Positions 1 through 64,000 of a DNA stretch of 64,000 bases are shown one piece after another. Below the pieces are notes generated by a model. It saw nothing but the letters and a program-made list of their open reading frames with translations. It ran no database searches and was not told where the DNA came from. Every line of letters begins with the position of its first letter. Position 1 is the first letter of the stretch. The DNA comes from Bacteroidota bacterium (GTDB lineage Bacteria > Bacteroidota > Ignavibacteria > UBA10030 > UBA6906): assembly GCA_019637975.1 (NCBI GenBank), contig JAHBUR010000021.1:17355-81354 (forward strand), read 5' to 3'. A program made the position numbers and the translations under genes.

Positions 1-20
1 GCACAGTTTTTCGATCTCTC

Positions 21-79
21 GATATGCATTCCGGCATATCCATGACTCCCTCGTTTCGCCGGAAGTTGTCGGACTTCCG
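21..79. other. Two hairpins upstream of the OmpA-family gene
   Basis: Two perfect short inverted repeats lie at the window edge. The first has 7-bp arms at 21-27 and 34-40 with a 6-nt loop. The second has 7-bp arms at 60-66 and 73-79 with a 6-nt loop, and its right arm ends just where the putative -35 box (80-85) begins. Neither is followed by a clear T-run. They could be the end of an upstream transcript or a site for a regulator. The upstream gene is outside the window, so this is undecided. Confidence 0.35.
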
Positions 80-108
80 TTGACATTTGCTCGTAAATAC
101 AATATCTT
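80..108 (+). promoter_or_regulatory. Putative promoter of the OmpA/TSP3 gene
   Basis: TTGACA at 80-85, a 17-bp spacer and TATCTT at 103-108. The same -35 box, spacer and -10 box recur upstream of the receiver gene at 60465-60493. The expected start of transcription is near 115, giving a leader of about 90 nt before the ATG at 206. Confidence 0.45.
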
Positions 109-205
109 GCGGGCACTGTTTTCCACCAATCCTGCCTCCCCTGCTGATGCGATGCCAAATCGGATCTTCTTGCATATTTCTTAACGCGTGAAGGAGAATT
201 CTTTG

Positions 206-1753
206 ATGATGAAATACTGTACTGCTTTTGCCATGCTTGTGGTATCCTGTTTAGTCGCGGTACCCGACAGCACTGCCCAAAGCACCGCAGGAAGATGGTC
301 GCTGGGATTTCATGGTGGTGCAAACCTCTGGGTCAACGACATGAACGTGCGCAAAGTTGGAATGGGGGGAGGAATGTATGCACGCTACGGCCTATCGCCG
401 TTTTTCTCCGCCGGCCTTCAGGGAGGTTATGAGGATTTAAAGGCTTATCAAGATCCGACTTACAAAGAGTTCGCTGACAACTACCTCAAGCTGCGAGCGA
501 CCAATCTCGACTTCGTCGGGTGGGTACACCTTTCTCCGGGGCGTATCATTGCCCCCTATATCTACTTCGGCGCAGGAATGATGGCCTACAAACGAAGTAA
601 CAGTCTCAGACATATCCCAAAAAACAAATACTATACATCCTTTCACTTTCCCTTTGGAATCGGGTTCGAAGCATTTGTGGGTCAGCAAACATCCATTGTG
701 CTTGAGGCGAGCGCTCGCCTCACTGATGACAAAACGGAAGACTTCAAATACAAAGCCCCCGACTGGTACGGCACGCTCAAAGGCGGAGTCAATATCTATT
801 TTGGCAGCAGTGACTCCGATGATGATGATAATGACGGGCTTACCAACGCCCAGGAAAGAATGTTGGGCACAGACCCCGACAATCCTGACACCGATGGCGA
901 TGGGCTGAAAGATGGCGAAGAAGTCCGCCGATACAAAACCGATCCGCTCAACCCTGATACCGATGGCGACGGCCTGAATGATGGAGATGAAGTCCTGAAA
1001 TACCGGACCGATCCGACGTTGTGGGATACCGACGGCGACGGCTTAAGCGATGGTGACGAGGTATTGAAGTACGGAACAGACCCTCTCAGAATTGACACGG
1101 ATGGCGACACACTCTCAGACGGAGACGAGGTGCTGAGATACAATACTGACCCGCTAAAGGTTGATACCGATGGTGACGGACTTTCCGACTGGGAAGAGGC
1201 TCGTATTCACAAAACCGATCCCAACAATCCCGACACCGATGGCGACGGCCTGCTCGACGGCGAAGAGGTGCGACGATATCAAACCGACCCGACGAGAGCC
1301 GACACGGATCGCGGAGGTGTAAGCGATGGGGCGGAAGTACTGCGCGGAACGAACCCGTTAGATCCGCGTGATGACGGGAAAACACCGCCGCCTGAGAAAT
1401 TGATGGAGGGTGGAACTCCGGTTACACTTCAGGGGCTTAATTTCGTTTCAGGAAGTGCGCGACTGCTCAAGAACGCTGAACAAACATTGGAACGCGCATA
1501 CAACGCCCTTGTTGGCGACCCGACAATCCGAGTTCAAATCGCTGGCTATTCAGATAATGTCGGGCCGGCATCGGCAAACAACAGACTGTCCTTGCAACGC
1601 GCCGAAGCCGCAAAAGCGTGGCTCGTCAGCAAGGGAATTGATCCAACACGGCTCGAAACCGTTGGCAGAGGGATGAACGATCCCGTCGATTCGAATGGTA
1701 CGGCAGTCGGCCGTGCAAACAACCGGCGGGTTGAGTTCAATGTGATAAGATAG
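206..1753 (+). CDS. OmpA-family outer membrane protein with thrombospondin type 3 repeats
   Basis: A 515-residue envelope protein that probably ties the outer membrane to peptidoglycan. It opens with a signal peptide (about residues 1-25, ending near STAQ), followed by a region of about 180 residues that looks like a small beta-barrel. Next come about eight Asp-rich TSP3 calcium-binding repeats with a 23-residue period; exact 69-bp steps run from 887 to 1301. The end is an OmpA domain with the GYSD...NNRLSLQRA peptidoglycan-binding motif and the terminal NNRRVEF. The ATG at 206 is preferred because AAGGAG lies at 191-196. An upstream in-frame GTG at 188 would place that ribosome site inside the gene. 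The stalk length and calcium binding are inferred from the family. Confidence 0.93.
   Translation: MMKYCTAFAMLVVSCLVAVPDSTAQSTAGRWSLGFHGGANLWVNDMNVRKVGMGGGMYARYGLSPFFSAGLQGGYEDLKAYQDPTYKEFADNYLKLRATNLDFVGWVHLSPGRIIAPYIYFGAGMMAYKRSNSLRHIPKNKYYTSFHFPFGIGFEAFVGQQTSIVLEASARLTDDKTEDFKYKAPDWYGTLKGGVNIYFGSSDSDDDDNDGLTNAQERMLGTDPDNPDTDGDGLKDGEEVRRYKTDPLNPDTDGDGLNDGDEVLKYRTDPTLWDTDGDGLSDGDEVLKYGTDPLRIDTDGDTLSDGDEVLRYNTDPLKVDTDGDGLSDWEEARIHKTDPNNPDTDGDGLLDGEEVRRYQTDPTRADTDRGGVSDGAEVLRGTNPLDPRDDGKTPPPEKLMEGGTPVTLQGLNFVSGSARLLKNAEQTLERAYNALVGDPTIRVQIAGYSDNVGPASANNRLSLQRAEAAKAWLVSKGIDPTRLETVGRGMNDPVDSNGTAVGRANNRRVEFNVIR
818..1369 (+). repeat. Tandem 69-bp repeats encoding TSP3 calcium-binding modules
   Basis: Copies starting DTDGDGL or a close variant begin at 887, 956, 1025, 1094, 1163, 1232 and 1301, with a degenerate copy before the first. 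Each encodes a 23-residue TSP3-type module with consensus DTDGDGLxDGxEVxxYxTDPxxx. The last copy is degraded (DTDRGGVSDG). Tandem DNA repeats like this can change copy number by slippage. Confidence 0.9.
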
Positions 1754-1779
1754 CCGGAGAAGAATTTCAGGAGTGAGAG

Positions 1780-1816
1780 ATCCCGCTTCCGCGAATCGCA
1801 GAGGCGGGATTTCTCT
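1780..1816 (+). terminator. Terminator of the OmpA-family gene
   Basis: Inverted repeat ATCCCGC (1780-1786) and GCGGGAT (1804-1810), followed by TTTCTCTTT. It begins 27 bp after the stop codon at 1751-1753. Confidence 0.6.
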
Positions 1817-1855
1817 TTGGGAGCAACGCAGATAAAATTGATCTTTTACTGAGAA

Positions 1856-1884
1856 TTGAAAATAAAGAGAGAATTGGTTAGATT
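1856..1884 (+). promoter_or_regulatory. Putative promoter of tRNA-Arg(ACG)
   Basis: TTGAAA at 1856-1861, a 17-bp spacer and TAGATT at 1879-1884. The predicted start of transcription (about 1891) lies just upstream of the mature tRNA end at 1900. Confidence 0.4.
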
Positions 1885-1899
1885 GGCTGTGCAATTTTT

Positions 1900-1973
1900 G
1901 CGGCCGTAGCTCAACTGGATAGAGCACCAGCCTACGAAGCTGGGGGTTAGGGGTTCGACTCCCTTCGGCCGCA
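1900..1973 (+). tRNA. tRNA-Arg, anticodon ACG
   Basis: A 74-nt cloverleaf. The acceptor stem is GCGGCCG (1900-1906) with CGGCCGC (1966-1972), and the discriminator base is A1973. The anticodon stem CCAGC/GCTGG encloses a 7-nt loop with ACG at 1934-1936. The T-arm carries GGTTCGACTCC. CCA is not encoded. In bacteria A34 of this tRNA is the classic substrate of TadA, which is encoded about 1.3 kb downstream; inosine at position 34 lets it read CGU, CGC and CGA. Confidence 0.96.
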
Positions 1974-1980
1974 CAAAAGA

Positions 1981-2011
1981 ATCCCGCCTGCAACAAGGCG
2001 GGATTTGCGTT
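1981..2011 (+). terminator. Terminator downstream of tRNA-Arg(ACG)
   Basis: Perfect 8-bp stem ATCCCGCC (1981-1988) and GGCGGGAT (1997-2004) with an 8-nt loop, followed by TTGCGTTT. It starts 8 bp after the tRNA. Confidence 0.7.
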
Positions 2012-2021
2012 TCTGACCCCG

Positions 2022-2050
2022 AAGAACTCCCACCTTTGAATGGGCGGGAG
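2022..2050 (-). terminator. Terminator of the ROK kinase gene
   Basis: Read on the minus strand, CTCCCGCC and GGTGGGAG pair (2050-2043 with 2034-2027, one G-U pair) and are followed by TTCTTC. The hairpin begins 5 bp after the stop codon of the ROK gene. Confidence 0.6.
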
Positions 2051-2054
2051 CTGT

Positions 2055-3011
2055 TTAAGTCGACAGTTCCTTTCGAACAAGCGCACTCGCACCAAGAATC
2101 GCAGCATGCTCAGTCAACACCGATGGCAGCAACTTTACTTTGTTCTTGAAGATGTTCAACAGGTTCACCTCCATATAGCGACGCGTCGGCTCAAAAATAA
2201 ACTCGCCCGCTTGTGCCAATCCTCCAAAAAGAAAAATCGCCTCCGGACTCGTATGCGCAACAGCATCAGCTAGTTTCAATCCGAGTATTCTGCCGGTCAT
2301 ATCAAATGCCTCCAAGGCAAGAGCATCGCCTTGCGCGGCCGCGTCCGTGATCATCATTGCCGTCAAATCCGCATAGCTGACTGACCGCAACAAGCTGGGA
2401 GTTGTTGTTTCTGAAAGAAGCTCAAACACTGTGCGCTTGATACCCGATGCCGAGGCATACGTTTCGAGGCATCCCTTTCTACCGCATCCACACTGCCTGC
2501 CGTTCGGATCAACGATTGTGTGTCCGATTTCGCCCGCAAAGCCGTCATGACCGTACACGAGTTCACCGTTCACCACAATGCCGCTTCCCAACCCGGTTCC
2601 AAGCGTGATAACTACGAAGTCCCGCATACCCTGTGCACCGCCATAGATCATTTCCCCCATTGCCGCTGCATTAGCGTCATTCGTCAGCACAACCGGAATG
2701 GAATAGTATTGCTTCATAAGATCGACAAGGTGAACAACCCCATGCCACCGCAGGTTCGGTGCGAATTCAATTGAACCTCGATAGTAGTTTCCATTGGGGG
2801 CACCGATGCCAATCCCATCAATCGTGATTGAACCCCGCGATTCTCCTTGCAATGTTTCAATCTCGCGATGAAGCCGCTTCACGAATTCTTTCGGGTCATC
2901 ATACTCAGCAGTCGAGAACGATGACTGAGCGAAGCAATTCCCTGCTTTGTCGACAATACCAACGAGAGTGTTGGTTCCGCCAATATCGATTCCGGCTGTA
3001 CAGCGTTTCAT
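2055..3011 (-). CDS. ROK family sugar kinase (glucokinase-like)
   Basis: A 318-residue cytosolic ROK protein that probably phosphorylates a hexose such as glucose or an N-acetylhexosamine with ATP. The N-terminus has the phosphate-binding motif GIDIGGTN. The centre has LTNDANAAAMGE, VITLGTGLGSGIV and the ExGH motif (GEIGHTIV). The ROK zinc motif is complete (CGCGRKGCLE). There is no N-terminal DNA-binding domain, so it is an enzyme rather than a ROK repressor. The ATG at 3011 is chosen because the protein then starts directly at the kinase fold. A GTG at 3071 would add 20 unrelated residues and would lie close to the predicted transcription start. The substrate cannot be read from the sequence. 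Confidence 0.9.
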   Translation of the reverse strand: MKRCTAGIDIGGTNTLVGIVDKAGNCFAQSSFSTAEYDDPKEFVKRLHREIETLQGESRGSITIDGIGIGAPNGNYYRGSIEFAPNLRWHGVVHLVDLMKQYYSIPVVLTNDANAAAMGEMIYGGAQGMRDFVVITLGTGLGSGIVVNGELVYGHDGFAGEIGHTIVDPNGRQCGCGRKGCLETYASASGIKRTVFELLSETTTPSLLRSVSYADLTAMMITDAAAQGDALALEAFDMTGRILGLKLADAVAHTSPEAIFLFGGLAQAGEFIFEPTRRYMEVNLLNIFKNKVKLLPSVLTEHAAILGASALVRKELST

Positions 3012-3085
3012 ATACGTAGATGAAGGCAGGTATTGTGATTTGAGAAGTGCATCAAATAGTACTATGTCCACGAGGTAAAGTAAGA

Positions 3086-3120
3086 ATTATCCTGCAACTT
3101 TCCTCACGTGAAACGTGACG
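3086..3120 (-). promoter_or_regulatory. Putative promoter and palindromic operator of the ROK gene
   Basis: On the minus strand, TTTCAC (3113-3108), a 16-bp spacer and GATAAT (3091-3086) make a plausible promoter. It is overlapped by a 17-bp motif at 3104-3120 with TCAC-N7-GTGA symmetry. A motif identical at 15 of 17 positions overlaps the putative -35 box of the Wzc operon at 48517-48533. Confidence 0.4.
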
Positions 3121-3125
3121 GACTT

Positions 3126-3154
3126 TTGCAACTCACAAGCTATTTTCTTAACAT
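3126..3154 (+). promoter_or_regulatory. Putative promoter of tRNA-Arg(TCG)
   Basis: TTGCAA at 3126-3131, a 17-bp spacer and TAACAT at 3149-3154. The predicted start near 3161 is just upstream of the mature tRNA. The transcript could continue into tadA, as no terminator lies between them. Confidence 0.45.
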
Positions 3155-3169
3155 AGTCAGGATTTTCGC

Positions 3170-3243
3170 GCACCCGTAGCTCAACTGGATAGAGCATCAG
3201 ACTTCGGATCTGAGGGTTGGGGGTTCGACTCCCTCCGGGTGCA
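3170..3243 (+). tRNA. tRNA-Arg, anticodon TCG
   Basis: A 74-nt cloverleaf. The acceptor stem is GCACCCG (3170-3176) with CGGGTGC (3236-3242), and the discriminator is A3243. The anticodon stem TCAGA/TCTGA encloses a loop with TCG at 3204-3206, which decodes CGA and, by wobble, CGG. CCA is not encoded. The tadA coding region starts 54 bp downstream on the same strand. Confidence 0.96.
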
Positions 3244-3297
3244 CAAATTCTTGATTCTCAATCCAACCGCTCGTCATCACAACGCGGACCCGATTCT

Positions 3298-3804
3298 GTG
3301 AAGACAACCTCACATAACCCTTCCATCACCGAACATGAAAAGTGGATGGAATTTGCCCTGAAGGAAGCAGAGCAGGCGTACAGTAGGAAGGAGGTTCCAA
3401 TCGGCGCCGTGATCATCCACGACAATCGCATCATCGGGCGAGGATACAATCAGATAGAAACGTTGCGCGACCCGACGGCTCATGCAGAGATCATAGCCAT
3501 AACTGCGGCGGCAAGTCAGATCGATAATCATCGACTGGAAAACTGCACGATGTATGTAACTCTTGAGCCGTGTGCGATGTGCGCCGGCGCGATTGTGCTT
3601 GCTCGTATTCCCACGCTTGTCTTCGGTGCAGCAGATCCCAAATCCGGAGCATGCGGGACACTCTACAATATTGTGCAGGATGATCGCCTAAATCACAGAG
3701 TGGAGTTGATTCGAGGTGTTCTTGAACCGAAATGTGGAGGAATTCTGAAGGAGTTTTTTGGAAAGGTCCGAATAAACGAGATCAAGAAGCCAAGGCCCAA
3801 TTAG
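3298..3804 (+). CDS. tadA: tRNA-specific adenosine-34 deaminase TadA
   Basis: A 168-residue zinc deaminase that converts A34 to inosine in tRNA-Arg(ACG). The zinc motif is complete: HAE with His62 and the proton-shuttling Glu64, and PCAMC with Cys92 and Cys95. The flanking EVPIGAV and the GAxDPKxGACG stretch are typical of TadA. The frame stays open back into tRNA-Arg(TCG), but a start inside a tRNA is unlikely. The GTG at 3298 gives a protein of normal length whose KWMEFAL aligns with the usual TadA N-terminus. No strong ribosome site is visible. The stop overlaps the convergent prfA stop by 4 bp. The substrate tRNA lies 1.3 kb upstream. Confidence 0.95.
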
Positions 3805-4874
3805 CCTGCCGAATCCGCTTTGAGCTTCTCCGCCCGGTCGGCAATTTTCAACGCCTCAACAAGCTCATCCAACTTACCGTCAATAATCTCGGAGAGATTA
3901 TAGAGTGTCAAACCGATGCGGTGGTCGGTAACACGATTTTGTGGAAAGTTGTAGGTTCGAATCTTGTCGCTGCGGTCGCCGCTTTTGACTTGAGCCTTGC
4001 GTGTTGCTGCCACGTCCCCGACCTGGGCAAGGACGGAATTCTCATACAACTTCGCCCGTAACATCTTCATCGCTCGCTCACGATTTTGAAGCTGTGAGCG
4101 TTCCTGCCGGCAGACCACCACAATGCCTGAAGGCTTATGCGTGAGACGAACGGCCGTTTCAACCTTGTTAACGTTTTGCCCCCCTTTTCCTCCCGAGCGG
4201 AACGTATCCATCTCGATGTCGGCAGGATTGATCTGAATATCAACCTGCTCGACTTCCGGCAACACAGCAACTGTTGCCGCGGATGTGTGGACTCTTCCCT
4301 GCGCTTCGGTTTCAGGCACTCGCTGAACGCGATGAACGCCGCTTTCGAACTTCATCGTACCATACACATCTTCGCCAGTTAGGCTGAACGAAACTTCCTT
4401 TATACCGCCCAATCCCGTATCATTTACGTCAAGCAGGTCAACTTTCCATCCCTGTTTCTCGGCGTAGCGTGAGTACATTCGCAGAAGATCTCCGGCAAAT
4501 AATGCCGCTTCTTCGCCCCCTGTCCCGGCACGAATTTCGACAATAACATTCTTGCTGTCGTTGGGATCTTTCGGGATCAACAGGATCTTCAGTTCCTCTT
4601 CCAATTGTGCAAGCTTCTCTTTCCCCTCATTCAGCTCATCGTATGCCAGTTGCTTCATTTCGGGATCGGAAGAGGTTTCGGTAATCTCCTTCAGTCCTGC
4701 CAGGTCGAATTTTAGTTTGCGATAGCGTTCATATGATTTGATAAGAGGTGTGAGATCGCTATGCTCTTTGCTCAAGTCACGTAACCTGTCCGGGCTGGAG
4801 ATCACAACCGGATCACTCAACAATCGGCTGACTTCCTCGTAGCGTTGCCGGACCTTCTCCAGTCTATTTAGCAT
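3801..4874 (-). CDS. prfA: Peptide chain release factor 1
   Basis: A 357-residue class I release factor that ends translation at UAA and UAG. The GGQ loop is present ([12 protein letters not shown]), its Gln being the usual methylation site. The codon-recognition PxT motif appears as PET within RVPETEAQG, which marks RF1 rather than RF2 (SPF). The C-terminus has [21 protein letters not shown]. Length is normal. The ATG at 4874 lies one base after the TGA of the DUF1385 gene, so the two are translationally linked. The stop overlaps that of tadA (convergent genes, 3801-3804), leaving no room for a separate terminator. No prmC methyltransferase gene is next to it. Confidence 0.97.
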
Positions 4875-4875
4875 C

Positions 4876-5874
4876 TCAGTTTACTCTAATCCCGTCTACG
4901 AACTGTGGACTGACAGACTCATAGTCTTCACCCAAAGCACAACGCAACGCAATCACCGCCACTTCCAATTGACTTTCGTCAGGCTCTTGTGTCGTGATCT
5001 TCTGCAACCATAGGCCTGGCGCGACAATAACCTTGCCGAACGGAGTCTCACTTCGCTTTGCGGACCACCGAATGAACTCGTAGGAAATTCCTCCGACAAC
5101 CGGAATCAAAGGAAGGTGGGTGGCAATTCTGATAAGCACATTCAACTCTCCAAGCCACCGCATCAGAAACACATCAAGCACACTGAACAACACGATGGCG
5201 GTACACATAACGATGAGAAGAAAACTTGTGCCGCACCGCGGATGAAAGCGGGATTGCTTTGCAGCAGCCTCCACACTAAGCTCTTCTCCCTTTTCAAAAG
5301 CAAACACTGCCTTGTGTTCTGCACCATGATATTGGAACAATCGCTTGATGTCTCTCAACATCGAAATCACGCCGAGATAGGCAAGTAGCAACGAAATGCG
5401 TACGCCTCCGGCAATCAGATTAAACCAGAACGGATCCTGCTCGACATCAAACAAAAACGTCGTAACAGCAAGCGGCGTCACGAAGAACACTGCAACTCCC
5501 AATGCAAGGGAAAATGCAACCGTGAGTCCGAGCTTCAGGTTCTCCTTTGATGGAGAATGCGGCTTCTTGAGGTTGGCGTTCCCATTGGCATTGTTTTCTT
5601 TGTCCGCGTCTTCCATTGCGACTTCTGCCGAGAAGTTGAGCGTCCGGATTCCAATCACCATCATTTCGACAAGGCCAACGGCTCCCCTCAAGACAGGCAA
5701 CTTGAGCAGAGGATATTTGTCCGATAGAGGCATTTGCGACTCTTTTTTGACGGTAATGTCGCCGCCAGCCCGACGGACTGCTGTGGCGACCATACCGGGA
5801 GCACGCATCATCACGCCTTCCAATACTGCTTGTCCACCCACCGCCATTGGCTTTGCTGCATCGAACTTCTTCAC
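4876..5874 (-). CDS. DUF1385 family membrane protein
   Basis: A 332-residue member of the DUF1385 (YqhQ-like) family, whose function is unknown. The N-terminus has the family signature [12 protein letters not shown]. About four hydrophobic segments follow, and the centre has the conserved block [15 protein letters not shown], then [11 protein letters not shown] neighbouring prfA is also common for this family in other bacteria. The GTG at 5874 is chosen because AAAGGA lies just upstream and the family signature follows directly. The frame is open further upstream to 6093, but that part overlaps the flippase gene and has unrelated sequence. Confidence 0.85.
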
Positions 5875-5960
5875 TACTTTCCTTTCATAAATTCGTAACA
5901 AAATAGAAAAAAACGCGGTAACATTCCATGCAGGTTGAAACAGCAAGATGATGGAAGTCG

Positions 5961-7445
5961 CTACAACTTCCCGGCACCAGGCCCGGGTGATTGGCGGGAT
6001 AGCAGTCTTGCAATGCGCGCAAGCTCGGAGGGATCGAAGAATTTCATGAGATAGATGAGAACAACGAACAGAATCAGCAACGCTGATTTCCATAGTATAG
6101 CAAACGAATCAGCCCTGACAAACTGGGCAAGAAGATACACTGCCAAAGATGCGACGGCAATCTTGAACAGCCGGGAATACTCGTATCGAATCGGGTAGAT
6201 TGTTTGAACGATAACATACAGAACCACAGACATGCTTGCATAACTTGCCAAAGTCGCAACGGCTGCCCCCGTGATTCCCAGCGGCGGAATGAGAAGATAG
6301 TTCACTAGCACATTCATTGCCGCCCCTGTGAAGGCAACTATGGAGAGCTTTCTCGTCTGCTTCTCAATGTACACTCCTGCCCCGATAGTATTTGAGATGC
6401 CAAGAAACACATACGCAAGCAACACTATCGGAACGATGCCGAGCCCTCCCCAATATCGCGGATCGATGATCGACTTGCCGTCGCAGATGGGCACGGTAAC
6501 AATATCACTGATGAAGAAACTCAGAACAAGAAAACTCCCCATCATCACGAGAAAGAAATATGTTAACACGCGGGAGAACATCTGTTTTGCGTCCGCTTCA
6601 TTCGCATTCGACATGAAGAACGGACGCCATGCAAAATCAAACATCGATACAATCAGCATCATGAATATGCCAAGCCGGTAGTTTGCCTGATAGATGCCCA
6701 CAGTTGCCATATCCGTTAACGATTCAAGAATAGGGCGGTCGATAACTTGCACCATCATTGTTGCCAAATATGCTGGTACTGTTGGGATACTGAATCTCAA
6801 CAACGCCTTGTACAGAGGAGCGTTCCACTCGGCGGAAATGTTGCGGAGAATTTCGGGAAGAAGCAACAGCAATGTCATTGCCGATGCAATCAGGTTGCTC
6901 AGGAAGATTCCTTCGACTCCCCATCTGAAGACCAGCAAGAATATCAGGTTGCAGACAACGGTAAGGACGATGTTCAACAACTTCAGCGAAGCAAACAGTT
7001 TCGCCTTTCTTTCCATCCGCAAAGACGCAAACGGAATGATCGCCAACGCGTCGAGAAGGAGAATACACCCGCTGTAGGTAATAATGGAAGCTTGATCAAG
7101 CGGCACACTGATCAACGTCGCGATCGATCCTCCTCCCCCAACAATACAAAGGGAAAACACAAGCGAGGTCGCCGCCACAGAGAAAAACGGAACGCTGAAC
7201 ACCTGTTTCTTCGTCCCGATTTCCAACGAAGCAGTGTATCGCATGAACGCCGACTCCATACCATAACCATAGAGGATGTTCAAGAAGGCGATGTAGGCAT
7301 AGACGGTTGCTACGATGCCGAGATCAGACGGCGGCAGGATGTTGGTGTAGAACGGTGTGAGAAGGAAGGTAAGTAAACGCCCGACAACCGTGCTGACACC
7401 ATAGATGGCCGTGTCGGTGCCGAGACTTTTGATTTTGTCAAACAT
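5961..7445 (-). CDS. Polysaccharide flippase (Wzx/MVF superfamily)
   Basis: A 494-residue membrane protein with 12-14 predicted hydrophobic segments, of the polysaccharide-transporter (MOP/MVF) superfamily. Such proteins flip undecaprenyl-linked sugars across the inner membrane. The N-terminus (YGVSTVVGRLLTFLLTPFYT) is the usual opening of the first helix, and the C-terminal half has the polysaccharide synthesis domain. It starts 15 bp after the nadC stop. The start codon is buried in a 9-bp hairpin (7440-7462), which may couple its translation to that of nadC. This is one of three flippase genes in the window. Its distance from the glycosyltransferases makes its substrate uncertain. Confidence 0.88.
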   Translation of the reverse strand: MFDKIKSLGTDTAIYGVSTVVGRLLTFLLTPFYTNILPPSDLGIVATVYAYIAFLNILYGYGMESAFMRYTASLEIGTKKQVFSVPFFSVAATSLVFSLCIVGGGGSIATLISVPLDQASIITYSGCILLLDALAIIPFASLRMERKAKLFASLKLLNIVLTVVCNLIFLLVFRWGVEGIFLSNLIASAMTLLLLLPEILRNISAEWNAPLYKALLRFSIPTVPAYLATMMVQVIDRPILESLTDMATVGIYQANYRLGIFMMLIVSMFDFAWRPFFMSNANEADAKQMFSRVLTYFFLVMMGSFLVLSFFISDIVTVPICDGKSIIDPRYWGGLGIVPIVLLAYVFLGISNTIGAGVYIEKQTRKLSIVAFTGAAMNVLVNYLLIPPLGITGAAVATLASYASMSVVLYVIVQTIYPIRYEYSRLFKIAVASLAVYLLAQFVRADSFAILWKSALLILFVVLIYLMKFFDPSELARIARLLSRQSPGPGAGKL

Positions 7446-7462
7446 GTCTACCGGACATGTTT
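7440..7462 (-). promoter_or_regulatory. Hairpin covering the flippase start codon at the nadC junction
   Basis: Perfect 9-bp inverted repeat AAACATGTC / GACATGTTT with a 5-nt loop. On the minus-strand RNA the 5' arm begins within the nadC stop codon (7463-7461), and the 3' arm contains the flippase AUG (7445-7443). A ribosome finishing nadC would melt the hairpin. Confidence 0.4.
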
Positions 7463-8327
7463 ATTGCACATGATGGAGTTCAAGCGAAATGTCGAGGCCC
7501 TTCACGGAATGCGTCAATGCCCCAACGGAAATGAAATCAACGCCTGTTTCTGCAATGGATCGTACCGTTTGCAGCGTTACGCCGCCGCTGGCTTCCACTT
7601 CCACTTTGCGGGCGACAAGTTCAACCGCCTTTTGCATCTGGTCGAGAGGGAAGTTGTCGAGCATAATGCGTTGAATGCCTGTGCATTGAAGGGCCTCACG
7701 CACTTCATCCATTTTCTTCGTCTCGACCTCGATCGCCACATCTATTCCCTCGGCTTGAAGATATGTTCTGCACATCTCAACGGCTTTCGTGATGCCGCCA
7801 GCGGCCACAATATGATTGTCCTTGATCAGAACCATGTCATCAAGTCCGAATCGATGATTGAATCCACCGCCTAGTCGTACCGCCCACTTGTCGAGTACGC
7901 GCAGGCCGGGCGCAGTCTTTCTTGTATCGATAACTTTTGCGCGTGTTCCCGCCACAGCATGAACATATTTGTGCGTGGTCGTTGCAATGCCGCTCATCCG
8001 CTGGAGAAAATTGAGCGCCGTCCGCTCGCCCTTTAGGATGCTTCTTGTACTGCCGTCGATTGCCGCAATGGATTGCCCTTTTCGTGCAATCTCTCCGTCC
8101 GGAACGAGTTGTTGCAGTGTAATGCTGTGGTCACAATATTGGAACACGAGTGCTGCAACTTCAAGACCTGCCACAATTCCATCCTCCTTGCACAGCAAAT
8201 CTGCACGGCCCAATTGCGATTCGGAGATAATCGCATCGCTTGTCACATCCCCCATGCCGATATCTTCCATCAGCGCAAGCTCAATGAGCCTGCTTACCCG
8301 GCTGTCATGCAGAATGCTGTGTGTCAT
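7461..8327 (-). CDS. nadC: Nicotinate-nucleotide pyrophosphorylase (carboxylating)
   Basis: A 288-residue quinolinate phosphoribosyltransferase, which makes nicotinate mononucleotide from quinolinate and PRPP in NAD synthesis. Family marks are MEDIGMGDVTSD at the N-terminus, NFLQRMSGIAT in the centre, TRKTAPGLRVLDKWAV, and the lysine-containing LIKDNHI. The C-terminal barrel carries VEVETKK, IMLDNF and EASGGV, as expected. GGAG lies upstream of the ATG at 8327. The gene follows a YbgC-type thioesterase by 16 bp. No nadA or nadB is in the window. Confidence 0.97.
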   Translation of the reverse strand: MTHSILHDSRVSRLIELALMEDIGMGDVTSDAIISESQLGRADLLCKEDGIVAGLEVAALVFQYCDHSITLQQLVPDGEIARKGQSIAAIDGSTRSILKGERTALNFLQRMSGIATTTHKYVHAVAGTRAKVIDTRKTAPGLRVLDKWAVRLGGGFNHRFGLDDMVLIKDNHIVAAGGITKAVEMCRTYLQAEGIDVAIEVETKKMDEVREALQCTGIQRIMLDNFPLDQMQKAVELVARKVEVEASGGVTLQTVRSIAETGVDFISVGALTHSVKGLDISLELHHVQ

Positions 8328-8343
8328 CGCCTCTCCGTTTCGT

Positions 8344-8763
8344 TCATAGTTGCTCCTTCATTTTCTTCTCCAGCGTTTCAAGAAACCGGCCCGGAGCGCG
8401 AGTCGGCTTGCCTGTTTCTGCGTTCATGAACGTGTGTATGGTATAGCCCTCGGCAAGCAGGTCGGGTTCACCTTCTTTGTAGACTTCGTATTCAATTCTG
8501 ATTCGTGCGACAGGCATTTCACGGAACAATGTCACAACGTGCAGAAGATCGTCATAACGTGCTGCACGTTTGTATCGTGCGTGCGCCTCGATAACAGGAA
8601 GGAACAATCCCATTGCTTCAATACTGGAATACGAGAGCCCGATGTCACGCAATAGATCTGAGCGGCCCTGTTCGAAGTACTCAAAGTATTTTCCGTAATA
8701 CACAAACTTCATCTGATCCGTATCGGCGTATCGGACACGAATATCGGTAACGTGCTTGATCAT
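8344..8763 (-). CDS. YbgC/FadM-type acyl-CoA thioesterase
   Basis: A 139-residue hotdog-fold thioesterase of the 4HBT family, which hydrolyses acyl-CoA thioesters. The N-terminal active-site region is typical: VRYADTDQMKFVYYGKYFEYFEQGRSDLLR, here read in pieces, with the catalytic Asp in the ADTDQM turn and the conserved YYGKYFEYFE helix. The later IEYEVYKE strand and the length fit YbgC. It sits in a run with a methyltransferase, accA and nadC, so a link to lipid metabolism is plausible but not shown. Confidence 0.9.
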   Translation of the reverse strand: MIKHVTDIRVRYADTDQMKFVYYGKYFEYFEQGRSDLLRDIGLSYSSIEAMGLFLPVIEAHARYKRAARYDDLLHVVTLFREMPVARIRIEYEVYKEGEPDLLAEGYTIHTFMNAETGKPTRAPGRFLETLEKKMKEQL

Positions 8764-8784
8764 GTTCCACCGGCGCTTCGCATT

Positions 8785-9780
8785 TCATTTACGAGATTGG
8801 CGTTTCCGACACACGGCATAGATGTAGTCGCTGTCGATTTCGTTGCGACGTAACAGCTCATCTTCTATATCGAAGATGAATTTCAACATGCTGACTGTCT
8901 CTCTATCCTGCTCGACGAAATGATGGGCAATATTTTTGAAAACAAGAGGGAGAAGAGTTCCCCCGTACGGTTTCCATTCCACAATCTCAAGCATCTCCCG
9001 AAGCAGCTGTTGAATCAACGCAGACTCGGCTGCTTCCGAGGGATCGTTGAGATACATACTGAGACGTCCGGGCCTATGAACCTTCCGTTTGATATTTCCG
9101 GAAGGCAAGGTTGTCCGATACCGTTCAGGAATCACCGCCAGAATACCGTTTACGATCTCCAACTGACGATCGGACCATTGAAACCGTGACGGCCCGACAA
9201 ACTCGTTGACAATCACATAGCCCGCCGGTTTCAGCCATCGATTCACCGATTCGAGAATCCGGCGCACGGGCTTGAAGTGGTGTAACGAACTCTCCAGCAA
9301 CACGACGTCGTACGATTCCGGCGCAATGTTGAGGTCAAAAACATCGGCAACATGAAAGTGAGCGCACTCTCCGAATCCGCTTTCCGCCGCTTCAGCACGA
9401 GCGTGGGCAATTCTTTCCTGCGAAATATCATACGCATCAAGGCACTTAATTGATCCGGTAGCCAGCCACTTTAATTCTCTTCCCCCTCCTCCACACCCGA
9501 GCGACAGCGCGTTGAGTCCGCCTCTACCTGTAAAGTACTTGTTCGCGACATACACATACGGCTCAGTGTCACGATCTCCTGTAATCAGCAGATTGCAGCG
9601 CTGCTCTACCGCCGGAATATCCCACCAATGCGCTGGCACGTTGTTCGTGTGGCTCCACGAGTGCCGGACACGGTTCTTCTCCGAACGGAATACCTTCCGG
9701 AGCACGCCGGCGTTTCCCCGTTCACGAATCTTCTCGAACAAAACGACGAGATCATGAGGGTTGATGAGATTGCTAAACAC
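8785..9780 (-). CDS. Class I SAM-dependent methyltransferase
   Basis: A 331-residue protein with a central methyltransferase domain. Motif I is LSLGCGGGGRE (about residue 93), the acidic loop is DAYDISQERI, and the post-motif is YDVVLLESSLHHF, then LKPAGYVIVNEFVG. The N-terminal 80 residues and the C-terminal 130 residues are not specific. The target could be a sugar or a small molecule; nothing in the sequence decides. The start is a GTG at 9780 with no clear ribosome site, so the first residues are uncertain. It lies between accA (66 bp upstream) and the thioesterase in the same direction. Confidence 0.85.
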   Translation of the reverse strand: MFSNLINPHDLVVLFEKIRERGNAGVLRKVFRSEKNRVRHSWSHTNNVPAHWWDIPAVEQRCNLLITGDRDTEPYVYVANKYFTGRGGLNALSLGCGGGGRELKWLATGSIKCLDAYDISQERIAHARAEAAESGFGECAHFHVADVFDLNIAPESYDVVLLESSLHHFKPVRRILESVNRWLKPAGYVIVNEFVGPSRFQWSDRQLEIVNGILAVIPERYRTTLPSGNIKRKVHRPGRLSMYLNDPSEAAESALIQQLLREMLEIVEWKPYGGTLLPLVFKNIAHHFVEQDRETVSMLKFIFDIEDELLRRNEIDSDYIYAVCRKRQSRK

Positions 9781-9846
9781 GTTGATAGCCGAACGTTGTG
9801 CTTTGTACCGGCAGGTGTGATGACGAAGTGATGCGCGAATCCGGTC

Positions 9847-10797
9847 CTATCCCGAATACTCCCCCATCTTCGAGAATTTCTCGATCCGTTTCTCGATGAG
9901 TTTTTCGATTTTGATTTTCGAAAGATGTTTCAACTCGGCAAGCAGTTGTCCCTTCAGGATTTCCGCCGCCTTTGCATGATCACGATGCGCTCCGCCGAGT
10001 GGTTCAGGAACAATCTCATCAATGATGCCTTGCTTTTTCAAATCCGGCGCAGTGAGCTGCAACGCTTCAGCGGCCTGTTCCTTATAGTCCCAACTTCGCC
10101 ATAAAATGCTTGAGCACGATTCGGGAGAAATGACGGAATACCAGGCATTTTCCAACATCAGAATTCTATCTCCAACGCCAATGCCCAACGCACCACCTGA
10201 AGCTCCTTCACCGATGATGACTATAACAATCGGCACTTTAAGATGTGACATCTCATAGAGATTGCGGGCAATAGCCTCCGCCTGCCCCCTCTCCTCGGCC
10301 TCAAGTCCCGGAAAGGCACCCGGCGTATCGAGCAGGGTGATGACGGGTTTCCTGAATTTTTCTGCAAGCTTCATCAGCCGCAGGGCTTTCCGGTAGCCCT
10401 CCGGATTAGGCATGCCGAAGTTGCGGTAGAGATTTGATTTTGTGTCCCTTCCCTTCTGATGCCCGATCATCATCACACTGTGCCCGTCAAGCTTGGCGAA
10501 TCCCCCGACAATGGCTTTGTCATCTTTGAACGTCCGGTCTCCATGGAGTTCGAGAAAATCCGTCGTCATGAGGTTGATGTAATCGAGCGTGTAAGGTCGT
10601 TCCGGGTGTCGGGCAAGCTGCACTTTTTGCCAACGGGTCAAGCCGCTGAAGATGGTTCGCTGGAGATGATTGACGCGCTTCTCAATCTTTCCGATTTCCT
10701 GCGCAATATCGGGATTGTCGGCGTACTTGCGCATTTCCTCGATTTTCTGTTCGAGCTCGAAAATCGGTTTTTCAAATTCGAGAGTAACCTTTGCCAT
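9847..10797 (-). CDS. accA: Acetyl-CoA carboxylase carboxyltransferase subunit alpha
   Basis: A 316-residue alpha subunit of the carboxyltransferase that forms malonyl-CoA for fatty acid synthesis. Typical marks are the N-terminal coiled coil ([16 protein letters not shown]), [22 protein letters not shown] in pieces, LDTPGAFPG, and the oxyanion region [20 protein letters not shown] lies 6 nt before the ATG. It also overlaps the stop of the upstream glycosyltransferase fusion (TAGGAG), so accA is probably translated by coupling to a polysaccharide gene. The partner accD is not in the window. Confidence 0.97.
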
Positions 10798-10806
10798 GCC
10801 GTTCTC

Positions 10807-12798
10807 CTATTTCTGCAGCCGAAGGAGGAATGACTTTGCCATGATTTCCAGATCCAAGATCAATGATTGGTTCTTAGCGTAATACAATTTGTAGCGCTCG
10901 ATTTCGTCGGTTCCAAGGTCCTCGCGCTGATTGATTTGCACAAGTCCTGTAAGACCCTTGGGCCCCAGCAACGGGCGGCCGCCGGTGGGAAGGGGTTCGT
11001 CCACATCGGAAGGTGGCCTTCCGACCAGACTTATTCTACCCAAAAACACATCCGGAAGCAAGCGGACGTTTTGCGCAAATGTACCGCGTTTTGCCCGTAC
11101 GATCCTCACCAACGGATACAGCAGCAGAAGTCCGACACCTGACACGACAACGTCAAAGACGCGCTTTGACAGTCTGTTGCCGGGTCTGTGAATGTTGTAT
11201 TCGATCTCGACAAACGGCAGAGTCCCGAGGTCATCGATTTGCGTTTTGCCGATAATGGATTCGAGACTGTTGGGAACGAGACGGAAGTTCACGCTACGGT
11301 CGTTGCTGCGGGCAATAACCGAAAGAATGTCGGTGTACGCGATACCGTCAGTTGAGAAAATCACTTCACTTACTCTCCGCTCCGCGATCACCTTGCCGAC
11401 ATTGTCGATGCTCCCGATGATCTCAACGCCTGAAATTTTTTCTCCCAAATTCTTCCGATCGAGCGCGATGAAACCGACAACGTCGTAACCTTCAACAACG
11501 AGGGCGCGAAGTCTTCTGAGCAGTTCCTGTGCCGAGGGCCCCGTTCCGACAATTACCGTTGGACGGCCAAAGAGACTTTTTCTCGGGCTGCCGTGCTTTC
11601 CTGTTAGCATCTCAAACAGCAACCTCCATCCGGGCACAACGAGCAGATTGATGAAACCCGAAATGAGGACAACAGCACGGCTGAATGCAAAATCTTTGAA
11701 GAAGAAAACAGTCGCCGAGACAATGGTGTAGCCGATAATAACTGCCAGCGCGGCGCGTGCAACGGAATGGCGGCGGGTCGTATACACGCCGAGAAAATAC
11801 ATCGACAGAATTACTATAAGCGCCGGTATCGTCCACACAATCGGGTATGCGTAATCCGGGAATTTCAACAGGTACCCGAAGTACAGATACTCACTCGCAA
11901 TCAGCGCAGTATCGATGAGAACGAAATCCATCAGCGCAATCAACAACGGGCGGCTTGCCTTGGTGAACATCGCGAGAGATGCCCGCACAACAATGCCGAT
12001 CGTCAGGAACACTTCAACGAACACCGAACTGCTGAGATGCTTCTCGACAAACAACTGCATTGCCTGGTAGAACGTCCGGATTTCGTCTATCTCGCTTCGT
12101 CGCGTACTTTCGCCTTTGAAATGGATGATCTTTGTCGAGTGAACATAGTACACTTTGTATCCCGATTGCGAGACTCGGTAGCACCAATCCAAGTCCTCTC
12201 CGTACATGAAAAACGTCTCATCCAATCCTCCAACCTTCTCATACGTTTCTCGACGCAAAAACATGAATGAGCCGCTGATTGCATCCACTTCGTAGGTCTC
12301 ATCTTCATTCAAGTATGTGAGATTGTACTTGCCGAACAGTTTGGATTTCGGGAACAGTGCGCTCAGTCCGAAGATTTTGGTGAATGCAACCCACGGTGTT
12401 GGAAAGCTGCGGCGGCAGGGAAGCTGAAACGAGCCGTCGGAGTTCAGGATTTTGCATCCGGCAAGTCCGGCATCGGGATTCCCGTCAAAGAACTTCGTCA
12501 TCACCGAGAATGTGTCCTCCTGGACAATCGTGTCGGGATTCAGAAGCAGAAAGTAGCGCCCTTTTGCTTTCTTCAATGCCGCATTGTTTGCCTTCGCAAA
12601 ACCGACGTTTGCTTTGTTTTCGATGAGCTGAACGGCAGGGAACTTTTCCCTCACCATCTCCACACTCCCGTCATCGGAGGCGTTGTCAACCACAAATACT
12701 TCGCCCTCCACACCTTCCATCGCACGATACACAGAGGCTAGCGCGTTCTCGAGAAACTGGCGGACGTTATAATTGACAATGATGACCGAAAGGTCCAT
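10807..12798 (-). CDS. GT2 glycosyltransferase fused to a membrane/Rossmann region and a shortened phosphoglycosyltransferase domain
   Basis: A 663-residue fusion. Residues 1 to about 250 form a rhamnosyltransferase-like GT2 domain (SVIIVNYN, VVDNASDDGS, LLLNPDT, MYGEDLDW). Then come four hydrophobic segments, a Rossmann-like domain (VIVGTGPSAQELLRRL) and a C-terminal piece like the WbaP/WcaJ family (KRVFDVVVSGVG ... GRISLVGRPP ... GLTGLVQINQRE). That last piece is about 119 residues, against about 190 in the intact domain encoded at 14671-17154. It lacks the stretch that normally holds the catalytic Asp-Glu. It may therefore bind but not transfer. The ATG at 12798 is chosen because the GT2 fold starts there; a GTG at 12852 would overlap the upstream gene. 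Confidence 0.88.
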   Translation of the reverse strand: MDLSVIIVNYNVRQFLENALASVYRAMEGVEGEVFVVDNASDDGSVEMVREKFPAVQLIENKANVGFAKANNAALKKAKGRYFLLLNPDTIVQEDTFSVMTKFFDGNPDAGLAGCKILNSDGSFQLPCRRSFPTPWVAFTKIFGLSALFPKSKLFGKYNLTYLNEDETYEVDAISGSFMFLRRETYEKVGGLDETFFMYGEDLDWCYRVSQSGYKVYYVHSTKIIHFKGESTRRSEIDEIRTFYQAMQLFVEKHLSSSVFVEVFLTIGIVVRASLAMFTKASRPLLIALMDFVLIDTALIASEYLYFGYLLKFPDYAYPIVWTIPALIVILSMYFLGVYTTRRHSVARAALAVIIGYTIVSATVFFFKDFAFSRAVVLISGFINLLVVPGWRLLFEMLTGKHGSPRKSLFGRPTVIVGTGPSAQELLRRLRALVVEGYDVVGFIALDRKNLGEKISGVEIIGSIDNVGKVIAERRVSEVIFSTDGIAYTDILSVIARSNDRSVNFRLVPNSLESIIGKTQIDDLGTLPFVEIEYNIHRPGNRLSKRVFDVVVSGVGLLLLYPLVRIVRAKRGTFAQNVRLLPDVFLGRISLVGRPPSDVDEPLPTGGRPLLGPKGLTGLVQINQREDLGTDEIERYKLYYAKNQSLILDLEIMAKSFLLRLQK

Positions 12799-12812
12799 TT
12801 CAGGAAAGACGA

Positions 12813-13577
12813 TTACAAGCGATTGAGGATGCTGCGAATTCTTAACTTCCACAGCATGAATACGGCTTCGTAGACGATGCTTCTCGACATCTTGGAAACC
12901 CCGGAGCGCCGGTCAAGGAAGATGATGGGAATCTCGACAAGGCGATAGCCTTTCTTCCACACTTTGAAGCTGATCTCGATCTGAAATGCGTAGCCGTTGG
13001 ACTTGATTTTGTCGAGGTCGATCGTTTTAAGTGCTGAAACCCTGTAGCATTTGAAGCCGCCCGTGGCGTCACGAACCGGAAGGCCGGTTATGATTTGGGT
13101 GTACACGTTTGCCGAATAGCTCAGCAGAAGGCGGTTCATGGGCCAGTTGAGCACTCGAACACCGTTGATGTATCGTGAACCAATCACCAGGTCGTAGTCC
13201 TTGATCTTCTCCAGGAATCTGGGGAGATCGTTCGGATCGTGCGAGAAATCGGCGTCCATCTCAAATACGAAATCGAATCCGTTCTGAATTGCATATTTGA
13301 ATCCCGCCACATACGCGGTTCCCAATCCTTGCTTCCCGGCCCGCTCAAGTATGCTGACTTGCGGATTGGTAGTCATCATGTCTTTGACCAATTTGCCCGT
13401 TCCATCCGGAGAGCCGTCGTCAACAACCAGAATGTTGATGTTCGGTGCCTGACGAAGCACGGCAGGAATCAACCGCGGGATGTTCTCGGCCTCGTTGTAT
13501 GTCGGAATGATAACGAGAACCTTCTCCGCGATTGTTTGCGGTGCCTCAGCGGGTTCGGTAGAATTCCTTGATTGCAT
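12813..13577 (-). CDS. DPM1-like polyprenol monophosphomannose synthase (GT2)
   Basis: A 254-residue GT2 enzyme like dolichyl/polyprenyl-phosphate mannosyltransferase, which charges a polyprenyl phosphate with a hexose. Visible marks are VIIPTYNEAENI, VVDDGSPDGTG, the metal-binding EMDADFSHDP (about residue 109), IGSRYI, ATGGFKCYR and the C-terminal FLDRRSGVSKMS. There are no C-terminal membrane spans, so it is the soluble DPM1 type. It overlaps the upstream DegT gene by 32 bp and ends 14 bp before the GT2 fusion. The sugar could be mannose or glucose. Confidence 0.9.
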   Translation of the reverse strand: MQSRNSTEPAEAPQTIAEKVLVIIPTYNEAENIPRLIPAVLRQAPNINILVVDDGSPDGTGKLVKDMMTTNPQVSILERAGKQGLGTAYVAGFKYAIQNGFDFVFEMDADFSHDPNDLPRFLEKIKDYDLVIGSRYINGVRVLNWPMNRLLLSYSANVYTQIITGLPVRDATGGFKCYRVSALKTIDLDKIKSNGYAFQIEISFKVWKKGYRLVEIPIIFLDRRSGVSKMSRSIVYEAVFMLWKLRIRSILNRL

Positions 13578-14652
13578 CCGTAATATAAACGAGTTGTTCT
13601 TCAGTCAGTTCTGTGTGGATCGGAAGAGAAAGAACCTCGTCCGCCGCGTACTCGGTAACGGGGAAAGCGCCGCTCTGTTTTCCGGCAACGGCAAAGGCTT
13701 TTTGCAGATGCAGCGGAACAGGATAGTAGATGGCGTGTGGGATTCCCTTCTGCTTCAAATAGTCTGCAAGTTCATTTCTCTTCGGAGCCCGAAGTGTGTA
13801 TTGATGAAAAATATGCTCACAGTCCGGCGCAACAAATGGAATTGTAACGGGCGTTTCCTTCAAAAGCTCGTTGTACGTTTCCGCTGCCGCCCGACGGGCA
13901 GCATTCCAGTTGTCAAGATGGTTCAACTTGACGGAGAGGATCACGGCTTGCAGCGTGTCGAGCCGGCTGTTCACGCCGAGAGCTTCGTGGTAGTAGCGGA
14001 CCTTCGAGCCATGCGCGCATATCATTCTCACCTTCTCGCCGAGGGCGACATCGTTGGTGACAACCATTCCCGCATCACCGAATGCGCCGAGATTTTTACT
14101 GGGGAAATAGCTAATGCACGACAGATCACCGAATGTGCAGACCTTCCTGCCTTTGTACGAGGCACCGAGAGCCTGGGCAGAATCTTCAATCACCTTCAGC
14201 CCATGTTTGCGGGCAATCTCCATAATCGGATCCATGTCAGCCGATTGTCCGTACAAATGCACGGGGATGATCGCTTTCGTCTTCGACGTGATAACAGATT
14301 CGATTTGTGAGGGATTGATATTAAACGTCTTCGGGTCGATATCAACATACACAGGTTTTGCGCCGAGCAGCACAATGGTCTCCGTTGTCGCAACAAACGT
14401 AAATGGCGTCGTAATCACTTCGTCTCCGGGGCCGATGTCCAGCGCCATCATCGCCACCTGAAGCGCATCAGTGCCCGACGCACACCCGACGGCATATTTG
14501 ACGCCAAGATATCCGGCGATCTGACACTCGAACTCTCCTACTTCTTTTCCGAGAATAAACTGGCCTGAATCCAGAATCTTATGAATTGCCGCATCAACAT
14601 CGGGTTTGATTTTCTGATATTGGCCGACAACATCTACCATGTGAAGTTTCAT
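13546..14652 (-). CDS. DegT/DnrJ/EryC1/StrS sugar aminotransferase
   Basis: A 368-residue PLP enzyme that aminates a nucleotide-linked keto-sugar. The fold-type I marks are GCASGTDALQVAM, ITTPFTFVATTE, IPVHLYGQSADM, EDSAQALGA and the PLP-lysine motif YFPSKNLGAFGDAG. The later region has NSRLDTLQAVIL and YPVPLHLQ. The ATG at 14652 has AAAGGA six bases upstream; a second ATG at 14658 sits too close to that site. It is a paralogue of the gene at 32209-33312. The two probably serve different amino sugars or two copies of the same pathway. Confidence 0.93.
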   Translation of the reverse strand: MKLHMVDVVGQYQKIKPDVDAAIHKILDSGQFILGKEVGEFECQIAGYLGVKYAVGCASGTDALQVAMMALDIGPGDEVITTPFTFVATTETIVLLGAKPVYVDIDPKTFNINPSQIESVITSKTKAIIPVHLYGQSADMDPIMEIARKHGLKVIEDSAQALGASYKGRKVCTFGDLSCISYFPSKNLGAFGDAGMVVTNDVALGEKVRMICAHGSKVRYYHEALGVNSRLDTLQAVILSVKLNHLDNWNAARRAAAETYNELLKETPVTIPFVAPDCEHIFHQYTLRAPKRNELADYLKQKGIPHAIYYPVPLHLQKAFAVAGKQSGAFPVTEYAADEVLSLPIHTELTEEQLVYITDAIKEFYRTR

Positions 14653-14670
14653 GCACATTCCTTTTCAGAG

Positions 14671-17154
14671 TTAGTGCGTCCCTCGTCCGCTCAGCGCAAC
14701 GATGATTGTCCTGAGGATGATCTTCAGATCAAGCGTGAGAGACATGTTTTCAAGATAATACAAATCGTACTTAATTTTTTGTTTTACATCGTCAAGCGAT
14801 GCGTCGTAGCGATGCTTCACCTGTGCCCAGCCGGTAATGCCCGGGCGAACAAGGAGTCTGCGTGTGTAGAATGACACCTCCGCCTTCAATTGCTCCACAA
14901 AGAATGGCCTCTCGGGTCGAGGTCCAACCAGGCTCATTTCTCCCTTCAGCACATTAATGAATTGGGGAATTTCATCAAGGCGCAGTTTGCGGAGAACCCT
15001 GCCTACTCTCGTCACCCGCTTGTCGTCGCGTGCCGCCCACACGGGTCCGGTGTCCCGCTCCGCATCGTGGATCATCGAACGGAATTTGTAGAGATTGAAT
15101 AACCTCCCCTGCTTTCCAACACGTTCCTGCGCGAAGAAAATCGGACCGCGCGAATCAAGCTTGATCGCTATTCCTATCAGAATCCAGAGCGGAAGGAACG
15201 GGATAAGAACGGAAATGGCGACGATGAAGTCAATCCACCTCTTCGCGATGCGCTGCCACGTATTCAGGTTCGTCGGATACAACCGGATGAGCGGGTGGCC
15301 GATCACCTCCTCGGTTTTGAAGCCGCTGAGAACTTGCATGCTTTCCGGCGCAAGTTTCACAACGGGAACCATGCCGTTGCAATGTGCAATAATATTGAGA
15401 ATTTCCTCGCGTGAATCATATCCGGTGGCAATCAGCACTTCTTCGATGTTGTATTTCTTGACCAGTTCGGGGATTGCATCAGGGTCGCCGAGGATGGGAT
15501 ACTGTTTGAAATGTTCCTGCTTCGGCTCCTTGTCAACAACTCCTATCAGCTTGTATCGTAATCCGGGTCTGTCGGTAATCTCTTCAACAAGCTCGGCGGC
15601 AACGGGAGTTGTGCCGACGAGAAGTGTGCTGCGCTTTCTGAATCCAAGAATTTCGTGCTTTCTCTCAAAACCGACGATGAACATCCGGACGAGCACAACG
15701 ACGAATGCGATTGCAGCGCCGTACATCAAGGTTGTGATACGCCCTTCGACCGTCACGCTGCTGAAGTCAAGCGTGACGATGAAAAGAAACAGTGTGCCGA
15801 TCGCAACAGTCTTGAAAATCAGCAAGCCGTAATCAACCCGCGACACATCCCATGGAATCTCATACAATCCTGCCAGCACAAACAAGACGAGCCAAAACAG
15901 AGCAAACAGAAGCATCACCGGATTGATGAGGTAGGCCTCCAGCGGTACATAGACCGTCACAGGCACGAATCCCGAATGAAATCTGAACCAGTACGAAAAC
16001 ACAAATGCGGCAAAGATTGCCGCAATGTCCCCGCAAACGAGAACCGCTTTGTCAATCAATCGGGCAACGCTCAGAGGCTGAATCGGCGGCTTCGTTTCAT
16101 TCAGGCGGCGGCGCATTTCTTCAACGTAGCCCAACCTCCGGACACCGAAAAAGATCGATCCGAACACAACAACAAGGAGAATTGTCGAGTAGAAACTCTC
16201 CATCTGCACAAGCAGAAAGGCAACTATGCCGTTGAAGATCGAAAGCGCGTAGATGGTGACAACAGTCTGCCGGTGCGTGAGGCCAAGATCCATCAACCGG
16301 TGATGGATATGTTCTTTGTCCGGCTTGAGCGGATGCATGCCCTTGCGGAGGCGCCGGAAGAAGGCGACAGACGTGTCGACAATAGGAACGGCGAGCGTGA
16401 CGACCACTATCAGGAGTGAAAGGGGCGTCATTCCCGGCGAGGGATGCTGAAGAATCCGAAGCGAGATACACGCAAGCACGAAACCCAGGAACAAACTGCC
16501 GGTATCACCCATGAAAATCGATGCCGGATGAAAGTTGTAGCGAAGAAATCCCAGGCATGAAAAGAACAGGCTTGCTGTTACAACCATCGTGAACGCATCC
16601 TGCTCATAGGCACCAATGGCAAAGAATGTCGCCGCAACAATTGCGGAAACACCGCAGGCAAGGCCATCCAAGCCGTCGAGCAGATTTACCGCATTCGTAA
16701 CACCGATGAGCCAGAGGAATGTAATCGGAATGCCCCACATGCCCAACTGAACAGGGCCGATGAACGGAAGCGAAAGGTACTCAAGCTGAAGCCCGCTGTA
16801 CACCACAAGGCCGCTTGCGGCCGTCTGCACGATTAGTTTGCCGAGCGATCCGATGCCGTAGATGTCATCGAACACGCCGAGCACAACGATAAACAGCGTG
16901 GCAATTGCAAGAACGGGCAAAGAGATTGAAGGAACTACAAACGTCTCCGGATTCAGCAGCGACGCGGAAGTGAGCGCGGCAGCGAAGCCGGCAATGATAG
17001 CGACACCCCCAAGGCGAGGAATGAACCCCGCGTGGATTTTGCGTTCGCCGGGGTGGTCGCCAATGGAAAACCGCAACGCCAACTGTCGCACCCGCGGAGT
17101 TGTCAAGAGGACAATGAAGGCAGCAAGACTTGATATTAGGAATACCGCAAACAT
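14671..17154 (-). CDS. Fusion of a WecA/MraY-type and a WbaP-type phosphoglycosyltransferase
   Basis: An 827-residue membrane protein joining two unrelated families that both start glycan synthesis on undecaprenyl phosphate. Residues 1 to about 330 are a polytopic WecA-like enzyme: FDDIYG with Asp96-Asp97, NAVNLLDGLDG, MGDTGS (215-220) and HIHHRL (282-287). Residues from about 360 form four more helices, a Rossmann-like domain (LLVGTTPVAAELV) and a complete monotopic domain (638-827) with GPIFFAQERVG, KFRSM, the catalytic Asp727-Glu728 in RLDEIPQ, and SLVGPRPERP. Both active sites look intact. It starts 3 bp after the GT4 gene. The reading frame is continuous, so this is not an assembly join inside the ORF. 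Confidence 0.93.
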   Translation of the reverse strand: MFAVFLISSLAAFIVLLTTPRVRQLALRFSIGDHPGERKIHAGFIPRLGGVAIIAGFAAALTSASLLNPETFVVPSISLPVLAIATLFIVVLGVFDDIYGIGSLGKLIVQTAASGLVVYSGLQLEYLSLPFIGPVQLGMWGIPITFLWLIGVTNAVNLLDGLDGLACGVSAIVAATFFAIGAYEQDAFTMVVTASLFFSCLGFLRYNFHPASIFMGDTGSLFLGFVLACISLRILQHPSPGMTPLSLLIVVVTLAVPIVDTSVAFFRRLRKGMHPLKPDKEHIHHRLMDLGLTHRQTVVTIYALSIFNGIVAFLLVQMESFYSTILLVVVFGSIFFGVRRLGYVEEMRRRLNETKPPIQPLSVARLIDKAVLVCGDIAAIFAAFVFSYWFRFHSGFVPVTVYVPLEAYLINPVMLLFALFWLVLFVLAGLYEIPWDVSRVDYGLLIFKTVAIGTLFLFIVTLDFSSVTVEGRITTLMYGAAIAFVVVLVRMFIVGFERKHEILGFRKRSTLLVGTTPVAAELVEEITDRPGLRYKLIGVVDKEPKQEHFKQYPILGDPDAIPELVKKYNIEEVLIATGYDSREEILNIIAHCNGMVPVVKLAPESMQVLSGFKTEEVIGHPLIRLYPTNLNTWQRIAKRWIDFIVAISVLIPFLPLWILIGIAIKLDSRGPIFFAQERVGKQGRLFNLYKFRSMIHDAERDTGPVWAARDDKRVTRVGRVLRKLRLDEIPQFINVLKGEMSLVGPRPERPFFVEQLKAEVSFYTRRLLVRPGITGWAQVKHRYDASLDDVKQKIKYDLYYLENMSLTLDLKIILRTIIVALSGRGTH

Positions 17155-17157
17155 ATT

Positions 17158-18420
17158 CTAAGCTCTATCATCCCCCCATTTCGATGTTAGCTCACGAACA
17201 AGTCGGTCATACTGCTTCCCAACAACCTCCTTTGAGTATTCGGCACGAACAAACTCAAGACCACGCATTCCTTTCTCTTGCAATGAGTCCCGATTTTCAT
17301 ATGCTTCCCGGACAGCTTCAGTGAACGATCGGGCGTCGTCCGGCACGGCAACGAATCCGCAATCCACTTTCTTCATCAGCCATTCAAGCTCCGAATTCGG
17401 GTCTGCTTGAACAATCACGGCCTTTCCGCAAGCAAGGATAGTATATATTTTCGAGGGGAATGTGTCAATTGTCGTGTTTGATTTCATCGGAATCATACAA
17501 ACATCGCAACTCGCATTTGCCATCGCCATCATCTGTCGTGGCTGATAGCCAAGAAATCTGATATTCTTCAATTGACGCGCCTCGACTTCCGCCCTCAACC
17601 ACTTCGAGACCGCCCCATCTCCCACGAGAACAAACTCAACCGGAAATTCGGCCAATTCACGGGCTGCATGAAGCAGAGCCTCCCAATCCTGGCTTAACCC
17701 AATGTTACCGCCGTAGAGGACGACGAACTTGTCGAGAAGTTTATGTTCTCTCGCAAACGAATTGTCACGAGGCAGCGGGTGATAAAGTTCCGTGTCAACA
17801 AAATTCGGAATGACATGCAGTTTTTCCTTCGGGACGTTCCGGCGGGCCACAATGTCATTGAACCATTGGGAAATTGAAACAATCCTTGAGCTTTTTGCAT
17901 ACACAACAGACTCAATCCATCGGAGGAATTTGACGAGAAATGGATTGCGTATGAGTCCCTGATTAATTGCAAAGTCGGGATAGATTTCCTGAATGTTGTA
18001 CACGTACGGGGCCTTCATCTTCCAACCAAGCAGCCAACCAACGAGCCCCATCGTAAGCGGTGGCGACGGAGTAAAAACAATGTCGTGCTTCCCCAGCCGG
18101 AAGAACCCGATAACCAGCGACATCTTGTGGAAATAGATGTAGTCAAGCACGCGGGAATAGACGCGTTGCCCCTTCATTGGAATTCTCACATGCCAAATAT
18201 CTATTCCGTCAAGATTGCTGCGTCCCAACAATCCAAGCCATGTTTGCTTCATGTTTTGGCGCTTGACCGCCTCTTGATCAATATTGTAATGCGGTGAAGT
18301 CGTTAACACAGTAACCTCATGACCGATGCTCTTCAATTGCTTTGCGAGGTCGGTCATCAGATATGACGTTGATACTGAATCCGGAGAAAAGACGAGTGAA
18401 TGAAAAAGTATTCTTGCCAT
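17158..18420 (-). CDS. Glycosyltransferase family 4 (WbuB-like)
   Basis: A 420-residue GT4/GT-B enzyme like the WbuB/fucosamine transferases. The N-terminal domain starts ILFHSLVFSPDSVST and has SPHYN, TPSPPLTMGLVGWLLG and YNIQEIYPDFA, typical of this subgroup. The C-terminal nucleotide-binding domain has VLYGGNIGLSQDW, FVLVGDGA and the FPSKIYTILACGKAVI segment with an acid residue later (DPNSELE). The ATG at 18420 is used; the frame stays open upstream to 18543 but overlaps the epimerase gene. It lies 41 bp after that gene and 3 bp before the fusion transferase. Confidence 0.92.
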   Translation of the reverse strand: MARILFHSLVFSPDSVSTSYLMTDLAKQLKSIGHEVTVLTTSPHYNIDQEAVKRQNMKQTWLGLLGRSNLDGIDIWHVRIPMKGQRVYSRVLDYIYFHKMSLVIGFFRLGKHDIVFTPSPPLTMGLVGWLLGWKMKAPYVYNIQEIYPDFAINQGLIRNPFLVKFLRWIESVVYAKSSRIVSISQWFNDIVARRNVPKEKLHVIPNFVDTELYHPLPRDNSFAREHKLLDKFVVLYGGNIGLSQDWEALLHAARELAEFPVEFVLVGDGAVSKWLRAEVEARQLKNIRFLGYQPRQMMAMANASCDVCMIPMKSNTTIDTFPSKIYTILACGKAVIVQADPNSELEWLMKKVDCGFVAVPDDARSFTEAVREAYENRDSLQEKGMRGLEFVRAEYSKEVVGKQYDRLVRELTSKWGDDRA

Positions 18421-18461
18421 TAATGTCGAGAGTGTCCCTTGGTCAAATATACATGAGAGGT

Positions 18462-19520
18462 TCAGTTGAGCCCGCTGAGTCGTTTCTCCTCTGCACGGAT
18501 CATTTCTGTAGTGATGTCGCGCAGATTTCTTGTTATTCCCCATTCAGGGAAATGAGATTTCAGTTTGCGCAAATCTGACATGTAGCAAATATGATCCCCG
18601 ATCCTGTTGCGTTCCTGGTATGTCCATTTGACTTTGTAACCCGCGATTCCTTCAATCATGTCAATACACTCAAGGACGGAGGCAGCGTTCTCACGTCCGC
18701 CGCCAAGATTGTACACTTCTCCCGGCTTCGGATTTCTTGCAAAAGCCTCGAATGCCATGATGACATCGTGGCTGTGGATTTGATCTCTGACCTGCTTGCC
18801 CTTGTAGCCGAAAATGGTGTACGGCTTTCCCGCTACTGCAACATGAACGAGATACGAGAGAAATCCGTGCAACTCAACACCGGAATGAGAGGGCCCTGTC
18901 AAGCATCCGCCTCTAAAGATGCCGACCTTCATGCCGAAATATCTGCCATATTCCTGAGCGACGACATCACCCGCAGTTTTTGATGCGCCAAAAAGCGAAT
19001 GCAAACACCGATCAATCCGGCAATTCTCATCGATGCCGTGATAATCTTCGGGGCGGGCATAATCATATCGCTTCTCATTCTCGACGAGCGGCAATTCATT
19101 TGGCGCATCGCCGTACACTTTGTTCGTGCTGACGTGGATGAACACGGCGTCCGGGCAGAATTGCCGTGCTGCTTCAAGAAGATTCACTGTGCCAACCGCA
19201 TTCACATCAAAATCATCAAATGGGATAGCGGCCGCCCTGTCATGCGAAGGCTGGGCAGCGCAATGCACAACCTGATCGAAAGGGTTCTCTTTGAAGAAGT
19301 TCAAAATGCTCTGACGATCGCGGATATCAATATCGTGATGGGTGAAGTTCTTCGTGACAGATTTCAACCGGTTCAGGTTCCACGTTGTGTCGCCCTGCGG
19401 GCCGAAGAACTCCATCCGCATGTTGTTGTCAATACCGTGTACCGCATGACCTTGTGCATCATAATATTCAACTGCTTCCGAGCCGATTAAGCCGCTGCTG
19501 CCGGTTACTAAGATGTTCAT
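18462..19520 (-). CDS. NAD-dependent epimerase, CDP-paratose 2-epimerase-like
   Basis: A 352-residue extended SDR that probably modifies a nucleotide sugar, related to CDP-paratose/CDP-tyvelose 2-epimerase. The NAD motif is GSSGLIGSE, the Ser/Thr site is STNKVYGDAP, and RGGCLTGPSHSGVELHGFL is characteristic of the subgroup. The usual active-site YxxxK reads FGASK (Phe167, Lys171), so the catalytic tyrosine is replaced. The ATG at 19520 has AAGG 8 nt upstream and starts 4 bp after the GT2 stop; an ATG at 19535 would overlap it. The exact substrate is not known. Confidence 0.86.
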   Translation of the reverse strand: MNILVTGSSGLIGSEAVEYYDAQGHAVHGIDNNMRMEFFGPQGDTTWNLNRLKSVTKNFTHHDIDIRDRQSILNFFKENPFDQVVHCAAQPSHDRAAAIPFDDFDVNAVGTVNLLEAARQFCPDAVFIHVSTNKVYGDAPNELPLVENEKRYDYARPEDYHGIDENCRIDRCLHSLFGASKTAGDVVAQEYGRYFGMKVGIFRGGCLTGPSHSGVELHGFLSYLVHVAVAGKPYTIFGYKGKQVRDQIHSHDVIMAFEAFARNPKPGEVYNLGGGRENAASVLECIDMIEGIAGYKVKWTYQERNRIGDHICYMSDLRKLKSHFPEWGITRNLRDITTEMIRAEEKRLSGLN

Positions 19521-19524
19521 GATT

Positions 19525-20529
19525 TTAGCCTTCATTTTTGTCTTTTTTAAAGAGCTGTACGTTTACTTGACTAGTATGTTGTGAAGAGAGTTTTGTCATA
19601 GCAGTTGGTGGATGATTCGAAGCTTTCAGTCCATCAATGAAACCCCTGGCCAGCGCTTTCCACTGCTTGAAGGTTCCCCTGCAATCATGCAGTACATTGA
19701 GTGAAATTATTGCTGCCTTCGCGACTGAATTCATAAAAGTGAAAAGAACGACGTATATCCTGTACCACAAAGGTTCATGTTGAAATACCCATATCCTGTT
19801 TCTTGTATGGTAGTATAGATAGAGTTCCGTGTACGAACGCCATCCTTTTCCGCCTCCGCTTTTGTGATAGGCCACAGCACGCGCAGTATACGCAAGACTA
19901 TACCGCACCTTAACTCGACGGGAAAACTCAATATCCTCGAAGTACATGAAGAATCGGTCGTCTAGCAAACCAACCGAGAGGAACACGTCACTGCGCACCA
20001 GAAGAAGGACGCCACAGATATAATCAACCTCGCACTCGAGCGTCGAGGATCTGCACACATCTTCGTTCAAGTTTTTGTTTAAGCCGGTACACAGAATGCG
20101 GCTGAATTGGCCTGCGGCCGAAAACACTTCATCAGGCTCTGAAGTATAGAATACTTTTGCATTCACTACTCCGATTTGTTGATCGCGGTTCATCAATACC
20201 AACATCGGCTCAAGGAAGCCGTGTTCCACAACAACATCGTTATTGAGTATCAGGACATAGTCGGCCCGTTTTCCCAGCGCATAACGAATACCGGTGTTGT
20301 TCCCGCCCGCATACCCAGTGTTATGCTTCTCCCGAATCAATGTGATATCTGGAAAGGCTGATGCAAGGATGTCGGAACTTCCGTCAGGAGAAGCATTATC
20401 TACTAGTACAATTGTCAGATTCGCATATCCGCAACCTTGCAGAGACTTCACGCACTGAATTGTATCCTCAGCTCCGCAATAGTTCAAGACGATGGCATAC
20501 ACGCTTGGATGATCCACGGTCGCATTCAT
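19525..20529 (-). CDS. Glycosyltransferase family 2
   Basis: A 334-residue GT2 enzyme of the rhamnosyltransferase-like type. It has YAIVLNYCGAEDT, VLVDNASPDGS, the GYAGGNNTGIRYA loop, LILNNDVVVE with the metal-binding acidic pair, and DRFFMYFEDIEF near the catalytic base. The C-terminal 80 residues hold a hydrophobic stretch (YRIYVVLFTF) that may rest on the membrane. It follows the flippase by 64 bp and ends 4 bp before the epimerase. Confidence 0.9.
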   Translation of the reverse strand: MNATVDHPSVYAIVLNYCGAEDTIQCVKSLQGCGYANLTIVLVDNASPDGSSDILASAFPDITLIREKHNTGYAGGNNTGIRYALGKRADYVLILNNDVVVEHGFLEPMLVLMNRDQQIGVVNAKVFYTSEPDEVFSAAGQFSRILCTGLNKNLNEDVCRSSTLECEVDYICGVLLLVRSDVFLSVGLLDDRFFMYFEDIEFSRRVKVRYSLAYTARAVAYHKSGGGKGWRSYTELYLYYHTRNRIWVFQHEPLWYRIYVVLFTFMNSVAKAAIISLNVLHDCRGTFKQWKALARGFIDGLKASNHPPTAMTKLSSQHTSQVNVQLFKKDKNEG

Positions 20530-20593
20530 TTTTTACATAGCACTAACAGAACATGACAAAACATGCTGCAAACACTGCTGCATTGCCGACATT

Positions 20594-22006
20594 CTACGCT
20601 TTCGCTGGAAGCAAGAAACCTCTGATTTCACCGATCGTCACACAACGTAGAACCAGCAGTGATGCGAAGTAAATCAGAATGCCACTAATCAACATCAAAA
20701 ACAGATTCAAGTTCAGGCACATGATAGCTACCCCCATAATCACTCCGGCTAGCAACGGTCTCACGCTAACTTGTAGTGCATATGACCACCTTATGAACTT
20801 GCATGACAGAGCAAAATAGGTAAGCAAAACGAGCTCAGACAATAACCCCACGATCGATGGAGCAATAATTCCGAGTATTGGAATCAGGGCGATATTCCCA
20901 ACAATTGTTATCCCACCAGCCACAATAAACCCTGTGAAATAGCGACGCCGTTTCTGCGATGCAATGAGCGCATTTTCAAAGATCACCCTATACAATACAA
21001 TTGCCACGACCCAGATGGAGATCTGGAAAACTATAATGCTTTCACTAAAGTCAGATGAATAAAGATAGTTCATTATCGGAGCTCCTAGCACTGCGCCTCC
21101 AATTGCGACAGGTAAAGCCAACAAGACAAATACGCGGAAGAGGTTTTTCAGCACACCGCTAAATTCTGATGTTGACCTCTTGTATGCCGTGGCAAGAGCA
21201 GGCAGAATTGCATTGGAAGCCGCAACTACGGCAAACGCCCATAAAAACAATATGACTTTGTGAGCAGCCGAGAAGATCCCGACTTCTTCGTCGGAGACAA
21301 AGAAAGCCAGTGCGAGCATTCCAAAGTTGTAGTTAATCTGCGTGATGATAGACCCCGCCCCTAATGGAGCAGCAAGAACAAATGTACGCTTGATGCTCTG
21401 CCAATCAGTTTTTGCAAAGGACGGCTTGAACTTCACGCAATAGATGACGAGAAGAGTCCCTGCTGCAACCACAATTGCCGCAGAGTAAGATACAACTGAA
21501 TAGATCAAGTGTTCGGGTTCACGAACAAATGCAAAGACCAACCCCGCAAAAACGACGCCTTTGAGAACTCTCCCGACGCCAACATACTCCATCCGTTCAA
21601 CACCCTGAAATACCCACTCAAGCAAGACGGCAGATGGGAGCAACGATATTCCAAAGACAACGATCAAGGTTTTTACGTCAACTGGCTTTGGAAGCACAAG
21701 CGTTAGGATCAAAAGCACAAGAAACCAGCCGACAGCCAGAATAATCCTCAACAACGTTATGGTGGCAACATGCTCAGCAACTCGCCCTCTTTCTTGCGCA
21801 ACCGCTCGCGTACCATGCGTTTGTAAACCAAATTCCGAAAGATGGAGAAAGTACAGAAGAATGACTTGGGCAAATGAGAATTTCCCGAAGCCCTCAGGAC
21901 CGCTCACGCGAGCGATGTGAATAAATCCCCACAGCGTAAATACTTGGCCGACAACGCTTGACAGAAATAGCGAGAAGAAATTTCTGGCTATCTTCCTCTG
22001 AACCAA
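20594..22006 (-). CDS. wzx: Polysaccharide flippase Wzx
   Basis: A 470-residue membrane protein with 12-14 hydrophobic segments. It starts IARNFFSLFLSSVVGQ and has the family stretch RVSGPEGFGKFSFAQ and the C-terminal ILGIIAPSIVGLLSE. It probably flips the lipid-linked repeat unit made by the neighbouring transferases. The TTG at 22006 is chosen because GGGGAG lies 6 nt upstream and the codon follows the polymerase TGA by 2 bp. An upstream start at 22075 would overlap the polymerase by 67 bp. Confidence 0.88.
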   Translation of the reverse strand: MVQRKIARNFFSLFLSSVVGQVFTLWGFIHIARVSGPEGFGKFSFAQVILLYFLHLSEFGLQTHGTRAVAQERGRVAEHVATITLLRIILAVGWFLVLLILTLVLPKPVDVKTLIVVFGISLLPSAVLLEWVFQGVERMEYVGVGRVLKGVVFAGLVFAFVREPEHLIYSVVSYSAAIVVAAGTLLVIYCVKFKPSFAKTDWQSIKRTFVLAAPLGAGSIITQINYNFGMLALAFFVSDEEVGIFSAAHKVILFLWAFAVVAASNAILPALATAYKRSTSEFSGVLKNLFRVFVLLALPVAIGGAVLGAPIMNYLYSSDFSESIIVFQISIWVVAIVLYRVIFENALIASQKRRRYFTGFIVAGGITIVGNIALIPILGIIAPSIVGLLSELVLLTYFALSCKFIRWSYALQVSVRPLLAGVIMGVAIMCLNLNLFLMLISGILIYFASLLVLRCVTIGEIRGFLLPAKA

Positions 22007-22008
22007 CG

Positions 22009-23283
22009 TCAACTCCCCACACTTGTGGTAGATGGTGTTCCCATCGATGGCACCATGGTTAACCGCAGGATCCAATACATTGCGAGCAGGTTATACTGAA
22101 ACCATAGAAAGGAGATCGGAAAAACGAAAAACGAAATGAGCATTACGAACACCATGACACTGTACGCGGTAACGCTCTTGATGGACGGTGCGATCCGCAT
22201 TTTGTAGTACAGTGTTCCACTAACAAAACCCAATATCAAAGGAACGACAGCGAGGCCGATAACTCCAAAGTCTCGGTAGAATGGCCAAAATGCTGTATAT
22301 GTATTATAATAGCTAGTGATGTATGGTGTTCTATCAATATTGAAATACTGAGCAGACCATCCTTCCAAGCCCGTTATCGAGACGATGAAATCAAAAGTGA
22401 AATAGCCAAACGTGTGATGATCGAGGAGATGCACCGATCGTGCGAAGTTCTCCATATTGGTTACAATATACATGTACGGCTCTGTAATGAACGCAAAATC
22501 GATGGGGATTGTCATCTTCGAGACCCAATATGTGTAGCTTGCAACAAGACTACCGAGCCTGAGCGACATAATCCAGTAGAAGAATCCGGTGACGGCCATA
22601 AGTAACGGCACAACGGTGCGAACTCTAATATGGTGAGTGGCATAATATAGAAACGTCAGGCACATAACTGCTGCCATGATAACCTGAAATCGCTGAAGCA
22701 GAAGGAAATACGATCCCATGGTAAGCACAGAAAGCACAATCAAGACTGCTTTTCTGCGCTTTTGGTCTGGTACAAGGAGAGTATAAAGCAGCGTGAAGAA
22801 TACGATGAAACCGGCAGAATAGAGCAGCACTGTAAAACCGATTACGTTGAACTCAACCCGAGAGGTCTTTGTCCCTACAACAAAAATGGGAAGCCAACCC
22901 TTTGCAAGGAATATCACCAAGTACGAAATTGCATACGCGGCAACAGCAATACAGATCAACAAGAACAATAAGCGCTCCCGAACTTTCTCCCTCCGCAGGG
23001 ATTGGCGCATCTCGGAAATCGGCACGAGGCGCTTGTCGAGATTCAAAACAAAAGCACCAAAAATTCCTATAAGGAATGCACCAACCCCCGTAAGCAGCAA
23101 AACCCAGCCTTCGATTCTCCATTCGTGCTGTAATGCGCTAAACTTGAGTTCAGTAAGGCCAATTGAAAGGCACCAAATGAAACCAAACAATCTCCCGGGA
23201 GACAGGATGTCGCTCCCGCGCTTAAGAAACGAAACGAGGATACCAGCACAGACTGCAAAACATACTACCGATACCCAACTCAT
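22009..23283 (-). CDS. wzy: O-antigen/repeat-unit polymerase (Wzy-like)
   Basis: A membrane protein of about 424 residues with 11-12 hydrophobic segments. A long periplasmic loop (about residues 245-330 in this start) contains ENFARSVHLLDHH, YFTFDFIVS and the aromatic TPYITSYYNTYTAFWPFYRDFG, which is the usual active region of OAP-type polymerases. The FYRDFGVIGLAVVPL end is typical. Sequence similarity in this family is always low, so the call rests on topology and position between Wzz and Wzx. The start is unsure: the ATG at 23283 begins at the first helix, and the ATG at 23334 overlaps wzz by 41 bp. Confidence 0.8.
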   Translation of the reverse strand: MSWVSVVCFAVCAGILVSFLKRGSDILSPGRLFGFIWCLSIGLTELKFSALQHEWRIEGWVLLLTGVGAFLIGIFGAFVLNLDKRLVPISEMRQSLRREKVRERLLFLLICIAVAAYAISYLVIFLAKGWLPIFVVGTKTSRVEFNVIGFTVLLYSAGFIVFFTLLYTLLVPDQKRRKAVLIVLSVLTMGSYFLLLQRFQVIMAAVMCLTFLYYATHHIRVRTVVPLLMAVTGFFYWIMSLRLGSLVASYTYWVSKMTIPIDFAFITEPYMYIVTNMENFARSVHLLDHHTFGYFTFDFIVSITGLEGWSAQYFNIDRTPYITSYYNTYTAFWPFYRDFGVIGLAVVPLILGFVSGTLYYKMRIAPSIKSVTAYSVMVFVMLISFFVFPISFLWFQYNLLAMYWILRLTMVPSMGTPSTTSVGS

Positions 23284-23293
23284 GACATGTAAT

Positions 23294-24523
23294 TCATGCT
23301 CTGTTCCGCCAAAACCGTAAGCCAAACCAGTCATGCACTAATAGCCGGATCGTGCCATTATAAGATGTACCGTAATGATTCCGTAAGCGGTTGTTCAACT
23401 CCATCAGAAACACCACCAAAACGGAAACCAATGCTGACGATACCAGCGCTATCAACCCCCACAAACTCGCCTTCGGCTTCGATTTCCTTTCCGCCGGTCC
23501 CGCTGTATCCAACACAATCACCGATGGGGTTTGGCGCCGTTCCTCTACTTTCGCCTGCTCGTACAGTGGCGTGATGAACTGGAGAATCTTGTACTGAATC
23601 TCCACATCACGATACCGGCGCAGGTACTCCATTCCCAAATCGGGGACTTTGCTGAACGGGACAAATACTTTCATGTCCGGTCCAACGCCAACTCCCGACG
23701 AACTCATCTGTGCCAGTTTGTTCCTTAGTTCATCAATTTCAATCTGTCCCGCTACAACAACCGGGTTGTCCTTCGATTGCGTGCGGCGAAGAACGCCCAC
23801 CTGAACTTCCTTCAACGCAAGTTGTGCCGTGATCTCCGCTGCTGCTTTGATGGATGCCTCTGTCTGTTCCGGCATGGCGATGATGCCGTACCGCTTCTGA
23901 AACATGCGAAGCGAATCCTCCGCAGCGGCAAGGTCCACAAGATTCTTGTTGTAGCGCTCTTCGATAAACTTCCTGTTCCCCCTGGCATTCTCGGATTGGA
24001 GAACTGTATTCGTCCGGTTCAACAACTCCACGAAGTAATTCGCCATGTCGGCTGCCCGCTGGGGATCCTTGTCATATACAGTGATCGTGATGTTCCCTTC
24101 CGGCTCAACGGAAAACTCGGTGTTACCGAGAAGTTCCTTCGTGGTTTTCTCCATCCTATAATTCGTGATGTCGTACACACTGTCGAGTTTGAATTTTTCT
24201 ATCACAGCGCTCAGAACTGTCCCGCTCTTCAAAATGGCCATGTAGCGATCGGCTTCGGGGTTCGACCCGAGAAGAGCTCGGGCAGGAGAAAGATTCTTCG
24301 CCAACGAGGAAATCCCCTCCAATCCGAACAAATCCGCCTTTTCTGCAGGAAACACGGAGGAGGTGGACTTGTACCACTTCGGCATAAGCAACGTCACTAC
24401 CGTCGTTATGACGGTCACAGACAGGACAAACCGCGAGATGAACTTCCGGTACTTCGTGACTATCGTAAGAAACTCGATAATCGTGGATGCAGGTGTCTCG
24501 TGTTGTGATGGGTTCTCTGCCAT
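23294..24523 (-). CDS. wzz: Chain-length determinant protein (Wzz/PCP) without kinase domain
   Basis: A 409-residue inner-membrane polysaccharide co-polymerase that sets chain length. One helix lies at about residues 28-48 (ISRFVLSVTVITTVVTLLMP) and one near 350-375 (ASLWGLIALVSSALVSVLVV). Between them is a long periplasmic region with coiled-coil character and the N-terminal Wzz motif MPKWYKSTSSVFP. The conserved PxxP-like end (AGPAERKSKPKAS) lies before the second helix. There is no cytoplasmic kinase domain, unlike the Wzc at 46075-48408. It follows Wza by 5 bp. Confidence 0.92.
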   Translation of the reverse strand: MAENPSQHETPASTIIEFLTIVTKYRKFISRFVLSVTVITTVVTLLMPKWYKSTSSVFPAEKADLFGLEGISSLAKNLSPARALLGSNPEADRYMAILKSGTVLSAVIEKFKLDSVYDITNYRMEKTTKELLGNTEFSVEPEGNITITVYDKDPQRAADMANYFVELLNRTNTVLQSENARGNRKFIEERYNKNLVDLAAAEDSLRMFQKRYGIIAMPEQTEASIKAAAEITAQLALKEVQVGVLRRTQSKDNPVVVAGQIEIDELRNKLAQMSSSGVGVGPDMKVFVPFSKVPDLGMEYLRRYRDVEIQYKILQFITPLYEQAKVEERRQTPSVIVLDTAGPAERKSKPKASLWGLIALVSSALVSVLVVFLMELNNRLRNHYGTSYNGTIRLLVHDWFGLRFWRNRA

Positions 24524-24528
24524 GTCGC

Positions 24529-26205
24529 TCAGTTTCTTGAAAGATTATGAATCAACAGCGCCACGGTTGCGGCCGTTCCGACAATCCCCGCAACCTGCGC
24601 CCACACATTCAAGTGGTAGGCGAACGGGTACGTACGCTCTTTGGGCACCCAGATGTAGTCGCCATCTTCGATGGTGGTCTCATCGGGGTCAAGCCACACA
24701 CGCGTGCTGCCTTTGATGATTTTCACGTCACCTTCCCGCGCATCCTTCGCGTAACCATCGGCTTTCCGGATATAGTAACGGTAGTCTGCTCCTTCGATGT
24801 ATTCAGCATGACCGGGTGAAAGGACTTGCCCGAACACATAAACGGTTTTGGTTCTTTTGGGAACGAAAATCCTATCGTGGTTTCTCAGTGTAACATCCTG
24901 CGTCGAATCGCCTGACACAAACAACTTGTGGAAATCCACCGACACCAGTTCACCCTTGAGACGAAGCGCAGTCTCTGTAAAATAGTACGATGTATCCTGG
25001 ACGCCGAGATTGCTGCGCGAACTGAGAAGCTGCTCCATCGCGATCTCCTCTGCCGAGCTTTGCGGAGAAATGCGGGACCGCGTCAACGTCGCCCCTTTGA
25101 TATTAGCCTCCGACGAAAAACCACCGGCCGCCCGTATCACCTCCGAGAGTTTTGTCGAGTTCTCCGTCAGCGGGTACTGACCCGGATAGGCAATTTCGCC
25201 CTGTATGTCGACGATATAGGCTTTTCGCGGGTCGGGAATATTCTTGATCACAAGCCTGTCGCCGGGTCTGAGCGCTATATTCGCCTCCCGGCCTGATACA
25301 ATGGCTGCGGGATTTACGAAGACTTTTTCCATCGCAATTGCATCGGGGGAGAGACGGGTCAGAATACCGTTCGTCGAGTCGGCCTCGCGACGGAATCCGA
25401 ATCCCATCGAAATGAGATCGGAAAGACTGTCGCCGGATACAAATTCGAAATTACCCGGCTGACGAACTCCACCCGTAACACCTATCGCAATATCTCTGCG
25501 TGCAGGCACGAACACCTGATCTCCTTCCCGCAGATAGGGATTGTGTATATTATCGCCCGTTGCCCTGTACTTGATAAGATCGGCGCGCAACCGTCTTCCA
25601 TTCTTTCGCTGAATGATGATGTTGCGCACAGAAGAACTTCTCCGGATATACATGGCCTCGCGAAACACGCCGGCATCGGTAACCGTTCGGGGCGGGTCGT
25701 TGGCGATATCGATGAGATTGTCGACCCGTTGCAGTGAACTGATTTCGTGCTTCCCTTCGAAGAACACATCGCCGGTCACCTGCACAACAATTCTGCGCGC
25801 CGAAACAAGCGACAATGTTACTTCTGCCGACGGGTATTTACGTACGACCAGTGCAGACACGCTCTTCTTTACGGTTTCAAGCGTTTGTTCCTTCACATCA
25901 ACAACGCCGACGTTCGGAATCAGGAGGGTTCCTTCGGGTGTGACTGTCAATTGATGAGCAACGGGCATGCTCGACCAGATATTGAGTGCCAGCAGGTCGC
26001 CGGGTCCGACAAAGTACTCGGCAGGATCCACCGGCGCATCCATCGGGACTTGTTTGCCGCCGGCATCTTTTGCATCTGATGCAATTTCAGGGCGCATCTT
26101 CAACAAATCCGGCAGAGAAATGCCCGACGAGACCTGGCCGTGGACCGGACAGCTCAACACAAGCATCACTGCAATCACAAAAAACTTTGTACACGCACCG
26201 TTCAT
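24529..26205 (-). CDS. wza: Polysaccharide export protein Wza-like, several SLBB domains
   Basis: A 558-residue export protein with a signal peptide (about 1-23, ending VHGQ). The polysaccharide export (PES) domain lies at about 60-150 (YFVGPGDLLALNIW, TVTPEGTLLIPNVG). At least three SLBB-type repeats follow (GVTGGVRQPGNFEF, DIQGEIAYPGQYPL, YVFGQVLSPGHAEY). A C-terminal hydrophobic segment (AQVAGIVGTAATVALLIH) may anchor it. No lipoprotein Cys is seen after the signal peptide, which differs from E. coli Wza. Its ATG overlaps the rfbB stop as ATGA. Confidence 0.93.
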   Translation of the reverse strand: MNGACTKFFVIAVMLVLSCPVHGQVSSGISLPDLLKMRPEIASDAKDAGGKQVPMDAPVDPAEYFVGPGDLLALNIWSSMPVAHQLTVTPEGTLLIPNVGVVDVKEQTLETVKKSVSALVVRKYPSAEVTLSLVSARRIVVQVTGDVFFEGKHEISSLQRVDNLIDIANDPPRTVTDAGVFREAMYIRRSSSVRNIIIQRKNGRRLRADLIKYRATGDNIHNPYLREGDQVFVPARRDIAIGVTGGVRQPGNFEFVSGDSLSDLISMGFGFRREADSTNGILTRLSPDAIAMEKVFVNPAAIVSGREANIALRPGDRLVIKNIPDPRKAYIVDIQGEIAYPGQYPLTENSTKLSEVIRAAGGFSSEANIKGATLTRSRISPQSSAEEIAMEQLLSSRSNLGVQDTSYYFTETALRLKGELVSVDFHKLFVSGDSTQDVTLRNHDRIFVPKRTKTVYVFGQVLSPGHAEYIEGADYRYYIRKADGYAKDAREGDVKIIKGSTRVWLDPDETTIEDGDYIWVPKERTYPFAYHLNVWAQVAGIVGTAATVALLIHNLSRN

Positions 26206-27224
26206 GATTTTGCCACCTCATCGTACTGCTTCTGATAGTATTCCTGATATTCTCCTGTCATGACCCTGCTCCACCAATTTCGATTGTTCAAATACCACTG
26301 AACGGTCTCCTCTATCCCCCGTTCAAATGTGTACGACGGAGTCCATCCGATTTCGTTCTTGATTTTTGCGGCATCGATCGCATAACGCCGGTCGTGGCCG
26401 GGACGATCTTTCACGAACCGAATGAGCGACTCCGGCTTTCCGACCTTCTGCAATATCAACTTCACAATGTCAATGTTCTTCCATTCATTGTTGCCGCCGA
26501 TGTTGTACACTTCGCCGGGCTTTCCCGACTGCAATACCGCCTCGATTGCACCACAATGATCAACCACGTGAAGCCAATCTCTCACATTCAAACCGTCTCC
26601 ATACACAGGCAGAGGTTTGTCATTCAAGGCATTGATGATCATGAGGGGAATGAGTTTTTCGGGGAACTGGTACGGCCCGTAGTTGTTCGAGCATCGGGTG
26701 ACAATCACGGGAACCCCGTGCGTGTGATGATATGCAAGCGCCAGCAAATCCGAACCCGCCTTGCTTGCCGAATACGGACTGTTGGGGTGGAGCGGTGTTT
26801 CTTCGGTGAATTTCCCCGTTGAACCGAGCGAACCGTACACTTCGTCCGTGGAAACATGAAGGAACCGCCGAATGCCGCACTCCTTTGCAACATCGAGCAC
26901 GACATGTGTTCCTGCAACATTGGTCTGCACAAAGACGGATGAACCCAGAATACTCCGGTCGACATGCGACTCGGCGGCAAAGTGAACAACAGAGTCAAAG
27001 CCGAATTTCTTGAACACTGATTCAACTTCGCTTCGTTCGCATATGTCGCCCTTGACAAAATGATAGCGCGTGTTGCTTTCAACATCCGCAAGGTTCTCGA
27101 GATTGCCGGCGTACGTCAGTTTATCAAAGTTGATGACGTCAACGTCAGGATTACGGGCAAGAAAATAGCGGATGAAATTACTGCCGATGAATCCGGCACC
27201 GCCGGTAACTAGAACACGTTTCAT
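26202..27224 (-). CDS. rfbB: dTDP-glucose 4,6-dehydratase
   Basis: A 340-residue SDR that turns dTDP-glucose into dTDP-4-keto-6-deoxyglucose. The NAD motif is TGGAGFIGSNF. The active site is complete: Thr126-Asp127-Glu128 (STDEVYG) and Tyr151/Lys155 (YSASKAGSD). RCSNNYGPYQFPEKLIP and the C-terminal GHDRRYAID are hallmarks of the family. The ATG overlaps the TAA of the cupin gene (TAATG). rmlA and rmlD are not in the window, so either they are elsewhere or the product feeds another 6-deoxy sugar. Confidence 0.96.
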   Translation of the reverse strand: MKRVLVTGGAGFIGSNFIRYFLARNPDVDVINFDKLTYAGNLENLADVESNTRYHFVKGDICERSEVESVFKKFGFDSVVHFAAESHVDRSILGSSVFVQTNVAGTHVVLDVAKECGIRRFLHVSTDEVYGSLGSTGKFTEETPLHPNSPYSASKAGSDLLALAYHHTHGVPVIVTRCSNNYGPYQFPEKLIPLMIINALNDKPLPVYGDGLNVRDWLHVVDHCGAIEAVLQSGKPGEVYNIGGNNEWKNIDIVKLILQKVGKPESLIRFVKDRPGHDRRYAIDAAKIKNEIGWTPSYTFERGIEETVQWYLNNRNWWSRVMTGEYQEYYQKQYDEVAKS

Positions 27225-27697
27225 TAATCGAGCTTGAACATTGAATTGGGATCGTCTTCATGCCGGACTTCATCGACAGGGCCTGTTTTTCCGGATCCGG
27301 CAAACAACCGATTCGGAGAGTTTACGACCATGCCTTGCTTCCCGCCGACATTCTTGTAGGCATGAACAATGCCCGCCGGAATGATAACGGACTTTGGCGC
27401 GTCTTCGCCGGCATACACAATCTGCCTGACCATGTACGTTGGCGAGGATTTCCTGTTGTCCCACAAATATACTTTGAAGTTAGATGGCCCGAGGAACGCA
27501 AAATGATCGGCCTGATCAACATGCTCGTGCGGGCCGCGGGCAACCCCGGCATTCGTCATGGAAATGTACCCCATGACGGGAAAGAACAGTTCCTCAAGTT
27601 CATCCTGTCGGAATGTTTCAACAAGCCATCCCCGTTCATCAACGAACTTGACGAGATTCGTAACACGAACACCTTCGATTTTTCCGGTTTTGAACAT
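27224..27697 (-). CDS. dTDP-4-dehydrorhamnose 3,5-epimerase-like cupin
   Basis: A 157-residue RmlC-like cupin that probably epimerises a 4-keto-6-deoxy nucleotide sugar. It starts GVRVTNLVKFVDERGWLVETF, has GVARGPHEHVDQADHF in place of the classical GVLRGLH, and ends VIIPAGIVHAYKNVGGKQG. It is shorter than true RmlC (about 180 residues), so isomerase activity of the FdtA type is possible. The ATG at 27697 is chosen because the fold starts there; the frame is open to 27898 but has no matching sequence. It is the first gene after a putative promoter at 27878-27906. Confidence 0.85.
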   Translation of the reverse strand: MFKTGKIEGVRVTNLVKFVDERGWLVETFRQDELEELFFPVMGYISMTNAGVARGPHEHVDQADHFAFLGPSNFKVYLWDNRKSSPTYMVRQIVYAGEDAPKSVIIPAGIVHAYKNVGGKQGMVVNSPNRLFAGSGKTGPVDEVRHEDDPNSMFKLD

Positions 27698-27877
27698 ACA
27701 TCTCTGACGATTAAATGAAGAATCAGTCACGCTTGCGCGAGCACGGACGCTGAACAAGAAGCACTCGGCATTCTCAAGAAATGCAGGAGGGACAACAACA
27801 CAACTAAGACTTCTCTGGTAGCAAATGCGGTGAGTTGACTTCCTTTCGAGGCAAAAAACACGACAAATTGTGAACAA

Positions 27878-27906
27878 AAGGTAAGCATTCCGGCCCAAAA
27901 AGGCAA
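27878..27906 (-). promoter_or_regulatory. Putative promoter of the first polysaccharide unit
   Basis: On the minus strand, TTGCCT (27906-27901), a 17-bp spacer and TACCTT (27883-27878), followed by TTG. It lies in the gap between the RAYT-like gene and the cupin gene and would give a leader of about 170 nt. The layout matches the other putative promoters in the window. Confidence 0.4.
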
Positions 27907-27915
27907 CGAAACGTA

Positions 27916-28410
27916 CTACTGCCGCCGGTCAGGAATTACAACAAAAGAGCCCTGAAACGGATACTCTTCAGCGGTTTTCGCCAACCCTGCCTTGACGGGC
28001 ATATGAAAAATGGTGCCTGCGATAAGCTTCGTATCTTCCTTCTTGCGCAACACACGCTCGAAGTATTTCTTCTTCCATACAGGATGACCAAGTTCTGCCT
28101 TGAGCGCATCAGTTGACGACGATCTGAACTCCCTCAAGAACGCTTTCATATCGGCATGCTCGTCCTTCCCTCTCACAATCATGACCAGTTGATCGGGCAA
28201 GAGACAATAGGCATACACGTCGAAGTGGTTTTTCATGGCCGAATCGCTAAGGTAATTCAGTACGCCGACGACGATATGCTGTTGCGTGAAGACCTTCTTG
28301 GACGCGTACACCGGCAAGGTAATCAGGTACCGGTGCATTCCTTTATAGTCGAACCGGTAACGATCGGGAGGTTCGGGGTCGATCAAACTCACTACATCTT
28401 CTGACATCAT
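27916..28410 (-). CDS. REP-associated tyrosine transposase-like protein, HUH motif lost
   Basis: A 164-residue protein with the outline of the Y1/RAYT transposase family. It has MHRYLITLPVYASKKVF, the VYAYCLLPDQLVMIV strand, MKAFLREFRSSST, and the ending WKKKYFERVLRKKED and FHMPVKAGLAKTAEEYPFQGS. Active members read PNHxH where this one has PDQLV, so both metal-binding histidines are missing. The candidate catalytic Tyr in KKKYFERV is still present. It may be a domesticated or dead copy. No REP-like palindromes were recognised beside it. An ATG at 28410 or 28407 is preferred over a GTG at 28434. Confidence 0.75.
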   Translation of the reverse strand: MMSEDVVSLIDPEPPDRYRFDYKGMHRYLITLPVYASKKVFTQQHIVVGVLNYLSDSAMKNHFDVYAYCLLPDQLVMIVRGKDEHADMKAFLREFRSSSTDALKAELGHPVWKKKYFERVLRKKEDTKLIAGTIFHMPVKAGLAKTAEEYPFQGSFVVIPDRRQ

Positions 28411-28448
28411 CCAGCCATGATTTTCACAGAACACACCGGCGCGGGCGA

Positions 28449-28712
28449 CTACACATCGATGCCGTTTTGCTTGAGGTTTGCCTGAATCTTCTGCAATGCT
28501 TCCTTTTCGGGTATCAGGAGACGTGCCCCTGCATTGTGAACGGATTGTTCAAGCGAGTCCTGACGTTCTTTCAAAAATCGCCACACGCTGTAGCCGAGAC
28601 GATCCTGGTCGTGCGGCTCGACGGTGGGAATGGACGCTACCGACGCGTAGGCGATCCGCTCGAGTACGTCTTCCGGTGCAGGTTTTACGGTTGAAGGAGC
28701 TTTTGTTGTCAT
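28449..28712 (-). CDS. Small protein of unknown function
   Basis: An 87-residue acidic-to-neutral soluble protein that I do not recognise. It has a low-complexity start (TTKAPSTVKPAPED), then helix-prone sequence (ERIAYASVASIPTVEPHDQDRLGYSVWRF, read in pieces) and an amphipathic end (EKEALQKIQANLKQNGIDV). It lies between a terminator at 28766-28821 and the RAYT-like gene 38 bp downstream, so the two may be co-transcribed from their own promoter. The frame is open further upstream but there overlaps the acetyltransferase. No clear ribosome site precedes the ATG. Confidence 0.5.
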   Translation of the reverse strand: MTTKAPSTVKPAPEDVLERIAYASVASIPTVEPHDQDRLGYSVWRFLKERQDSLEQSVHNAGARLLIPEKEALQKIQANLKQNGIDV

Positions 28713-28765
28713 AATTGACGTTGCTGTTTGGGAGATTGTTTCTTGCACAATATACTCATTCCATA

Positions 28766-28821
28766 TAAAAAAAACAGGGTGCCGTGATTGCCGAAACATG
28801 CAGGCAACCCGGCCCCCTGTT
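28766..28821 (-). terminator. Terminator after the WbpD-like acetyltransferase gene
   Basis: On the minus strand, AACAGGG (28821-28815) pairs with CCCTGTT (28779-28773), with an inner TTGCC/GGCAA stem, and is followed by a run of T (28774-28767). It lies 23 bp after the acetyltransferase stop and marks the end of the second polysaccharide unit. Confidence 0.75.
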
Positions 28822-28843
28822 GATGTGGGTGGCGAAAAAGGAA

Positions 28844-29320
28844 TCAGATCGTTCTGCGAACCCGGGCGGGAACACCGGCAACAATCGTATCGGGCGGAAC
28901 ATCTTTCGTGACAACGCTGCCTGCGCCAACTATGGCGTTCTCGCCTATTGTCACACCGCACAGGATCGTTGTGCTTGTACCGATTGAGGCACCCTTTTTC
29001 ACAATCGTCGGAACCACATGCCAATCCGCCTCCGTCTGCATCGAGCCATCGGCGGTTGTTGCGCGAGGCATCTTGTCGTTGATGAACGAAACGTTGTGCC
29101 CGACAAACACATTATCCTCAATCGTCACCCCTTCGCAAATAAATGTGTGCGAGGAAATTTTACAGTTCTTCCCGATCTTGACACCTTTCTGGATTTCGAC
29201 GAAAGCGCCTACCTTCGTATTGTCGTCGACTTCACAGCCGTACATATTGACGAAATTGAAGATGCGGACTCCTTTGCCAAGTTTTACGTCGGGGGCAATA
29301 CTCTGAAATAGCGTGTTCAT
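28844..29320 (-). CDS. Hexapeptide-repeat acetyltransferase (WbpD/WlbB-like)
   Basis: A 158-residue left-handed beta-helix acetyltransferase. The repeated hexapeptides run from about residue 15 (VKLGKGVRIFNFVNMYGCEV) to 150 (AGVPARV). The subgroup marks are GAFVEIQKG, KISSHTFICEGV, VGHNVSFINDKMPRAT and the ending VVTKDVPPDTIVAGVPA. The best fit is the N-acetyltransferase acting on UDP-3-amino-GlcNAcA (WbpD/WlbB). This matches the WbpB-like dehydrogenase directly upstream and the DegT aminotransferase at 32209. The ATG at 29320 is preferred; a TTG at 29329 overlaps the upstream TGA. Confidence 0.88.
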   Translation of the reverse strand: MNTLFQSIAPDVKLGKGVRIFNFVNMYGCEVDDNTKVGAFVEIQKGVKIGKNCKISSHTFICEGVTIEDNVFVGHNVSFINDKMPRATTADGSMQTEADWHVVPTIVKKGASIGTSTTILCGVTIGENAIVGAGSVVTKDVPPDTIVAGVPARVRRTI

Positions 29321-29325
29321 GCGGT

Positions 29326-30381
29326 TCAATTGGAGAATGTTGGTATTGAGATAAGAGAACGATTGTTCGATTTCGAAAGATAGGAGAGATCAACCCGACG
29401 CCCTCCCGCCTTGATGGAAATGTTCGCTGCTTCGAGCACTTTCACCACGTTCACGCCGGCCTGGCCATCGGAAATGGAGGGCTTGCCCGTATTGATACAA
29501 TCAACGAATTCCGCAGCCATTCGTGCAAGCGCCTCGCCAGTATCAATGTTGGGTGAATACATATTTCCGGTGCGGTACTGCACGAGTTTTTTGTACACGG
29601 CGTCTTCTCCTTTCATATCAACACCCTTGTCGTACACTTTTATTTTCTCGCTCGCTTCCATGTCGTCGTACACTACCATGAGTTTTGTTCCGCCAAGCAG
29701 GATCTTGCGCACCTTTACCGGTGAAAGCCAATTGACATGGAATTGCGCCATGAGCTTTTCAGCGAAATGGACTGTAACGTAGGCAACATCTTCATACTCG
29801 CTGAAATGATTGACGCCTACGCAGGAAACAGCAACCGGTTTGCCGTCTATGAGGTAGTCCATAATAGAGATGTCGTGCGGTGCAAGGTCCCAGATAACGT
29901 TGGTATCGTGCTGGAACAGCCCGAGGTTCACGCGCACCGAGTCGAAATAGAGAACGTCGCCGATATCCCCCTTGTTAATGAGTTCTTTCATCTTCTGGAC
30001 GGCGCTCGTGTACACGAATGTATGGTCAACCATAAGTGTCAGCATCTTCGCATAAGCCAAGTCCAATAGCTCTTCCGCCTCCGTCGTTGTCGATGCCATT
30101 GGTTTTTCGAGAAGAAGATGCTTGCCTGCCTTCAGCACTCTCATACCGAGCGGGTAATGGGTGGAAACGGGCGTTGATACGACAACCCCCTCAATGTCAT
30201 CGCGCCACACAACATCGTCGAACGACGATGTTGTTTCTACAGTCGGAAACTTCTTGCGTATGTTCTCCAAACGCCTCGGCAAGGTGTCACAAGCAACAAC
30301 ACCATCAATCCCGTCAATACTGAGGAAGTTTCTGACCAAATTCGGGCCCCAGTAACCCAAACCGACGACCGCTATTTTCAT
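29326..30381 (-). CDS. Gfo/Idh/MocA oxidoreductase (WbpB/WlbA-like)
   Basis: A 351-residue NAD(P)-dependent sugar dehydrogenase. The Rossmann start is VVGLGYWGPNLVRNF and the EKP motif is at Glu92-Lys93-Pro94. The central DLAPHDISIMDYL segment holds the usual substrate-side Asp and His. The likely reaction is oxidation at C3 of UDP-GlcNAcA, the step before transamination by a WbpE-type DegT enzyme. AAGGA lies 8 nt before the ATG. The epimerase WbpI and the dehydrogenase WbpA of that pathway are not in the window. Confidence 0.88.
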   Translation of the reverse strand: MKIAVVGLGYWGPNLVRNFLSIDGIDGVVACDTLPRRLENIRKKFPTVETTSSFDDVVWRDDIEGVVVSTPVSTHYPLGMRVLKAGKHLLLEKPMASTTTEAEELLDLAYAKMLTLMVDHTFVYTSAVQKMKELINKGDIGDVLYFDSVRVNLGLFQHDTNVIWDLAPHDISIMDYLIDGKPVAVSCVGVNHFSEYEDVAYVTVHFAEKLMAQFHVNWLSPVKVRKILLGGTKLMVVYDDMEASEKIKVYDKGVDMKGEDAVYKKLVQYRTGNMYSPNIDTGEALARMAAEFVDCINTGKPSISDGQAGVNVVKVLEAANISIKAGGRRVDLSYLSKSNNRSLISIPTFSN

Positions 30382-30400
30382 ATTCTGTTCCTTTAGAAAA

Positions 30401-31870
30401 CTATTTTGCCCCTGTTCCGAAAAGCATGACAGGAATCGTCTTCAGCATGACTCTCAGATCAAGAACTAATGATGCATTCTGGATATAGTGCAAGTCAAGA
30501 ACAACCATATCGTCAAAGCTAACAACACTGCGCCCCACAACCTGCCACATTCCCGTCAGGCCCGGCAGAACACTCAACCGGCGTTTGTGCCATTCTTCAA
30601 ACTGCTCCAACTCGTATGGCAGGCACGGCCGTGGGCCGACGATACTCATTTCCCCTTGAAGCACATTAATCAATTGGGGAAATTCATCAATGCTCAGCTT
30701 GCGGAGCCATTTGCCGACAACCGTTACCCGCTCCTCATTGACAATTTTCGCCGATGATTGGTGGCTCGGTTGCCCATTCCTCTTCGTTCTGATGAATGCA
30801 GCCATTTGCTTCTTCCGTTCTTCATCGTCACCCGAGTTCGCGGTCATCGAGCGAAACTTGTAGAGGTTGAAGAGCTTGCCGTTTTTGCCGACCCGTACCT
30901 GACGATAAAAAACCGGGCCCTTGGAATTGAGTTTGATCAGCAATGCAACAGCCGCGAACATTGGTGACAACAGAATCAATGTGAGTATGGAAACGAACAT
31001 GTCGAAACCGCGTTTGTACAACTCCTTCCTCTCGGACATTCCGAACTGGAACACGCCAAGAACGGGAACGGTACCATAATGCTCAATTGCGCGCCGCAAG
31101 GGAACAATGTCATACAGGGGCGAGGAAATCTTCACAAAAACCTTCAGGGGCAGCGTCTTTTCCATTAGATCTATCAACTGTCCATGATCGATCTGCTCAA
31201 GGCATATCAGAATCTCCTCCGCTTCAAGTCGCTTTACACATTCCGCTAAATCGCCTGTACGGCCAACAACCCTTGCCGCATTGAAAACGGGAGTCCCTAC
31301 TTCAACGTGATCATCGAGGAATCCAACAACACGAAGTCCGACATAGTCGTGCAGAAAGAGGTTTACAGCAACATTTCGTCCGTTTTCGCCTGCGCCAACT
31401 ATCAAGACCTTCCGCTGAAGGATTTTGTTGCGTGAAAGAAACAAGTACGCCTGCCGGAAAGCGATAATACGGACGACAATGAACAGTGCGAGTGCTGTAC
31501 ACGCGAAGTACAAAATGAGCAATCGGCTGTCAGCAATGAACTCTGCTTTGGTGAAGAAGGAGATCACAGCAATGCTCCCCACCAACACAGCGAGGCCCTT
31601 TACGATCTGCGAGAGATGGCCTGCCATTGTTACAAACACATGAATCTGGTACAAACCGAGATAGTGAAAGATGAACACACACAGCGTGGCTATCGCCACG
31701 ATGTAGGCTGCCTCGACCGCATAGAGGGCGTTCAGAATGTGCAGATGGTTATGGTCAATCAGCCAGCGTTGTTCCAAAACCAGTGCTATAATATATGCCG
31801 CGGCAATGGTTGATGTGTCAACAGTCGCGAGAATGTATTTGTACAAGGGATATTTCTTTGCGCTTGGCAT
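30401..31870 (-). CDS. Polyprenyl glycosylphosphotransferase (WbaP/WcaJ type)
   Basis: A 489-residue initiating enzyme that moves a sugar phosphate to undecaprenyl phosphate. It has four or five N-terminal helices, a Rossmann-like domain (VLIVGAGENGRNVAVNL), and a C-terminal monotopic transferase domain with GPVFYRQVRVGKNGK, YKFRSM, the catalytic Asp-Glu in SIDEFPQL, and SIVGPRPCLP. A basic insert of about 30 residues (EERKKQMAAFIRTKRNG) follows FRSM. AAGGAGG lies 9 nt before the ATG, the strongest ribosome site in the area. It heads the last part of the second polysaccharide unit. Confidence 0.93.
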   Translation of the reverse strand: MPSAKKYPLYKYILATVDTSTIAAAYIIALVLEQRWLIDHNHLHILNALYAVEAAYIVAIATLCVFIFHYLGLYQIHVFVTMAGHLSQIVKGLAVLVGSIAVISFFTKAEFIADSRLLILYFACTALALFIVVRIIAFRQAYLFLSRNKILQRKVLIVGAGENGRNVAVNLFLHDYVGLRVVGFLDDHVEVGTPVFNAARVVGRTGDLAECVKRLEAEEILICLEQIDHGQLIDLMEKTLPLKVFVKISSPLYDIVPLRRAIEHYGTVPVLGVFQFGMSERKELYKRGFDMFVSILTLILLSPMFAAVALLIKLNSKGPVFYRQVRVGKNGKLFNLYKFRSMTANSGDDEERKKQMAAFIRTKRNGQPSHQSSAKIVNEERVTVVGKWLRKLSIDEFPQLINVLQGEMSIVGPRPCLPYELEQFEEWHKRRLSVLPGLTGMWQVVGRSVVSFDDMVVLDLHYIQNASLVLDLRVMLKTIPVMLFGTGAK

Positions 31871-31888
31871 AGGCTGTTCGCCTCCTTG

Positions 31889-32050
31889 TTATAGTGTCCG
31901 GTGCAGGAAAGTATGTTCGTCCGAAGAGCCGAAAGAATCGGACGGAGTTGACAGGTGGATGAATCGTCTGGGGGAATTCTGAGGGGGTTTGATCAGGAGA
32001 CTGTGCCGGCCTGCACTTACGCACACTGTAACAAACTCAGGCTGTTGCAT
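31889..32050 (-). CDS. Possible small ORF upstream of the WbaP-type gene
   Basis: A 53-residue ORF that I do not recognise. It starts MQQPEFVTVCVSAGRH and is rich in Ser, Pro and His towards the end (FHIHLST-like, TFLHRTL). AAGGAG lies 4 nt upstream of the ATG at 32050. Its TAA is directly followed by the AAGGAGG that serves the WbaP-type gene, 18 bp before that ATG. The two features suggest it is translated and coupled to the next gene. It has no membrane span and no clear domain, so it may be a leader peptide or chance. Confidence 0.35.
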   Translation of the reverse strand: MQQPEFVTVCVSAGRHSLLIKPPQNSPRRFIHLSTPSDSFGSSDEHTFLHRTL

Positions 32051-32098
32051 AATACTCCTTTTTCCTTGCCATTCCTGTGAGAACCCACACAGAGTTGT

Positions 32099-32182
32099 CC
32101 GTGCGTCTGCACGCACGGCAGTTCATCTCACAAACTATACTGAGAGGGGTTACGAGCGCGCGCGATGCTTCCCCGTAACCCC
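32099..32182. other. Two strong hairpins in the 338-bp gap after the DegT gene
   Basis: The gap 31871-32208 holds the small ORF plus two perfect inverted repeats. One has 7-bp arms CCGTGCG / CGCACGG (32099-32105 and 32112-32118). The other has 9-bp arms GGGGTTACG / CGTAACCCC (32146-32154 and 32174-32182) with a 19-nt loop containing an alternating GC run. The second begins 27 bp after the DegT stop on the minus strand and could end that transcript, although no T-run follows. I see no confident promoter in the gap. Confidence 0.5.
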
Positions 32183-32208
32183 TGTGCAAACATCCTTTCC
32201 AACGTTTG

Positions 32209-33312
32209 TTAGTCAAAAAAATCTCCTATTGACGAGGCAACGTATGCAACTTGTTCATCGGTCAATTCTGCAAACATCGGCAGTGAAATCCCCCTTTCTG
32301 CCACTTGTTCCGTTACGGGAAAATCGCCGCGCGTGTAACCAAGGTTTTTGTAGGCATCCTGCAAATGGAGCGGAAGAGGATAGTGCAGACCGGTAAGAAC
32401 CTCGCGTGAGGTGAGATGTGCCTGGAGCGCTTCCCTGTGCCGGGTCTGAACGACAAACAAATGATAGACGTGCTTTGCGCGGCTGCTTTCTTCCGGCAAA
32501 ACCAAATCGCCCAACCCTTTGAGCAAGCGCGTGTAGTGCGCAGCATGTTTTCGGCGCGCCTCAGTCCACTCATTCAAGCGGGGCAGCTTCACTCCCAGCA
32601 CCGCCCCTTGAATTCCGTCGAGCCGGTAATTGTGTCCCCACACCGCATGATGATATTTCTTCTCCGAACCATGGTCGCGCAGCATTCTGATTTTCTTTGC
32701 AAGCGCATCGTCGTTTGTGGTGACGCCGCCACCCTCGCCGTACGCACCAAGGTTTTTTCCGGGGTAGAATGAAAATGCGGCGGCGACACCGAACTGCCCG
32801 ACGAACTTCCCGTCATATTGTGCGAGATGCGCCTGACATGCGTCTTCGACAACCGGTATTCCGTGCCGTTTGGCAATCTCCATAATGTCGGTCATAGCGG
32901 CAGGCTGGCCGTACAGATGGACGGGAATAATCGCCTTCGTCTTCGGTGTGATTGCCTTTTCAAGCAAAGCGGGATTCATGGTGTATGTTTTCGGATCGAT
33001 GTCAATGAAGACCGGCTTCGCCCCGGTAAGCGAGATTGCCTCCGCCGTGGCAATGAAGGTATGAGAAACGGTGATCACTTCATCACCCGGCCCGACGTTC
33101 AGCGCCCAAAGTACAACGTGGAGAGCGTCCGTTCCGGTCCCGACTCCGATGCAGTGCTTCATGCCGTGTGCTGCCGCGAATTGCTTTTCGAAGTCCTCCA
33201 CAGCCTTGCCGAGAATGAACTGCGAGGTTTCCATGATTCTTTCAACAGCGGGAAGCATTTCGTGTTTCAAAGACTGGTATTGTGCGTGTAAATCGACAAA
33301 TGGTACTTTCAT
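32209..33312 (-). CDS. DegT/DnrJ/EryC1/StrS sugar aminotransferase (WbpE-like)
   Basis: A 367-residue PLP aminotransferase of nucleotide sugars. It has VGTGTDALHVVLWAL, ITVSHTFIATAEAIS, IPVHLYGQPAAM, VEDACQAHLAQY and the PLP-lysine motif FYPGKNLGAYGEGG. The YRLDGIQGAVLGVKLPRL stretch and HYPLPLHLQ complete the active site. The YGEGG form and the neighbours (WbpB-like and WbpD-like) favour the 3-amino step of a diacetamido-uronic acid pathway. The ATG at 33312 starts MKVPFVDL, the usual opening. The frame is open to 33645 but that part overlaps the deacetylase gene. Confidence 0.93.
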   Translation of the reverse strand: MKVPFVDLHAQYQSLKHEMLPAVERIMETSQFILGKAVEDFEKQFAAAHGMKHCIGVGTGTDALHVVLWALNVGPGDEVITVSHTFIATAEAISLTGAKPVFIDIDPKTYTMNPALLEKAITPKTKAIIPVHLYGQPAAMTDIMEIAKRHGIPVVEDACQAHLAQYDGKFVGQFGVAAAFSFYPGKNLGAYGEGGGVTTNDDALAKKIRMLRDHGSEKKYHHAVWGHNYRLDGIQGAVLGVKLPRLNEWTEARRKHAAHYTRLLKGLGDLVLPEESSRAKHVYHLFVVQTRHREALQAHLTSREVLTGLHYPLPLHLQDAYKNLGYTRGDFPVTEQVAERGISLPMFAELTDEQVAYVASSIGDFFD

Positions 33313-33353
33313 AGAATGCTCTGATTGATAGTGATATTTGATGTGTTGATCCT

Positions 33354-34499
33354 TCACGGATTGGTTGTGTACTCTACTCCCGTTTTGCCCAATGACGCCC
33401 ATACAATGATGCCCCGATCGCATGCAGGGCCATCGATGACCGGCTGATTCGGATTCGTAAGAATGACGTTTGAGTGCGAACGATTCCGCCACCATTGTGC
33501 AACATCTTTCGGCAATGCAAACCACAAGTTCTCTTTTGATGTGATGAACCGGAGAAACTCCTCGTAGTACCGGAGATTTTCGTCCGAAAGCATATAATCG
33601 GGGTGGATGATGATGTTCACCAGTCCGCGATTGCTGATAATCCACTCAGCCTTGTCTTTCCATAAGGTGATGTCGGATTCCCGGAGAATTTCAATAAGCG
33701 TATGATCCTGAACAAGCGTGATAGGCAGTTCGACGATACTGTCAAGAAAGAACGGGAAAATGGAACAGCATCCCCCCGATTGCGGCTCGAACGGATCGGT
33801 ATCGGGAAACGACGAGTCGTACTCGGCAGCAATTTCCGGTATCCAATCCGGATTGCGATGCGTGGCCGGCGAACGGAAACCGGCAGCGCTCCACTCTTTC
33901 AGGTACGCATTGATCTTCGGTAGACGTTCCTCAAAAATTGCGCGAGAGGAAAACTTCTTTCCGTCATGATATATTCCGTGCAAGCCAATCTCACATCCTT
34001 CCCCCCTCAGATCATTGAATATTCTCTTGTCAAACGGATAGCGTTCAGCAACGAAGTTCCATGACGAGACAACCCCGTATTGTCGCTCAAGTTCTCGTAC
34101 ACGCGGGATGTTGCGCACGCCGACATCCCACTCAACATCATGCGTGAGAATCACGGCTGCACGATACGTTCCCGGCCAGAAATTGATGATCGGAATCTTT
34201 TGTGCAGGGCTTCTTTCGATGTCGGCTCTCATTTCCTGCTCGGCTCTCTCAACAAGAATCGGTTCTATAGGCCAACGCGGAAATGCAACCTGCGCTTGCT
34301 TTTTTGCATACAGACGCCTTAACGCAAGTTGCAGCCGTCGCGGTATGAACGACCGTAGCGCATAGTAGAGCTTGAGCATTCCGCCTTTGTTGCGGGTCTG
34401 TTTGTAGCGCTCCTTCAAATAATACTCGGCGGCAAATCCGTTTCCCCCATGAGAGAAGTTTCGGGGACCGGGCTCGCTGTGAATCGGTTTGGTCATCAT
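33354..34499 (-). CDS. Polysaccharide deacetylase-like protein
   Basis: A 381-residue protein with a NodB/CE4-like fold from about residue 105. The metal-binding start reads ILTHDVEWD, then EIGLHGIYHDGKKF supplies the His pair, and GFRSPATHRNPDW gives the later substrate-binding arginine. The end has IIIHPDYMLS. It may remove acetyl groups from the polysaccharide. No signal peptide is seen, and the N-terminal 100 residues (basic, LYYALRSFIPRRLQ) are not assigned, so its side of the membrane is unsure. The ATG follows the FemAB TGA directly. Confidence 0.8.
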   Translation of the reverse strand: MMTKPIHSEPGPRNFSHGGNGFAAEYYLKERYKQTRNKGGMLKLYYALRSFIPRRLQLALRRLYAKKQAQVAFPRWPIEPILVERAEQEMRADIERSPAQKIPIINFWPGTYRAAVILTHDVEWDVGVRNIPRVRELERQYGVVSSWNFVAERYPFDKRIFNDLRGEGCEIGLHGIYHDGKKFSSRAIFEERLPKINAYLKEWSAAGFRSPATHRNPDWIPEIAAEYDSSFPDTDPFEPQSGGCCSIFPFFLDSIVELPITLVQDHTLIEILRESDITLWKDKAEWIISNRGLVNIIIHPDYMLSDENLRYYEEFLRFITSKENLWFALPKDVAQWWRNRSHSNVILTNPNQPVIDGPACDRGIIVWASLGKTGVEYTTNP

Positions 34500-35540
34500 T
34501 CACGCAAAGTGCTTGTACAATAGTTCACCTGTTACCCTGCACACGAATGCAGGCGAGTTACGGATAACAGCTCCTGCAATTGCATCAATTCTCGATGGTC
34601 CGTTTCGCGGAGGCTTGTCGGCAAGAATTGTGTAGGCAAGATTTGTTTCTTCAGAAGACCAACCCGACTTGAATCTTCGCAATCCTTCGTTATTTTTGTC
34701 CGATCGTCCGAAATCGAATTTGGTGCAGCCTTCCGCACGGGCTCTCTTGATTGCGTTCCACATGAACGCGTAGTTGGGCTGGAGTGCCTTATGGCTCAAG
34801 TCGGATGCCCCGTATTTGTAGAACATGGTCCTGTTGAACATGAAGAATACCCCGCCGCCGATGGGCGTTGTTTCGTCAAATGCAATCAAAGCAAAACCTA
34901 ATCCCCCGCCAATGATGTGGTCCCAGACGCCTTTGAAAAAGGCCTTAGGTTGGGCAGGTACGCCAAGGCGCTTGCGCGTCAGAACAAGGAGCCGATAGAA
35001 CAATTCAAACTCCCCGAAGGTTGTACATTCCTTTACTGTTACTCCTGCCTTCTCGGCTTTGCGGATTGATCGTTGCGCCTGCTGGTTGAATGACTTGAAC
35101 AGCATATCGTCATCCCTGTCCGCCAGTTCGAGTGAATGAACCACAAAGCCATCTTGCTGAAACACCGAGTCCGTATGCCCTGCTCCCCAACGGATTTCGA
35201 TCTTGGGAATCTCTTTGCCTTGTTGTCGTTTCAAATATCCCAGCAATGTATCGATAGCTTCCGGATTTCCTCGCGGAAGCAGGGGCTGACAATGATCAGA
35301 AAACGGGAGAGAAACCCAACGCCTCCCCGTTATGACGCTGCGGACATCGGCAAACGGTATTCCCGCGGCAAGGGTTTGCCCGTCTTTCAAGCAGACTGCA
35401 AAAACCCGGTAACCGTAGTTGTCGCGCAGCATATTCATCCACGCGGGATGATGGAAGATTCCGGCATCAGGATGCGTGTTGATGAATGTCAGCCACTCAT
35501 CTGATGTACAGGGATCGAGTATGGAGATATTGCCGCTCAT
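34500..35540 (-). CDS. FemAB-like GNAT protein
   Basis: A 346-residue protein with the double-GNAT layout of the FemAB/BioF2-like family, found in many polysaccharide loci. It opens TSDEWLTFINTHPDAGIFHHPAW, has FNQQAQRSIRKAEKAGVTVKE (read in pieces), the GVPAQPKAFFKGVWDHI segment, GGGVFFMFNRTMFYKYGASD, and DFGRSDKNNEGLRRFKSGW near the end. In FemA/B the family uses aminoacyl-tRNA, but relatives in exopolysaccharide clusters have no known substrate. Its ATG overlaps the upstream GT4 stop as ATGA. Confidence 0.85.
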   Translation of the reverse strand: MSGNISILDPCTSDEWLTFINTHPDAGIFHHPAWMNMLRDNYGYRVFAVCLKDGQTLAAGIPFADVRSVITGRRWVSLPFSDHCQPLLPRGNPEAIDTLLGYLKRQQGKEIPKIEIRWGAGHTDSVFQQDGFVVHSLELADRDDDMLFKSFNQQAQRSIRKAEKAGVTVKECTTFGEFELFYRLLVLTRKRLGVPAQPKAFFKGVWDHIIGGGLGFALIAFDETTPIGGGVFFMFNRTMFYKYGASDLSHKALQPNYAFMWNAIKRARAEGCTKFDFGRSDKNNEGLRRFKSGWSSEETNLAYTILADKPPRNGPSRIDAIAGAVIRNSPAFVCRVTGELLYKHFA

Positions 35541-36709
35541 TGTCCGATCAATTCACGAACGATGTTCAAATATCGCCGAGCCATGATGTCCCAGTTGTAT
35601 ACCGCGTTGAAGGCCCGTAATCCGTCAATGCGTGATGCAATGAGATTTCTGTTTTGGTAGATGGATCGGATGACGTGTGCAAGCGCATCCGCATCATCCG
35701 GCTCGTAGAAGAAAGCCGATGACTCGTCAAAATAGCGCTCCAAAATCTTGAGACGCGGGACGATCGTCGGGATTTCCATCGCGGCGTACTCAAGCATTTT
35801 TACAGGCAGCATATAATTCTTCTTGTCTTCGGTATCACGACGATTTCCAATGATCCCGACGTGAACTCGTTGAAGTATCGCCGGCAGCATCTCGACATCG
35901 ACAAAGGGTTGCCATTCAATCATGCCGGAAACGCCCTTCCCGGCCGCCCGTTCTTGCATTTCCTGCAAATCGTCTCCCTCCCCAACGCAGAGAAACCGCA
36001 CATTGGGGCAGTCGTCTTTTACTTTGCCAAGGGCATCAACAATCAGAAAAATGCCGAGCCGTTTCGCGATTGTTCCGTGATACCCGAGCCAGAGATGCGC
36101 CCCATTCGGGGATTGCAGACGCGGCGTGAAGAGCTTCCCGTTCCCGACATTGTAGATAAGGTCTATTTTCTCTTCGGGGATGCCGTGACCCGAAAGCACT
36201 TCCTTGTGCATTCTGTTTGTGGTAATCACCTTGTCGGAACAGGCGGCGGAAAGCAGTTCTTCACCGACAAGGATTTTCACGGGCAGACTATCAAGCGAAT
36301 AATCAAACTTTGTTGCGTAGGCTTCCGGCATCGTGTCGTGAACGTCGAGGATGACTTTAGTGCCGGCAATCCTCAACGGCAGCGCCGCCAACGAGAGAAT
36401 ATCGGGCATGTTGTGAACATGAATAACGTCATACCGGCCGTGCAGCGAATGTGCCAACAACTTCCATCCTGCCAAGCAGAGAAAGAGCATTTGCCGTGCA
36501 AGATACCGGAGGGGACTTGAACCTTGATACTTGGTTGCAAGATTGTACACCGTCAGCCTGCCCGTTCCTTCCGTTCCGGCTTTTCTGCCGAGAGCGAATA
36601 CATCAACCGTTGCTCCGTCGTCAAGCAGCGCATCGACGTAGTTCTTGATGCGCGCATCGGTGAAGTAATGAGCATATGCCACCATGGCTATGCGAAGCGG
36701 ACGTTTCAT
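35537..36709 (-). CDS. Glycosyltransferase family 4
   Basis: A 390-residue GT-B enzyme. The N-terminal domain has AMVAYAHYFTDARIKNYVDAL, VIHVHNMPDIL and LDVHDTMPEA. The C-terminal domain has LIYNVGNGKLF, LGYHGTIAKRLGI, FLCVGEGDD and MLPVKMLEYAAMEIPTIVP, where the usual E-x7-E pair is reduced to one clear Glu. The ATG at 36709 has GGAAGG 8 nt upstream and overlaps the asnB TGA as ATGA; a GTG at 36727 is less likely. Confidence 0.91.
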   Translation of the reverse strand: MKRPLRIAMVAYAHYFTDARIKNYVDALLDDGATVDVFALGRKAGTEGTGRLTVYNLATKYQGSSPLRYLARQMLFLCLAGWKLLAHSLHGRYDVIHVHNMPDILSLAALPLRIAGTKVILDVHDTMPEAYATKFDYSLDSLPVKILVGEELLSAACSDKVITTNRMHKEVLSGHGIPEEKIDLIYNVGNGKLFTPRLQSPNGAHLWLGYHGTIAKRLGIFLIVDALGKVKDDCPNVRFLCVGEGDDLQEMQERAAGKGVSGMIEWQPFVDVEMLPAILQRVHVGIIGNRRDTEDKKNYMLPVKMLEYAAMEIPTIVPRLKILERYFDESSAFFYEPDDADALAHVIRSIYQNRNLIASRIDGLRAFNAVYNWDIMARRYLNIVRELIGQ

Positions 36710-38577
36710 ACGAACACCTTCCGCCACGCTTCAACAGAAAGCAGCAGAAAGAGAATCCTGTGATGATCGTACTTCCCGCTGTTGTGTTCTTGCTGCAGTT
36801 GTCCCACATACTCCGGATTGAGCATTGTCCGCGTCACGGAGTCGGGACTTGAGGTCAGGTCCGTCAGCAACGTGTCAAGGTGTTGTCCCATCCATACTCC
36901 CATTGCTTCGTTAAACCCGACTTTTCGGCGGTGGACAATATGTTGCGGCAACCACCGTTCACACGCTTTCTTGTGAACGACCTTGTTCTTAAAATCACGA
37001 ACTTTGAAATCGCCGGGGATTCGTTCGGCCACTCTCATCACTTCGAGATCCAGGAAGGGAACGCGCATTTCCACACCGGCAGCCATCGCCATCTTGTCGC
37101 CGCACAAGAGGAGATTATCGCTCAATGATGTACGGGCATCGATATACGCCATTTTCTCCAACGGCGATCCCAACGGTGCACGAGCAAGTTGTGAGCGGAC
37201 GTAATCCGATAAAACGTACGGATTGCTTTGCACAACAAAATCGGGGTTGAAAAGTCGGGTCCGCATATCCCGTGTTGTGATGCTGTATGTACTCAGGAAT
37301 TGATGAATCTCATCTGCCTGTGAGAGCCGATCTATCAACCGTCCCGGAGATTCATGCCGGAAGAATGGCCTGATCAGGCCACCAATCGCCCCTACGAATC
37401 CTGATGGAAGCCAACGCAAATAGGGTAGATACTGGGCAGCAAGGTGTCGACCATAGCCGGCAAAAGGTTCATCGGCACCCTGACCGCTGAGCAATACCTT
37501 CACTTTCTCGCGAGCAAGTTTGGCGACAAAGTAATACGCGGCGGCCGATTCATTGCCGATTGGCTCCTCAAGGTGCCACAGATACGAATTCATGAATGCC
37601 ACATAATCCGTCTCGCTCACGCGGCGGCTTGCAAAGTCTGCATCGTATTCGCGGGCTGCTTCACCGGCAACACTAACTTCATCATCACGATCTGCCGATC
37701 CCTCAAAGCCGATAGTGAACGTGTGTACATGATGCTGATGCTGACTCATCAATGCCAACAGGGTGTTGGAATCAACGCCGCCGCTCAGGGAAAGGCCAAT
37801 GGGCGTATCGCTGACCATTTGCCTGTGAACAGCTTCCGGGTATGCTTCAACAAGCTCCTCGACCCAGTCATCTTCCTTCTTGTGCCGGTCAATCACCGGA
37901 GCCTGATTCCAATAGCAGGACACATGCACTCCATCAGCATCAACCACCAAATAGGATGAAGGGGGGAGTTTCCTGATGCTCTTGAACAACGTCCACGGCG
38001 ACGGGGTGTGTCGGAACGTAAGACAAAAATGGAGGGCGTCGTAATCCAACGCACGCGGGATGTTCTTGTCGCACAGAATGGCCTTCATCTCAGACGCAAA
38101 ACTGAGCGTTTTGCCATTCTCGCAGTAATACAACGGCTTCACTCCGTAGTGGTCACGCGCCAGATAGAGCGAACGTTTTTTCTCATCCCAAATTGCAAAA
38201 GCAAAGATGCCGTTGAATTTTGTTGCGCAGGCGTTCCCCCATTCTTCGTACGCGTGAATGATAACCTCGGTATCACTCGCTGTTTTGAACCTGTGGCCGC
38301 GGGCCTTCAACTGCCCGCGCAACTCCCGGTAGTTGTAGATTTCACCGTTAAATGTGATCCACACTGTGCCGTCTTCGTTGCACATCGGCTGGTCGCCGGT
38401 GGCAAGGTCGATAATGGCGAGACGTCGATGCCCGAGGCCAAGCGTTTGATCGCTGGAAAAATAGAACCCTTCCCCGTCAGGACCCCGATGGCTCAGACTC
38501 ATCGTCATCCTCTCAACCAAGCCGCGGTTCACGGGCTCACGGGATTTGAAGGAGAATATGCCGGCAATACCGCACAT
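36706..38577 (-). CDS. asnB: Asparagine synthase (glutamine-hydrolysing), exopolysaccharide-type
   Basis: A 623-residue class II amidotransferase. The N-terminal glutaminase starts MCGIAGIF with Cys2 as nucleophile and has SHRGPDGEG and FNGEIYNYRELR. The synthetase half has the ATP pyrophosphatase loop SLSGGVDSNTLLAL and LSGQGADEPFAGYGRH. Such AsnB proteins inside polysaccharide clusters are thought to amidate uronic acids rather than make free asparagine. That would fit the WbpB-WbpE-WbpD-type uronic acid genes nearby, but it is inference. The ATG overlaps the upstream TAA (TAATG). Confidence 0.93.
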   Translation of the reverse strand: MCGIAGIFSFKSREPVNRGLVERMTMSLSHRGPDGEGFYFSSDQTLGLGHRRLAIIDLATGDQPMCNEDGTVWITFNGEIYNYRELRGQLKARGHRFKTASDTEVIIHAYEEWGNACATKFNGIFAFAIWDEKKRSLYLARDHYGVKPLYYCENGKTLSFASEMKAILCDKNIPRALDYDALHFCLTFRHTPSPWTLFKSIRKLPPSSYLVVDADGVHVSCYWNQAPVIDRHKKEDDWVEELVEAYPEAVHRQMVSDTPIGLSLSGGVDSNTLLALMSQHQHHVHTFTIGFEGSADRDDEVSVAGEAAREYDADFASRRVSETDYVAFMNSYLWHLEEPIGNESAAAYYFVAKLAREKVKVLLSGQGADEPFAGYGRHLAAQYLPYLRWLPSGFVGAIGGLIRPFFRHESPGRLIDRLSQADEIHQFLSTYSITTRDMRTRLFNPDFVVQSNPYVLSDYVRSQLARAPLGSPLEKMAYIDARTSLSDNLLLCGDKMAMAAGVEMRVPFLDLEVMRVAERIPGDFKVRDFKNKVVHKKACERWLPQHIVHRRKVGFNEAMGVWMGQHLDTLLTDLTSSPDSVTRTMLNPEYVGQLQQEHNSGKYDHHRILFLLLSVEAWRKVFV

Positions 38578-39818
38578 TAGCGTCTGACACTTTGTCTAAT
38601 TGGAAATGCAGTTCGTGACAATTGTTTTTCACTCTTGCGCGACCGGGCAGCTGCGACAACGTTCTCATAGATTCGTTCAAGGTTCCGGGTCTTTGCCTGC
38701 ACATCAAGTTCACGCGACGCACGACACGATGCTTCCCGGCCGAGCTTTCTCCGCATTTCCTCATCGTCGTACAATGCAAGAAGTGAACGGGTTATTCCCG
38801 CTACATCCTTTTCATTGAGCAGAATTCCGTGAACCCAGTCATGAATGACTTCGGGAATGCCCGCATGTTGTGTTGTCACAACAGGCAGTCCGGATGCCAT
38901 TGCTTCGACAATAGTTCCGGGAATTCCCTCCTTGTCGCCGCAGGCCTGCTTCGTGCTGAAGTGCACAAATACATCAGCATTTCTGTAGTACTCCAACAAT
39001 TTCGGATCGAGATGCGGAACATATCCTGCGAAATGCACACGATCCCGCACGCCTGATGCATGCACTATACGCGTACATTCATCCAGCATCGGGCCCCTGC
39101 CAACAAGCGTCAGGCGGGCATCAATATCCGGCCTTTGCTTTCTCAGTTCCGAAAATGAACGAATAAGGTAATGCTGCCCCTTCTTCGCCTCAAGACTTCC
39201 GACACAGAGGATGTTGAATGTTGGTTTGCGATTATATGTTCTTTGCTCAAAGAGGAATCGTGTTACATTGATGCCGTGGTAGTGTACGACGATCTTCTCC
39301 TCGGGGACTCCCTGTACAATTGCATCACGCTTCATATCTTCCGACATCGCGAGGAAGCAATCCATCGTATTGAATGTTCGCTTCAGATACTGACGACCGA
39401 GACCGCCGTACATCTTCGGAAAAGCCGAGATATCATACCCGTAAAGAGACACCACGGCAGGGATGCCTGCTCTCTTGTAGATTCGTGCAAAGAAGGCCGC
39501 ATCCACACCGAAGTGGAAGTGAAAGAGAGCCGGTTTGAAACCGGCAATCCACTCCGTCGCCGCAACCACTTCGTGATGAGTAAGTTTGCGCAGCCCAGAG
39601 TAGGCTATTTCGCCGACCGCTTTTCGAATCCCTTTTTCGTTCTCATCGATCACATACATGGGAGAAATGTCGAATTCCCTGTTGTCGCTGCGGTGATGGC
39701 ACAGAACCACCGGCCTGAACGTTTGAAGCGTAGCAATCTGATTGCCGACGAACGTCTCCGTCGGCGCAAGGTATCCACGGATGCCGTGAACAACAACCGG
39801 CTGTCCCGAGCCGTCCAT
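38577..39818 (-). CDS. Glycosyltransferase family 4 (WcaL-like)
   Basis: A 413-residue GT4 enzyme like colanic acid WcaL. The N-terminal part has GYLAPTETFVGNQI, LFHFHFGVDAAFFA and SLYGYDISAFP, marks of that subgroup. The C-terminal part has NILCVGSLEAKKGQHYLI, LVGRGPMLDE and GIPGTIVEAMASGLPVV with the E-x7-E motif. GAGG lies 8 nt before the ATG, which follows the previous stop by 3 bp. The last 20 residues are strongly basic. Confidence 0.93.
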   Translation of the reverse strand: MDGSGQPVVVHGIRGYLAPTETFVGNQIATLQTFRPVVLCHHRSDNREFDISPMYVIDENEKGIRKAVGEIAYSGLRKLTHHEVVAATEWIAGFKPALFHFHFGVDAAFFARIYKRAGIPAVVSLYGYDISAFPKMYGGLGRQYLKRTFNTMDCFLAMSEDMKRDAIVQGVPEEKIVVHYHGINVTRFLFEQRTYNRKPTFNILCVGSLEAKKGQHYLIRSFSELRKQRPDIDARLTLVGRGPMLDECTRIVHASGVRDRVHFAGYVPHLDPKLLEYYRNADVFVHFSTKQACGDKEGIPGTIVEAMASGLPVVTTQHAGIPEVIHDWVHGILLNEKDVAGITRSLLALYDDEEMRRKLGREASCRASRELDVQAKTRNLERIYENVVAAARSRKSEKQLSRTAFPIRQSVRR

Positions 39819-39821
39819 ACG

Positions 39822-41012
39822 TTATTCCCTCATCATTGTTCGGTAAACACTTACAGTCGCTGCGGCAACTGCTTCGGATGAATATGTGGCGAGGGCTTTT
39901 GCCCTGCCATTACGTGACAGTGAGTTCCGCAGATCTCCGGATCGCAAGACGTCAGTCATCAATCGTGCCAAAGAATGCACATCTCCACATTCGAAAAGAA
40001 GGCCGTCCGTCCCGTTGTTTATCATGTCGGGAATTCCCCCCACCTTCGACGCAATTACAGGAAGTCCGCTTGCCATTGATTCCGCAACGACCATCGGCGT
40101 ATTCTCTTGTACCGACGTCAAGACAAGCATTGCCGACTCGCGCATTAAAGCGGCAACGTCTTCTTGCGTACGCACGCCGAGGAACTCCACACCTGTGATA
40201 TGCGCATCACGAATGTATCGCCGGATCTCGCGTTCGTATTCTTTGTCCTGGGTTTCGCCGACAAGAGAGAGCGTAGCGTCGGGAAAGTCCCGGATGACAA
40301 TCTCGTGAGCCTTTATTGCATCGAGCGGGCGCTTGAGTCGTGTCAATGCTCCGACAAACAGCATACGCTGCAACTGGACGCCGCTCTGCGGCGATTCGAA
40401 AAACTTCGTTCGTACAGGATTCGTAATGTGATGCTTCTTCACACCGGCGGGCAGGAACCGATCCACATACGGGGAAATCGCAATAACCTCGTCGAATCGC
40501 TTCCGTATCCATTTCTCCAGAAGCGCATCCATTTGATGGCTCCAGTATTCGGGTCCCTCCCAGACACGCGATTCAACAGATTTGATGCCATGAACCGTAA
40601 ACACCTTACGACTCTGATGTGAGGTAATCGAAGCGACTGCAAGAGCCATATTGTCCTGGCAATGCACAATATCCGGTTGTAATTTCTTCAATTCGAAACG
40701 GGCATTCAGGATGTTCGGCAGCACATGCGGACGCGTAAACCACCGGTTTGGAATTGCAAGAAAGTGATACGTCATGCCGTTACGCGCCTCAACCGTATGC
40801 CGGGAAATCTCACGGCACAGCGTGAAAATGTGGAAATCGAATTCCTCAACGTACGACTGCAATCCTTCAAACAACCCCGCCGTCGCCGTTTCAACGCCCC
40901 CCGTAAACGTTTTGCCGTCGTAGGGATAGTTGGTGAGAATGGCAACTCTTGGCCGCCGAACCTGGCCCGATTTCATCATCGTTGTACATGAACTCTCAAG
41001 AACCTGAATCAC
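39822..41012 (-). CDS. Glycosyltransferase family 4
   Basis: A 396-residue GT-B enzyme. It has ILTNYPYDGKTFTGGVETATAGL, IVHCQDNMALAV and TVHGIKSVE in the first half, and MLFVGALTRLKRPLDAI, LSLVGETQD, and NTPMVVAESMASGLPVIAS with the E-x7-type motif in the second. The GTG at 41012 is well supported: AGGGG lies 8 nt upstream and it overlaps the previous TGA as GTGA. It is similar in layout to its upstream neighbour at 41009-42217, suggesting duplication. Confidence 0.92.
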   Translation of the reverse strand: MIQVLESSCTTMMKSGQVRRPRVAILTNYPYDGKTFTGGVETATAGLFEGLQSYVEEFDFHIFTLCREISRHTVEARNGMTYHFLAIPNRWFTRPHVLPNILNARFELKKLQPDIVHCQDNMALAVASITSHQSRKVFTVHGIKSVESRVWEGPEYWSHQMDALLEKWIRKRFDEVIAISPYVDRFLPAGVKKHHITNPVRTKFFESPQSGVQLQRMLFVGALTRLKRPLDAIKAHEIVIRDFPDATLSLVGETQDKEYEREIRRYIRDAHITGVEFLGVRTQEDVAALMRESAMLVLTSVQENTPMVVAESMASGLPVIASKVGGIPDMINNGTDGLLFECGDVHSLARLMTDVLRSGDLRNSLSRNGRAKALATYSSEAVAAATVSVYRTMMRE

Positions 41013-42217
41013 GTTTCAACCCCTGCCGGAATTTGTTCCACAACGGGCTCGGCATCCCCATGCCTCCCGGACAAAACGAGTCTGTATGCCCTGACGGTTT
41101 TCCCGGCAACATTCCGGGCGTTCCATTTTTTCAATGCTACATCCCGGGCATGTACTCCCATATTCATCCGCAGTTGCGGATCGTTCAAAAGCATGACGAC
41201 GCGATTGGCAAATTCCCGTTCGTCTTCCGATTCCACCAGAAATCCGCTGACGCCGTTCTCCACCATTTCACCAACAGAACCGACACGAGAGGCAACAACC
41301 GGTCTGCCGGCGGCAAACGCCTCCGCAATGGCAACAGGGAGATTCTCATACACCGAGAAAAGAACTGCTAGCGCGGCTCTGCTCATTAGTCCGGAAAGTT
41401 CCGAGGCCGTCAGACTGCCGTGAAAAACAATGTCGTTCCGCAAAGCCGGATCGACGGAGCGCATGACCTCTTCGTAATACTTTGTATCCGGCGCCGGACC
41501 GGCTATGTCGAGAATAGCATCGGGTACACCCTGTTTTACAAGGCGGAATGCACGAACAATCCCCGCAACATTCTTTCGTTCAATGATCAGACCGGAGAAC
41601 AGAATGCGTTTTGAGTCGGTAAGCGGCGGAGGCACATCAAAAAACTCCGAACGAATTGCATTCGGTATGGTCGCTATCGGCCCTTCCCTCTTTCCGGAAC
41701 AAAACTCCCGGTCGAACGCCGAAATGGAAATCACCACGCCGGCATTCCGGATGACACGGTTGATCAATTGTTTCGTGAGTCGGACGCGCAACGGTCCGAC
41801 AACCGGATTTCCCTTTTCTCGAAGTTCCGCCTCAAAGCTCCCAACACCGTGAATGGTAATGGCGCTCGGGTAGCCGAGTCGGGTCGCGACATCGCCATGA
41901 GTGTCTGTCCCTTGTCCGTGAACAATGTCCGGTCGAAATACCTTGGCAATTCTTTTTGCCTTCCGCATATCAACGATTGATCGTGTTGGCAAGGCGAGAT
42001 GTCGTTGCCCGGCAAGGTAGTGAACAACTAACTTGTCGTTCAACCTCACAATCTCGTCCTTCCATCTGTCCATTCGAAAATTGACCACGCATACCGCCTC
42101 GACGAGTTCCGAATCCGACAGTGCTGATGCAAGAATTTGCGCCGCAGATTCCACCCCGCCGCGAACATTTCCCATGTACGGGAAATCGGAAACAAGCAGT
42201 ATGCGCAGCGGCTTCAT
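41009..42217 (-). CDS. Glycosyltransferase family 4
   Basis: A 402-residue GT-B enzyme. It has ILLVSDFPYMGNVRGGVESAAQ, IVHGQGTDTHGDVA and TIHGVGSFEAE in the N-terminal domain, and RILFSGLIIERKNVAGIV, LDIAGPAPD and NLPVAIAEAFAAGRPVVAS in the C-terminal domain. The GGVESA...HG...E order is the same as in the next gene (39822-41012). Its ATG overlaps the upstream TGA as ATGA. Confidence 0.93.
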   Translation of the reverse strand: MKPLRILLVSDFPYMGNVRGGVESAAQILASALSDSELVEAVCVVNFRMDRWKDEIVRLNDKLVVHYLAGQRHLALPTRSIVDMRKAKRIAKVFRPDIVHGQGTDTHGDVATRLGYPSAITIHGVGSFEAELREKGNPVVGPLRVRLTKQLINRVIRNAGVVISISAFDREFCSGKREGPIATIPNAIRSEFFDVPPPLTDSKRILFSGLIIERKNVAGIVRAFRLVKQGVPDAILDIAGPAPDTKYYEEVMRSVDPALRNDIVFHGSLTASELSGLMSRAALAVLFSVYENLPVAIAEAFAAGRPVVASRVGSVGEMVENGVSGFLVESEDEREFANRVVMLLNDPQLRMNMGVHARDVALKKWNARNVAGKTVRAYRLVLSGRHGDAEPVVEQIPAGVET

Positions 42218-43599
42218 ACTTCCTGTTCCTTCAACAAGCGATTCTCACGGTAGATGTTGAAGATGAGTCCCAGACTGACAAAGAGCCAAGAATAGGCAAG
42301 AGAATAGAATCTCATGTCGATCAGAAAGGCGTTGACGCCGAACGAAATCAGCGTTCCGACGATGACAGCAACAATCAAGCGATCTTCGGCAGGCAATTCC
42401 CTGAACCGGATGCCCTTGGGACTCAAGTTGAAGTAGATAAACAGCAGATACGGAATTGTTCCGAGAATGCCGAGTTCCGCGAGAATCGTCAACACGGTAA
42501 CGTGCGAGGTATCCTTGACGATGTACACACCCCGTGCGTCGAACAAGTAGCGGTCTGAAAAATCATCGAATGTTCCCATTCCCCACCCGACAACCGGGCT
42601 GTCGGCAATCATGTGCAGGCTGGCCTGTGCCATCACAATGCGGAAGTTTGCATTTTCTTCCCCTGAAATCCGCTTCTGAACGTCGGGAGATACTGCCACA
42701 AGCACGCCAACAATCACAACCGACATTGCAACAAAGCCCGCAACCCGCAGCAACTTTGCCCCGACATCCTCACTCGTTTTGTACATGAGGTAGATGAACA
42801 TCACAATCGCGCCGAGCCACACCGAACGTGTAAAGGTCAGGAGATTCAACAGAATCAGAAACGGTATACTCGAGCGGAAGACAAGCTTCGAAACAAGACC
42901 GTACCGAAAAGCAAGATAGATGAAGCCAAACAACACCTGGAGAAACACTCCAAGAACGATCGGCGTACCGAGAGATCCGCTGATTCTTCGCATCGAGCCC
43001 ACGTCCACCCAATCAACCTTGGGATTCGGCGGGTACAATGTAGTGCCGCTTTGAATCTCATACATACTGAGCAGAACAACCTGCAACAGGTGAAACAGCG
43101 ATGCAAATGCCAGCATCTTGAACAAATTGGAGTCGACGTCAACATTCTTCGCAATCAGATACAGACAATAGGGCAACAGATAGATGAGATAGATGTTGCG
43201 GAGGTCATCGTACCGCCCTTTCGTGGCGTAGAGGGAAGAGACAATAGCATACCCGATGAATATCAGAATGACAACGTCTTCCTTCCCCCATATCAACTGT
43301 TTTCCCTTTTTGAAGTAGTAGAACAGCATCACTACCGTCATCACCGGGATGAAGTAGTTGTGGGAGAAATTGCTCGCGATGTTTGACGAATCCGCCGATG
43401 CCAGGGGAACAAAGTACGGGGCAAATAGAAACCAACCGATAAACAGAAGCCGGATGTCTTTCATTGCGGCGACACAAACAGAGGCCATACACACCACGGC
43501 GAGTACGTCCATATTCAGATCAAGCAACCGATAGAAGTACAAACCCGCGCTCAGCAGCGTGATAACAAGAATCATGATATGTGTCCGGTAGGATTGCAT
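42214..43599 (-). CDS. O-antigen ligase/polymerase family membrane protein
   Basis: A protein of about 461 residues with 11-12 hydrophobic segments. It belongs to the Wzy_C/WaaL superfamily. After a run of helices comes a periplasmic loop with LNLLTFTRSVWLGAIV and then NFRIVMAQASLHMIADSPVVGWGMGTF, the SPxxGxG region that marks the family, followed by DTSHVTVLTILAELGILG. It either polymerises repeat units or ligates a glycan to a lipid or protein. The start is unsure: the ATG at 43599 follows the flippase stop by 8 bp; the ATG at 43620 overlaps it. Confidence 0.85.
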   Translation of the reverse strand: MQSYRTHIMILVITLLSAGLYFYRLLDLNMDVLAVVCMASVCVAAMKDIRLLFIGWFLFAPYFVPLASADSSNIASNFSHNYFIPVMTVVMLFYYFKKGKQLIWGKEDVVILIFIGYAIVSSLYATKGRYDDLRNIYLIYLLPYCLYLIAKNVDVDSNLFKMLAFASLFHLLQVVLLSMYEIQSGTTLYPPNPKVDWVDVGSMRRISGSLGTPIVLGVFLQVLFGFIYLAFRYGLVSKLVFRSSIPFLILLNLLTFTRSVWLGAIVMFIYLMYKTSEDVGAKLLRVAGFVAMSVVIVGVLVAVSPDVQKRISGEENANFRIVMAQASLHMIADSPVVGWGMGTFDDFSDRYLFDARGVYIVKDTSHVTVLTILAELGILGTIPYLLFIYFNLSPKGIRFRELPAEDRLIVAVIVGTLISFGVNAFLIDMRFYSLAYSWLFVSLGLIFNIYRENRLLKEQEV

Positions 43600-43607
43600 G
43601 CTCGCGG

Positions 43608-45131
43608 CTATCCTGCCCATGGGTTTCGTGGAATCACAACCGCGAGCACTTCCTTAATCTCGCTCCTGGTGACAATTCGTGCCGCAATGAATCCGGCGCA
43701 CAGAAGGGCAACCAACCCGAGTTTGATCAGCACGTGGGCGAAAGAGACGGTTCCAAAATAGTATGCCCCGACAAATCCGACGCAGACGACGCAAAGCACA
43801 ATCAGATAGGCACGGCCCGGAAATGGTGAATGCGTGACGTACTTCGTCAAAACCCAACTTGATCCGAAGAGAATCACCTGTAACGCAATAAACGAGAGCG
43901 CTATACCCTCAAGCCCGAAGCGTGGAACGAGTGTGCTGAAAAGAGCGACCCCGCACGCTGCGCCGAAGGCGTACGCAGCCATCGTGTACGGGGTTTTCAG
44001 ATGCGCTGTCACCAAAGCAAAATTCACCATAATGAAAGGCGTGGAAATGACATATCCCGCCGACAGCATGATCAACAGAAAAAAGGCGCCGTCACTGAAC
44101 TCTTTGCCAAAAAGACCAAGCAGTTCCCTCGTGAACAAAATAATTACCAACGCAACAAATCCGCTACTCATTGCATTCAGACGTGAGAAGCGGGTGTAGG
44201 CCTCATCTGTTGGAAGACTTTTGCTGACGAGATTGCAGAAAGAAGGGTAGAATGATTTGTCGAATACCGAAGGAATCCAGGCCACAAACGCCGCAAACAC
44301 CGCAGCGGCGCGGAAATATCCGAGTTCCCTCAACCCCAACTCGCGAAGAATGAAAACGGGGGCCGCATTCAGAATGATGAAATTGAATAACGTGCCTATG
44401 TAAACGGACAGCGTAAATTTCCAGAACCCCGCTGGTAAAAACCAACTGTGCGACACGCCGTGAACCTTGATATTCTCTTTCCGCAGATAGCGAACGGCAA
44501 TGGCGAGCGCCAGAACGTTCGATAGCACAACGGCTGCAAAGATGTAATCGTATGAACCGGCACCTGATGTTGCCGTGACAAATCCAAGTCCCGCCATCAA
44601 CCCGATATTCACGAGATAGAACCATGAAACAGCATTCTGGGAAAACGCGAGTATCGTGACCTCCATCTCGGATTGCAGAATCGCCCAAATCAGCACTTGT
44701 GCAAGCAGAATCGGCACAAGTACTGTCAGATACATGCCGGTGGAAATATCCAATTCACTCCGAAAGACCAGTTGCAGCACGGAAGGAAACAGAAGGCAGA
44801 TTGCGAGAAAGCTCAGCCCGACAGCATACACGATAAGTGCATATGTCAGAACAAACTTCGGTTTCTGCCCGGCTGTAAGAGCCGGGAGATAGTTGACGAA
44901 AACGTTCGACGCACCGAAGACGAAAAAAGTCTGCACCATACTCACAATCAACATCAACAGGCTATAGAAGCCGAGAACCTCGGCTCCCATCCGTCCGAGT
45001 ACGACGTTGGTGAAGAAGCCGGCGACCAGTGCTGATGCAGAGAGATACAGCATCCACTTTGCGCCACTAAACGTGCGCGCGAGGATTTCTTCGCGTTGCG
45101 ACGATGAAGTTGTTGGAGAGCTGGAAATCAT
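43608..45131 (-). CDS. Polysaccharide flippase (Wzx/MVF superfamily)
   Basis: A 507-residue protein with about 14 hydrophobic segments. It begins with a polar Ser/Thr-rich tail of 18 residues, then FSGAKWMLYLSASALVAGFFTNVVLG and MGAEVLGFYSLLML. Later parts include ILRELGLRELGYFRAA and VPRFGLEGIALSFIA. It is the first gene after the promoter at 45260-45288 and probably flips the product of the three GT4 enzymes downstream. It is only distantly like the flippase at 20594-22006. Confidence 0.88.
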   Translation of the reverse strand: MISSSPTTSSSQREEILARTFSGAKWMLYLSASALVAGFFTNVVLGRMGAEVLGFYSLLMLIVSMVQTFFVFGASNVFVNYLPALTAGQKPKFVLTYALIVYAVGLSFLAICLLFPSVLQLVFRSELDISTGMYLTVLVPILLAQVLIWAILQSEMEVTILAFSQNAVSWFYLVNIGLMAGLGFVTATSGAGSYDYIFAAVVLSNVLALAIAVRYLRKENIKVHGVSHSWFLPAGFWKFTLSVYIGTLFNFIILNAAPVFILRELGLRELGYFRAAAVFAAFVAWIPSVFDKSFYPSFCNLVSKSLPTDEAYTRFSRLNAMSSGFVALVIILFTRELLGLFGKEFSDGAFFLLIMLSAGYVISTPFIMVNFALVTAHLKTPYTMAAYAFGAACGVALFSTLVPRFGLEGIALSFIALQVILFGSSWVLTKYVTHSPFPGRAYLIVLCVVCVGFVGAYYFGTVSFAHVLIKLGLVALLCAGFIAARIVTRSEIKEVLAVVIPRNPWAG

Positions 45132-45183
45132 TCGGCCCGCATTAAAGTGGAAAACGGTGATTCTGTTTCATGGTTTCCCCTGA

Positions 45184-45378
45184 AGTGTGCGGGCCTCGCG
45201 GTGTGCATCGAATTGCAACAGGGCACGGCAAACAACCCATGAAAACAAACACCGGATAGAAGATACATCTTCGGATTCGTTATTGCAATTCGATACCATC
45301 TTACCAGTACATTGAACGAGCAACAGTGAAAAGCTCATCCGTTCTTGTAATCACACATGAGTGACAAGCCCGCACACT
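45184..45378. repeat. Nested inverted repeats in the 392-bp gap upstream of the flippase gene
   Basis: The gap 45132-45523 has no convincing gene. It holds an outer inverted repeat with 11-bp perfect arms (AGTGTGCGGGC at 45184-45194 and GCCCGCACACT at 45368-45378) and an inner one with 12-bp perfect arms (ATCGAATTGCAA at 45207-45218 and TTGCAATTCGAT at 45283-45294). The inner stem can gain three more pairs (GGT at 45200-45202 with ACC at 45295-45297) across a 4-nt bulge. A palindrome GAAGAT-AC-ATCTTC sits inside. It may be a structured leader RNA or operator pair around the promoter. Confidence 0.55.
45260..45288 (-). promoter_or_regulatory. Putative promoter of the second polysaccharide unit
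   Basis: On the minus strand, TTGCAA (45288-45283), a 17-bp spacer and TATCTT (45265-45260). The -35 box lies inside one arm of the 12-bp inverted repeat, and the -10 box inside the GAAGATACATCTTC palindrome. The other arm falls about 40 bp downstream of the expected start. Confidence 0.45.
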
Positions 45379-45523
45379 CTCCGAAACCCGCATGCTACAC
45401 ACCCACAACGCCATTGGGGATCTTTGGGAAATACGATTTGGAAGCGAGATCCGACACGGGGGGAACGGCGGTATCCAAGCTCCGCCGTCACAAGGAAACG
45501 ATCTCACAGGCAAACTGTCTGGT

Positions 45524-46045
45524 TCACTTGCCGGTATAGTTCAACACTTGTGCAACCGCTGCCGTAACTATAGCCGCAGTGGTAACAACACTCACAACAT
45601 CGCGCCACGTTACCCACGATGTATGGTCTATAAAAATTGTATCGCCCGGCTGCAACAGGATTTTTGCCTCGTCAAGCCGGTCGAGACGCTTCAAGTTGAT
45701 GCGAATTTCCCTTGTCGAGATGAGCCCATCGCGCCGGCTGATCCGCGTAATGCGGACATCTTCCATATCAGCATCCTGAGTCGGGCCGCCGGCAAACGAA
45801 AGTAATTGAACCAGGTCAATTGTGTTGCCAACTTCATATCGTCCGGGATGCTGCACAAAGCCCCAGACATTTACCTGCATTGTCATTTCACCCGGCTTGG
45901 CAACGTTATAGTACGCTCCCGCTTGTGCGTTTGGCAATCCGGAGGAGAATCCGCTATTAATCGCTTGTGCATGTAGTTGAGATGAAGCCAGTATAACGGA
46001 CGCAGCAAGCCCAATGAAACGTACAAGGCATGACCTTTTCATCAT
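45524..46045 (-). CDS. Short SLBB-domain export protein
   Basis: A 173-residue secreted protein with a signal peptide (residues 1 to about 26, ending LHAQ). One SLBB-like domain starts at MQVNVWGFVQHPGRYEV and ends LQPGDTIFIDHTSW. The C-terminus is a hydrophobic segment (VVSVVTTAAIVTAAVAQVL). The polysaccharide export (PES) domain found in the Wza at 24529-26205 is missing, so this may be an accessory ring or gate rather than a full channel. The ATG at 46045 has AAAAGG 9 nt upstream and begins the signal peptide; an ATG at 46078 overlaps the Wzc stop as ATGA. Confidence 0.82.
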   Translation of the reverse strand: MMKRSCLVRFIGLAASVILASSQLHAQAINSGFSSGLPNAQAGAYYNVAKPGEMTMQVNVWGFVQHPGRYEVGNTIDLVQLLSFAGGPTQDADMEDVRITRISRRDGLISTREIRINLKRLDRLDEAKILLQPGDTIFIDHTSWVTWRDVVSVVTTAAIVTAAVAQVLNYTGK

Positions 46046-46074
46046 CGTAAAAAACCTTTTCTCGTGTTGTTGAA

Positions 46075-48408
46075 TCATGAACGATGTCCCCGCGCAGCTT
46101 CTACTACACCACGTTTTTTGTTATTCTCGGTGTAGAAACCGTATCCGGATCGCGGATACGAAATGCCGTACGCCCTGCGATGATCAAAACGGTTCAGAAC
46201 GTATTTCGGAGTTTTTCCGCCAACTGTTTCGATAATCTCAACTGACCGTTCCAACTCTTCCAAGCGCGTGGAGCCTGCTGCCACAACAATCAGAACCATA
46301 TCCACAAGTGTGGAAAGTATGCTTGCATCAGCAACGGTCAAGATCGGCGGAGAATCAAGAATGATGACATCATATTCAAGTTCAGCCTGCTGTATAAGGT
46401 CGCGCATTTTGTCCGACGCAAGCAGATCCGCCGGCTGTGACGGCAATGTGCCGGCACTGAGTATGTGCAGATTCCTGATCGTGGAAAGTTGCACGACACC
46501 GTCATAGCCGACTTTGTCCTGCAACAATTCTGAAAGACCTGGCTGCCCGAAGAGGTCGAACATCCCATGTTGAACCGGACGACGCATGTTTGCGTCTATC
46601 AACAACACCATCTTGCCGTTTTGCGCATACGCAATCGCAAGATTCGCCGCTGTTGTTGACTTCCCTTCGCTGTGGTTTGCACCGGACACCAGGATGCTTT
46701 GAGGACGACGGTCGAAGGTCGGCACATATTGAATGGCAGTACGGAGTTTCTTGTACGCCTCGGCAACGGGAGAGAATGCATCAGCCAGTGTCAACAGGTG
46801 AGGATCGATAGGTCTGCCGTATCGGGACAGCACTTGCCTGCCTGCAAGTCGTTTTATTTCGTGGTCCATCGTCATGACAACTGCTGAGGGCGTGTACCCT
46901 TTCAACCGGAGGTCCTCGGGCGTGTGAATGCGCACGTCCCTGAACTCACGCCCGACGACAATGAGGACTCCCAAGAACAGTCCAGCAAGCACTCCGATGA
47001 CAAGGTTCAGCATCATAATCGGGCTCGAAGGCTCAATCGGTACGGTTGCCTGGTCGATAATATCGATGTAGCCTATTTGTGATTGTTCCGAAATAGTTGC
47101 CTCATTCAGCTTGTCATTGAGCACAACAAAGAGTTTCTCGGCACTGAGCTTTCCTCGTTCCAGGCGGGCATATTGTATGCTTTTCCCGGGAATGCGTGAG
47201 AACTGTTTCTCGTATTCGGCAATTACTCGAGTAAGCGCATCCTTCTTGGCGCGTAACGTCTGTATTTCTATCTCCCCTTCAAGCAGTTTTTGTTTTACTT
47301 GCCGAACGTATGCCGAAGGAGTCAGACTTGCAAAATCGGGTCCGCTGCCGGCGGGAACGAGGGTTTGAATGTAATCCTTCGTTCGCGTCTTCAGCTTCTC
47401 TTCCAACTCCTTAATCTGCGCGTTTACCTCGCGGACTTTATCCCCGAACACTTCCTTCCCGGCAAGAGCAGGATTTTTCGACACAGCAAGATCACGCTGG
47501 ACTTCAAGGCCTGCAATTTGTTCCTGCAGGTTCTTTATGTACGGATCACTCGAGCTGCCCATCGAACGGGCAAGTATCTGCTCTTGTTGCGGAATCTCCT
47601 GCCGGTATGACGTGACTGTCCGCTCCAGCGATTGAAGGGCAATATCCGTCGCGTCGCGGGTTGCCTCAAGCTGGGAAAGCTGGTCAATCAACTTTCTCGA
47701 CTCGTTATCCAGCGAAACGATTCCTTTGTTTTCCATGTACGATTGAAGTGAGCCCTCCAGCATTTCCAGATGGGCACGCTGGTCGGCAACCTGCGTCTCC
47801 AGAAACTCACGCAATGCCCGTGATTTCTGACGGCTCTTATGAACATTCCGGTTGTAATACTCGGATGTAAACACATTTGCGAGCAGCGCAGCCTCGCGCG
47901 GGTTCTTGCTCTTTGCAATAATCTTGATAACATCCGACTCTCGTACAGTCACAAAATCGACGGATAATCCAAGCCGTTTCGTCACCTGCTCAACCGTCGC
48001 AACAGTACGTTTTCCTTCATCATCTTTTGCGGGCCGGATGATGTTGATGGGCTCCCGGGCTCCCGGGTCGATGTACATTTGAGAAATCAACCGCCGGGCA
48101 ACGGATTCAGCCAGTGTTTGCGAGCGCAGAATCTCAAGCTCATTCTGGCGGATGTTTGTGACAATAGCACTGCCGATGGAGGGAATAAACAACCCGCCCG
48201 ATTCCGGTGTTTGCGTTTGAATCAGCACCGCCGAGCTTGCCTGATACACAGGATTTTTGAGTTTAGTGAACAGGAACGCAGCAACGGCCATCACAACAAC
48301 AGCGGACACAATAATCCACTTTCCCCGGAGAAGGACTGCAGGATAGTCGCGAATCACCGGCTGGGGCGACGGAACAAGTCGAGTTCTCTGTTCGTGTTCG
48401 GTTTTCAT
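46075..48408 (-). CDS. wzc: Polysaccharide co-polymerase with BY-kinase domain (Wzc-like)
   Basis: A 777-residue tyrosine autokinase that controls polysaccharide length and export. The Wzz domain and first helix lie at about 20-60 (WIIVSAVVVMAVAAF), a long periplasmic coiled-coil region follows (about 190-440), and the second helix is near 465-490. The cytoplasmic kinase has Walker A (NHSEGKSTT, about 578-586), Walker A' (LLIDANMRRP, Asp605) and Walker B (VIILDSPP, Asp685). The tail has a tyrosine cluster at 747, 751, 756 and 759. The ATG at 48408 starts MKTEHEQ; the frame is open to 48507 without Wzz sequence. A hairpin (48440-48465) lies in its leader. Confidence 0.94.
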   Translation of the reverse strand: MKTEHEQRTRLVPSPQPVIRDYPAVLLRGKWIIVSAVVVMAVAAFLFTKLKNPVYQASSAVLIQTQTPESGGLFIPSIGSAIVTNIRQNELEILRSQTLAESVARRLISQMYIDPGAREPINIIRPAKDDEGKRTVATVEQVTKRLGLSVDFVTVRESDVIKIIAKSKNPREAALLANVFTSEYYNRNVHKSRQKSRALREFLETQVADQRAHLEMLEGSLQSYMENKGIVSLDNESRKLIDQLSQLEATRDATDIALQSLERTVTSYRQEIPQQEQILARSMGSSSDPYIKNLQEQIAGLEVQRDLAVSKNPALAGKEVFGDKVREVNAQIKELEEKLKTRTKDYIQTLVPAGSGPDFASLTPSAYVRQVKQKLLEGEIEIQTLRAKKDALTRVIAEYEKQFSRIPGKSIQYARLERGKLSAEKLFVVLNDKLNEATISEQSQIGYIDIIDQATVPIEPSSPIMMLNLVIGVLAGLFLGVLIVVGREFRDVRIHTPEDLRLKGYTPSAVVMTMDHEIKRLAGRQVLSRYGRPIDPHLLTLADAFSPVAEAYKKLRTAIQYVPTFDRRPQSILVSGANHSEGKSTTAANLAIAYAQNGKMVLLIDANMRRPVQHGMFDLFGQPGLSELLQDKVGYDGVVQLSTIRNLHILSAGTLPSQPADLLASDKMRDLIQQAELEYDVIILDSPPILTVADASILSTLVDMVLIVVAAGSTRLEELERSVEIIETVGGKTPKYVLNRFDHRRAYGISYPRSGYGFYTENNKKRGVVEAARGHRS

Positions 48409-48439
48409 GGAATGGGTAGATACAGTCAAGATGTGTTGA

Positions 48440-48465
48440 GATGCTTCTGCGCTTAGCGCAGCATC
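48440..48465 (-). promoter_or_regulatory. Hairpin in the leader of the Wzc gene
   Basis: On the minus strand GATGCT pairs with AGCATC and an inner GCGCT pairs with AGCGC (11 pairs, one 3-nt bulge). It lies 32 bp before the ATG. The direct repeat TCAAGATG borders it on the plus strand at 48426-48433 and 48464-48471. It could affect translation or transcript stability. Confidence 0.45.
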
Positions 48466-48491
48466 AAGATGCGAAAAAAAGGAGGGACAAA

Positions 48492-48533
48492 AAGTTAGAG
48501 GTGTCACACTTGTACGTCACGTGAAGGGTGACG
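48492..48533 (-). promoter_or_regulatory. Putative promoter and palindromic operator of the Wzc gene
   Basis: On the minus strand, GTGACG (48520-48515), a 17-bp spacer and TAACTT (48497-48492). The -35 box is overlapped by a 17-bp motif (48517-48533) with TCAC-N7-GTGA symmetry; with the bases on each side it reads CGTCAC-N7-GTGACG. It differs at only two positions from the motif upstream of the ROK kinase gene. Confidence 0.4.
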
Positions 48534-48586
48534 CGAGGGGCTTGACGCACAATGTGAGTCAGCATAAGAAATGATGAACAGAGATA

Positions 48587-48609
48587 CGGCGCCACTTCCC
48601 GCGGCGCCG
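48587..48609 (-). terminator. Possible terminator of the DUF4832/T9SS gene
   Basis: Perfect 7-bp GC-rich inverted repeat CGGCGCC / GGCGCCG with a 9-nt loop, 21 bp after the stop codon of the DUF4832 gene. No proper T-run follows, so it may act only as a transcript end stabiliser. Confidence 0.4.
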
Positions 48610-48630
48610 CAGACATTCTTACCGGAGTGG

Positions 48631-50376
48631 TTACTTCAAGAGCGTCATCTTACGCGAGGAATACAACCTGCCCGGAGAATCTCCATTCACGCTGTTTGCA
48701 ATCAATCGCGCCACATACACACCAGTTGCAAGATTGCTCGCATCGAAGTGAACTGTGTACGATGATGCTTCCATCACCTGATCAACCAGCGTCGCCACTT
48801 TTCTTCCCAAGAGATCATACACAGAGAAATCAACAAGACTTGCTGACGGCAGCGAGAACCGGAATGTTGTTGAGGCATTAAAGGGGTTGGGGTAGTTCTG
48901 TTCCAAGGCAAATTGTGACGGCGTCATATCCTCAACTTGTGTCGTTCCTCCGGTTTGAAACCAGAGTGTGCCTGTGTACGGATCGCTGCTCGTTGTGGCG
49001 TCAATCGAGATGGAATCAAGCAGATTGTTGTATCCCGTCGCCGGTTCCCAAGTGCCTTGGTTAGCAAGCCGGACTGAATAGTCGGGTCGGTTGCGAAGGC
49101 TGTTCATTGGGTCGGGAAGATTGAGAAGCACTGTATACAATCCTGCCGGCATGTTTGAGGGAATACCGACAGTAGCGCTGAGAAGAACCGTATCGCCTGC
49201 CCCCCAGAATCGAGGATCAACCGGGAGCCTCGCAGAATACACAGTGCCATTGCTTCTATTCCTCAGACACAATTCGACTGTTCGAGGATTGTAGAGCGAG
49301 GCCCATCCGCTGTTAGTCAGTCGGGCAGTAAACATGAATTTCCCCATCCTCCTTCCCACTGACGTAAAAGTCGAATTCAACAACGAGAGCCTGTATCCGA
49401 GACGCCGCTGTATTTCCTCATAACATCCCCCCGAAATGAATCCGTTGATCACGGTGGCATGGTAGCCGCCGTTGAGATACGACCAGCGCAGTCGGGCCAT
49501 TTCCCGAACTGCATTTGTACAGTTTGAGAATGCGCTCGGAGCGCATGTTTCTCCCCCAAGCGGAACAAACCGGTTGTCGAGACGGAGATATGGCTTTGCG
49601 AGTGCCGTATCGAGCCTGTTGTCGCGCCAATAAGTGCCGTAATCGTCAGCGCTTGCAAGGAAGCAATCATTGTGGTGACCGACTCTCGCGACGGAAGCAT
49701 CCGTAAATGCCTGAGCCGGTGTTACTGCAGCGGTCGAGTCGTAAGGAAGCGAGAAAATTGCCTGTTTGTGCCGCGGATAGCGAAGCTGAGTCATTCTTTC
49801 GGTAGGCATGACAGAGATAATCTTGTTCAGAATCGTTCTCATATTCTGAACACTCTCATTCCCGTTGGAAGATGAGTGCCACTCACCCCACGCTCCGATG
49901 AATCCGGCCTGCAGGAATGCGATTACGTCCTTGTTCGCTTGCAGAATCGGCCTTAGTTGATCGAGATGACGAAGAATCACTACTATTGAGGCATCAGGCT
50001 CGTTCATCGCCGCGGAATAACAGAATCGGGGGATGATCTTCAAGCCTGCATTCCGGATGGCGGTGAAGTCGGCGCTGATGTTCTGCAAAATGCTATCGGG
50101 CAAATCAACAGTACGCCACTGCTTCAATCCGAAATAGCGGAATACCAATGAATGGGATTGCCTGATGGTTCGAAGACGGTTTGGATCGAGCTTGCGATAC
50201 GGCGTAATTTGACCGGGCGTCATGCCCGTTTGTTCAAGCTGGAAAATGCCTCGCTCGGGATTCTGGAAAATCTCCGAAGAGGCAGTATACACCACGGATC
50301 GTGTCTGGCTGGTGGTGGAATGGAATTGAACAAAGAAACAGATGAGCAAAAGAGACAGAAAGGTAGCTCGTCCCAC
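48631..50376 (-). CDS. Secreted DUF4832 protein with T9SS C-terminal sorting domain
   Basis: A 581-residue exported protein. The signal peptide covers residues 1 to about 23 (FLSLLLICFFVQFHS). A DUF4874/DUF4832-like core of likely TIM-barrel type follows (NPERGIFQLE, LVFRYFGLKQW, IIPRFCYS, AGFIGAWGEWHSSS, LRWSYLNGGYHATVING), then a beta-rich domain. The end is a type A sorting domain (FALEQNYPNPFNASTTFRFSLP in pieces, VYDLLGRKVATLVD, ATGVYVARL, KMTLLK). T9SS should carry it to the cell surface. The function of DUF4832 is unknown. The GTG at 50376 is used because GGAGGA lies 4 nt upstream and the signal peptide follows. Confidence 0.88.
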   Translation of the reverse strand: MGRATFLSLLLICFFVQFHSTTSQTRSVVYTASSEIFQNPERGIFQLEQTGMTPGQITPYRKLDPNRLRTIRQSHSLVFRYFGLKQWRTVDLPDSILQNISADFTAIRNAGLKIIPRFCYSAAMNEPDASIVVILRHLDQLRPILQANKDVIAFLQAGFIGAWGEWHSSSNGNESVQNMRTILNKIISVMPTERMTQLRYPRHKQAIFSLPYDSTAAVTPAQAFTDASVARVGHHNDCFLASADDYGTYWRDNRLDTALAKPYLRLDNRFVPLGGETCAPSAFSNCTNAVREMARLRWSYLNGGYHATVINGFISGGCYEEIQRRLGYRLSLLNSTFTSVGRRMGKFMFTARLTNSGWASLYNPRTVELCLRNRSNGTVYSARLPVDPRFWGAGDTVLLSATVGIPSNMPAGLYTVLLNLPDPMNSLRNRPDYSVRLANQGTWEPATGYNNLLDSISIDATTSSDPYTGTLWFQTGGTTQVEDMTPSQFALEQNYPNPFNASTTFRFSLPSASLVDFSVYDLLGRKVATLVDQVMEASSYTVHFDASNLATGVYVARLIANSVNGDSPGRLYSSRKMTLLK

Positions 50377-50459
50377 GATATCCTCCGCACATAATGAAAC
50401 CCAAGAACTTCCCTTCGCTACGGCCATCGGTGGTGACGGCCATATCAGGTTACATGCAG

Positions 50460-50488
50460 AATATACATCGTGGTACAACTCTTCGCAA
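50460..50488 (-). promoter_or_regulatory. Putative promoter of the DUF4832/T9SS gene
   Basis: On the minus strand, TTGCGA (50488-50483), a 17-bp spacer and TATATT (50465-50460). The expected leader is about 75 nt. Confidence 0.4.
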
Positions 50489-50513
50489 GACGTATTAACC
50501 ACAATTCACTTAA

Positions 50514-53258
50514 TTATAATTCATATCCGAGAACAAAGTAGAAGATCAACGGACCGTGACGGAACGGACGGGCGGGAACATCGCTGTCAAAGAAGAAGCT
50601 CTTCCCCACACCCAACACCGCTTGTCCGAGCGGCGTATCCAAAGCAAACTCCAGACCGACACCATGACGGAATGAACTCAGCTTGATTTGCTGGGGCGTA
50701 GCAGAGATCGATGCAAGATCGTACCGCGCGCGGAGGTACGAATCAAACACAAAATCGATGGGCAGTTTGTACCGGTACTCCAGGTTGAGCGCAACGAGTT
50801 GGCGGCCGCGTCTGTCATCTTCCCGCGTGCCGAACATGGATTCACGCCCTCCCAGGAAAAATTGCTGGCCGAGGGGCATCGTAAGATCGGCAATCCCGAC
50901 CGTGAGACGAGGGCAGAACACGCTCCGCTCACCCCACGACCGGTAGCTCGCATACATGAACCTGATTGCGTTATAGCCGACATCACTCAACAAATTTGTT
51001 GAGGCAAATTCATACGAAAGCATCAACTGCTGGCCTGATGTCGGAAACGGGTAATCATCGCGTCCGTCAACCATTGTCCCGATTTTGAACAGAGAGAGCA
51101 TGTAGCTCGATTCAAGCTCGGGAGTATTGTCCAGATTCCGGATTCGGGCCCGTTGCAGTGACCATTCCGCAGTCACGCTTCCGAGTCTCTGCAATGGGGC
51201 TCCAACAACAAGCCGTCCGCCAAGGCGAATATCAGAATATTCCCCCGCCCGGTCCCGTTCCCAACGGCTTGTTCCTGAAAATTTCGGGTCATCCACATAC
51301 ACATAGCTGTTGTGGACACTGGCAAACAAGCCGAGATTAAACGTGAACGAGCGGCTCAGGAGGCTATTCGACCTGAACTCCAAATTCGCCTTCCCGTTGC
51401 GTCCGCCGCCTGAAAGAGTGAAACCGAGATCGGTACCGATTCCTCGAAAATTTTCGTCACGAATATCGATAGTGCCCTGAAGTTTTCGTTCGTCGTCCGA
51501 CCGGATGCCGAAGCGGATCAGTTGTGACGGCAATTCTGCAAGACGGATAGTCAGCCCCGGCGTCTTGTCCGCGTACGAAACTTCAAGATAGACGTACTCG
51601 AATACGCGTGTGCCGTTGAGATTGGTCAGACCTTGTTTTGCCTTCTCGATTTCAAACGCGTCGCCCGGTGCGAGAGGAAATTCGCGGAACACGAACGACT
51701 CTTCCGTCCGATCTCCCCCCCGAACGTGAAGGTATTCGATTATTCCCTCATTCAATTCAATATGCATCGTGCCGGTTGCTTCGTCGAATGACGAATGGAC
51801 AATCCGAGCCAGGGAGTACCCGCGATTGCGATACAGTTTCAGCAAATTCTCCGCCGCTTCACCGCACCGGCGTTGGTTCAAGATCTTACCTAACAAAGGA
51901 CGGAATTCAGCCTCAAGAGAGTCCGATGGAACAAGTGTGTTCCCTGTGAACCGGACACCGCGCAGAAGAGAATTCGGGTAGAGAGTAAAAACGACCTGTG
52001 TCGGGCGCAATTCCGGGAACACTTCAACAACAATGTCCCGGAAATTTCCGGTGGCGAACAACGCTCTGATATGTTTGCGGATTTCAATTGACGACAGTGT
52101 ACCTTTGAACGCATCGTGCTTCAGTTTGAATGAAAGCGAATCGGGGGCACCTTCTCCACTAATCTCAAGTTGCACATCCTCAAAAACCCTGTTCTCACTG
52201 TCAGTTTCTGCACTATCCATTTTGTCAACAGCCCGCTCGTACAGCGCCTTGATTGAGTCAATCTGCTCCCCTGCCGATCGGTACCCCTCCTCAATCAACT
52301 CCTCAAGTCCTGTGAAGTCTGACGACAAATGGCGTCCGACCGAAGGCGTAATGGCGACATCCGCCTGTTTGATTTGCTCCTCGTTTGCCAACTGCATCAT
52401 AATTCCCATGATCTGATCTGCAGTCTGCCACGGGGCTTTCAACTCATCGGCATTTCGAAAGCCGCTCGTTGAATTGACGGCAACGACAACATCACAGCCC
52501 TCCTTTTTCGCGACATCAACAGGAATGTTCGTTACCAATCCTCCGTCGACAAGTTGCATGGAATCTTTATTCACCGGACTGAAGAGCAGCGGCACAGTGG
52601 AACTCGCCCGCAAGGCTTCGGCAAGCGAGCCCCGATCGAGAATAATCCGGCTTCCGGAAATCAGATCCGTTGTCACTGCGCGGAAGGGAATCTTCAAATT
52701 GTCAAACGTCGGGTTCGGATGATACAATGCTTGCAGTGTCTGCTCGCTCAGAAAGTTCGTAAGCCGTTGACCCGATGAAACGGCATGCGGTATGACAGGC
52801 CGCAATCCCTGAAACCGGACAGTCAGGAAACTCCAGTCTCCTGCAATTTTTCTGTCAATGGGGAGATCCGTCCGCTTCGTTTCATCAGAAAAAGAAAGAA
52901 CCTCGTCCCAATTTGTTGAGAGGGCGAGACTTTCGATATCGGCGCTCGTATAGCCCGAAGCGTACAGGCCGCCGACAATTGCACCCATGCTTGTGGCGGA
53001 AATGAAATCAACAGGAATCTTGTAATGTTCGAGTGCTTTCAGCACGCCGATCTGCGCAGCACCGCGTGCCCCTCCTCCGCTCAACACCAGGCCGATGCGC
53101 GGACGTTTCTGGGTCTTGAATGGATAGAGATGATTTCGGGCGTTCGCTGATGAATCAAACTGGGGACGGTACGTTATCTTCGTCTGTGAAGAAAGACCGG
53201 AGGGTACAAGCCATAGAATTCCGATGAAGCAAAGAAGAAGTTTGATATGAATTGCCAA
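50514..53258 (-). CDS. Patatin-like phospholipase with POTRA domains and outer-membrane barrel
   Basis: A 914-residue protein like PlpD, the type Vd autotransporters. The signal peptide covers residues 1-24. The patatin domain (about 52-330) has the oxyanion loop SGGGARGAAQIG, the nucleophile Ser90 in ATSMG and the catalytic Asp238 in DGGLVTNIP. POTRA-like repeats follow (about 355-590; FKGTLSSIEIRKHIRALF and LLRGVRFTGNTLV begin two of them). The last 300 residues form an Omp85-type barrel with PLGQQFFLGGRESMFGTRED and terminal FVLGYEL. PlpD has one POTRA; this protein seems to have more. The start is a TTG at 53258 with GGTGG upstream. Confidence 0.92.
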   Translation of the reverse strand: MAIHIKLLLCFIGILWLVPSGLSSQTKITYRPQFDSSANARNHLYPFKTQKRPRIGLVLSGGGARGAAQIGVLKALEHYKIPVDFISATSMGAIVGGLYASGYTSADIESLALSTNWDEVLSFSDETKRTDLPIDRKIAGDWSFLTVRFQGLRPVIPHAVSSGQRLTNFLSEQTLQALYHPNPTFDNLKIPFRAVTTDLISGSRIILDRGSLAEALRASSTVPLLFSPVNKDSMQLVDGGLVTNIPVDVAKKEGCDVVVAVNSTSGFRNADELKAPWQTADQIMGIMMQLANEEQIKQADVAITPSVGRHLSSDFTGLEELIEEGYRSAGEQIDSIKALYERAVDKMDSAETDSENRVFEDVQLEISGEGAPDSLSFKLKHDAFKGTLSSIEIRKHIRALFATGNFRDIVVEVFPELRPTQVVFTLYPNSLLRGVRFTGNTLVPSDSLEAEFRPLLGKILNQRRCGEAAENLLKLYRNRGYSLARIVHSSFDEATGTMHIELNEGIIEYLHVRGGDRTEESFVFREFPLAPGDAFEIEKAKQGLTNLNGTRVFEYVYLEVSYADKTPGLTIRLAELPSQLIRFGIRSDDERKLQGTIDIRDENFRGIGTDLGFTLSGGGRNGKANLEFRSNSLLSRSFTFNLGLFASVHNSYVYVDDPKFSGTSRWERDRAGEYSDIRLGGRLVVGAPLQRLGSVTAEWSLQRARIRNLDNTPELESSYMLSLFKIGTMVDGRDDYPFPTSGQQLMLSYEFASTNLLSDVGYNAIRFMYASYRSWGERSVFCPRLTVGIADLTMPLGQQFFLGGRESMFGTREDDRRGRQLVALNLEYRYKLPIDFVFDSYLRARYDLASISATPQQIKLSSFRHGVGLEFALDTPLGQAVLGVGKSFFFDSDVPARPFRHGPLIFYFVLGYEL

Positions 53259-53338
53259 CGTGCTGCCACCATGAGAGGGTTGAATGTGCCATCAAAGTAG
53301 AAGTTTTGGGAAGGAAAATCAACGGCTTACGTGGAGAC

Positions 53339-54283
53339 TCAGAACACAACAAAATCCAGGTAGAAGAAAATCAGAGGCGAGACAAACAGAAGGCTGTCAA
53401 ATCTGTCCAACACACCGCCATGTCCGGGGATGAGAGCCGATGAATCCTTCACACCGGCATCGCGCTTCAGTAACGACTCGGCAAGGTCACCCGCCTGCCC
53501 GAATATCCCGACAATGCTGCCGCACACCAACGCACTCCCGACCGTCATATACGGGAGAAAGAAACTCTGCGCGACAAGAAACGTTGCCACGGCGCCCACA
53601 TATCCGGCAACCGCCCCCTCCCATGTTTTGTTCGGGCTGACACGCTCAAACAGCTTGTGTTTCCCCAACAGCCTGCCTGCAAAATAGGCAAGAGTGTCAC
53701 ATACCCAGATGGAAACAAAAACCGTAATCACCGTTGCCCCTCCCCAATCGTACACCTGCCGCACAACTTCCGCGGGATAATCAATACCGTGACCCTCGAA
53801 ATGCAACCACACCGGAAAGTCGGCCGGAATAAACAACTCACGTACGCCAATCAATGAGCCGAGAAAGAGTGAGACATAGCAAACACCGAACAACGTTGTT
53901 GCTACATTCAGCAATGCCGAGCCTTTGTTGCGGAACAATTCCAACAACATGATCAACGGAACGAAGATGAGGAAAAGAATGAGGAATAACTGGGCCATCG
54001 TTGGCATGGGCAGAGCCACACCGAACTGACCGGCAAATGTGAGGATGACGAATTGCAGTTTCTGCCATATGAACACGCACAACACAAGCGCGCCGAACAC
54101 CAGTCCTGTAACAACTTGTGGAGCAGCTCCCTTTCGCGCAGCCAGAGTATAGAACTCGTTAAGCCCGAGCACCGCTATGAGCAGCACCATGCCGAAGAAC
54201 CACAATCCTCCCCACCACGAAAATACAACAATCAGCGGAATGGAGACAAGGGCGACGAGAATGCGTTGCGTGAGGTTCTTCAA
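53339..54283 (-). CDS. cdsA: Phosphatidate cytidylyltransferase
   Basis: A 314-residue membrane enzyme that makes CDP-diacylglycerol from phosphatidate and CTP. About eight hydrophobic segments are seen. The C-terminal signature is complete (GQAGDLAESLLKRDAGVKD, then PGHGGVLDRFDSL), and VCDTLAYFAGRLLGKHKL and SPNKTWEGAVAG come before it. The start is a TTG at 54283 without an obvious ribosome site. It follows the CPBP gene by 57 bp and precedes the patatin gene by 80 bp, so a phospholipid theme is possible for this group. Confidence 0.96.
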   Translation of the reverse strand: MKNLTQRILVALVSIPLIVVFSWWGGLWFFGMVLLIAVLGLNEFYTLAARKGAAPQVVTGLVFGALVLCVFIWQKLQFVILTFAGQFGVALPMPTMAQLFLILFLIFVPLIMLLELFRNKGSALLNVATTLFGVCYVSLFLGSLIGVRELFIPADFPVWLHFEGHGIDYPAEVVRQVYDWGGATVITVFVSIWVCDTLAYFAGRLLGKHKLFERVSPNKTWEGAVAGYVGAVATFLVAQSFFLPYMTVGSALVCGSIVGIFGQAGDLAESLLKRDAGVKDSSALIPGHGGVLDRFDSLLFVSPLIFFYLDFVVF

Positions 54284-54340
54284 TGGAACAGTCGATACGA
54301 TGTTGTTTGACGGTGGAATGCCGGATATTGCAGCAGCCTG

Positions 54341-55309
54341 TCAGGCAGGGCGCCGCGTGATGCGTATAAGGTAGTAAGTTGCAGCTACAAAAACCACAGC
54401 GCTGAGAGTGATGTTCAAGAGAAGAGTTTCGGAATCGGGGAATGTGTCCGGTGAAATCGCAATGAAATTTTCGTCCAATTGAAGATAGACAACAACACAG
54501 GCGATGAAGTTGTTAAAGAAATGCGCTGCAATGGAAGTGACAATATTCTGCGTTCGATACACAACAAATCCGAAGTACACGCCAAGCACGATCAGCGGGA
54601 TGAGCGTGAACGGATTGAGGTGGTATACTCCGAATACGATACCTGCGATAACTGCGGCAGTGAGTCCCCGCTGCGGCCGGGAACCGCCACCATCCTTTGT
54701 TCCGGATTCCTCCAACGTCCTCTGAATCAATCCCCGGAACAGTATCTCCTCGCAAATTGCGGGAGTGACTGCAATAACAAGGACCACAAACAAAAACTCG
54801 GGAAACGAGTGTGCAGATGTTAACATGCGATACATCCGCTCCATCATCTTCTTGATTTGATCAACAAATTGCTGAACAACCGGAGGAAGCTCAAGAGGTA
54901 CCGCCTCCTGCAGCATAAGATATCCTTGCAGCAATTGCTGGAGCGCAAACACGGCAACAAGAACAAGAAGAACCTGGCCCGGATGAATAACGCCGAACCG
55001 GAACACATTCGTCCGGCCCGGGAAGCGAAGCCTTGCAAGGAGTATTGTTGGAATAAGAATGAAAAGAACTTGTCCGAGCATCGTCGCCAATCTTACTGCT
55101 GTGACGTTGGACTCGGCCATATCCATCCCGAACAACAGAAACGTAATGGCGCCGCCGACAATCTGATACAGGAAGAAGATCCCGACCAGTGAAACTGACG
55201 CGAACGCCCATGCCGGCATCCGTTGAAACAGTGATGAAACGGATTCAAACGTTGACGGTGGGGGAGATTGGAACGGGCTGTTCCCGCGAGGATTAGCGAT
55301 GTCGTTCAA
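54341..55309 (-). CDS. CPBP family intramembrane metalloprotease
   Basis: A 322-residue membrane protein with about eight hydrophobic segments. The three motifs of the CPBP (Abi) family are present: EEILFRG, the FGVYHLNPF histidine and the AAHFFNN histidine/asparagine pair. These build a glutamic-type or metal-dependent protease site in the membrane, as in Rce1. Its substrate is unknown. The N-terminal 35 residues are polar and Pro/Ser-rich. The start is a TTG at 55309 and may be further inside. Confidence 0.88.
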   Translation of the reverse strand: MNDIANPRGNSPFQSPPPSTFESVSSLFQRMPAWAFASVSLVGIFFLYQIVGGAITFLLFGMDMAESNVTAVRLATMLGQVLFILIPTILLARLRFPGRTNVFRFGVIHPGQVLLVLVAVFALQQLLQGYLMLQEAVPLELPPVVQQFVDQIKKMMERMYRMLTSAHSFPEFLFVVLVIAVTPAICEEILFRGLIQRTLEESGTKDGGGSRPQRGLTAAVIAGIVFGVYHLNPFTLIPLIVLGVYFGFVVYRTQNIVTSIAAHFFNNFIACVVVYLQLDENFIAISPDTFPDSETLLLNITLSAVVFVAATYYLIRITRRPA

Positions 55310-55343
55310 TGGCTGCCGGTGTGTTCTGGTTGGAAGTACACAT

Positions 55344-56297
55344 CTAACCCTGCTTCGCTTTGATCATCGCTGCCAACAGCGGAACCATGATCTCGTGATG
55401 TCCCGTGAAGTACAATCCCCTGCCACCATCCTGCGTCGGGCGGAGTTTGACATTCATTGTCGGACGGTAATGTGTGTTCATGTCGAAGACGGCGGTGGTA
55501 AACCCGCGCGCCGGCGTGCCGAGATTCCGCGCAACGGTGAGTGCCTTCAGAAACACTTCCGGCATAATCACAGCAGAGCCGATATTCAACACAACGCCGC
55601 CGCCCGTGAGCCCCTTACACAACTCACAAAGCGTCGTAAAATCCCTGAACGTGAGTTCGCCCGTCGCGGCACCATCCATCGTTGGCTGCTGGTGAATGAT
55701 GTCCGTCCCGATTGCAGCGTGTACCGTTATCGGAATATTGAGCGAGTAGCATGTCGCAAGAAGGCTTACATCTGCGTTCGGAGCCGCAAGGTCGAGAAGC
55801 TTTTTGCCGAGCGCTTCGCCGTAGCCCATGTCGGAGTTCTTGTAGGCATCGCTCAGTGTTGTGTTCATCAACTCGCCCGTTTCCTTTGCCATACCAAAGC
55901 GCCCGTCCATCATGTTTGCGGCAACGTCTTCACTCGTTTGTCCCCACATTGCGGTTTCAACGTCGTGAATTGCAGCGGCGCTGTTCATGGCAACTGATGT
56001 GATGATATGCTTCTTGATCAGATCGATCAGAACAGGGGCTAATCCCACCTTAATCACGTGAGCGCCCATCATCACAATGACCGGCTTGCCATTCTTTCGT
56101 GATGTAAGGATGTCGTCAACAAGGGTCTTGAGTTCAGCCGCCATCAGGATGTTTGGCAGACTGTCAACAAACACCGCAAATGAATCGCGGGCTCCGTCGA
56201 ACGGTTTGGCAAAGTCGTTTGGCGAAACCTTGCTATACCGGTCTTTGATGGAGATCGTTTTGATTTTGGATAAATCGGCTCTTTTGTGTTTTGCCAT
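55344..56297 (-). CDS. Conserved protein of unknown function
   Basis: A 317-residue soluble protein that I do not assign. It starts MAKHKRADLSKIKTISI and has strongly conserved-looking glycine-rich parts: VIVMMGAHVIKVGLAPVLIDL, AMNSAAAIHDVE, DMGYGEALGKKLLDLA, GTDIIHQQPTMDGA and GGGVVLNIGSAVIMPEVFLKAL. The alternation of such strands with GxG turns suggests a nucleotide-binding (Rossmann-like, perhaps deoxyhypusine-synthase-like) fold, which is a guess. The ATG at 56297 is preferred; an ATG at 56339 overlaps the DUF3108 stop. It lies among dnaG-linked and lipid genes. Confidence 0.8.
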   Translation of the reverse strand: MAKHKRADLSKIKTISIKDRYSKVSPNDFAKPFDGARDSFAVFVDSLPNILMAAELKTLVDDILTSRKNGKPVIVMMGAHVIKVGLAPVLIDLIKKHIITSVAMNSAAAIHDVETAMWGQTSEDVAANMMDGRFGMAKETGELMNTTLSDAYKNSDMGYGEALGKKLLDLAAPNADVSLLATCYSLNIPITVHAAIGTDIIHQQPTMDGAATGELTFRDFTTLCELCKGLTGGGVVLNIGSAVIMPEVFLKALTVARNLGTPARGFTTAVFDMNTHYRPTMNVKLRPTQDGGRGLYFTGHHEIMVPLLAAMIKAKQG

Positions 56298-56338
56298 TTG
56301 CGTGCTCTTAAGGTACGGTGCGGAATGATACCGCCACA

Positions 56339-57307
56339 CTATTTGATTCGTGATCTCAAAGGTCCGGCCAACCCCGAATACTGTCTCAACTCAACATCAA
56401 TCGAGCCGACGACAACTTTTGTGTTTACGCGGATAGGGATCTTGCGTTCATCATCCGTCAACCAGATAACGATACGGCCTTCGGATTTGAAGAGACCTCC
56501 TTCTTTCACGAGCGGCTCAACAACGATTGTCTTGAATGTTCCTGCCGCTACTTCCAGTTCCTGCCGGCCTAGGAACTTCACTCGAAGTTCGTGGCTTGTA
56601 TCCTTGTAGAAGTTGTACAGCGTTACGTAGTCACCCGGCTTCATACCGGAATACTCCAACGTGCGCGCATAGTAGAAGGCCGACATGATATCGTGAACGT
56701 ATTCGGGAATAGGATGGTCGCCTTCCGAAGTCCGTGCAATGTTCCTTACTTGATCGAAATCGGCTGTGAAATCACGGCGGTACGTTCCTTCGCGGATATG
56801 CTGCTCAAACCGCAAGGGAGCGATCGCCTGCGAATCAACAAACGTCAGATACTGGTCGCGTACTTCATAAATCCAGTCAAAACTCTTGAGCGATCTCACT
56901 GTGAATTCAACGCGATAGCATGTTCGCCCGTCAATCGTCTCATATCTGGGAATTGCCATTACTGCTTCACCGGCGGTAATCGGCCCGTAGCTCACATCGA
57001 ACACAAGCCGTTCGCCCACGGTAAATGCGGTATTCTCAACCGTTCTCCACTTGAACCTCTTGAGTGAGTCCTCGACCGCCTTCGCAAGGGAATCCGCCCG
57101 ACTGAGGGAATCGGCCAGCACTTTCTGGCGAGCAATACGTCTCAACGAATCGGCCTTTGCGGCGGCGGCAATACTGTCGGCGCGGACTTTTGCGGCAGCC
57201 GCTGCTTTTGAGGTTGTCGCTTTCTTCTTCGTCGTTGTTTGAGGATGAACAACGGCTGCTGCCATCAACAAAACAAGAACAACAACAACTCCGGACTTAA
57301 CCTGCAT
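56339..57307 (-). CDS. DUF3108 periplasmic protein
   Basis: A 322-residue exported protein. The signal peptide is residues 1-22 (VVVVLVLLMAAAVVHPQ). Residues 24-85 form an Ala/Lys/Ser/Asp-rich, likely helical stretch with repeated ADSL-type units. The DUF3108 domain starts near 95 (GERLVFDVSYGPITAGEAVM) and has YRVEFTVRSLKSFDWIYEVRD, read in pieces, and IVIWLTDDERKIPIRVN. Its function is unknown. GGAGG lies 8 nt before the ATG, inside the end of the GT9 gene, which overlaps by 11 bp. Confidence 0.88.
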   Translation of the reverse strand: MQVKSGVVVVLVLLMAAAVVHPQTTTKKKATTSKAAAAAKVRADSIAAAAKADSLRRIARQKVLADSLSRADSLAKAVEDSLKRFKWRTVENTAFTVGERLVFDVSYGPITAGEAVMAIPRYETIDGRTCYRVEFTVRSLKSFDWIYEVRDQYLTFVDSQAIAPLRFEQHIREGTYRRDFTADFDQVRNIARTSEGDHPIPEYVHDIMSAFYYARTLEYSGMKPGDYVTLYNFYKDTSHELRVKFLGRQELEVAAGTFKTIVVEPLVKEGGLFKSEGRIVIWLTDDERKIPIRVNTKVVVGSIDVELRQYSGLAGPLRSRIK

Positions 57308-58496
57308 GCACGGTTCCTCCCTGCTTCGTCCGGTTCAACAACGACTTGGCGGAAGCAAAAACCTGGTCGACCGTAATGGTTGCCATACATGCACACGTTG
57401 TCTTGTTCTCGATGCAGACATTGCAGTCAACAGGCCTCTCGGGTACAAAGACAATTTTCTTATCTGTGTACGGCCCCCACCGCTTTGCGCTCATGGCAGT
57501 GTGCTGCGGAAACAATCCGATTACCGGAGTTCCCATTGCCACAGCAAGATGCAGCGGGCCGGTGGAATTCGACATGAATATCTTTGCAGAACGTATCAGC
57601 GCTGCAAACTCCTTGATTGAAAGAGCCTCGTTCAAAGCAACCGCTTTGCCTTCAGACGCCTGAACAACCTCTGCAATTTTCCCGGTTTCTCCTTTGGTTC
57701 CCGTCACAACCACACGCAAGCCCAGTTCCGAACCGAGTTTCGCGGCAAGAACGCCAAAGCTGCCAGGCGGCCATTCCCTCGCAGAACCGCCGCTGCCCGG
57801 ATGGATAACGGCAAATGGAGCATCCGCAACTCCGGCGGCCTGAAGTACCTGCCGGGCTTTTTCTTCCGCTTGTACAGGAACATCAACAACAAACTCGGGC
57901 CGGAAATCGTTCGGGAGCGTACAGTCGAGTTCCTTCAGCAAATTAAGATTGTACTCAACCTCATGACGCTTTGCATCTTTGCGATGTTCGTATACTTTTC
58001 TGTTGAAAAGAAAGGAATACAGACGATACCCTGTTCCGATTCGCAGCGGAATGCCTGCCCGAAACATCAACCATGCAAGCCGGAACCGCGGATACACAAC
58101 AACCGCTGCATCGAACTTGCGTTCCCGAAGCACCGTACACATTTCATTGAACGGTATCAGCCCATGCGAAGGTTGTACAGGATTGCTGTTGCGATCATAC
58201 CAGATCAATTCATCGACGTACGGGTTTCCTTCGAGTACTTCGCCTGTATAGCGTCGCAGCAACATGGCAATATATGCATCGGGGAAACACGAACGGAGGG
58301 CGGGCAACATCGGTAGCGTGAGAATCACATCGCCGAGGCGGTCGGTACGGACCAGAAGTATGCGTCGTATCGTGTTCGACGCCCCTTGTGTGGTTGTAAA
58401 AAGCAGAACTGGACTCCGAGTTGTCAGAAATCTGAATGAAAAGATAGGCCTTGCAGGGGTGAATTGCAACCAACGCCCGGCTTGTCTCAAATACAA
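57297..58496 (-). CDS. Glycosyltransferase family 9 (heptosyltransferase-like)
   Basis: A protein of up to 399 residues, of the ADP-heptose:LPS heptosyltransferase family. The fold starts at about residue 43 (RRILLVRTDRLGDVILTLPML, in pieces). The C-terminal half has AVIHPGSGGSAREWP, VVVTGTKGETGK, and FMSNSTGPLHLAVAMGTPVIGLFP, the sugar-nucleotide site. It suggests that an LPS-like core is made. The first 40 residues do not fit the family. The only upstream start codons are TTGs (58496 is used here, 58469 is possible), so the start is unsure. It ends inside the DUF3108 start. Confidence 0.9.
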   Translation of the reverse strand: MYLRQAGRWLQFTPARPIFSFRFLTTRSPVLLFTTTQGASNTIRRILLVRTDRLGDVILTLPMLPALRSCFPDAYIAMLLRRYTGEVLEGNPYVDELIWYDRNSNPVQPSHGLIPFNEMCTVLRERKFDAAVVVYPRFRLAWLMFRAGIPLRIGTGYRLYSFLFNRKVYEHRKDAKRHEVEYNLNLLKELDCTLPNDFRPEFVVDVPVQAEEKARQVLQAAGVADAPFAVIHPGSGGSAREWPPGSFGVLAAKLGSELGLRVVVTGTKGETGKIAEVVQASEGKAVALNEALSIKEFAALIRSAKIFMSNSTGPLHLAVAMGTPVIGLFPQHTAMSAKRWGPYTDKKIVFVPERPVDCNVCIENKTTCACMATITVDQVFASAKSLLNRTKQGGTVHAG

Positions 58497-58519
58497 CGAT
58501 CTCTGCGTTGACCGCTTTA

Positions 58520-60418
58520 TTACGAGACCGTCCGCTCGCCGGTCAGCCCGAACACCTCCAAATCCTTCTTCTCACGCATCAGCAGTTGATGATGTTCAAT
58601 GAACGGGCGTACATCTTCCTGTCGAGCAGCGGCATCTTTCATCAGACGTTGGTTCTCGACAAGAAGGTGTTCGAGTTCGTGACGTCTGAGAATGATCATG
58701 CAGCGTTCGGCAACCTTCGCGGGATCGGCTTCCTCCGGCACACCATCCAACTCCTGCCATCCCTTGCTCAATTCATACTTGCTGAACGTGATATCTGCAA
58801 GAAACCGTCGCAACTCGGCATCGTCAGTCTCGTCAACAAGCACATTGGCATTCCAGGTTTCCTTCTTCTCACGATGTGAGAAAATCATATCCAGAACGTG
58901 ATGAACCCGGGGATGCAAAAAATGGTGTGGAGTAACGTGCGTGAAAATAAACTCGACCATCTCGTCGCCGTGTTCAAGCATGAGTCGAAGAAGATCACGC
59001 TCAGCCGGCGGAACAGATTGCTGTGTCTGAACAGGTCGGGGCCCGGCTTGAGGCTCAGAGTCTGAGTTCTGGAGTTGTGTCTCGCGTTGCCGCTCGAATT
59101 TCTCCCGGGTTCGTTCCTTGCCGATAATCTTTTCCAACTCACGGTACAACGCTGATTCGTAAATGCCGTACCGCTCCGAAAGGCTCTTGATGTAGAAACT
59201 CCGCTTCAGTTCATCCTTCATCTTCGCAATTGTTTCAACTATTGAGCGAACCGCCTCGGCTTGCCCTTCAGGAGTGTCAAACAATCCCTGGGACTTCAGC
59301 GAAGTTGCTTTGAAGTCGAGAAACGATGCGGCGTTTTCGAGCAATGTGCCGAATGCCTTTCCTCCATTCTTCTTGACAAACGAATCCGGATCGTCACCTT
59401 CGGGAAGCGCTGCAACACGAACATCAAGCCCCTGCTCGAGAATAACGTCAACGCCACGCATTGTTGCCTTTGAGCCTGCGGAATCGGCGTCATAGACGAG
59501 AGTGATCTTCCTCGCATAACGTCCTATAAGGTCGATCTGTTCTTCTGTCAGAGCCGTGCCGCTTGAGGCGACAATGTTCTTCATCCCTTCCTGATACACA
59601 GAAATCAAATCCGCGTAGCCTTCGACGAGAATCGCGTACTCGTGCTCGCGGATTGCTTCCTTTGCCTGAAAAATTCCGTAAAGGCTCCGGCTCTTCGAGT
59701 AGATCGGTGTTTCGGGAGAATTGATGTACTTTCCAGGAAGCGGATCATCCTCACGTAACTTCCGGGCGCCGAATCCGATTACCCTGCCCGTCACGGAGAA
59801 AATCGGAAACATCGCCCTCCCGCGAAACCTGTCGTAGTAACCCGACCCGTCTTCCCGTTTGATGAGAAGCCCAGCCTTTTCCATCACATCAACCGGGATA
59901 TTCTCATGTTGGGCAAACTTCAGCAGTGAATCCCAACCGTTCAATGCATAGCCCAGCCCGAATGAACGAATCGTCTCTTCTTTGAAGCCGCGGTGCCGGA
60001 AATACTCCAGCGCAAGCTGCCCCTCAACAGTATTCATCATGTTCTCATGGAAGAAGCGTGCGGCGGAGCGGCATGCATTGTAAAGCGCCTCGCTTTCGGT
60101 GGTTTTCTCCTTGTTGTCAACTCCCTCTTCGGGAAGCAAAATTCCCGCGCGTTCGGCCAGCGTTCTGACAGCTTCGACGAATGACACCTTCTCATGCTCC
60201 ATGACGAACGTAAAAACATTCCCTCCAACTCCGCAACCGAAGCAATGGTACATTTGCCGCTCAGGACTTACGTTGAACGACGGAGTTTTCTCCGTGTGAA
60301 AAGGGCAGAGACCGAGGAAGTTCTTTCCGCGCTTCTTAAGCCTGACGTAGCCGGAAATGACATCGACAATATCGGAAGCGCGCCGTACTTCTTCGATTTT
60401 CGATTCGGGAATTCGCAT
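58520..60418 (-). CDS. dnaG: DNA primase
   Basis: A 632-residue primase that lays RNA primers at the replication fork. The N-terminal zinc finger (CPFHTEKTPSFNVSPERQ, then YHCFGCGVGGN) supplies Cys, His, Cys, Cys. The RNA polymerase and TOPRIM parts have EGYADLISVYQEG, ASSGTAL and LVYDADSAGSKA. The C-terminal helicase-binding region is present but divergent. The ATG at 60418 starts MRIPESKIEEVRRASDIV, the normal opening. It is divergent from the receiver gene and heads the cluster GT9-DUF3108-unknown-CPBP-cdsA-patatin. Confidence 0.97.
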   Translation of the reverse strand: MRIPESKIEEVRRASDIVDVISGYVRLKKRGKNFLGLCPFHTEKTPSFNVSPERQMYHCFGCGVGGNVFTFVMEHEKVSFVEAVRTLAERAGILLPEEGVDNKEKTTESEALYNACRSAARFFHENMMNTVEGQLALEYFRHRGFKEETIRSFGLGYALNGWDSLLKFAQHENIPVDVMEKAGLLIKREDGSGYYDRFRGRAMFPIFSVTGRVIGFGARKLREDDPLPGKYINSPETPIYSKSRSLYGIFQAKEAIREHEYAILVEGYADLISVYQEGMKNIVASSGTALTEEQIDLIGRYARKITLVYDADSAGSKATMRGVDVILEQGLDVRVAALPEGDDPDSFVKKNGGKAFGTLLENAASFLDFKATSLKSQGLFDTPEGQAEAVRSIVETIAKMKDELKRSFYIKSLSERYGIYESALYRELEKIIGKERTREKFERQRETQLQNSDSEPQAGPRPVQTQQSVPPAERDLLRLMLEHGDEMVEFIFTHVTPHHFLHPRVHHVLDMIFSHREKKETWNANVLVDETDDAELRRFLADITFSKYELSKGWQELDGVPEEADPAKVAERCMIILRRHELEHLLVENQRLMKDAAARQEDVRPFIEHHQLLMREKKDLEVFGLTGERTVS

Positions 60419-60464
60419 GGTGTCAATCTACTGAACGGGACTGTTTGAAGCAATTCTCTTGCTC

Positions 60465-60493
60465 TTGACAACCCCCGCCTATTGCCGTATCTT
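60465..60493 (+). promoter_or_regulatory. Putative promoter of the receiver gene
   Basis: TTGACA at 60465-60470, a 17-bp spacer and TATCTT at 60488-60493, followed by TTG. The -35 and -10 boxes are identical to those of the OmpA gene promoter. The expected leader is about 38 nt. Confidence 0.5.
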
Positions 60494-60537
60494 TTGCAGG
60501 GGTAAATCGAGAAACCACAATACATTTGGTGAACAGG

Positions 60538-60897
60538 ATGCGAATTCTCGCTGTCGAAGATCAACCTGAATATCTGGAAATGTTGGAAGAAGTCATGAAT
60601 GCCGTCGGGCACACAATTACCATTGCCACCGACGGATTTGAAGCACTCGAAAGGCTGCAGCAGGAAAAGATCGATGTGATCGTTTCAGACGTGAAAATGC
60701 CGAACATGGACGGCGTTGAATTTCACAAGCGCGTGCGGGCCATGAAAGAGTACGCAAACACGCCTTTCATTTTCCTGACGGGCGTGAAGGAACTGGACTC
60801 CGTCAAGGAAGCGTGCAAGGCCGACTGTGACTTGCTGCTTCAGAAGCCGTTTCCGGTGGATAAATTGTTAGAGATGTTCTCAGGTCAGATGAAATGA
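60538..60897 (+). CDS. Single-domain response regulator (CheY-like receiver)
   Basis: A 119-residue receiver domain with no output domain. The acidic pair Glu7-Asp8, the phosphorylation site Asp51 (VSDVKMPNMDG), the switch Thr81 (FLTG) and Lys103 (LQKPFP) are all present. It probably relays or buffers phosphate from an unlinked histidine kinase; no kinase is nearby. The ATG at 60538 starts MRILAVED; TTG and GTG codons a few residues upstream are possible. It overlaps the next gene as ATGA. Confidence 0.93.
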   Translation: MRILAVEDQPEYLEMLEEVMNAVGHTITIATDGFEALERLQQEKIDVIVSDVKMPNMDGVEFHKRVRAMKEYANTPFIFLTGVKELDSVKEACKADCDLLLQKPFPVDKLLEMFSGQMK

Positions 60898-61085
60898 AAT
60901 GCGCCTTCCCGGGTTGCCCCGGTGAATACGAGGACAAGTTCATCACACACAAAGTCGAGCAACCGGATGGAGTTGCCTACATCGACAACGTCCCGGCAAA
61001 AGTCTGCCTCTTGTGCGGCGATACGATTCTTGCCTCGGAAACAATGAAACTCATAGAGGAAATCCTGAAGACGGAACCAACGTAA
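60894..61085 (+). CDS. YgiT-type zinc finger protein
   Basis: A 63-residue protein with the layout of the MqsA/YgiT N-terminal zinc domain. Cysteines at 3 and 8 (KCAFPGCPG) and the pair CLLCGD at 38-41 are spaced by a stretch with VPAKVC, the family pattern. In known systems this domain is the antitoxin N-terminus or a stand-alone partner of a small toxin. Here there is no helix-turn-helix part and no toxin beside it; the partner is the receiver gene, which it overlaps by 4 bp. A role in toxin control is therefore not supported. Confidence 0.78.
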   Translation: MKCAFPGCPGEYEDKFITHKVEQPDGVAYIDNVPAKVCLLCGDTILASETMKLIEEILKTEPT

Positions 61086-61108
61086 GGCATCTTTCTCTCC
61101 CGCAAAAA

Positions 61109-61139
61109 AAAAGCCCGCCGAAGAACTCGACGGGCTTTT
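61109..61139. terminator. Bidirectional terminator between the zinc finger gene and kamA
   Basis: AAAAGCCCG (61109-61117) pairs with CGGGCTTTT (61131-61139). A-runs on the left and T-runs on the right make it usable in both directions, fitting the convergent genes on either side. Confidence 0.85.
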
Positions 61140-61159
61140 GCATTCTCAAAGCCTCCCTT

Positions 61160-62299
61160 TCAAACCTGCATTTTGTCTGGCTCGTATACTGTTTGCTTTT
61201 TGGCCTGACGTTTCTTACGCATATGTCGCTTCTCTACCGACTGTGAAGAATCGGCAGGGTCTTCAACATCGGGATACGTGTAAATGTCGTACTTGTAGTT
61301 GCGGAGAATAATCTGATTGCCGTTGCGGCCGAGAACATACTGCGGCAGCAACGGGATCTTCCCTCCTCCACCCGGAGCATCAATAACGTAGTACGGAATC
61401 GCCAACCCCGATGTATGGCCGCGCAGTTTGTCCATAATCTCCAGCCCGACACTCACCGGCGTACGGAAATGGTTGGCACCTTTCGTAATGTCCGCCTGGT
61501 ACAAGTAGTACGGACGGACCCGCATGAAGAGAAGCTTGCGCATCAGTTCAAGCATCACGTCGGGATTGTCATTCACCCCTTTCATCAACACGGCCTGGTT
61601 GCCAACGGGAATACCGGCATCGGCGAGCATTTCACACGCCTTCTTTGCTTCGGGCGTACACTCCCACGGATGGTTGAAGTGTGTGTTGACGTAGATGGGA
61701 TGATACTTCTTGAGCATATTGACGAGCTTCGGCGTGACACGCTGCGGCAACACACACGGCATTTTCGTGCCGAGACGAATAATCTCGATATGCGGAATTG
61801 CTCTCAGGCCAGAAATCACCCGCTCCAAATTCTGATCAGTCAGCATCAGCGGGTCGCCGCCTGAGAGAATGACATCCCGAACCTCCGGGCGGGAGGCGAT
61901 GTAGTCGATTCCATCCTGAATATACTTCATGTTGATTTTGGTGGAATCGCCAACCTTCCGCTTGCGTGTACAGAACCGGCAATACATCGAGCATTGGCTT
62001 GTCGTCAGAAACAAAACACGATCAGGATACCGGTGCACGATGCTTGGAACGGGGCTGTGGGCATCTTCGCCGAGCGGATCTTCAGGCATGCCGTCATCTT
62101 CCAACTCAACGGCATCCGGAATACACTGGAGCCAGATCGGATCTCCCGGATAGCGAATCAAACTCAAGTAGTAAGGATTGATGCGAATGTGGAAGAGTTT
62201 GTTCAGCCTCTCCGCCAAATCGCCGTCAAAACCAAACCGCTCAACCAAATCCTTCCCGCTATCAACACTCTGTCTCAACATCTCCTGCCAGAGTTCCAT
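61160..62299 (-). CDS. kamA: Lysine 2,3-aminomutase (KamA family radical SAM)
   Basis: A 379-residue radical SAM and PLP enzyme that turns L-lysine into L-beta-lysine. The cluster motif is CSMYCRFC (Cys103, Cys107, Cys110). The PLP-binding Lys is in APGGGGKIP. The two Asp residues that hold the substrate amino group in clostridial enzymes appear to be kept: the one seven residues before that Lys (VIDAPGG) and the one in YQADITKG. This favours lysine over glutamate. It is slightly shorter than the clostridial enzyme (416). It is the last gene of an operon with a GNAT and an ATP-grasp ligase. Confidence 0.93.
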   Translation of the reverse strand: MELWQEMLRQSVDSGKDLVERFGFDGDLAERLNKLFHIRINPYYLSLIRYPGDPIWLQCIPDAVELEDDGMPEDPLGEDAHSPVPSIVHRYPDRVLFLTTSQCSMYCRFCTRKRKVGDSTKINMKYIQDGIDYIASRPEVRDVILSGGDPLMLTDQNLERVISGLRAIPHIEIIRLGTKMPCVLPQRVTPKLVNMLKKYHPIYVNTHFNHPWECTPEAKKACEMLADAGIPVGNQAVLMKGVNDNPDVMLELMRKLLFMRVRPYYLYQADITKGANHFRTPVSVGLEIMDKLRGHTSGLAIPYYVIDAPGGGGKIPLLPQYVLGRNGNQIILRNYKYDIYTYPDVEDPADSSQSVEKRHMRKKRQAKKQTVYEPDKMQV

Positions 62300-62323
62300 G
62301 CGTACCTGTTTTCCTCCGTGTTG

Positions 62324-62809
62324 TTATAGATATTTGCCGAACACGACTAAACTGTCGCCCGCCCGGTAATAGTCGCGGATTCGGGCCAGTTCCTGGTAGC
62401 CGGCTTTGATGTAGAACATCCGTGTCTTGTCATAGCGCGGAGTTGATGATGTCTCCGCGATCACCAACGTGCCGCCTTTCGAGCGTATCAGTTCCTCGGC
62501 ATGTGCGATCAACGTTCTGCCGATTCCTTTTCCATGTACCGAAGGTTTCGTTGCAATCCAGTATAAATCAAACGTCGAACCTGTCGCCGGCGTCGGCCCG
62601 ACGCAGTAGTAGCCGAGTATGTCGCCGTCGTCATATACGCGAATGATGTAGTCTTTTTGATTGGGATTGTTCAATACGGTGTGCATAAGCTCGAGGGCTA
62701 TGTCAATCTCATCCCCATTGAACACCTCTGTTTCCATCAGCAGTTGGCGAAGAGGCTGGATGTCGGTCGGCTGCAACGGGCGGATTGCCGTTTCGGCGAG
62801 TCGAGGCAC
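62324..62809 (-). CDS. GNAT family acetyltransferase
   Basis: A GNAT protein of about 161 residues. The fold starts near AIRPLQPTDIQPL; the acetyl-CoA motif is KPSVHGKGIGRTLIAHAEE, and the end is FYIKAGYQELARIRDYYRAGD. It has the position of the beta-lysine acetyltransferase (AblB) seen beside kamA in other organisms, but whether it acts on beta-lysine is inference. The start is unsure: a GTG at 62809 lies just before the fold, and a TTG at 62851 would overlap the ligase by 17 bp. Confidence 0.88.
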   Translation of the reverse strand: MPRLAETAIRPLQPTDIQPLRQLLMETEVFNGDEIDIALELMHTVLNNPNQKDYIIRVYDDGDILGYYCVGPTPATGSTFDLYWIATKPSVHGKGIGRTLIAHAEELIRSKGGTLVIAETSSTPRYDKTRMFYIKAGYQELARIRDYYRAGDSLVVFGKYL

Positions 62810-62834
62810 AGACTTGACCGTGGCTGTCGGATTG

Positions 62835-63932
62835 TTATTGGACGCGTTCAAGTGCAATCTCGACAATCTTGCCGATAATCTGGTGGAAGGAGAGGCCGTA
62901 CACTCTTGCAGAACGGGCAAAGCCTGCGTCGTCTGAAATGTCGGGGTTCGGGTTCACTTCCAAAACATAGGGCACGCCGTCATTTGAAAGACGGAAGTCC
63001 ACACGGGCATAGTCGCGGCAGCCGATAAGTTGGTAACATTTCAGCGCCGTCTCGCGCAACTCCGTTTCGATTGCCGGAGGCAACTGTGCAGGACAAACAC
63101 CTTTTGTTCCTTCGTACTCCACTGTTCCGTTCATCCACTTCGCCGCGTAGCTCACGATCTTGTGCATGCCCGGATTGAGGCCCGAGAAGTCTATCTCTGA
63201 GATGGGGAAAATAATCGGTCGCTTGTTCCCGAGAATAGCAACGTTAAACTCCCGCCCCTCAATGTACTGCTCGACGAGTGCCGGCTGGTCAAACTCGGCC
63301 CAGATGTACCGTACGAGTTTGCGGAGTTCAGGCAACGAATACACAACCGACTTGTCGGAAATGCCGACGCTGGCATCTTCACGCGAGGGTTTTACAATCA
63401 GCGGGAAGTCCATGCCATCTTTCAGCACGATCTTTTCAGCTACTTTAAACACCTGATGACCCGGGGTTCTGATACCATTTGCGGAGAGAATCTCCTTCAC
63501 GCGGGGTTTGTTGAGGGCCGTTCCCAACGCAAGCGGGCCAGCCCCCGTGTACGGAATCTTGAACAACTCATACATCCCTGCAACGTTCATTTCAAGGATG
63601 GCCTCGTTCTCGATGCATTCGACAAGGTTGAAAATGAGGTCGGGCTTTTCTTCCCGAAGAAAATCAATGAGGCGCTCGACTTTGCTGTCAACATTGAAAA
63701 CGCTGCATTTGTATCCGAGCGTCGTCAGTGCATCCTTGATATCATCCATCTCCTCAACAACACCGATCTCTGAAAGATCGACGCCCGCCGGAATACTGGA
63801 GACCTTGCCGCCGATGCCGGAGATGGCGAGCCCTTCTTTCAACTGCCCGTTCTCCGAAATGTACTTGCGGCCCTCCTCTGTTCCGACAACCGGCTCGTTG
63901 TACAATATCGCTATGCGGGTCTTCTTCCTCAT
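62835..63932 (-). CDS. ATP-grasp ligase, D-alanine--D-alanine ligase-like
   Basis: A 365-residue ATP-grasp enzyme related to D-Ala-D-Ala ligase. It has DLIFNLVECIENEAI (the Asn and Glu of the substrate end), PYTGAGPLALGTALNKPRVKEIL in pieces, FPLIVKPSREDASVGI, LVEQYIEGREF and the metal-binding YVLEVNPNPDIS. The N-terminal 80 residues have an insert compared with Ddl. With KamA and a GNAT downstream, it may join beta-lysine or another amino acid to a carrier; this is not shown. GGAG lies 5 nt before the ATG. Confidence 0.9.
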   Translation of the reverse strand: MRKKTRIAILYNEPVVGTEEGRKYISENGQLKEGLAISGIGGKVSSIPAGVDLSEIGVVEEMDDIKDALTTLGYKCSVFNVDSKVERLIDFLREEKPDLIFNLVECIENEAILEMNVAGMYELFKIPYTGAGPLALGTALNKPRVKEILSANGIRTPGHQVFKVAEKIVLKDGMDFPLIVKPSREDASVGISDKSVVYSLPELRKLVRYIWAEFDQPALVEQYIEGREFNVAILGNKRPIIFPISEIDFSGLNPGMHKIVSYAAKWMNGTVEYEGTKGVCPAQLPPAIETELRETALKCYQLIGCRDYARVDFRLSNDGVPYVLEVNPNPDISDDAGFARSARVYGLSFHQIIGKIVEIALERVQ

Positions 63933-64000
63933 ACTGTCTCCACTATTGGTGTTGATGTTATTGAGTGGGAATTGCGACTTCGTTTGCCTTGGTTATCGGG

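Follow-up and report, generated by a model that had tools for sequence, protein, structure and literature searches.

A polytopic and a large monotopic phosphoglycosyltransferase joined in one chain, and a dyad-less branch of the same fusion family

The stretch of bacterial DNA analysed here (64,000 nucleotides, hereafter the window) encodes a single chain in which both complete catalytic domains, that of a polytopic and that of a monotopic phosphoglycosyltransferase (PGT), are present. We favour, with a probability of roughly 0.6, the reading that this protein is a bifunctional starter, loading two different sugar phosphates onto undecaprenyl phosphate (Und-P) at one spot of the inner membrane. 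What is new here, as judged from aligned sequences, is the loss of the catalytic Asp-Glu dyad of the monotopic head in 114 of 205 fusions, despite a near-invariant WecA half.

Two complete heads and a middle module

The frame reads from 17154 to 14671, with many stops on the + strand of the same stretch, and the sequence-only reading that preceded this work had the coordinates and the 827-residue product right, the strand being the minus one (Table 1). It had recognised a WecA/MraY-type half with D96-D97, NLLDGLDG, MGDTGS and HIHHRL and a WbaP-type half with Asp727-Glu728, and Pfam bears out both: Glycos_transf_4 (PF00953) matches residues 81-233 with 139.6 bits against a cut-off of 27, the motifs lying at the residues named, and Bac_transf (PF02397) matches residues 638-821 with 230.1 bits against a cut-off of 27, D727-E728 being in place. 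Overlooked in that reading was a middle module of four transmembrane (TM) helices and a CoA_binding_3 domain (PF13727, residues 449-593, 44.1 bits against a cut-off of 25), whose presence makes the C-terminal half a complete large monotopic PGT. Chance motif matches as the source of the domain calls were ruled out by the profile scores and the fold.

Table 1. Features of the fusion gene and of its neighbours in the window
Feature	Position	Strand	Remark
Whole fusion gene, 827 aa, P0001	14671..17154	-	WecA-type polytopic PGT + four-TM/PF13727 module + monotopic PGT
WecA/MraY-type half, residues 1-350	16105..17154	-	11 predicted TM helices
Asp96-Asp97	16864..16869	-	invariant in 205/205 fusions
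NLLDGLDG, residues 157-164	16663..16686	-	N157, D160, D163 invariant in 205/205 fusions
MGDTGS, residues 215-220	16495..16512	-	D217 invariant in 205/205 fusions
HIHHRL, residues 282-287	16294..16311	-	H282, H284, H285 invariant in 205/205 fusions
Linker, residues 351-362	16069..16104	-	low model confidence; predicted cytoplasmic
Four-TM bundle of large monotopic PGT, residues 363-500	15655..16068	-	structure model
PF13727 domain (Rossmann-like), about residues 501-626	15277..15654	-	
Predicted re-entrant membrane helix, residues 632-667	15154..15261	-	structure model
Monotopic PGT catalytic domain (Bac_transf), residues 638-821	14692..15243	-	
Catalytic dyad Asp727-Glu728	14971..14976	-	aligns with LDE of two solved WbaP chains
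DegT/DnrJ aminotransferase	13546..14658	-	next gene downstream of fusion
GT2 glycosyltransferase	12813..13577	-	
GT2 + TM helices + PF13727 + shortened monotopic PGT domain without dyad	10807..12852	-	
Wzx-type flippase	20594..22075	-	
Wzy-type repeat-unit polymerase	22009..23334	-	TIGR04370, 115.3 bits, cut-off 40
Wzz-like chain-length protein	23294..24523	-	just under Pfam cut-offs
Wza-like export protein	24529..26205	-	Poly_export + SLBB

DD, NxxDGxDG, GDxGS and HxHH, the family motifs of polytopic PGTs (WecA/MraY), are all found in the window protein, and 14 of 15 checked sites of this half are invariant across all 205 fusions. The nearest NCBIfam model, ECA_wecA (TIGR02380), gives 147.8 bits, under its curated cut-off of 326.05, and the N-terminal half falls outside WecA sensu stricto as that model defines it. 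The 10-11 TM fold with a cytoplasmic active site that characterises polytopic PGTs is predicted for it, and its fold matches are MraY and DPAGT1, with no WecA structure among them.

In the C-terminal half, residues 376-825 match the NCBIfam model EPS_sugtrans (TIGR03025) with 419.1 bits against a cut-off of 295.55, and both the domain order of a large monotopic PGT (four-TM bundle, PF13727, Bac_transf) and its dyad are found in the window protein. Among models that stay below their cut-offs, WcaJ (TIGR03023; 380.6 bits, cut-off 410.75) is the nearest, and WbaP (TIGR03022) reaches 234.6 bits against 403. Since the ECA_wecA and WcaJ models score under their curated cut-offs, the substrates named below are guesses. 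K638, D642 and P655 are kept in all 91 dyad-bearing fusions and R639 in 90 of them, other monotopic motifs being nearly invariant too across these 91.

The structure model has 11 TM helices followed by four, with 32 Lys and Arg residues inside against 3 outside, and it places the four motifs of the WecA half at inner helix ends or loops; both active sites of the window fusion are predicted to face the cytoplasm. The predicted folds match MraY, WbaP and PglC, and the WbaP structure 8t53_A aligns with residues 364-822. Between the window protein and that of genome G001, dN/dS was 0.039 for the WecA half, 0.027 for the four TM helices with PF13727 and 0.017 for the PGT domain, where conservation is highest (75% mean pairwise identity), and such values indicate that both halves are under strong purifying selection.

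Distribution, locus and origin of the fusion

The sequence-only reading had proposed a search for other proteins with both domain families, and this search proved fruitful: 205 of 217 listed or query proteins have at least 730 residues and align along the entire chain, and the named members of these 205 clusters belong to Ignavibacteria/Bacteroidota, Calditrichota and Marinimicrobia. In one further protein, P0066 (687 aa), homology ends after about residue 600 and a Ser/Arg-rich tail follows, owing to a frame break or decay. Within a sample of 60 genomes around and including the window's own, many of them incomplete drafts, the fusion occurs in eight, that genome counted (G000, G001, G005, G007, G027, G035, G040 and G043). 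The G007 gene (L087, 1023-3441) is broken into two frames close to the N-terminus, by sequencing error or decay, and G012 holds a C-terminal piece, 65% identical, at a contig start. Across the phylum, where the two best candidates per genome were scored and the listed matches extend far below fusion scores, the fusion was present in 5 of 395 genomes among the matches listed, all five in the window's order. Two of nine Calditrichota genomes carry it, both with the dyad, so that the dyad-less branch is known here from proteins alone.

The only other PF00953 match in the fusion genomes is of MraY length; in the window's genome the one other PF00953 gene is MraY itself (398.9 bits, cut-off 192.05), and this genome is without any other WecA-type gene. 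Sixteen of the 60 genomes have a WecA-type protein with a PF13727-like module and without Bac_transf (the G048 copy is cut by a contig end), while G016, G020 and G044 contain short PF00953 pieces. No WecA-type match was obtained in 33 of the 60 genomes, G012 among them and many being incomplete drafts, the remaining PF00953 matches having the length of MraY; the order can therefore do without a second starter. Fusion and separate WecA-type protein were never found together in any of the 60 genomes. Stand-alone large monotopic PGTs scoring at least 326 bits to the C-terminal half of the fusion are here called class I. Their gene was found in none of the eight fusion genomes and in 47 of the 51 genomes left after removing these eight and G012, and the 21 of the 47 proteins that were put in a tree fall together; of the other four genomes, G033 has a stand-alone protein that falls inside the fusion clade, G059 an ambiguous piece at a contig end (304 bits), and G014 and G056 no protein at class-I score. 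A further large monotopic PGT, of class LgII in the trees, accompanies the fusion in seven of its eight genomes, and G040 has no further listed monotopic PGT match.

The locus was compared in 58 genomes that carry the GT2/PF13727 gene of Table 1 plus a class-I gene or a fusion, G059 being counted with its ambiguous piece. The two genes lie on one contig in 53 of these genomes and on separate contigs in five, and in all 53 they share one strand with the GT2/PF13727 gene downstream. The gap between them spans 726-4449 bases (median 1941) in the 53 genomes and 870-1999 in the seven one-contig fusions, G012 included. As the locus is conserved with either PGT, the fusion stands in place of a plain large monotopic PGT. 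The order fusion, DegT, GT2 and GT2/PF13727 is kept in G001, G035 and G040, and the loci of G027 and G043 show the same order without a matching DegT. In the window, accA (acetyl-CoA carboxylase alpha; 9847-10797, minus strand) lies directly after the GT2/PF13727 gene; it comes next also in G001, G027, G040 and G043, the G035 contig stopping earlier. At the same locus, G004 has a separate WecA + PF13727 gene (L054, 6920-8881) upstream of a plain large monotopic PGT (4275-5771), a gene arrangement that could precede the fusion and that was seen in this one of the 16 genomes with such a separate gene. Elsewhere in the window, a second large monotopic PGT, a plain one (30401-31870, minus strand), lies beside another polysaccharide gene set, which also holds a Wzz/kinase-like gene (46075-48507) and an O-antigen-ligase/Wzy-like gene (42214-43620), and a possible REP-associated tyrosine transposase (27916-28434, minus strand; NF047646, 71.9 bits, under the cut-off of 80) lies between sugar genes.

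The GT2/PF13727 gene is the partner at this locus throughout the order, and the set compared comprised 120 members, namely P0122 and 119 of 120 listed proteins, one of 492 aa having been dropped. In a strict count, none of the 120 has DE between the two flanking motifs; a loose pattern gave four matches, all beyond the SLVGRP motif, and these were rejected. The stretch between the flanking motifs measures 38-64 residues in the partners versus 100 in the 91 dyad-bearing fusions, and the K563-R564, VGxP and GLTGLVQ regions are kept in the partner family, whose alignment marks it as a second conserved dyad-less monotopic PGT domain of the locus.

As to the origin of the fusion, 36 sampled C-terminal halves of fusions group together with a single stand-alone protein inside, L017, the large monotopic PGT of G033 (support 98, in a tree with one mislabelled row), and a tree forcing the 36 together without it was weakly rejected (p-AU 0.032). 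L017 has probably lost its WecA half, once. Repeated assembly of the fusion was rejected on this grouping of the C-terminal halves; the backbone of the WecA-half tree is unresolved and fits one or several joinings.

Two active heads or one

Both PGT families convert Und-P and a UDP-sugar into Und-PP-sugar and UMP, by a direct metal-dependent reaction in polytopic and through a covalent intermediate in monotopic enzymes. In the window protein, the substrate of the WecA half in the direct reaction would be UDP-GlcNAc or a related UDP-HexNAc, and that of the C-terminal half a UDP-hexose, via a covalent intermediate on Asp727. Because each reaction leads from Und-P to Und-PP-sugar, the halves would act in parallel and not in sequence on one lipid, and hence the protein would start two lipid-linked glycans or two types of repeat unit, one of the glycans being probably the Wzx/Wzy polymer of the locus. 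By analogy with Salmonella WbaP, the PF13727 domain between the heads may bind uridine nucleotides, and UMP, released in both reactions, would restrain both heads together. The same domain would hold a fusion dimer, and the GT2/PF13727 partner could join through its own PF13727 and add a further sugar.

That one chain starts two lipid-linked sugars, as the sequence-only reading had suggested, gains support from the two active sites, which are complete, constrained and both predicted to lie on the cytoplasmic side, and the window protein likely has two working heads. Against a bifunctional starter stand the fusions without dyad, which mean that two active heads are no requirement of the family. 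Moreover, the window gives no sign of two polymers for which this one gene would have to supply two primers, and the further monotopic PGTs carried by the window's genome mean that two glycans do not require the fusion.

The dyad is intact in 91 of the 205 fusions and replaced, mostly by Tyr-Lys, in the others, for which the PglC fold is still predicted; the eight dyad-less fusions put in trees form one clade. The sequence-only claim was to fall if one half were inactive in all homologues; this does not hold for the family, although the 114 fusions without the dyad come near such a state in one branch. P0218 (829 aa) has Tyr-Lys yet keeps the entire neighbouring loop, and is likely an intermediate toward other dyad-less fusions. 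The monotopic head is probably a pseudoenzyme in this sister branch, where the Caldithrix-like proteins would have passed from Asp-Glu to Tyr-Lys and then lost the adjacent loop. We tentatively speculate that the family is a two-headed PGT with heads that communicate via the shared PF13727 module, whose Caldithrix-like monotopic head is a conserved pseudoenzyme gating the WecA head. If true, this would be the first PGT pseudoenzyme, one PGT superfamily having turned into a regulator of the other. To judge from this branch and from the GT2 partner, neither of which has the dyad, the monotopic PGT fold may be preserved for a non-catalytic job.

Extended to the window protein, such a scheme would leave one working head, the other, be it the monotopic or the WecA half, serving its partner for regulation or as a scaffold. 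This seems unavoidable in the dyad-less branch, but we consider it rather unlikely as the general explanation, since the dyad is intact in all 63 listed members of the window's clade and no part of the chain is more conserved than the PGT domain. It is still less probable that both heads serve one glycan, whether because either sugar can start its repeat unit or because the second head serves just to raise the Und-P share of the locus. Three genes upstream of the fusion and on its strand there is a single Wzx-Wzy-Wzz-Wza set, and a fusion in a locus conserved with a plain monotopic PGT may serve the same product; however, repeat-unit pathways usually start with one defined sugar, and the families of the two halves mostly use different ones. 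Finally, an artefact, with misassembly or an overlooked stop merging two genes, is an objection that the sequence-only reading had itself raised and that the window's 68-contig draft genome and the broken frame of the G007 relative might recall. It has a negligible chance and is already refuted by independent occurrences of the architecture in seven further genomes (that of G007 broken) and 205 protein clusters of several phyla; each of the three parts of the chain is also under purifying selection.

A bifunctional starter remains our preferred reading. The two PGT superfamilies, unrelated in fold, carry out the same chemical task and are rivals for the same scarce lipid, and a natural chain of both makes Und-P competition and a shared UMP brake testable in one purified protein.

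Comparison with known systems

In the literature searched, neither the fusion family nor its dyad-less branch is described, nor a PGT pseudoenzyme, nor a PGT replaced in this way at a conserved locus. As a type, such a fusion has a precedent: O'Toole, Imperiali and Allen reportedly mention, in the abstract of a 2021 PNAS paper, monotopic-polytopic PGT fusions, which likewise hold both superfamilies in one chain. The sequence-only reading, which offered no characterised example of such a fusion, thus needs amending as regards the architecture, and we know of no member of the fusion family with a measured activity.

The N-terminal half shares its fold and all four motifs with WecA, MraY and DPAGT1. 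Plain members of that group, with 10-11 TM helices according to PMC9860679, contain nothing resembling the C-terminal half. Closer in build are the WecA + PF13727 proteins L053-L068 (about 640-720 aa, in 16 genomes of the order), which have a WecA half, TM helices and a PF13727-like module as the fusion does, but differ from it in lacking a BLAST match to the Bac_transf domain and in their unlike tails. Fifteen of the 16 form their own clade in the WecA-half tree (support 100), and their origin as decayed fusions that keep a remnant was rejected, since at E 1e-6 BLAST matched none of the 16 to the PGT domain and the tails are unlike.

The C-terminal half resembles Salmonella WbaP (PDB 8t53) in its four-TM bundle, PF13727, re-entrant helix and Asp-Glu catalytic domain. 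In the portion of PMC10942596 available to us, PF13727 makes most inter-chain contacts of WbaP and is stabilised by UMP, UDP and UTP, and UMP inhibits the enzyme with an apparent IC50 of 4.1 uM; the same portion describes bifunctional monotopic PGTs with other functional domains, a WecA-type fusion not being among them. Salmonella WbaP is without a WecA half, whereas in the window protein 350 residues of a second PGT precede the large monotopic one.
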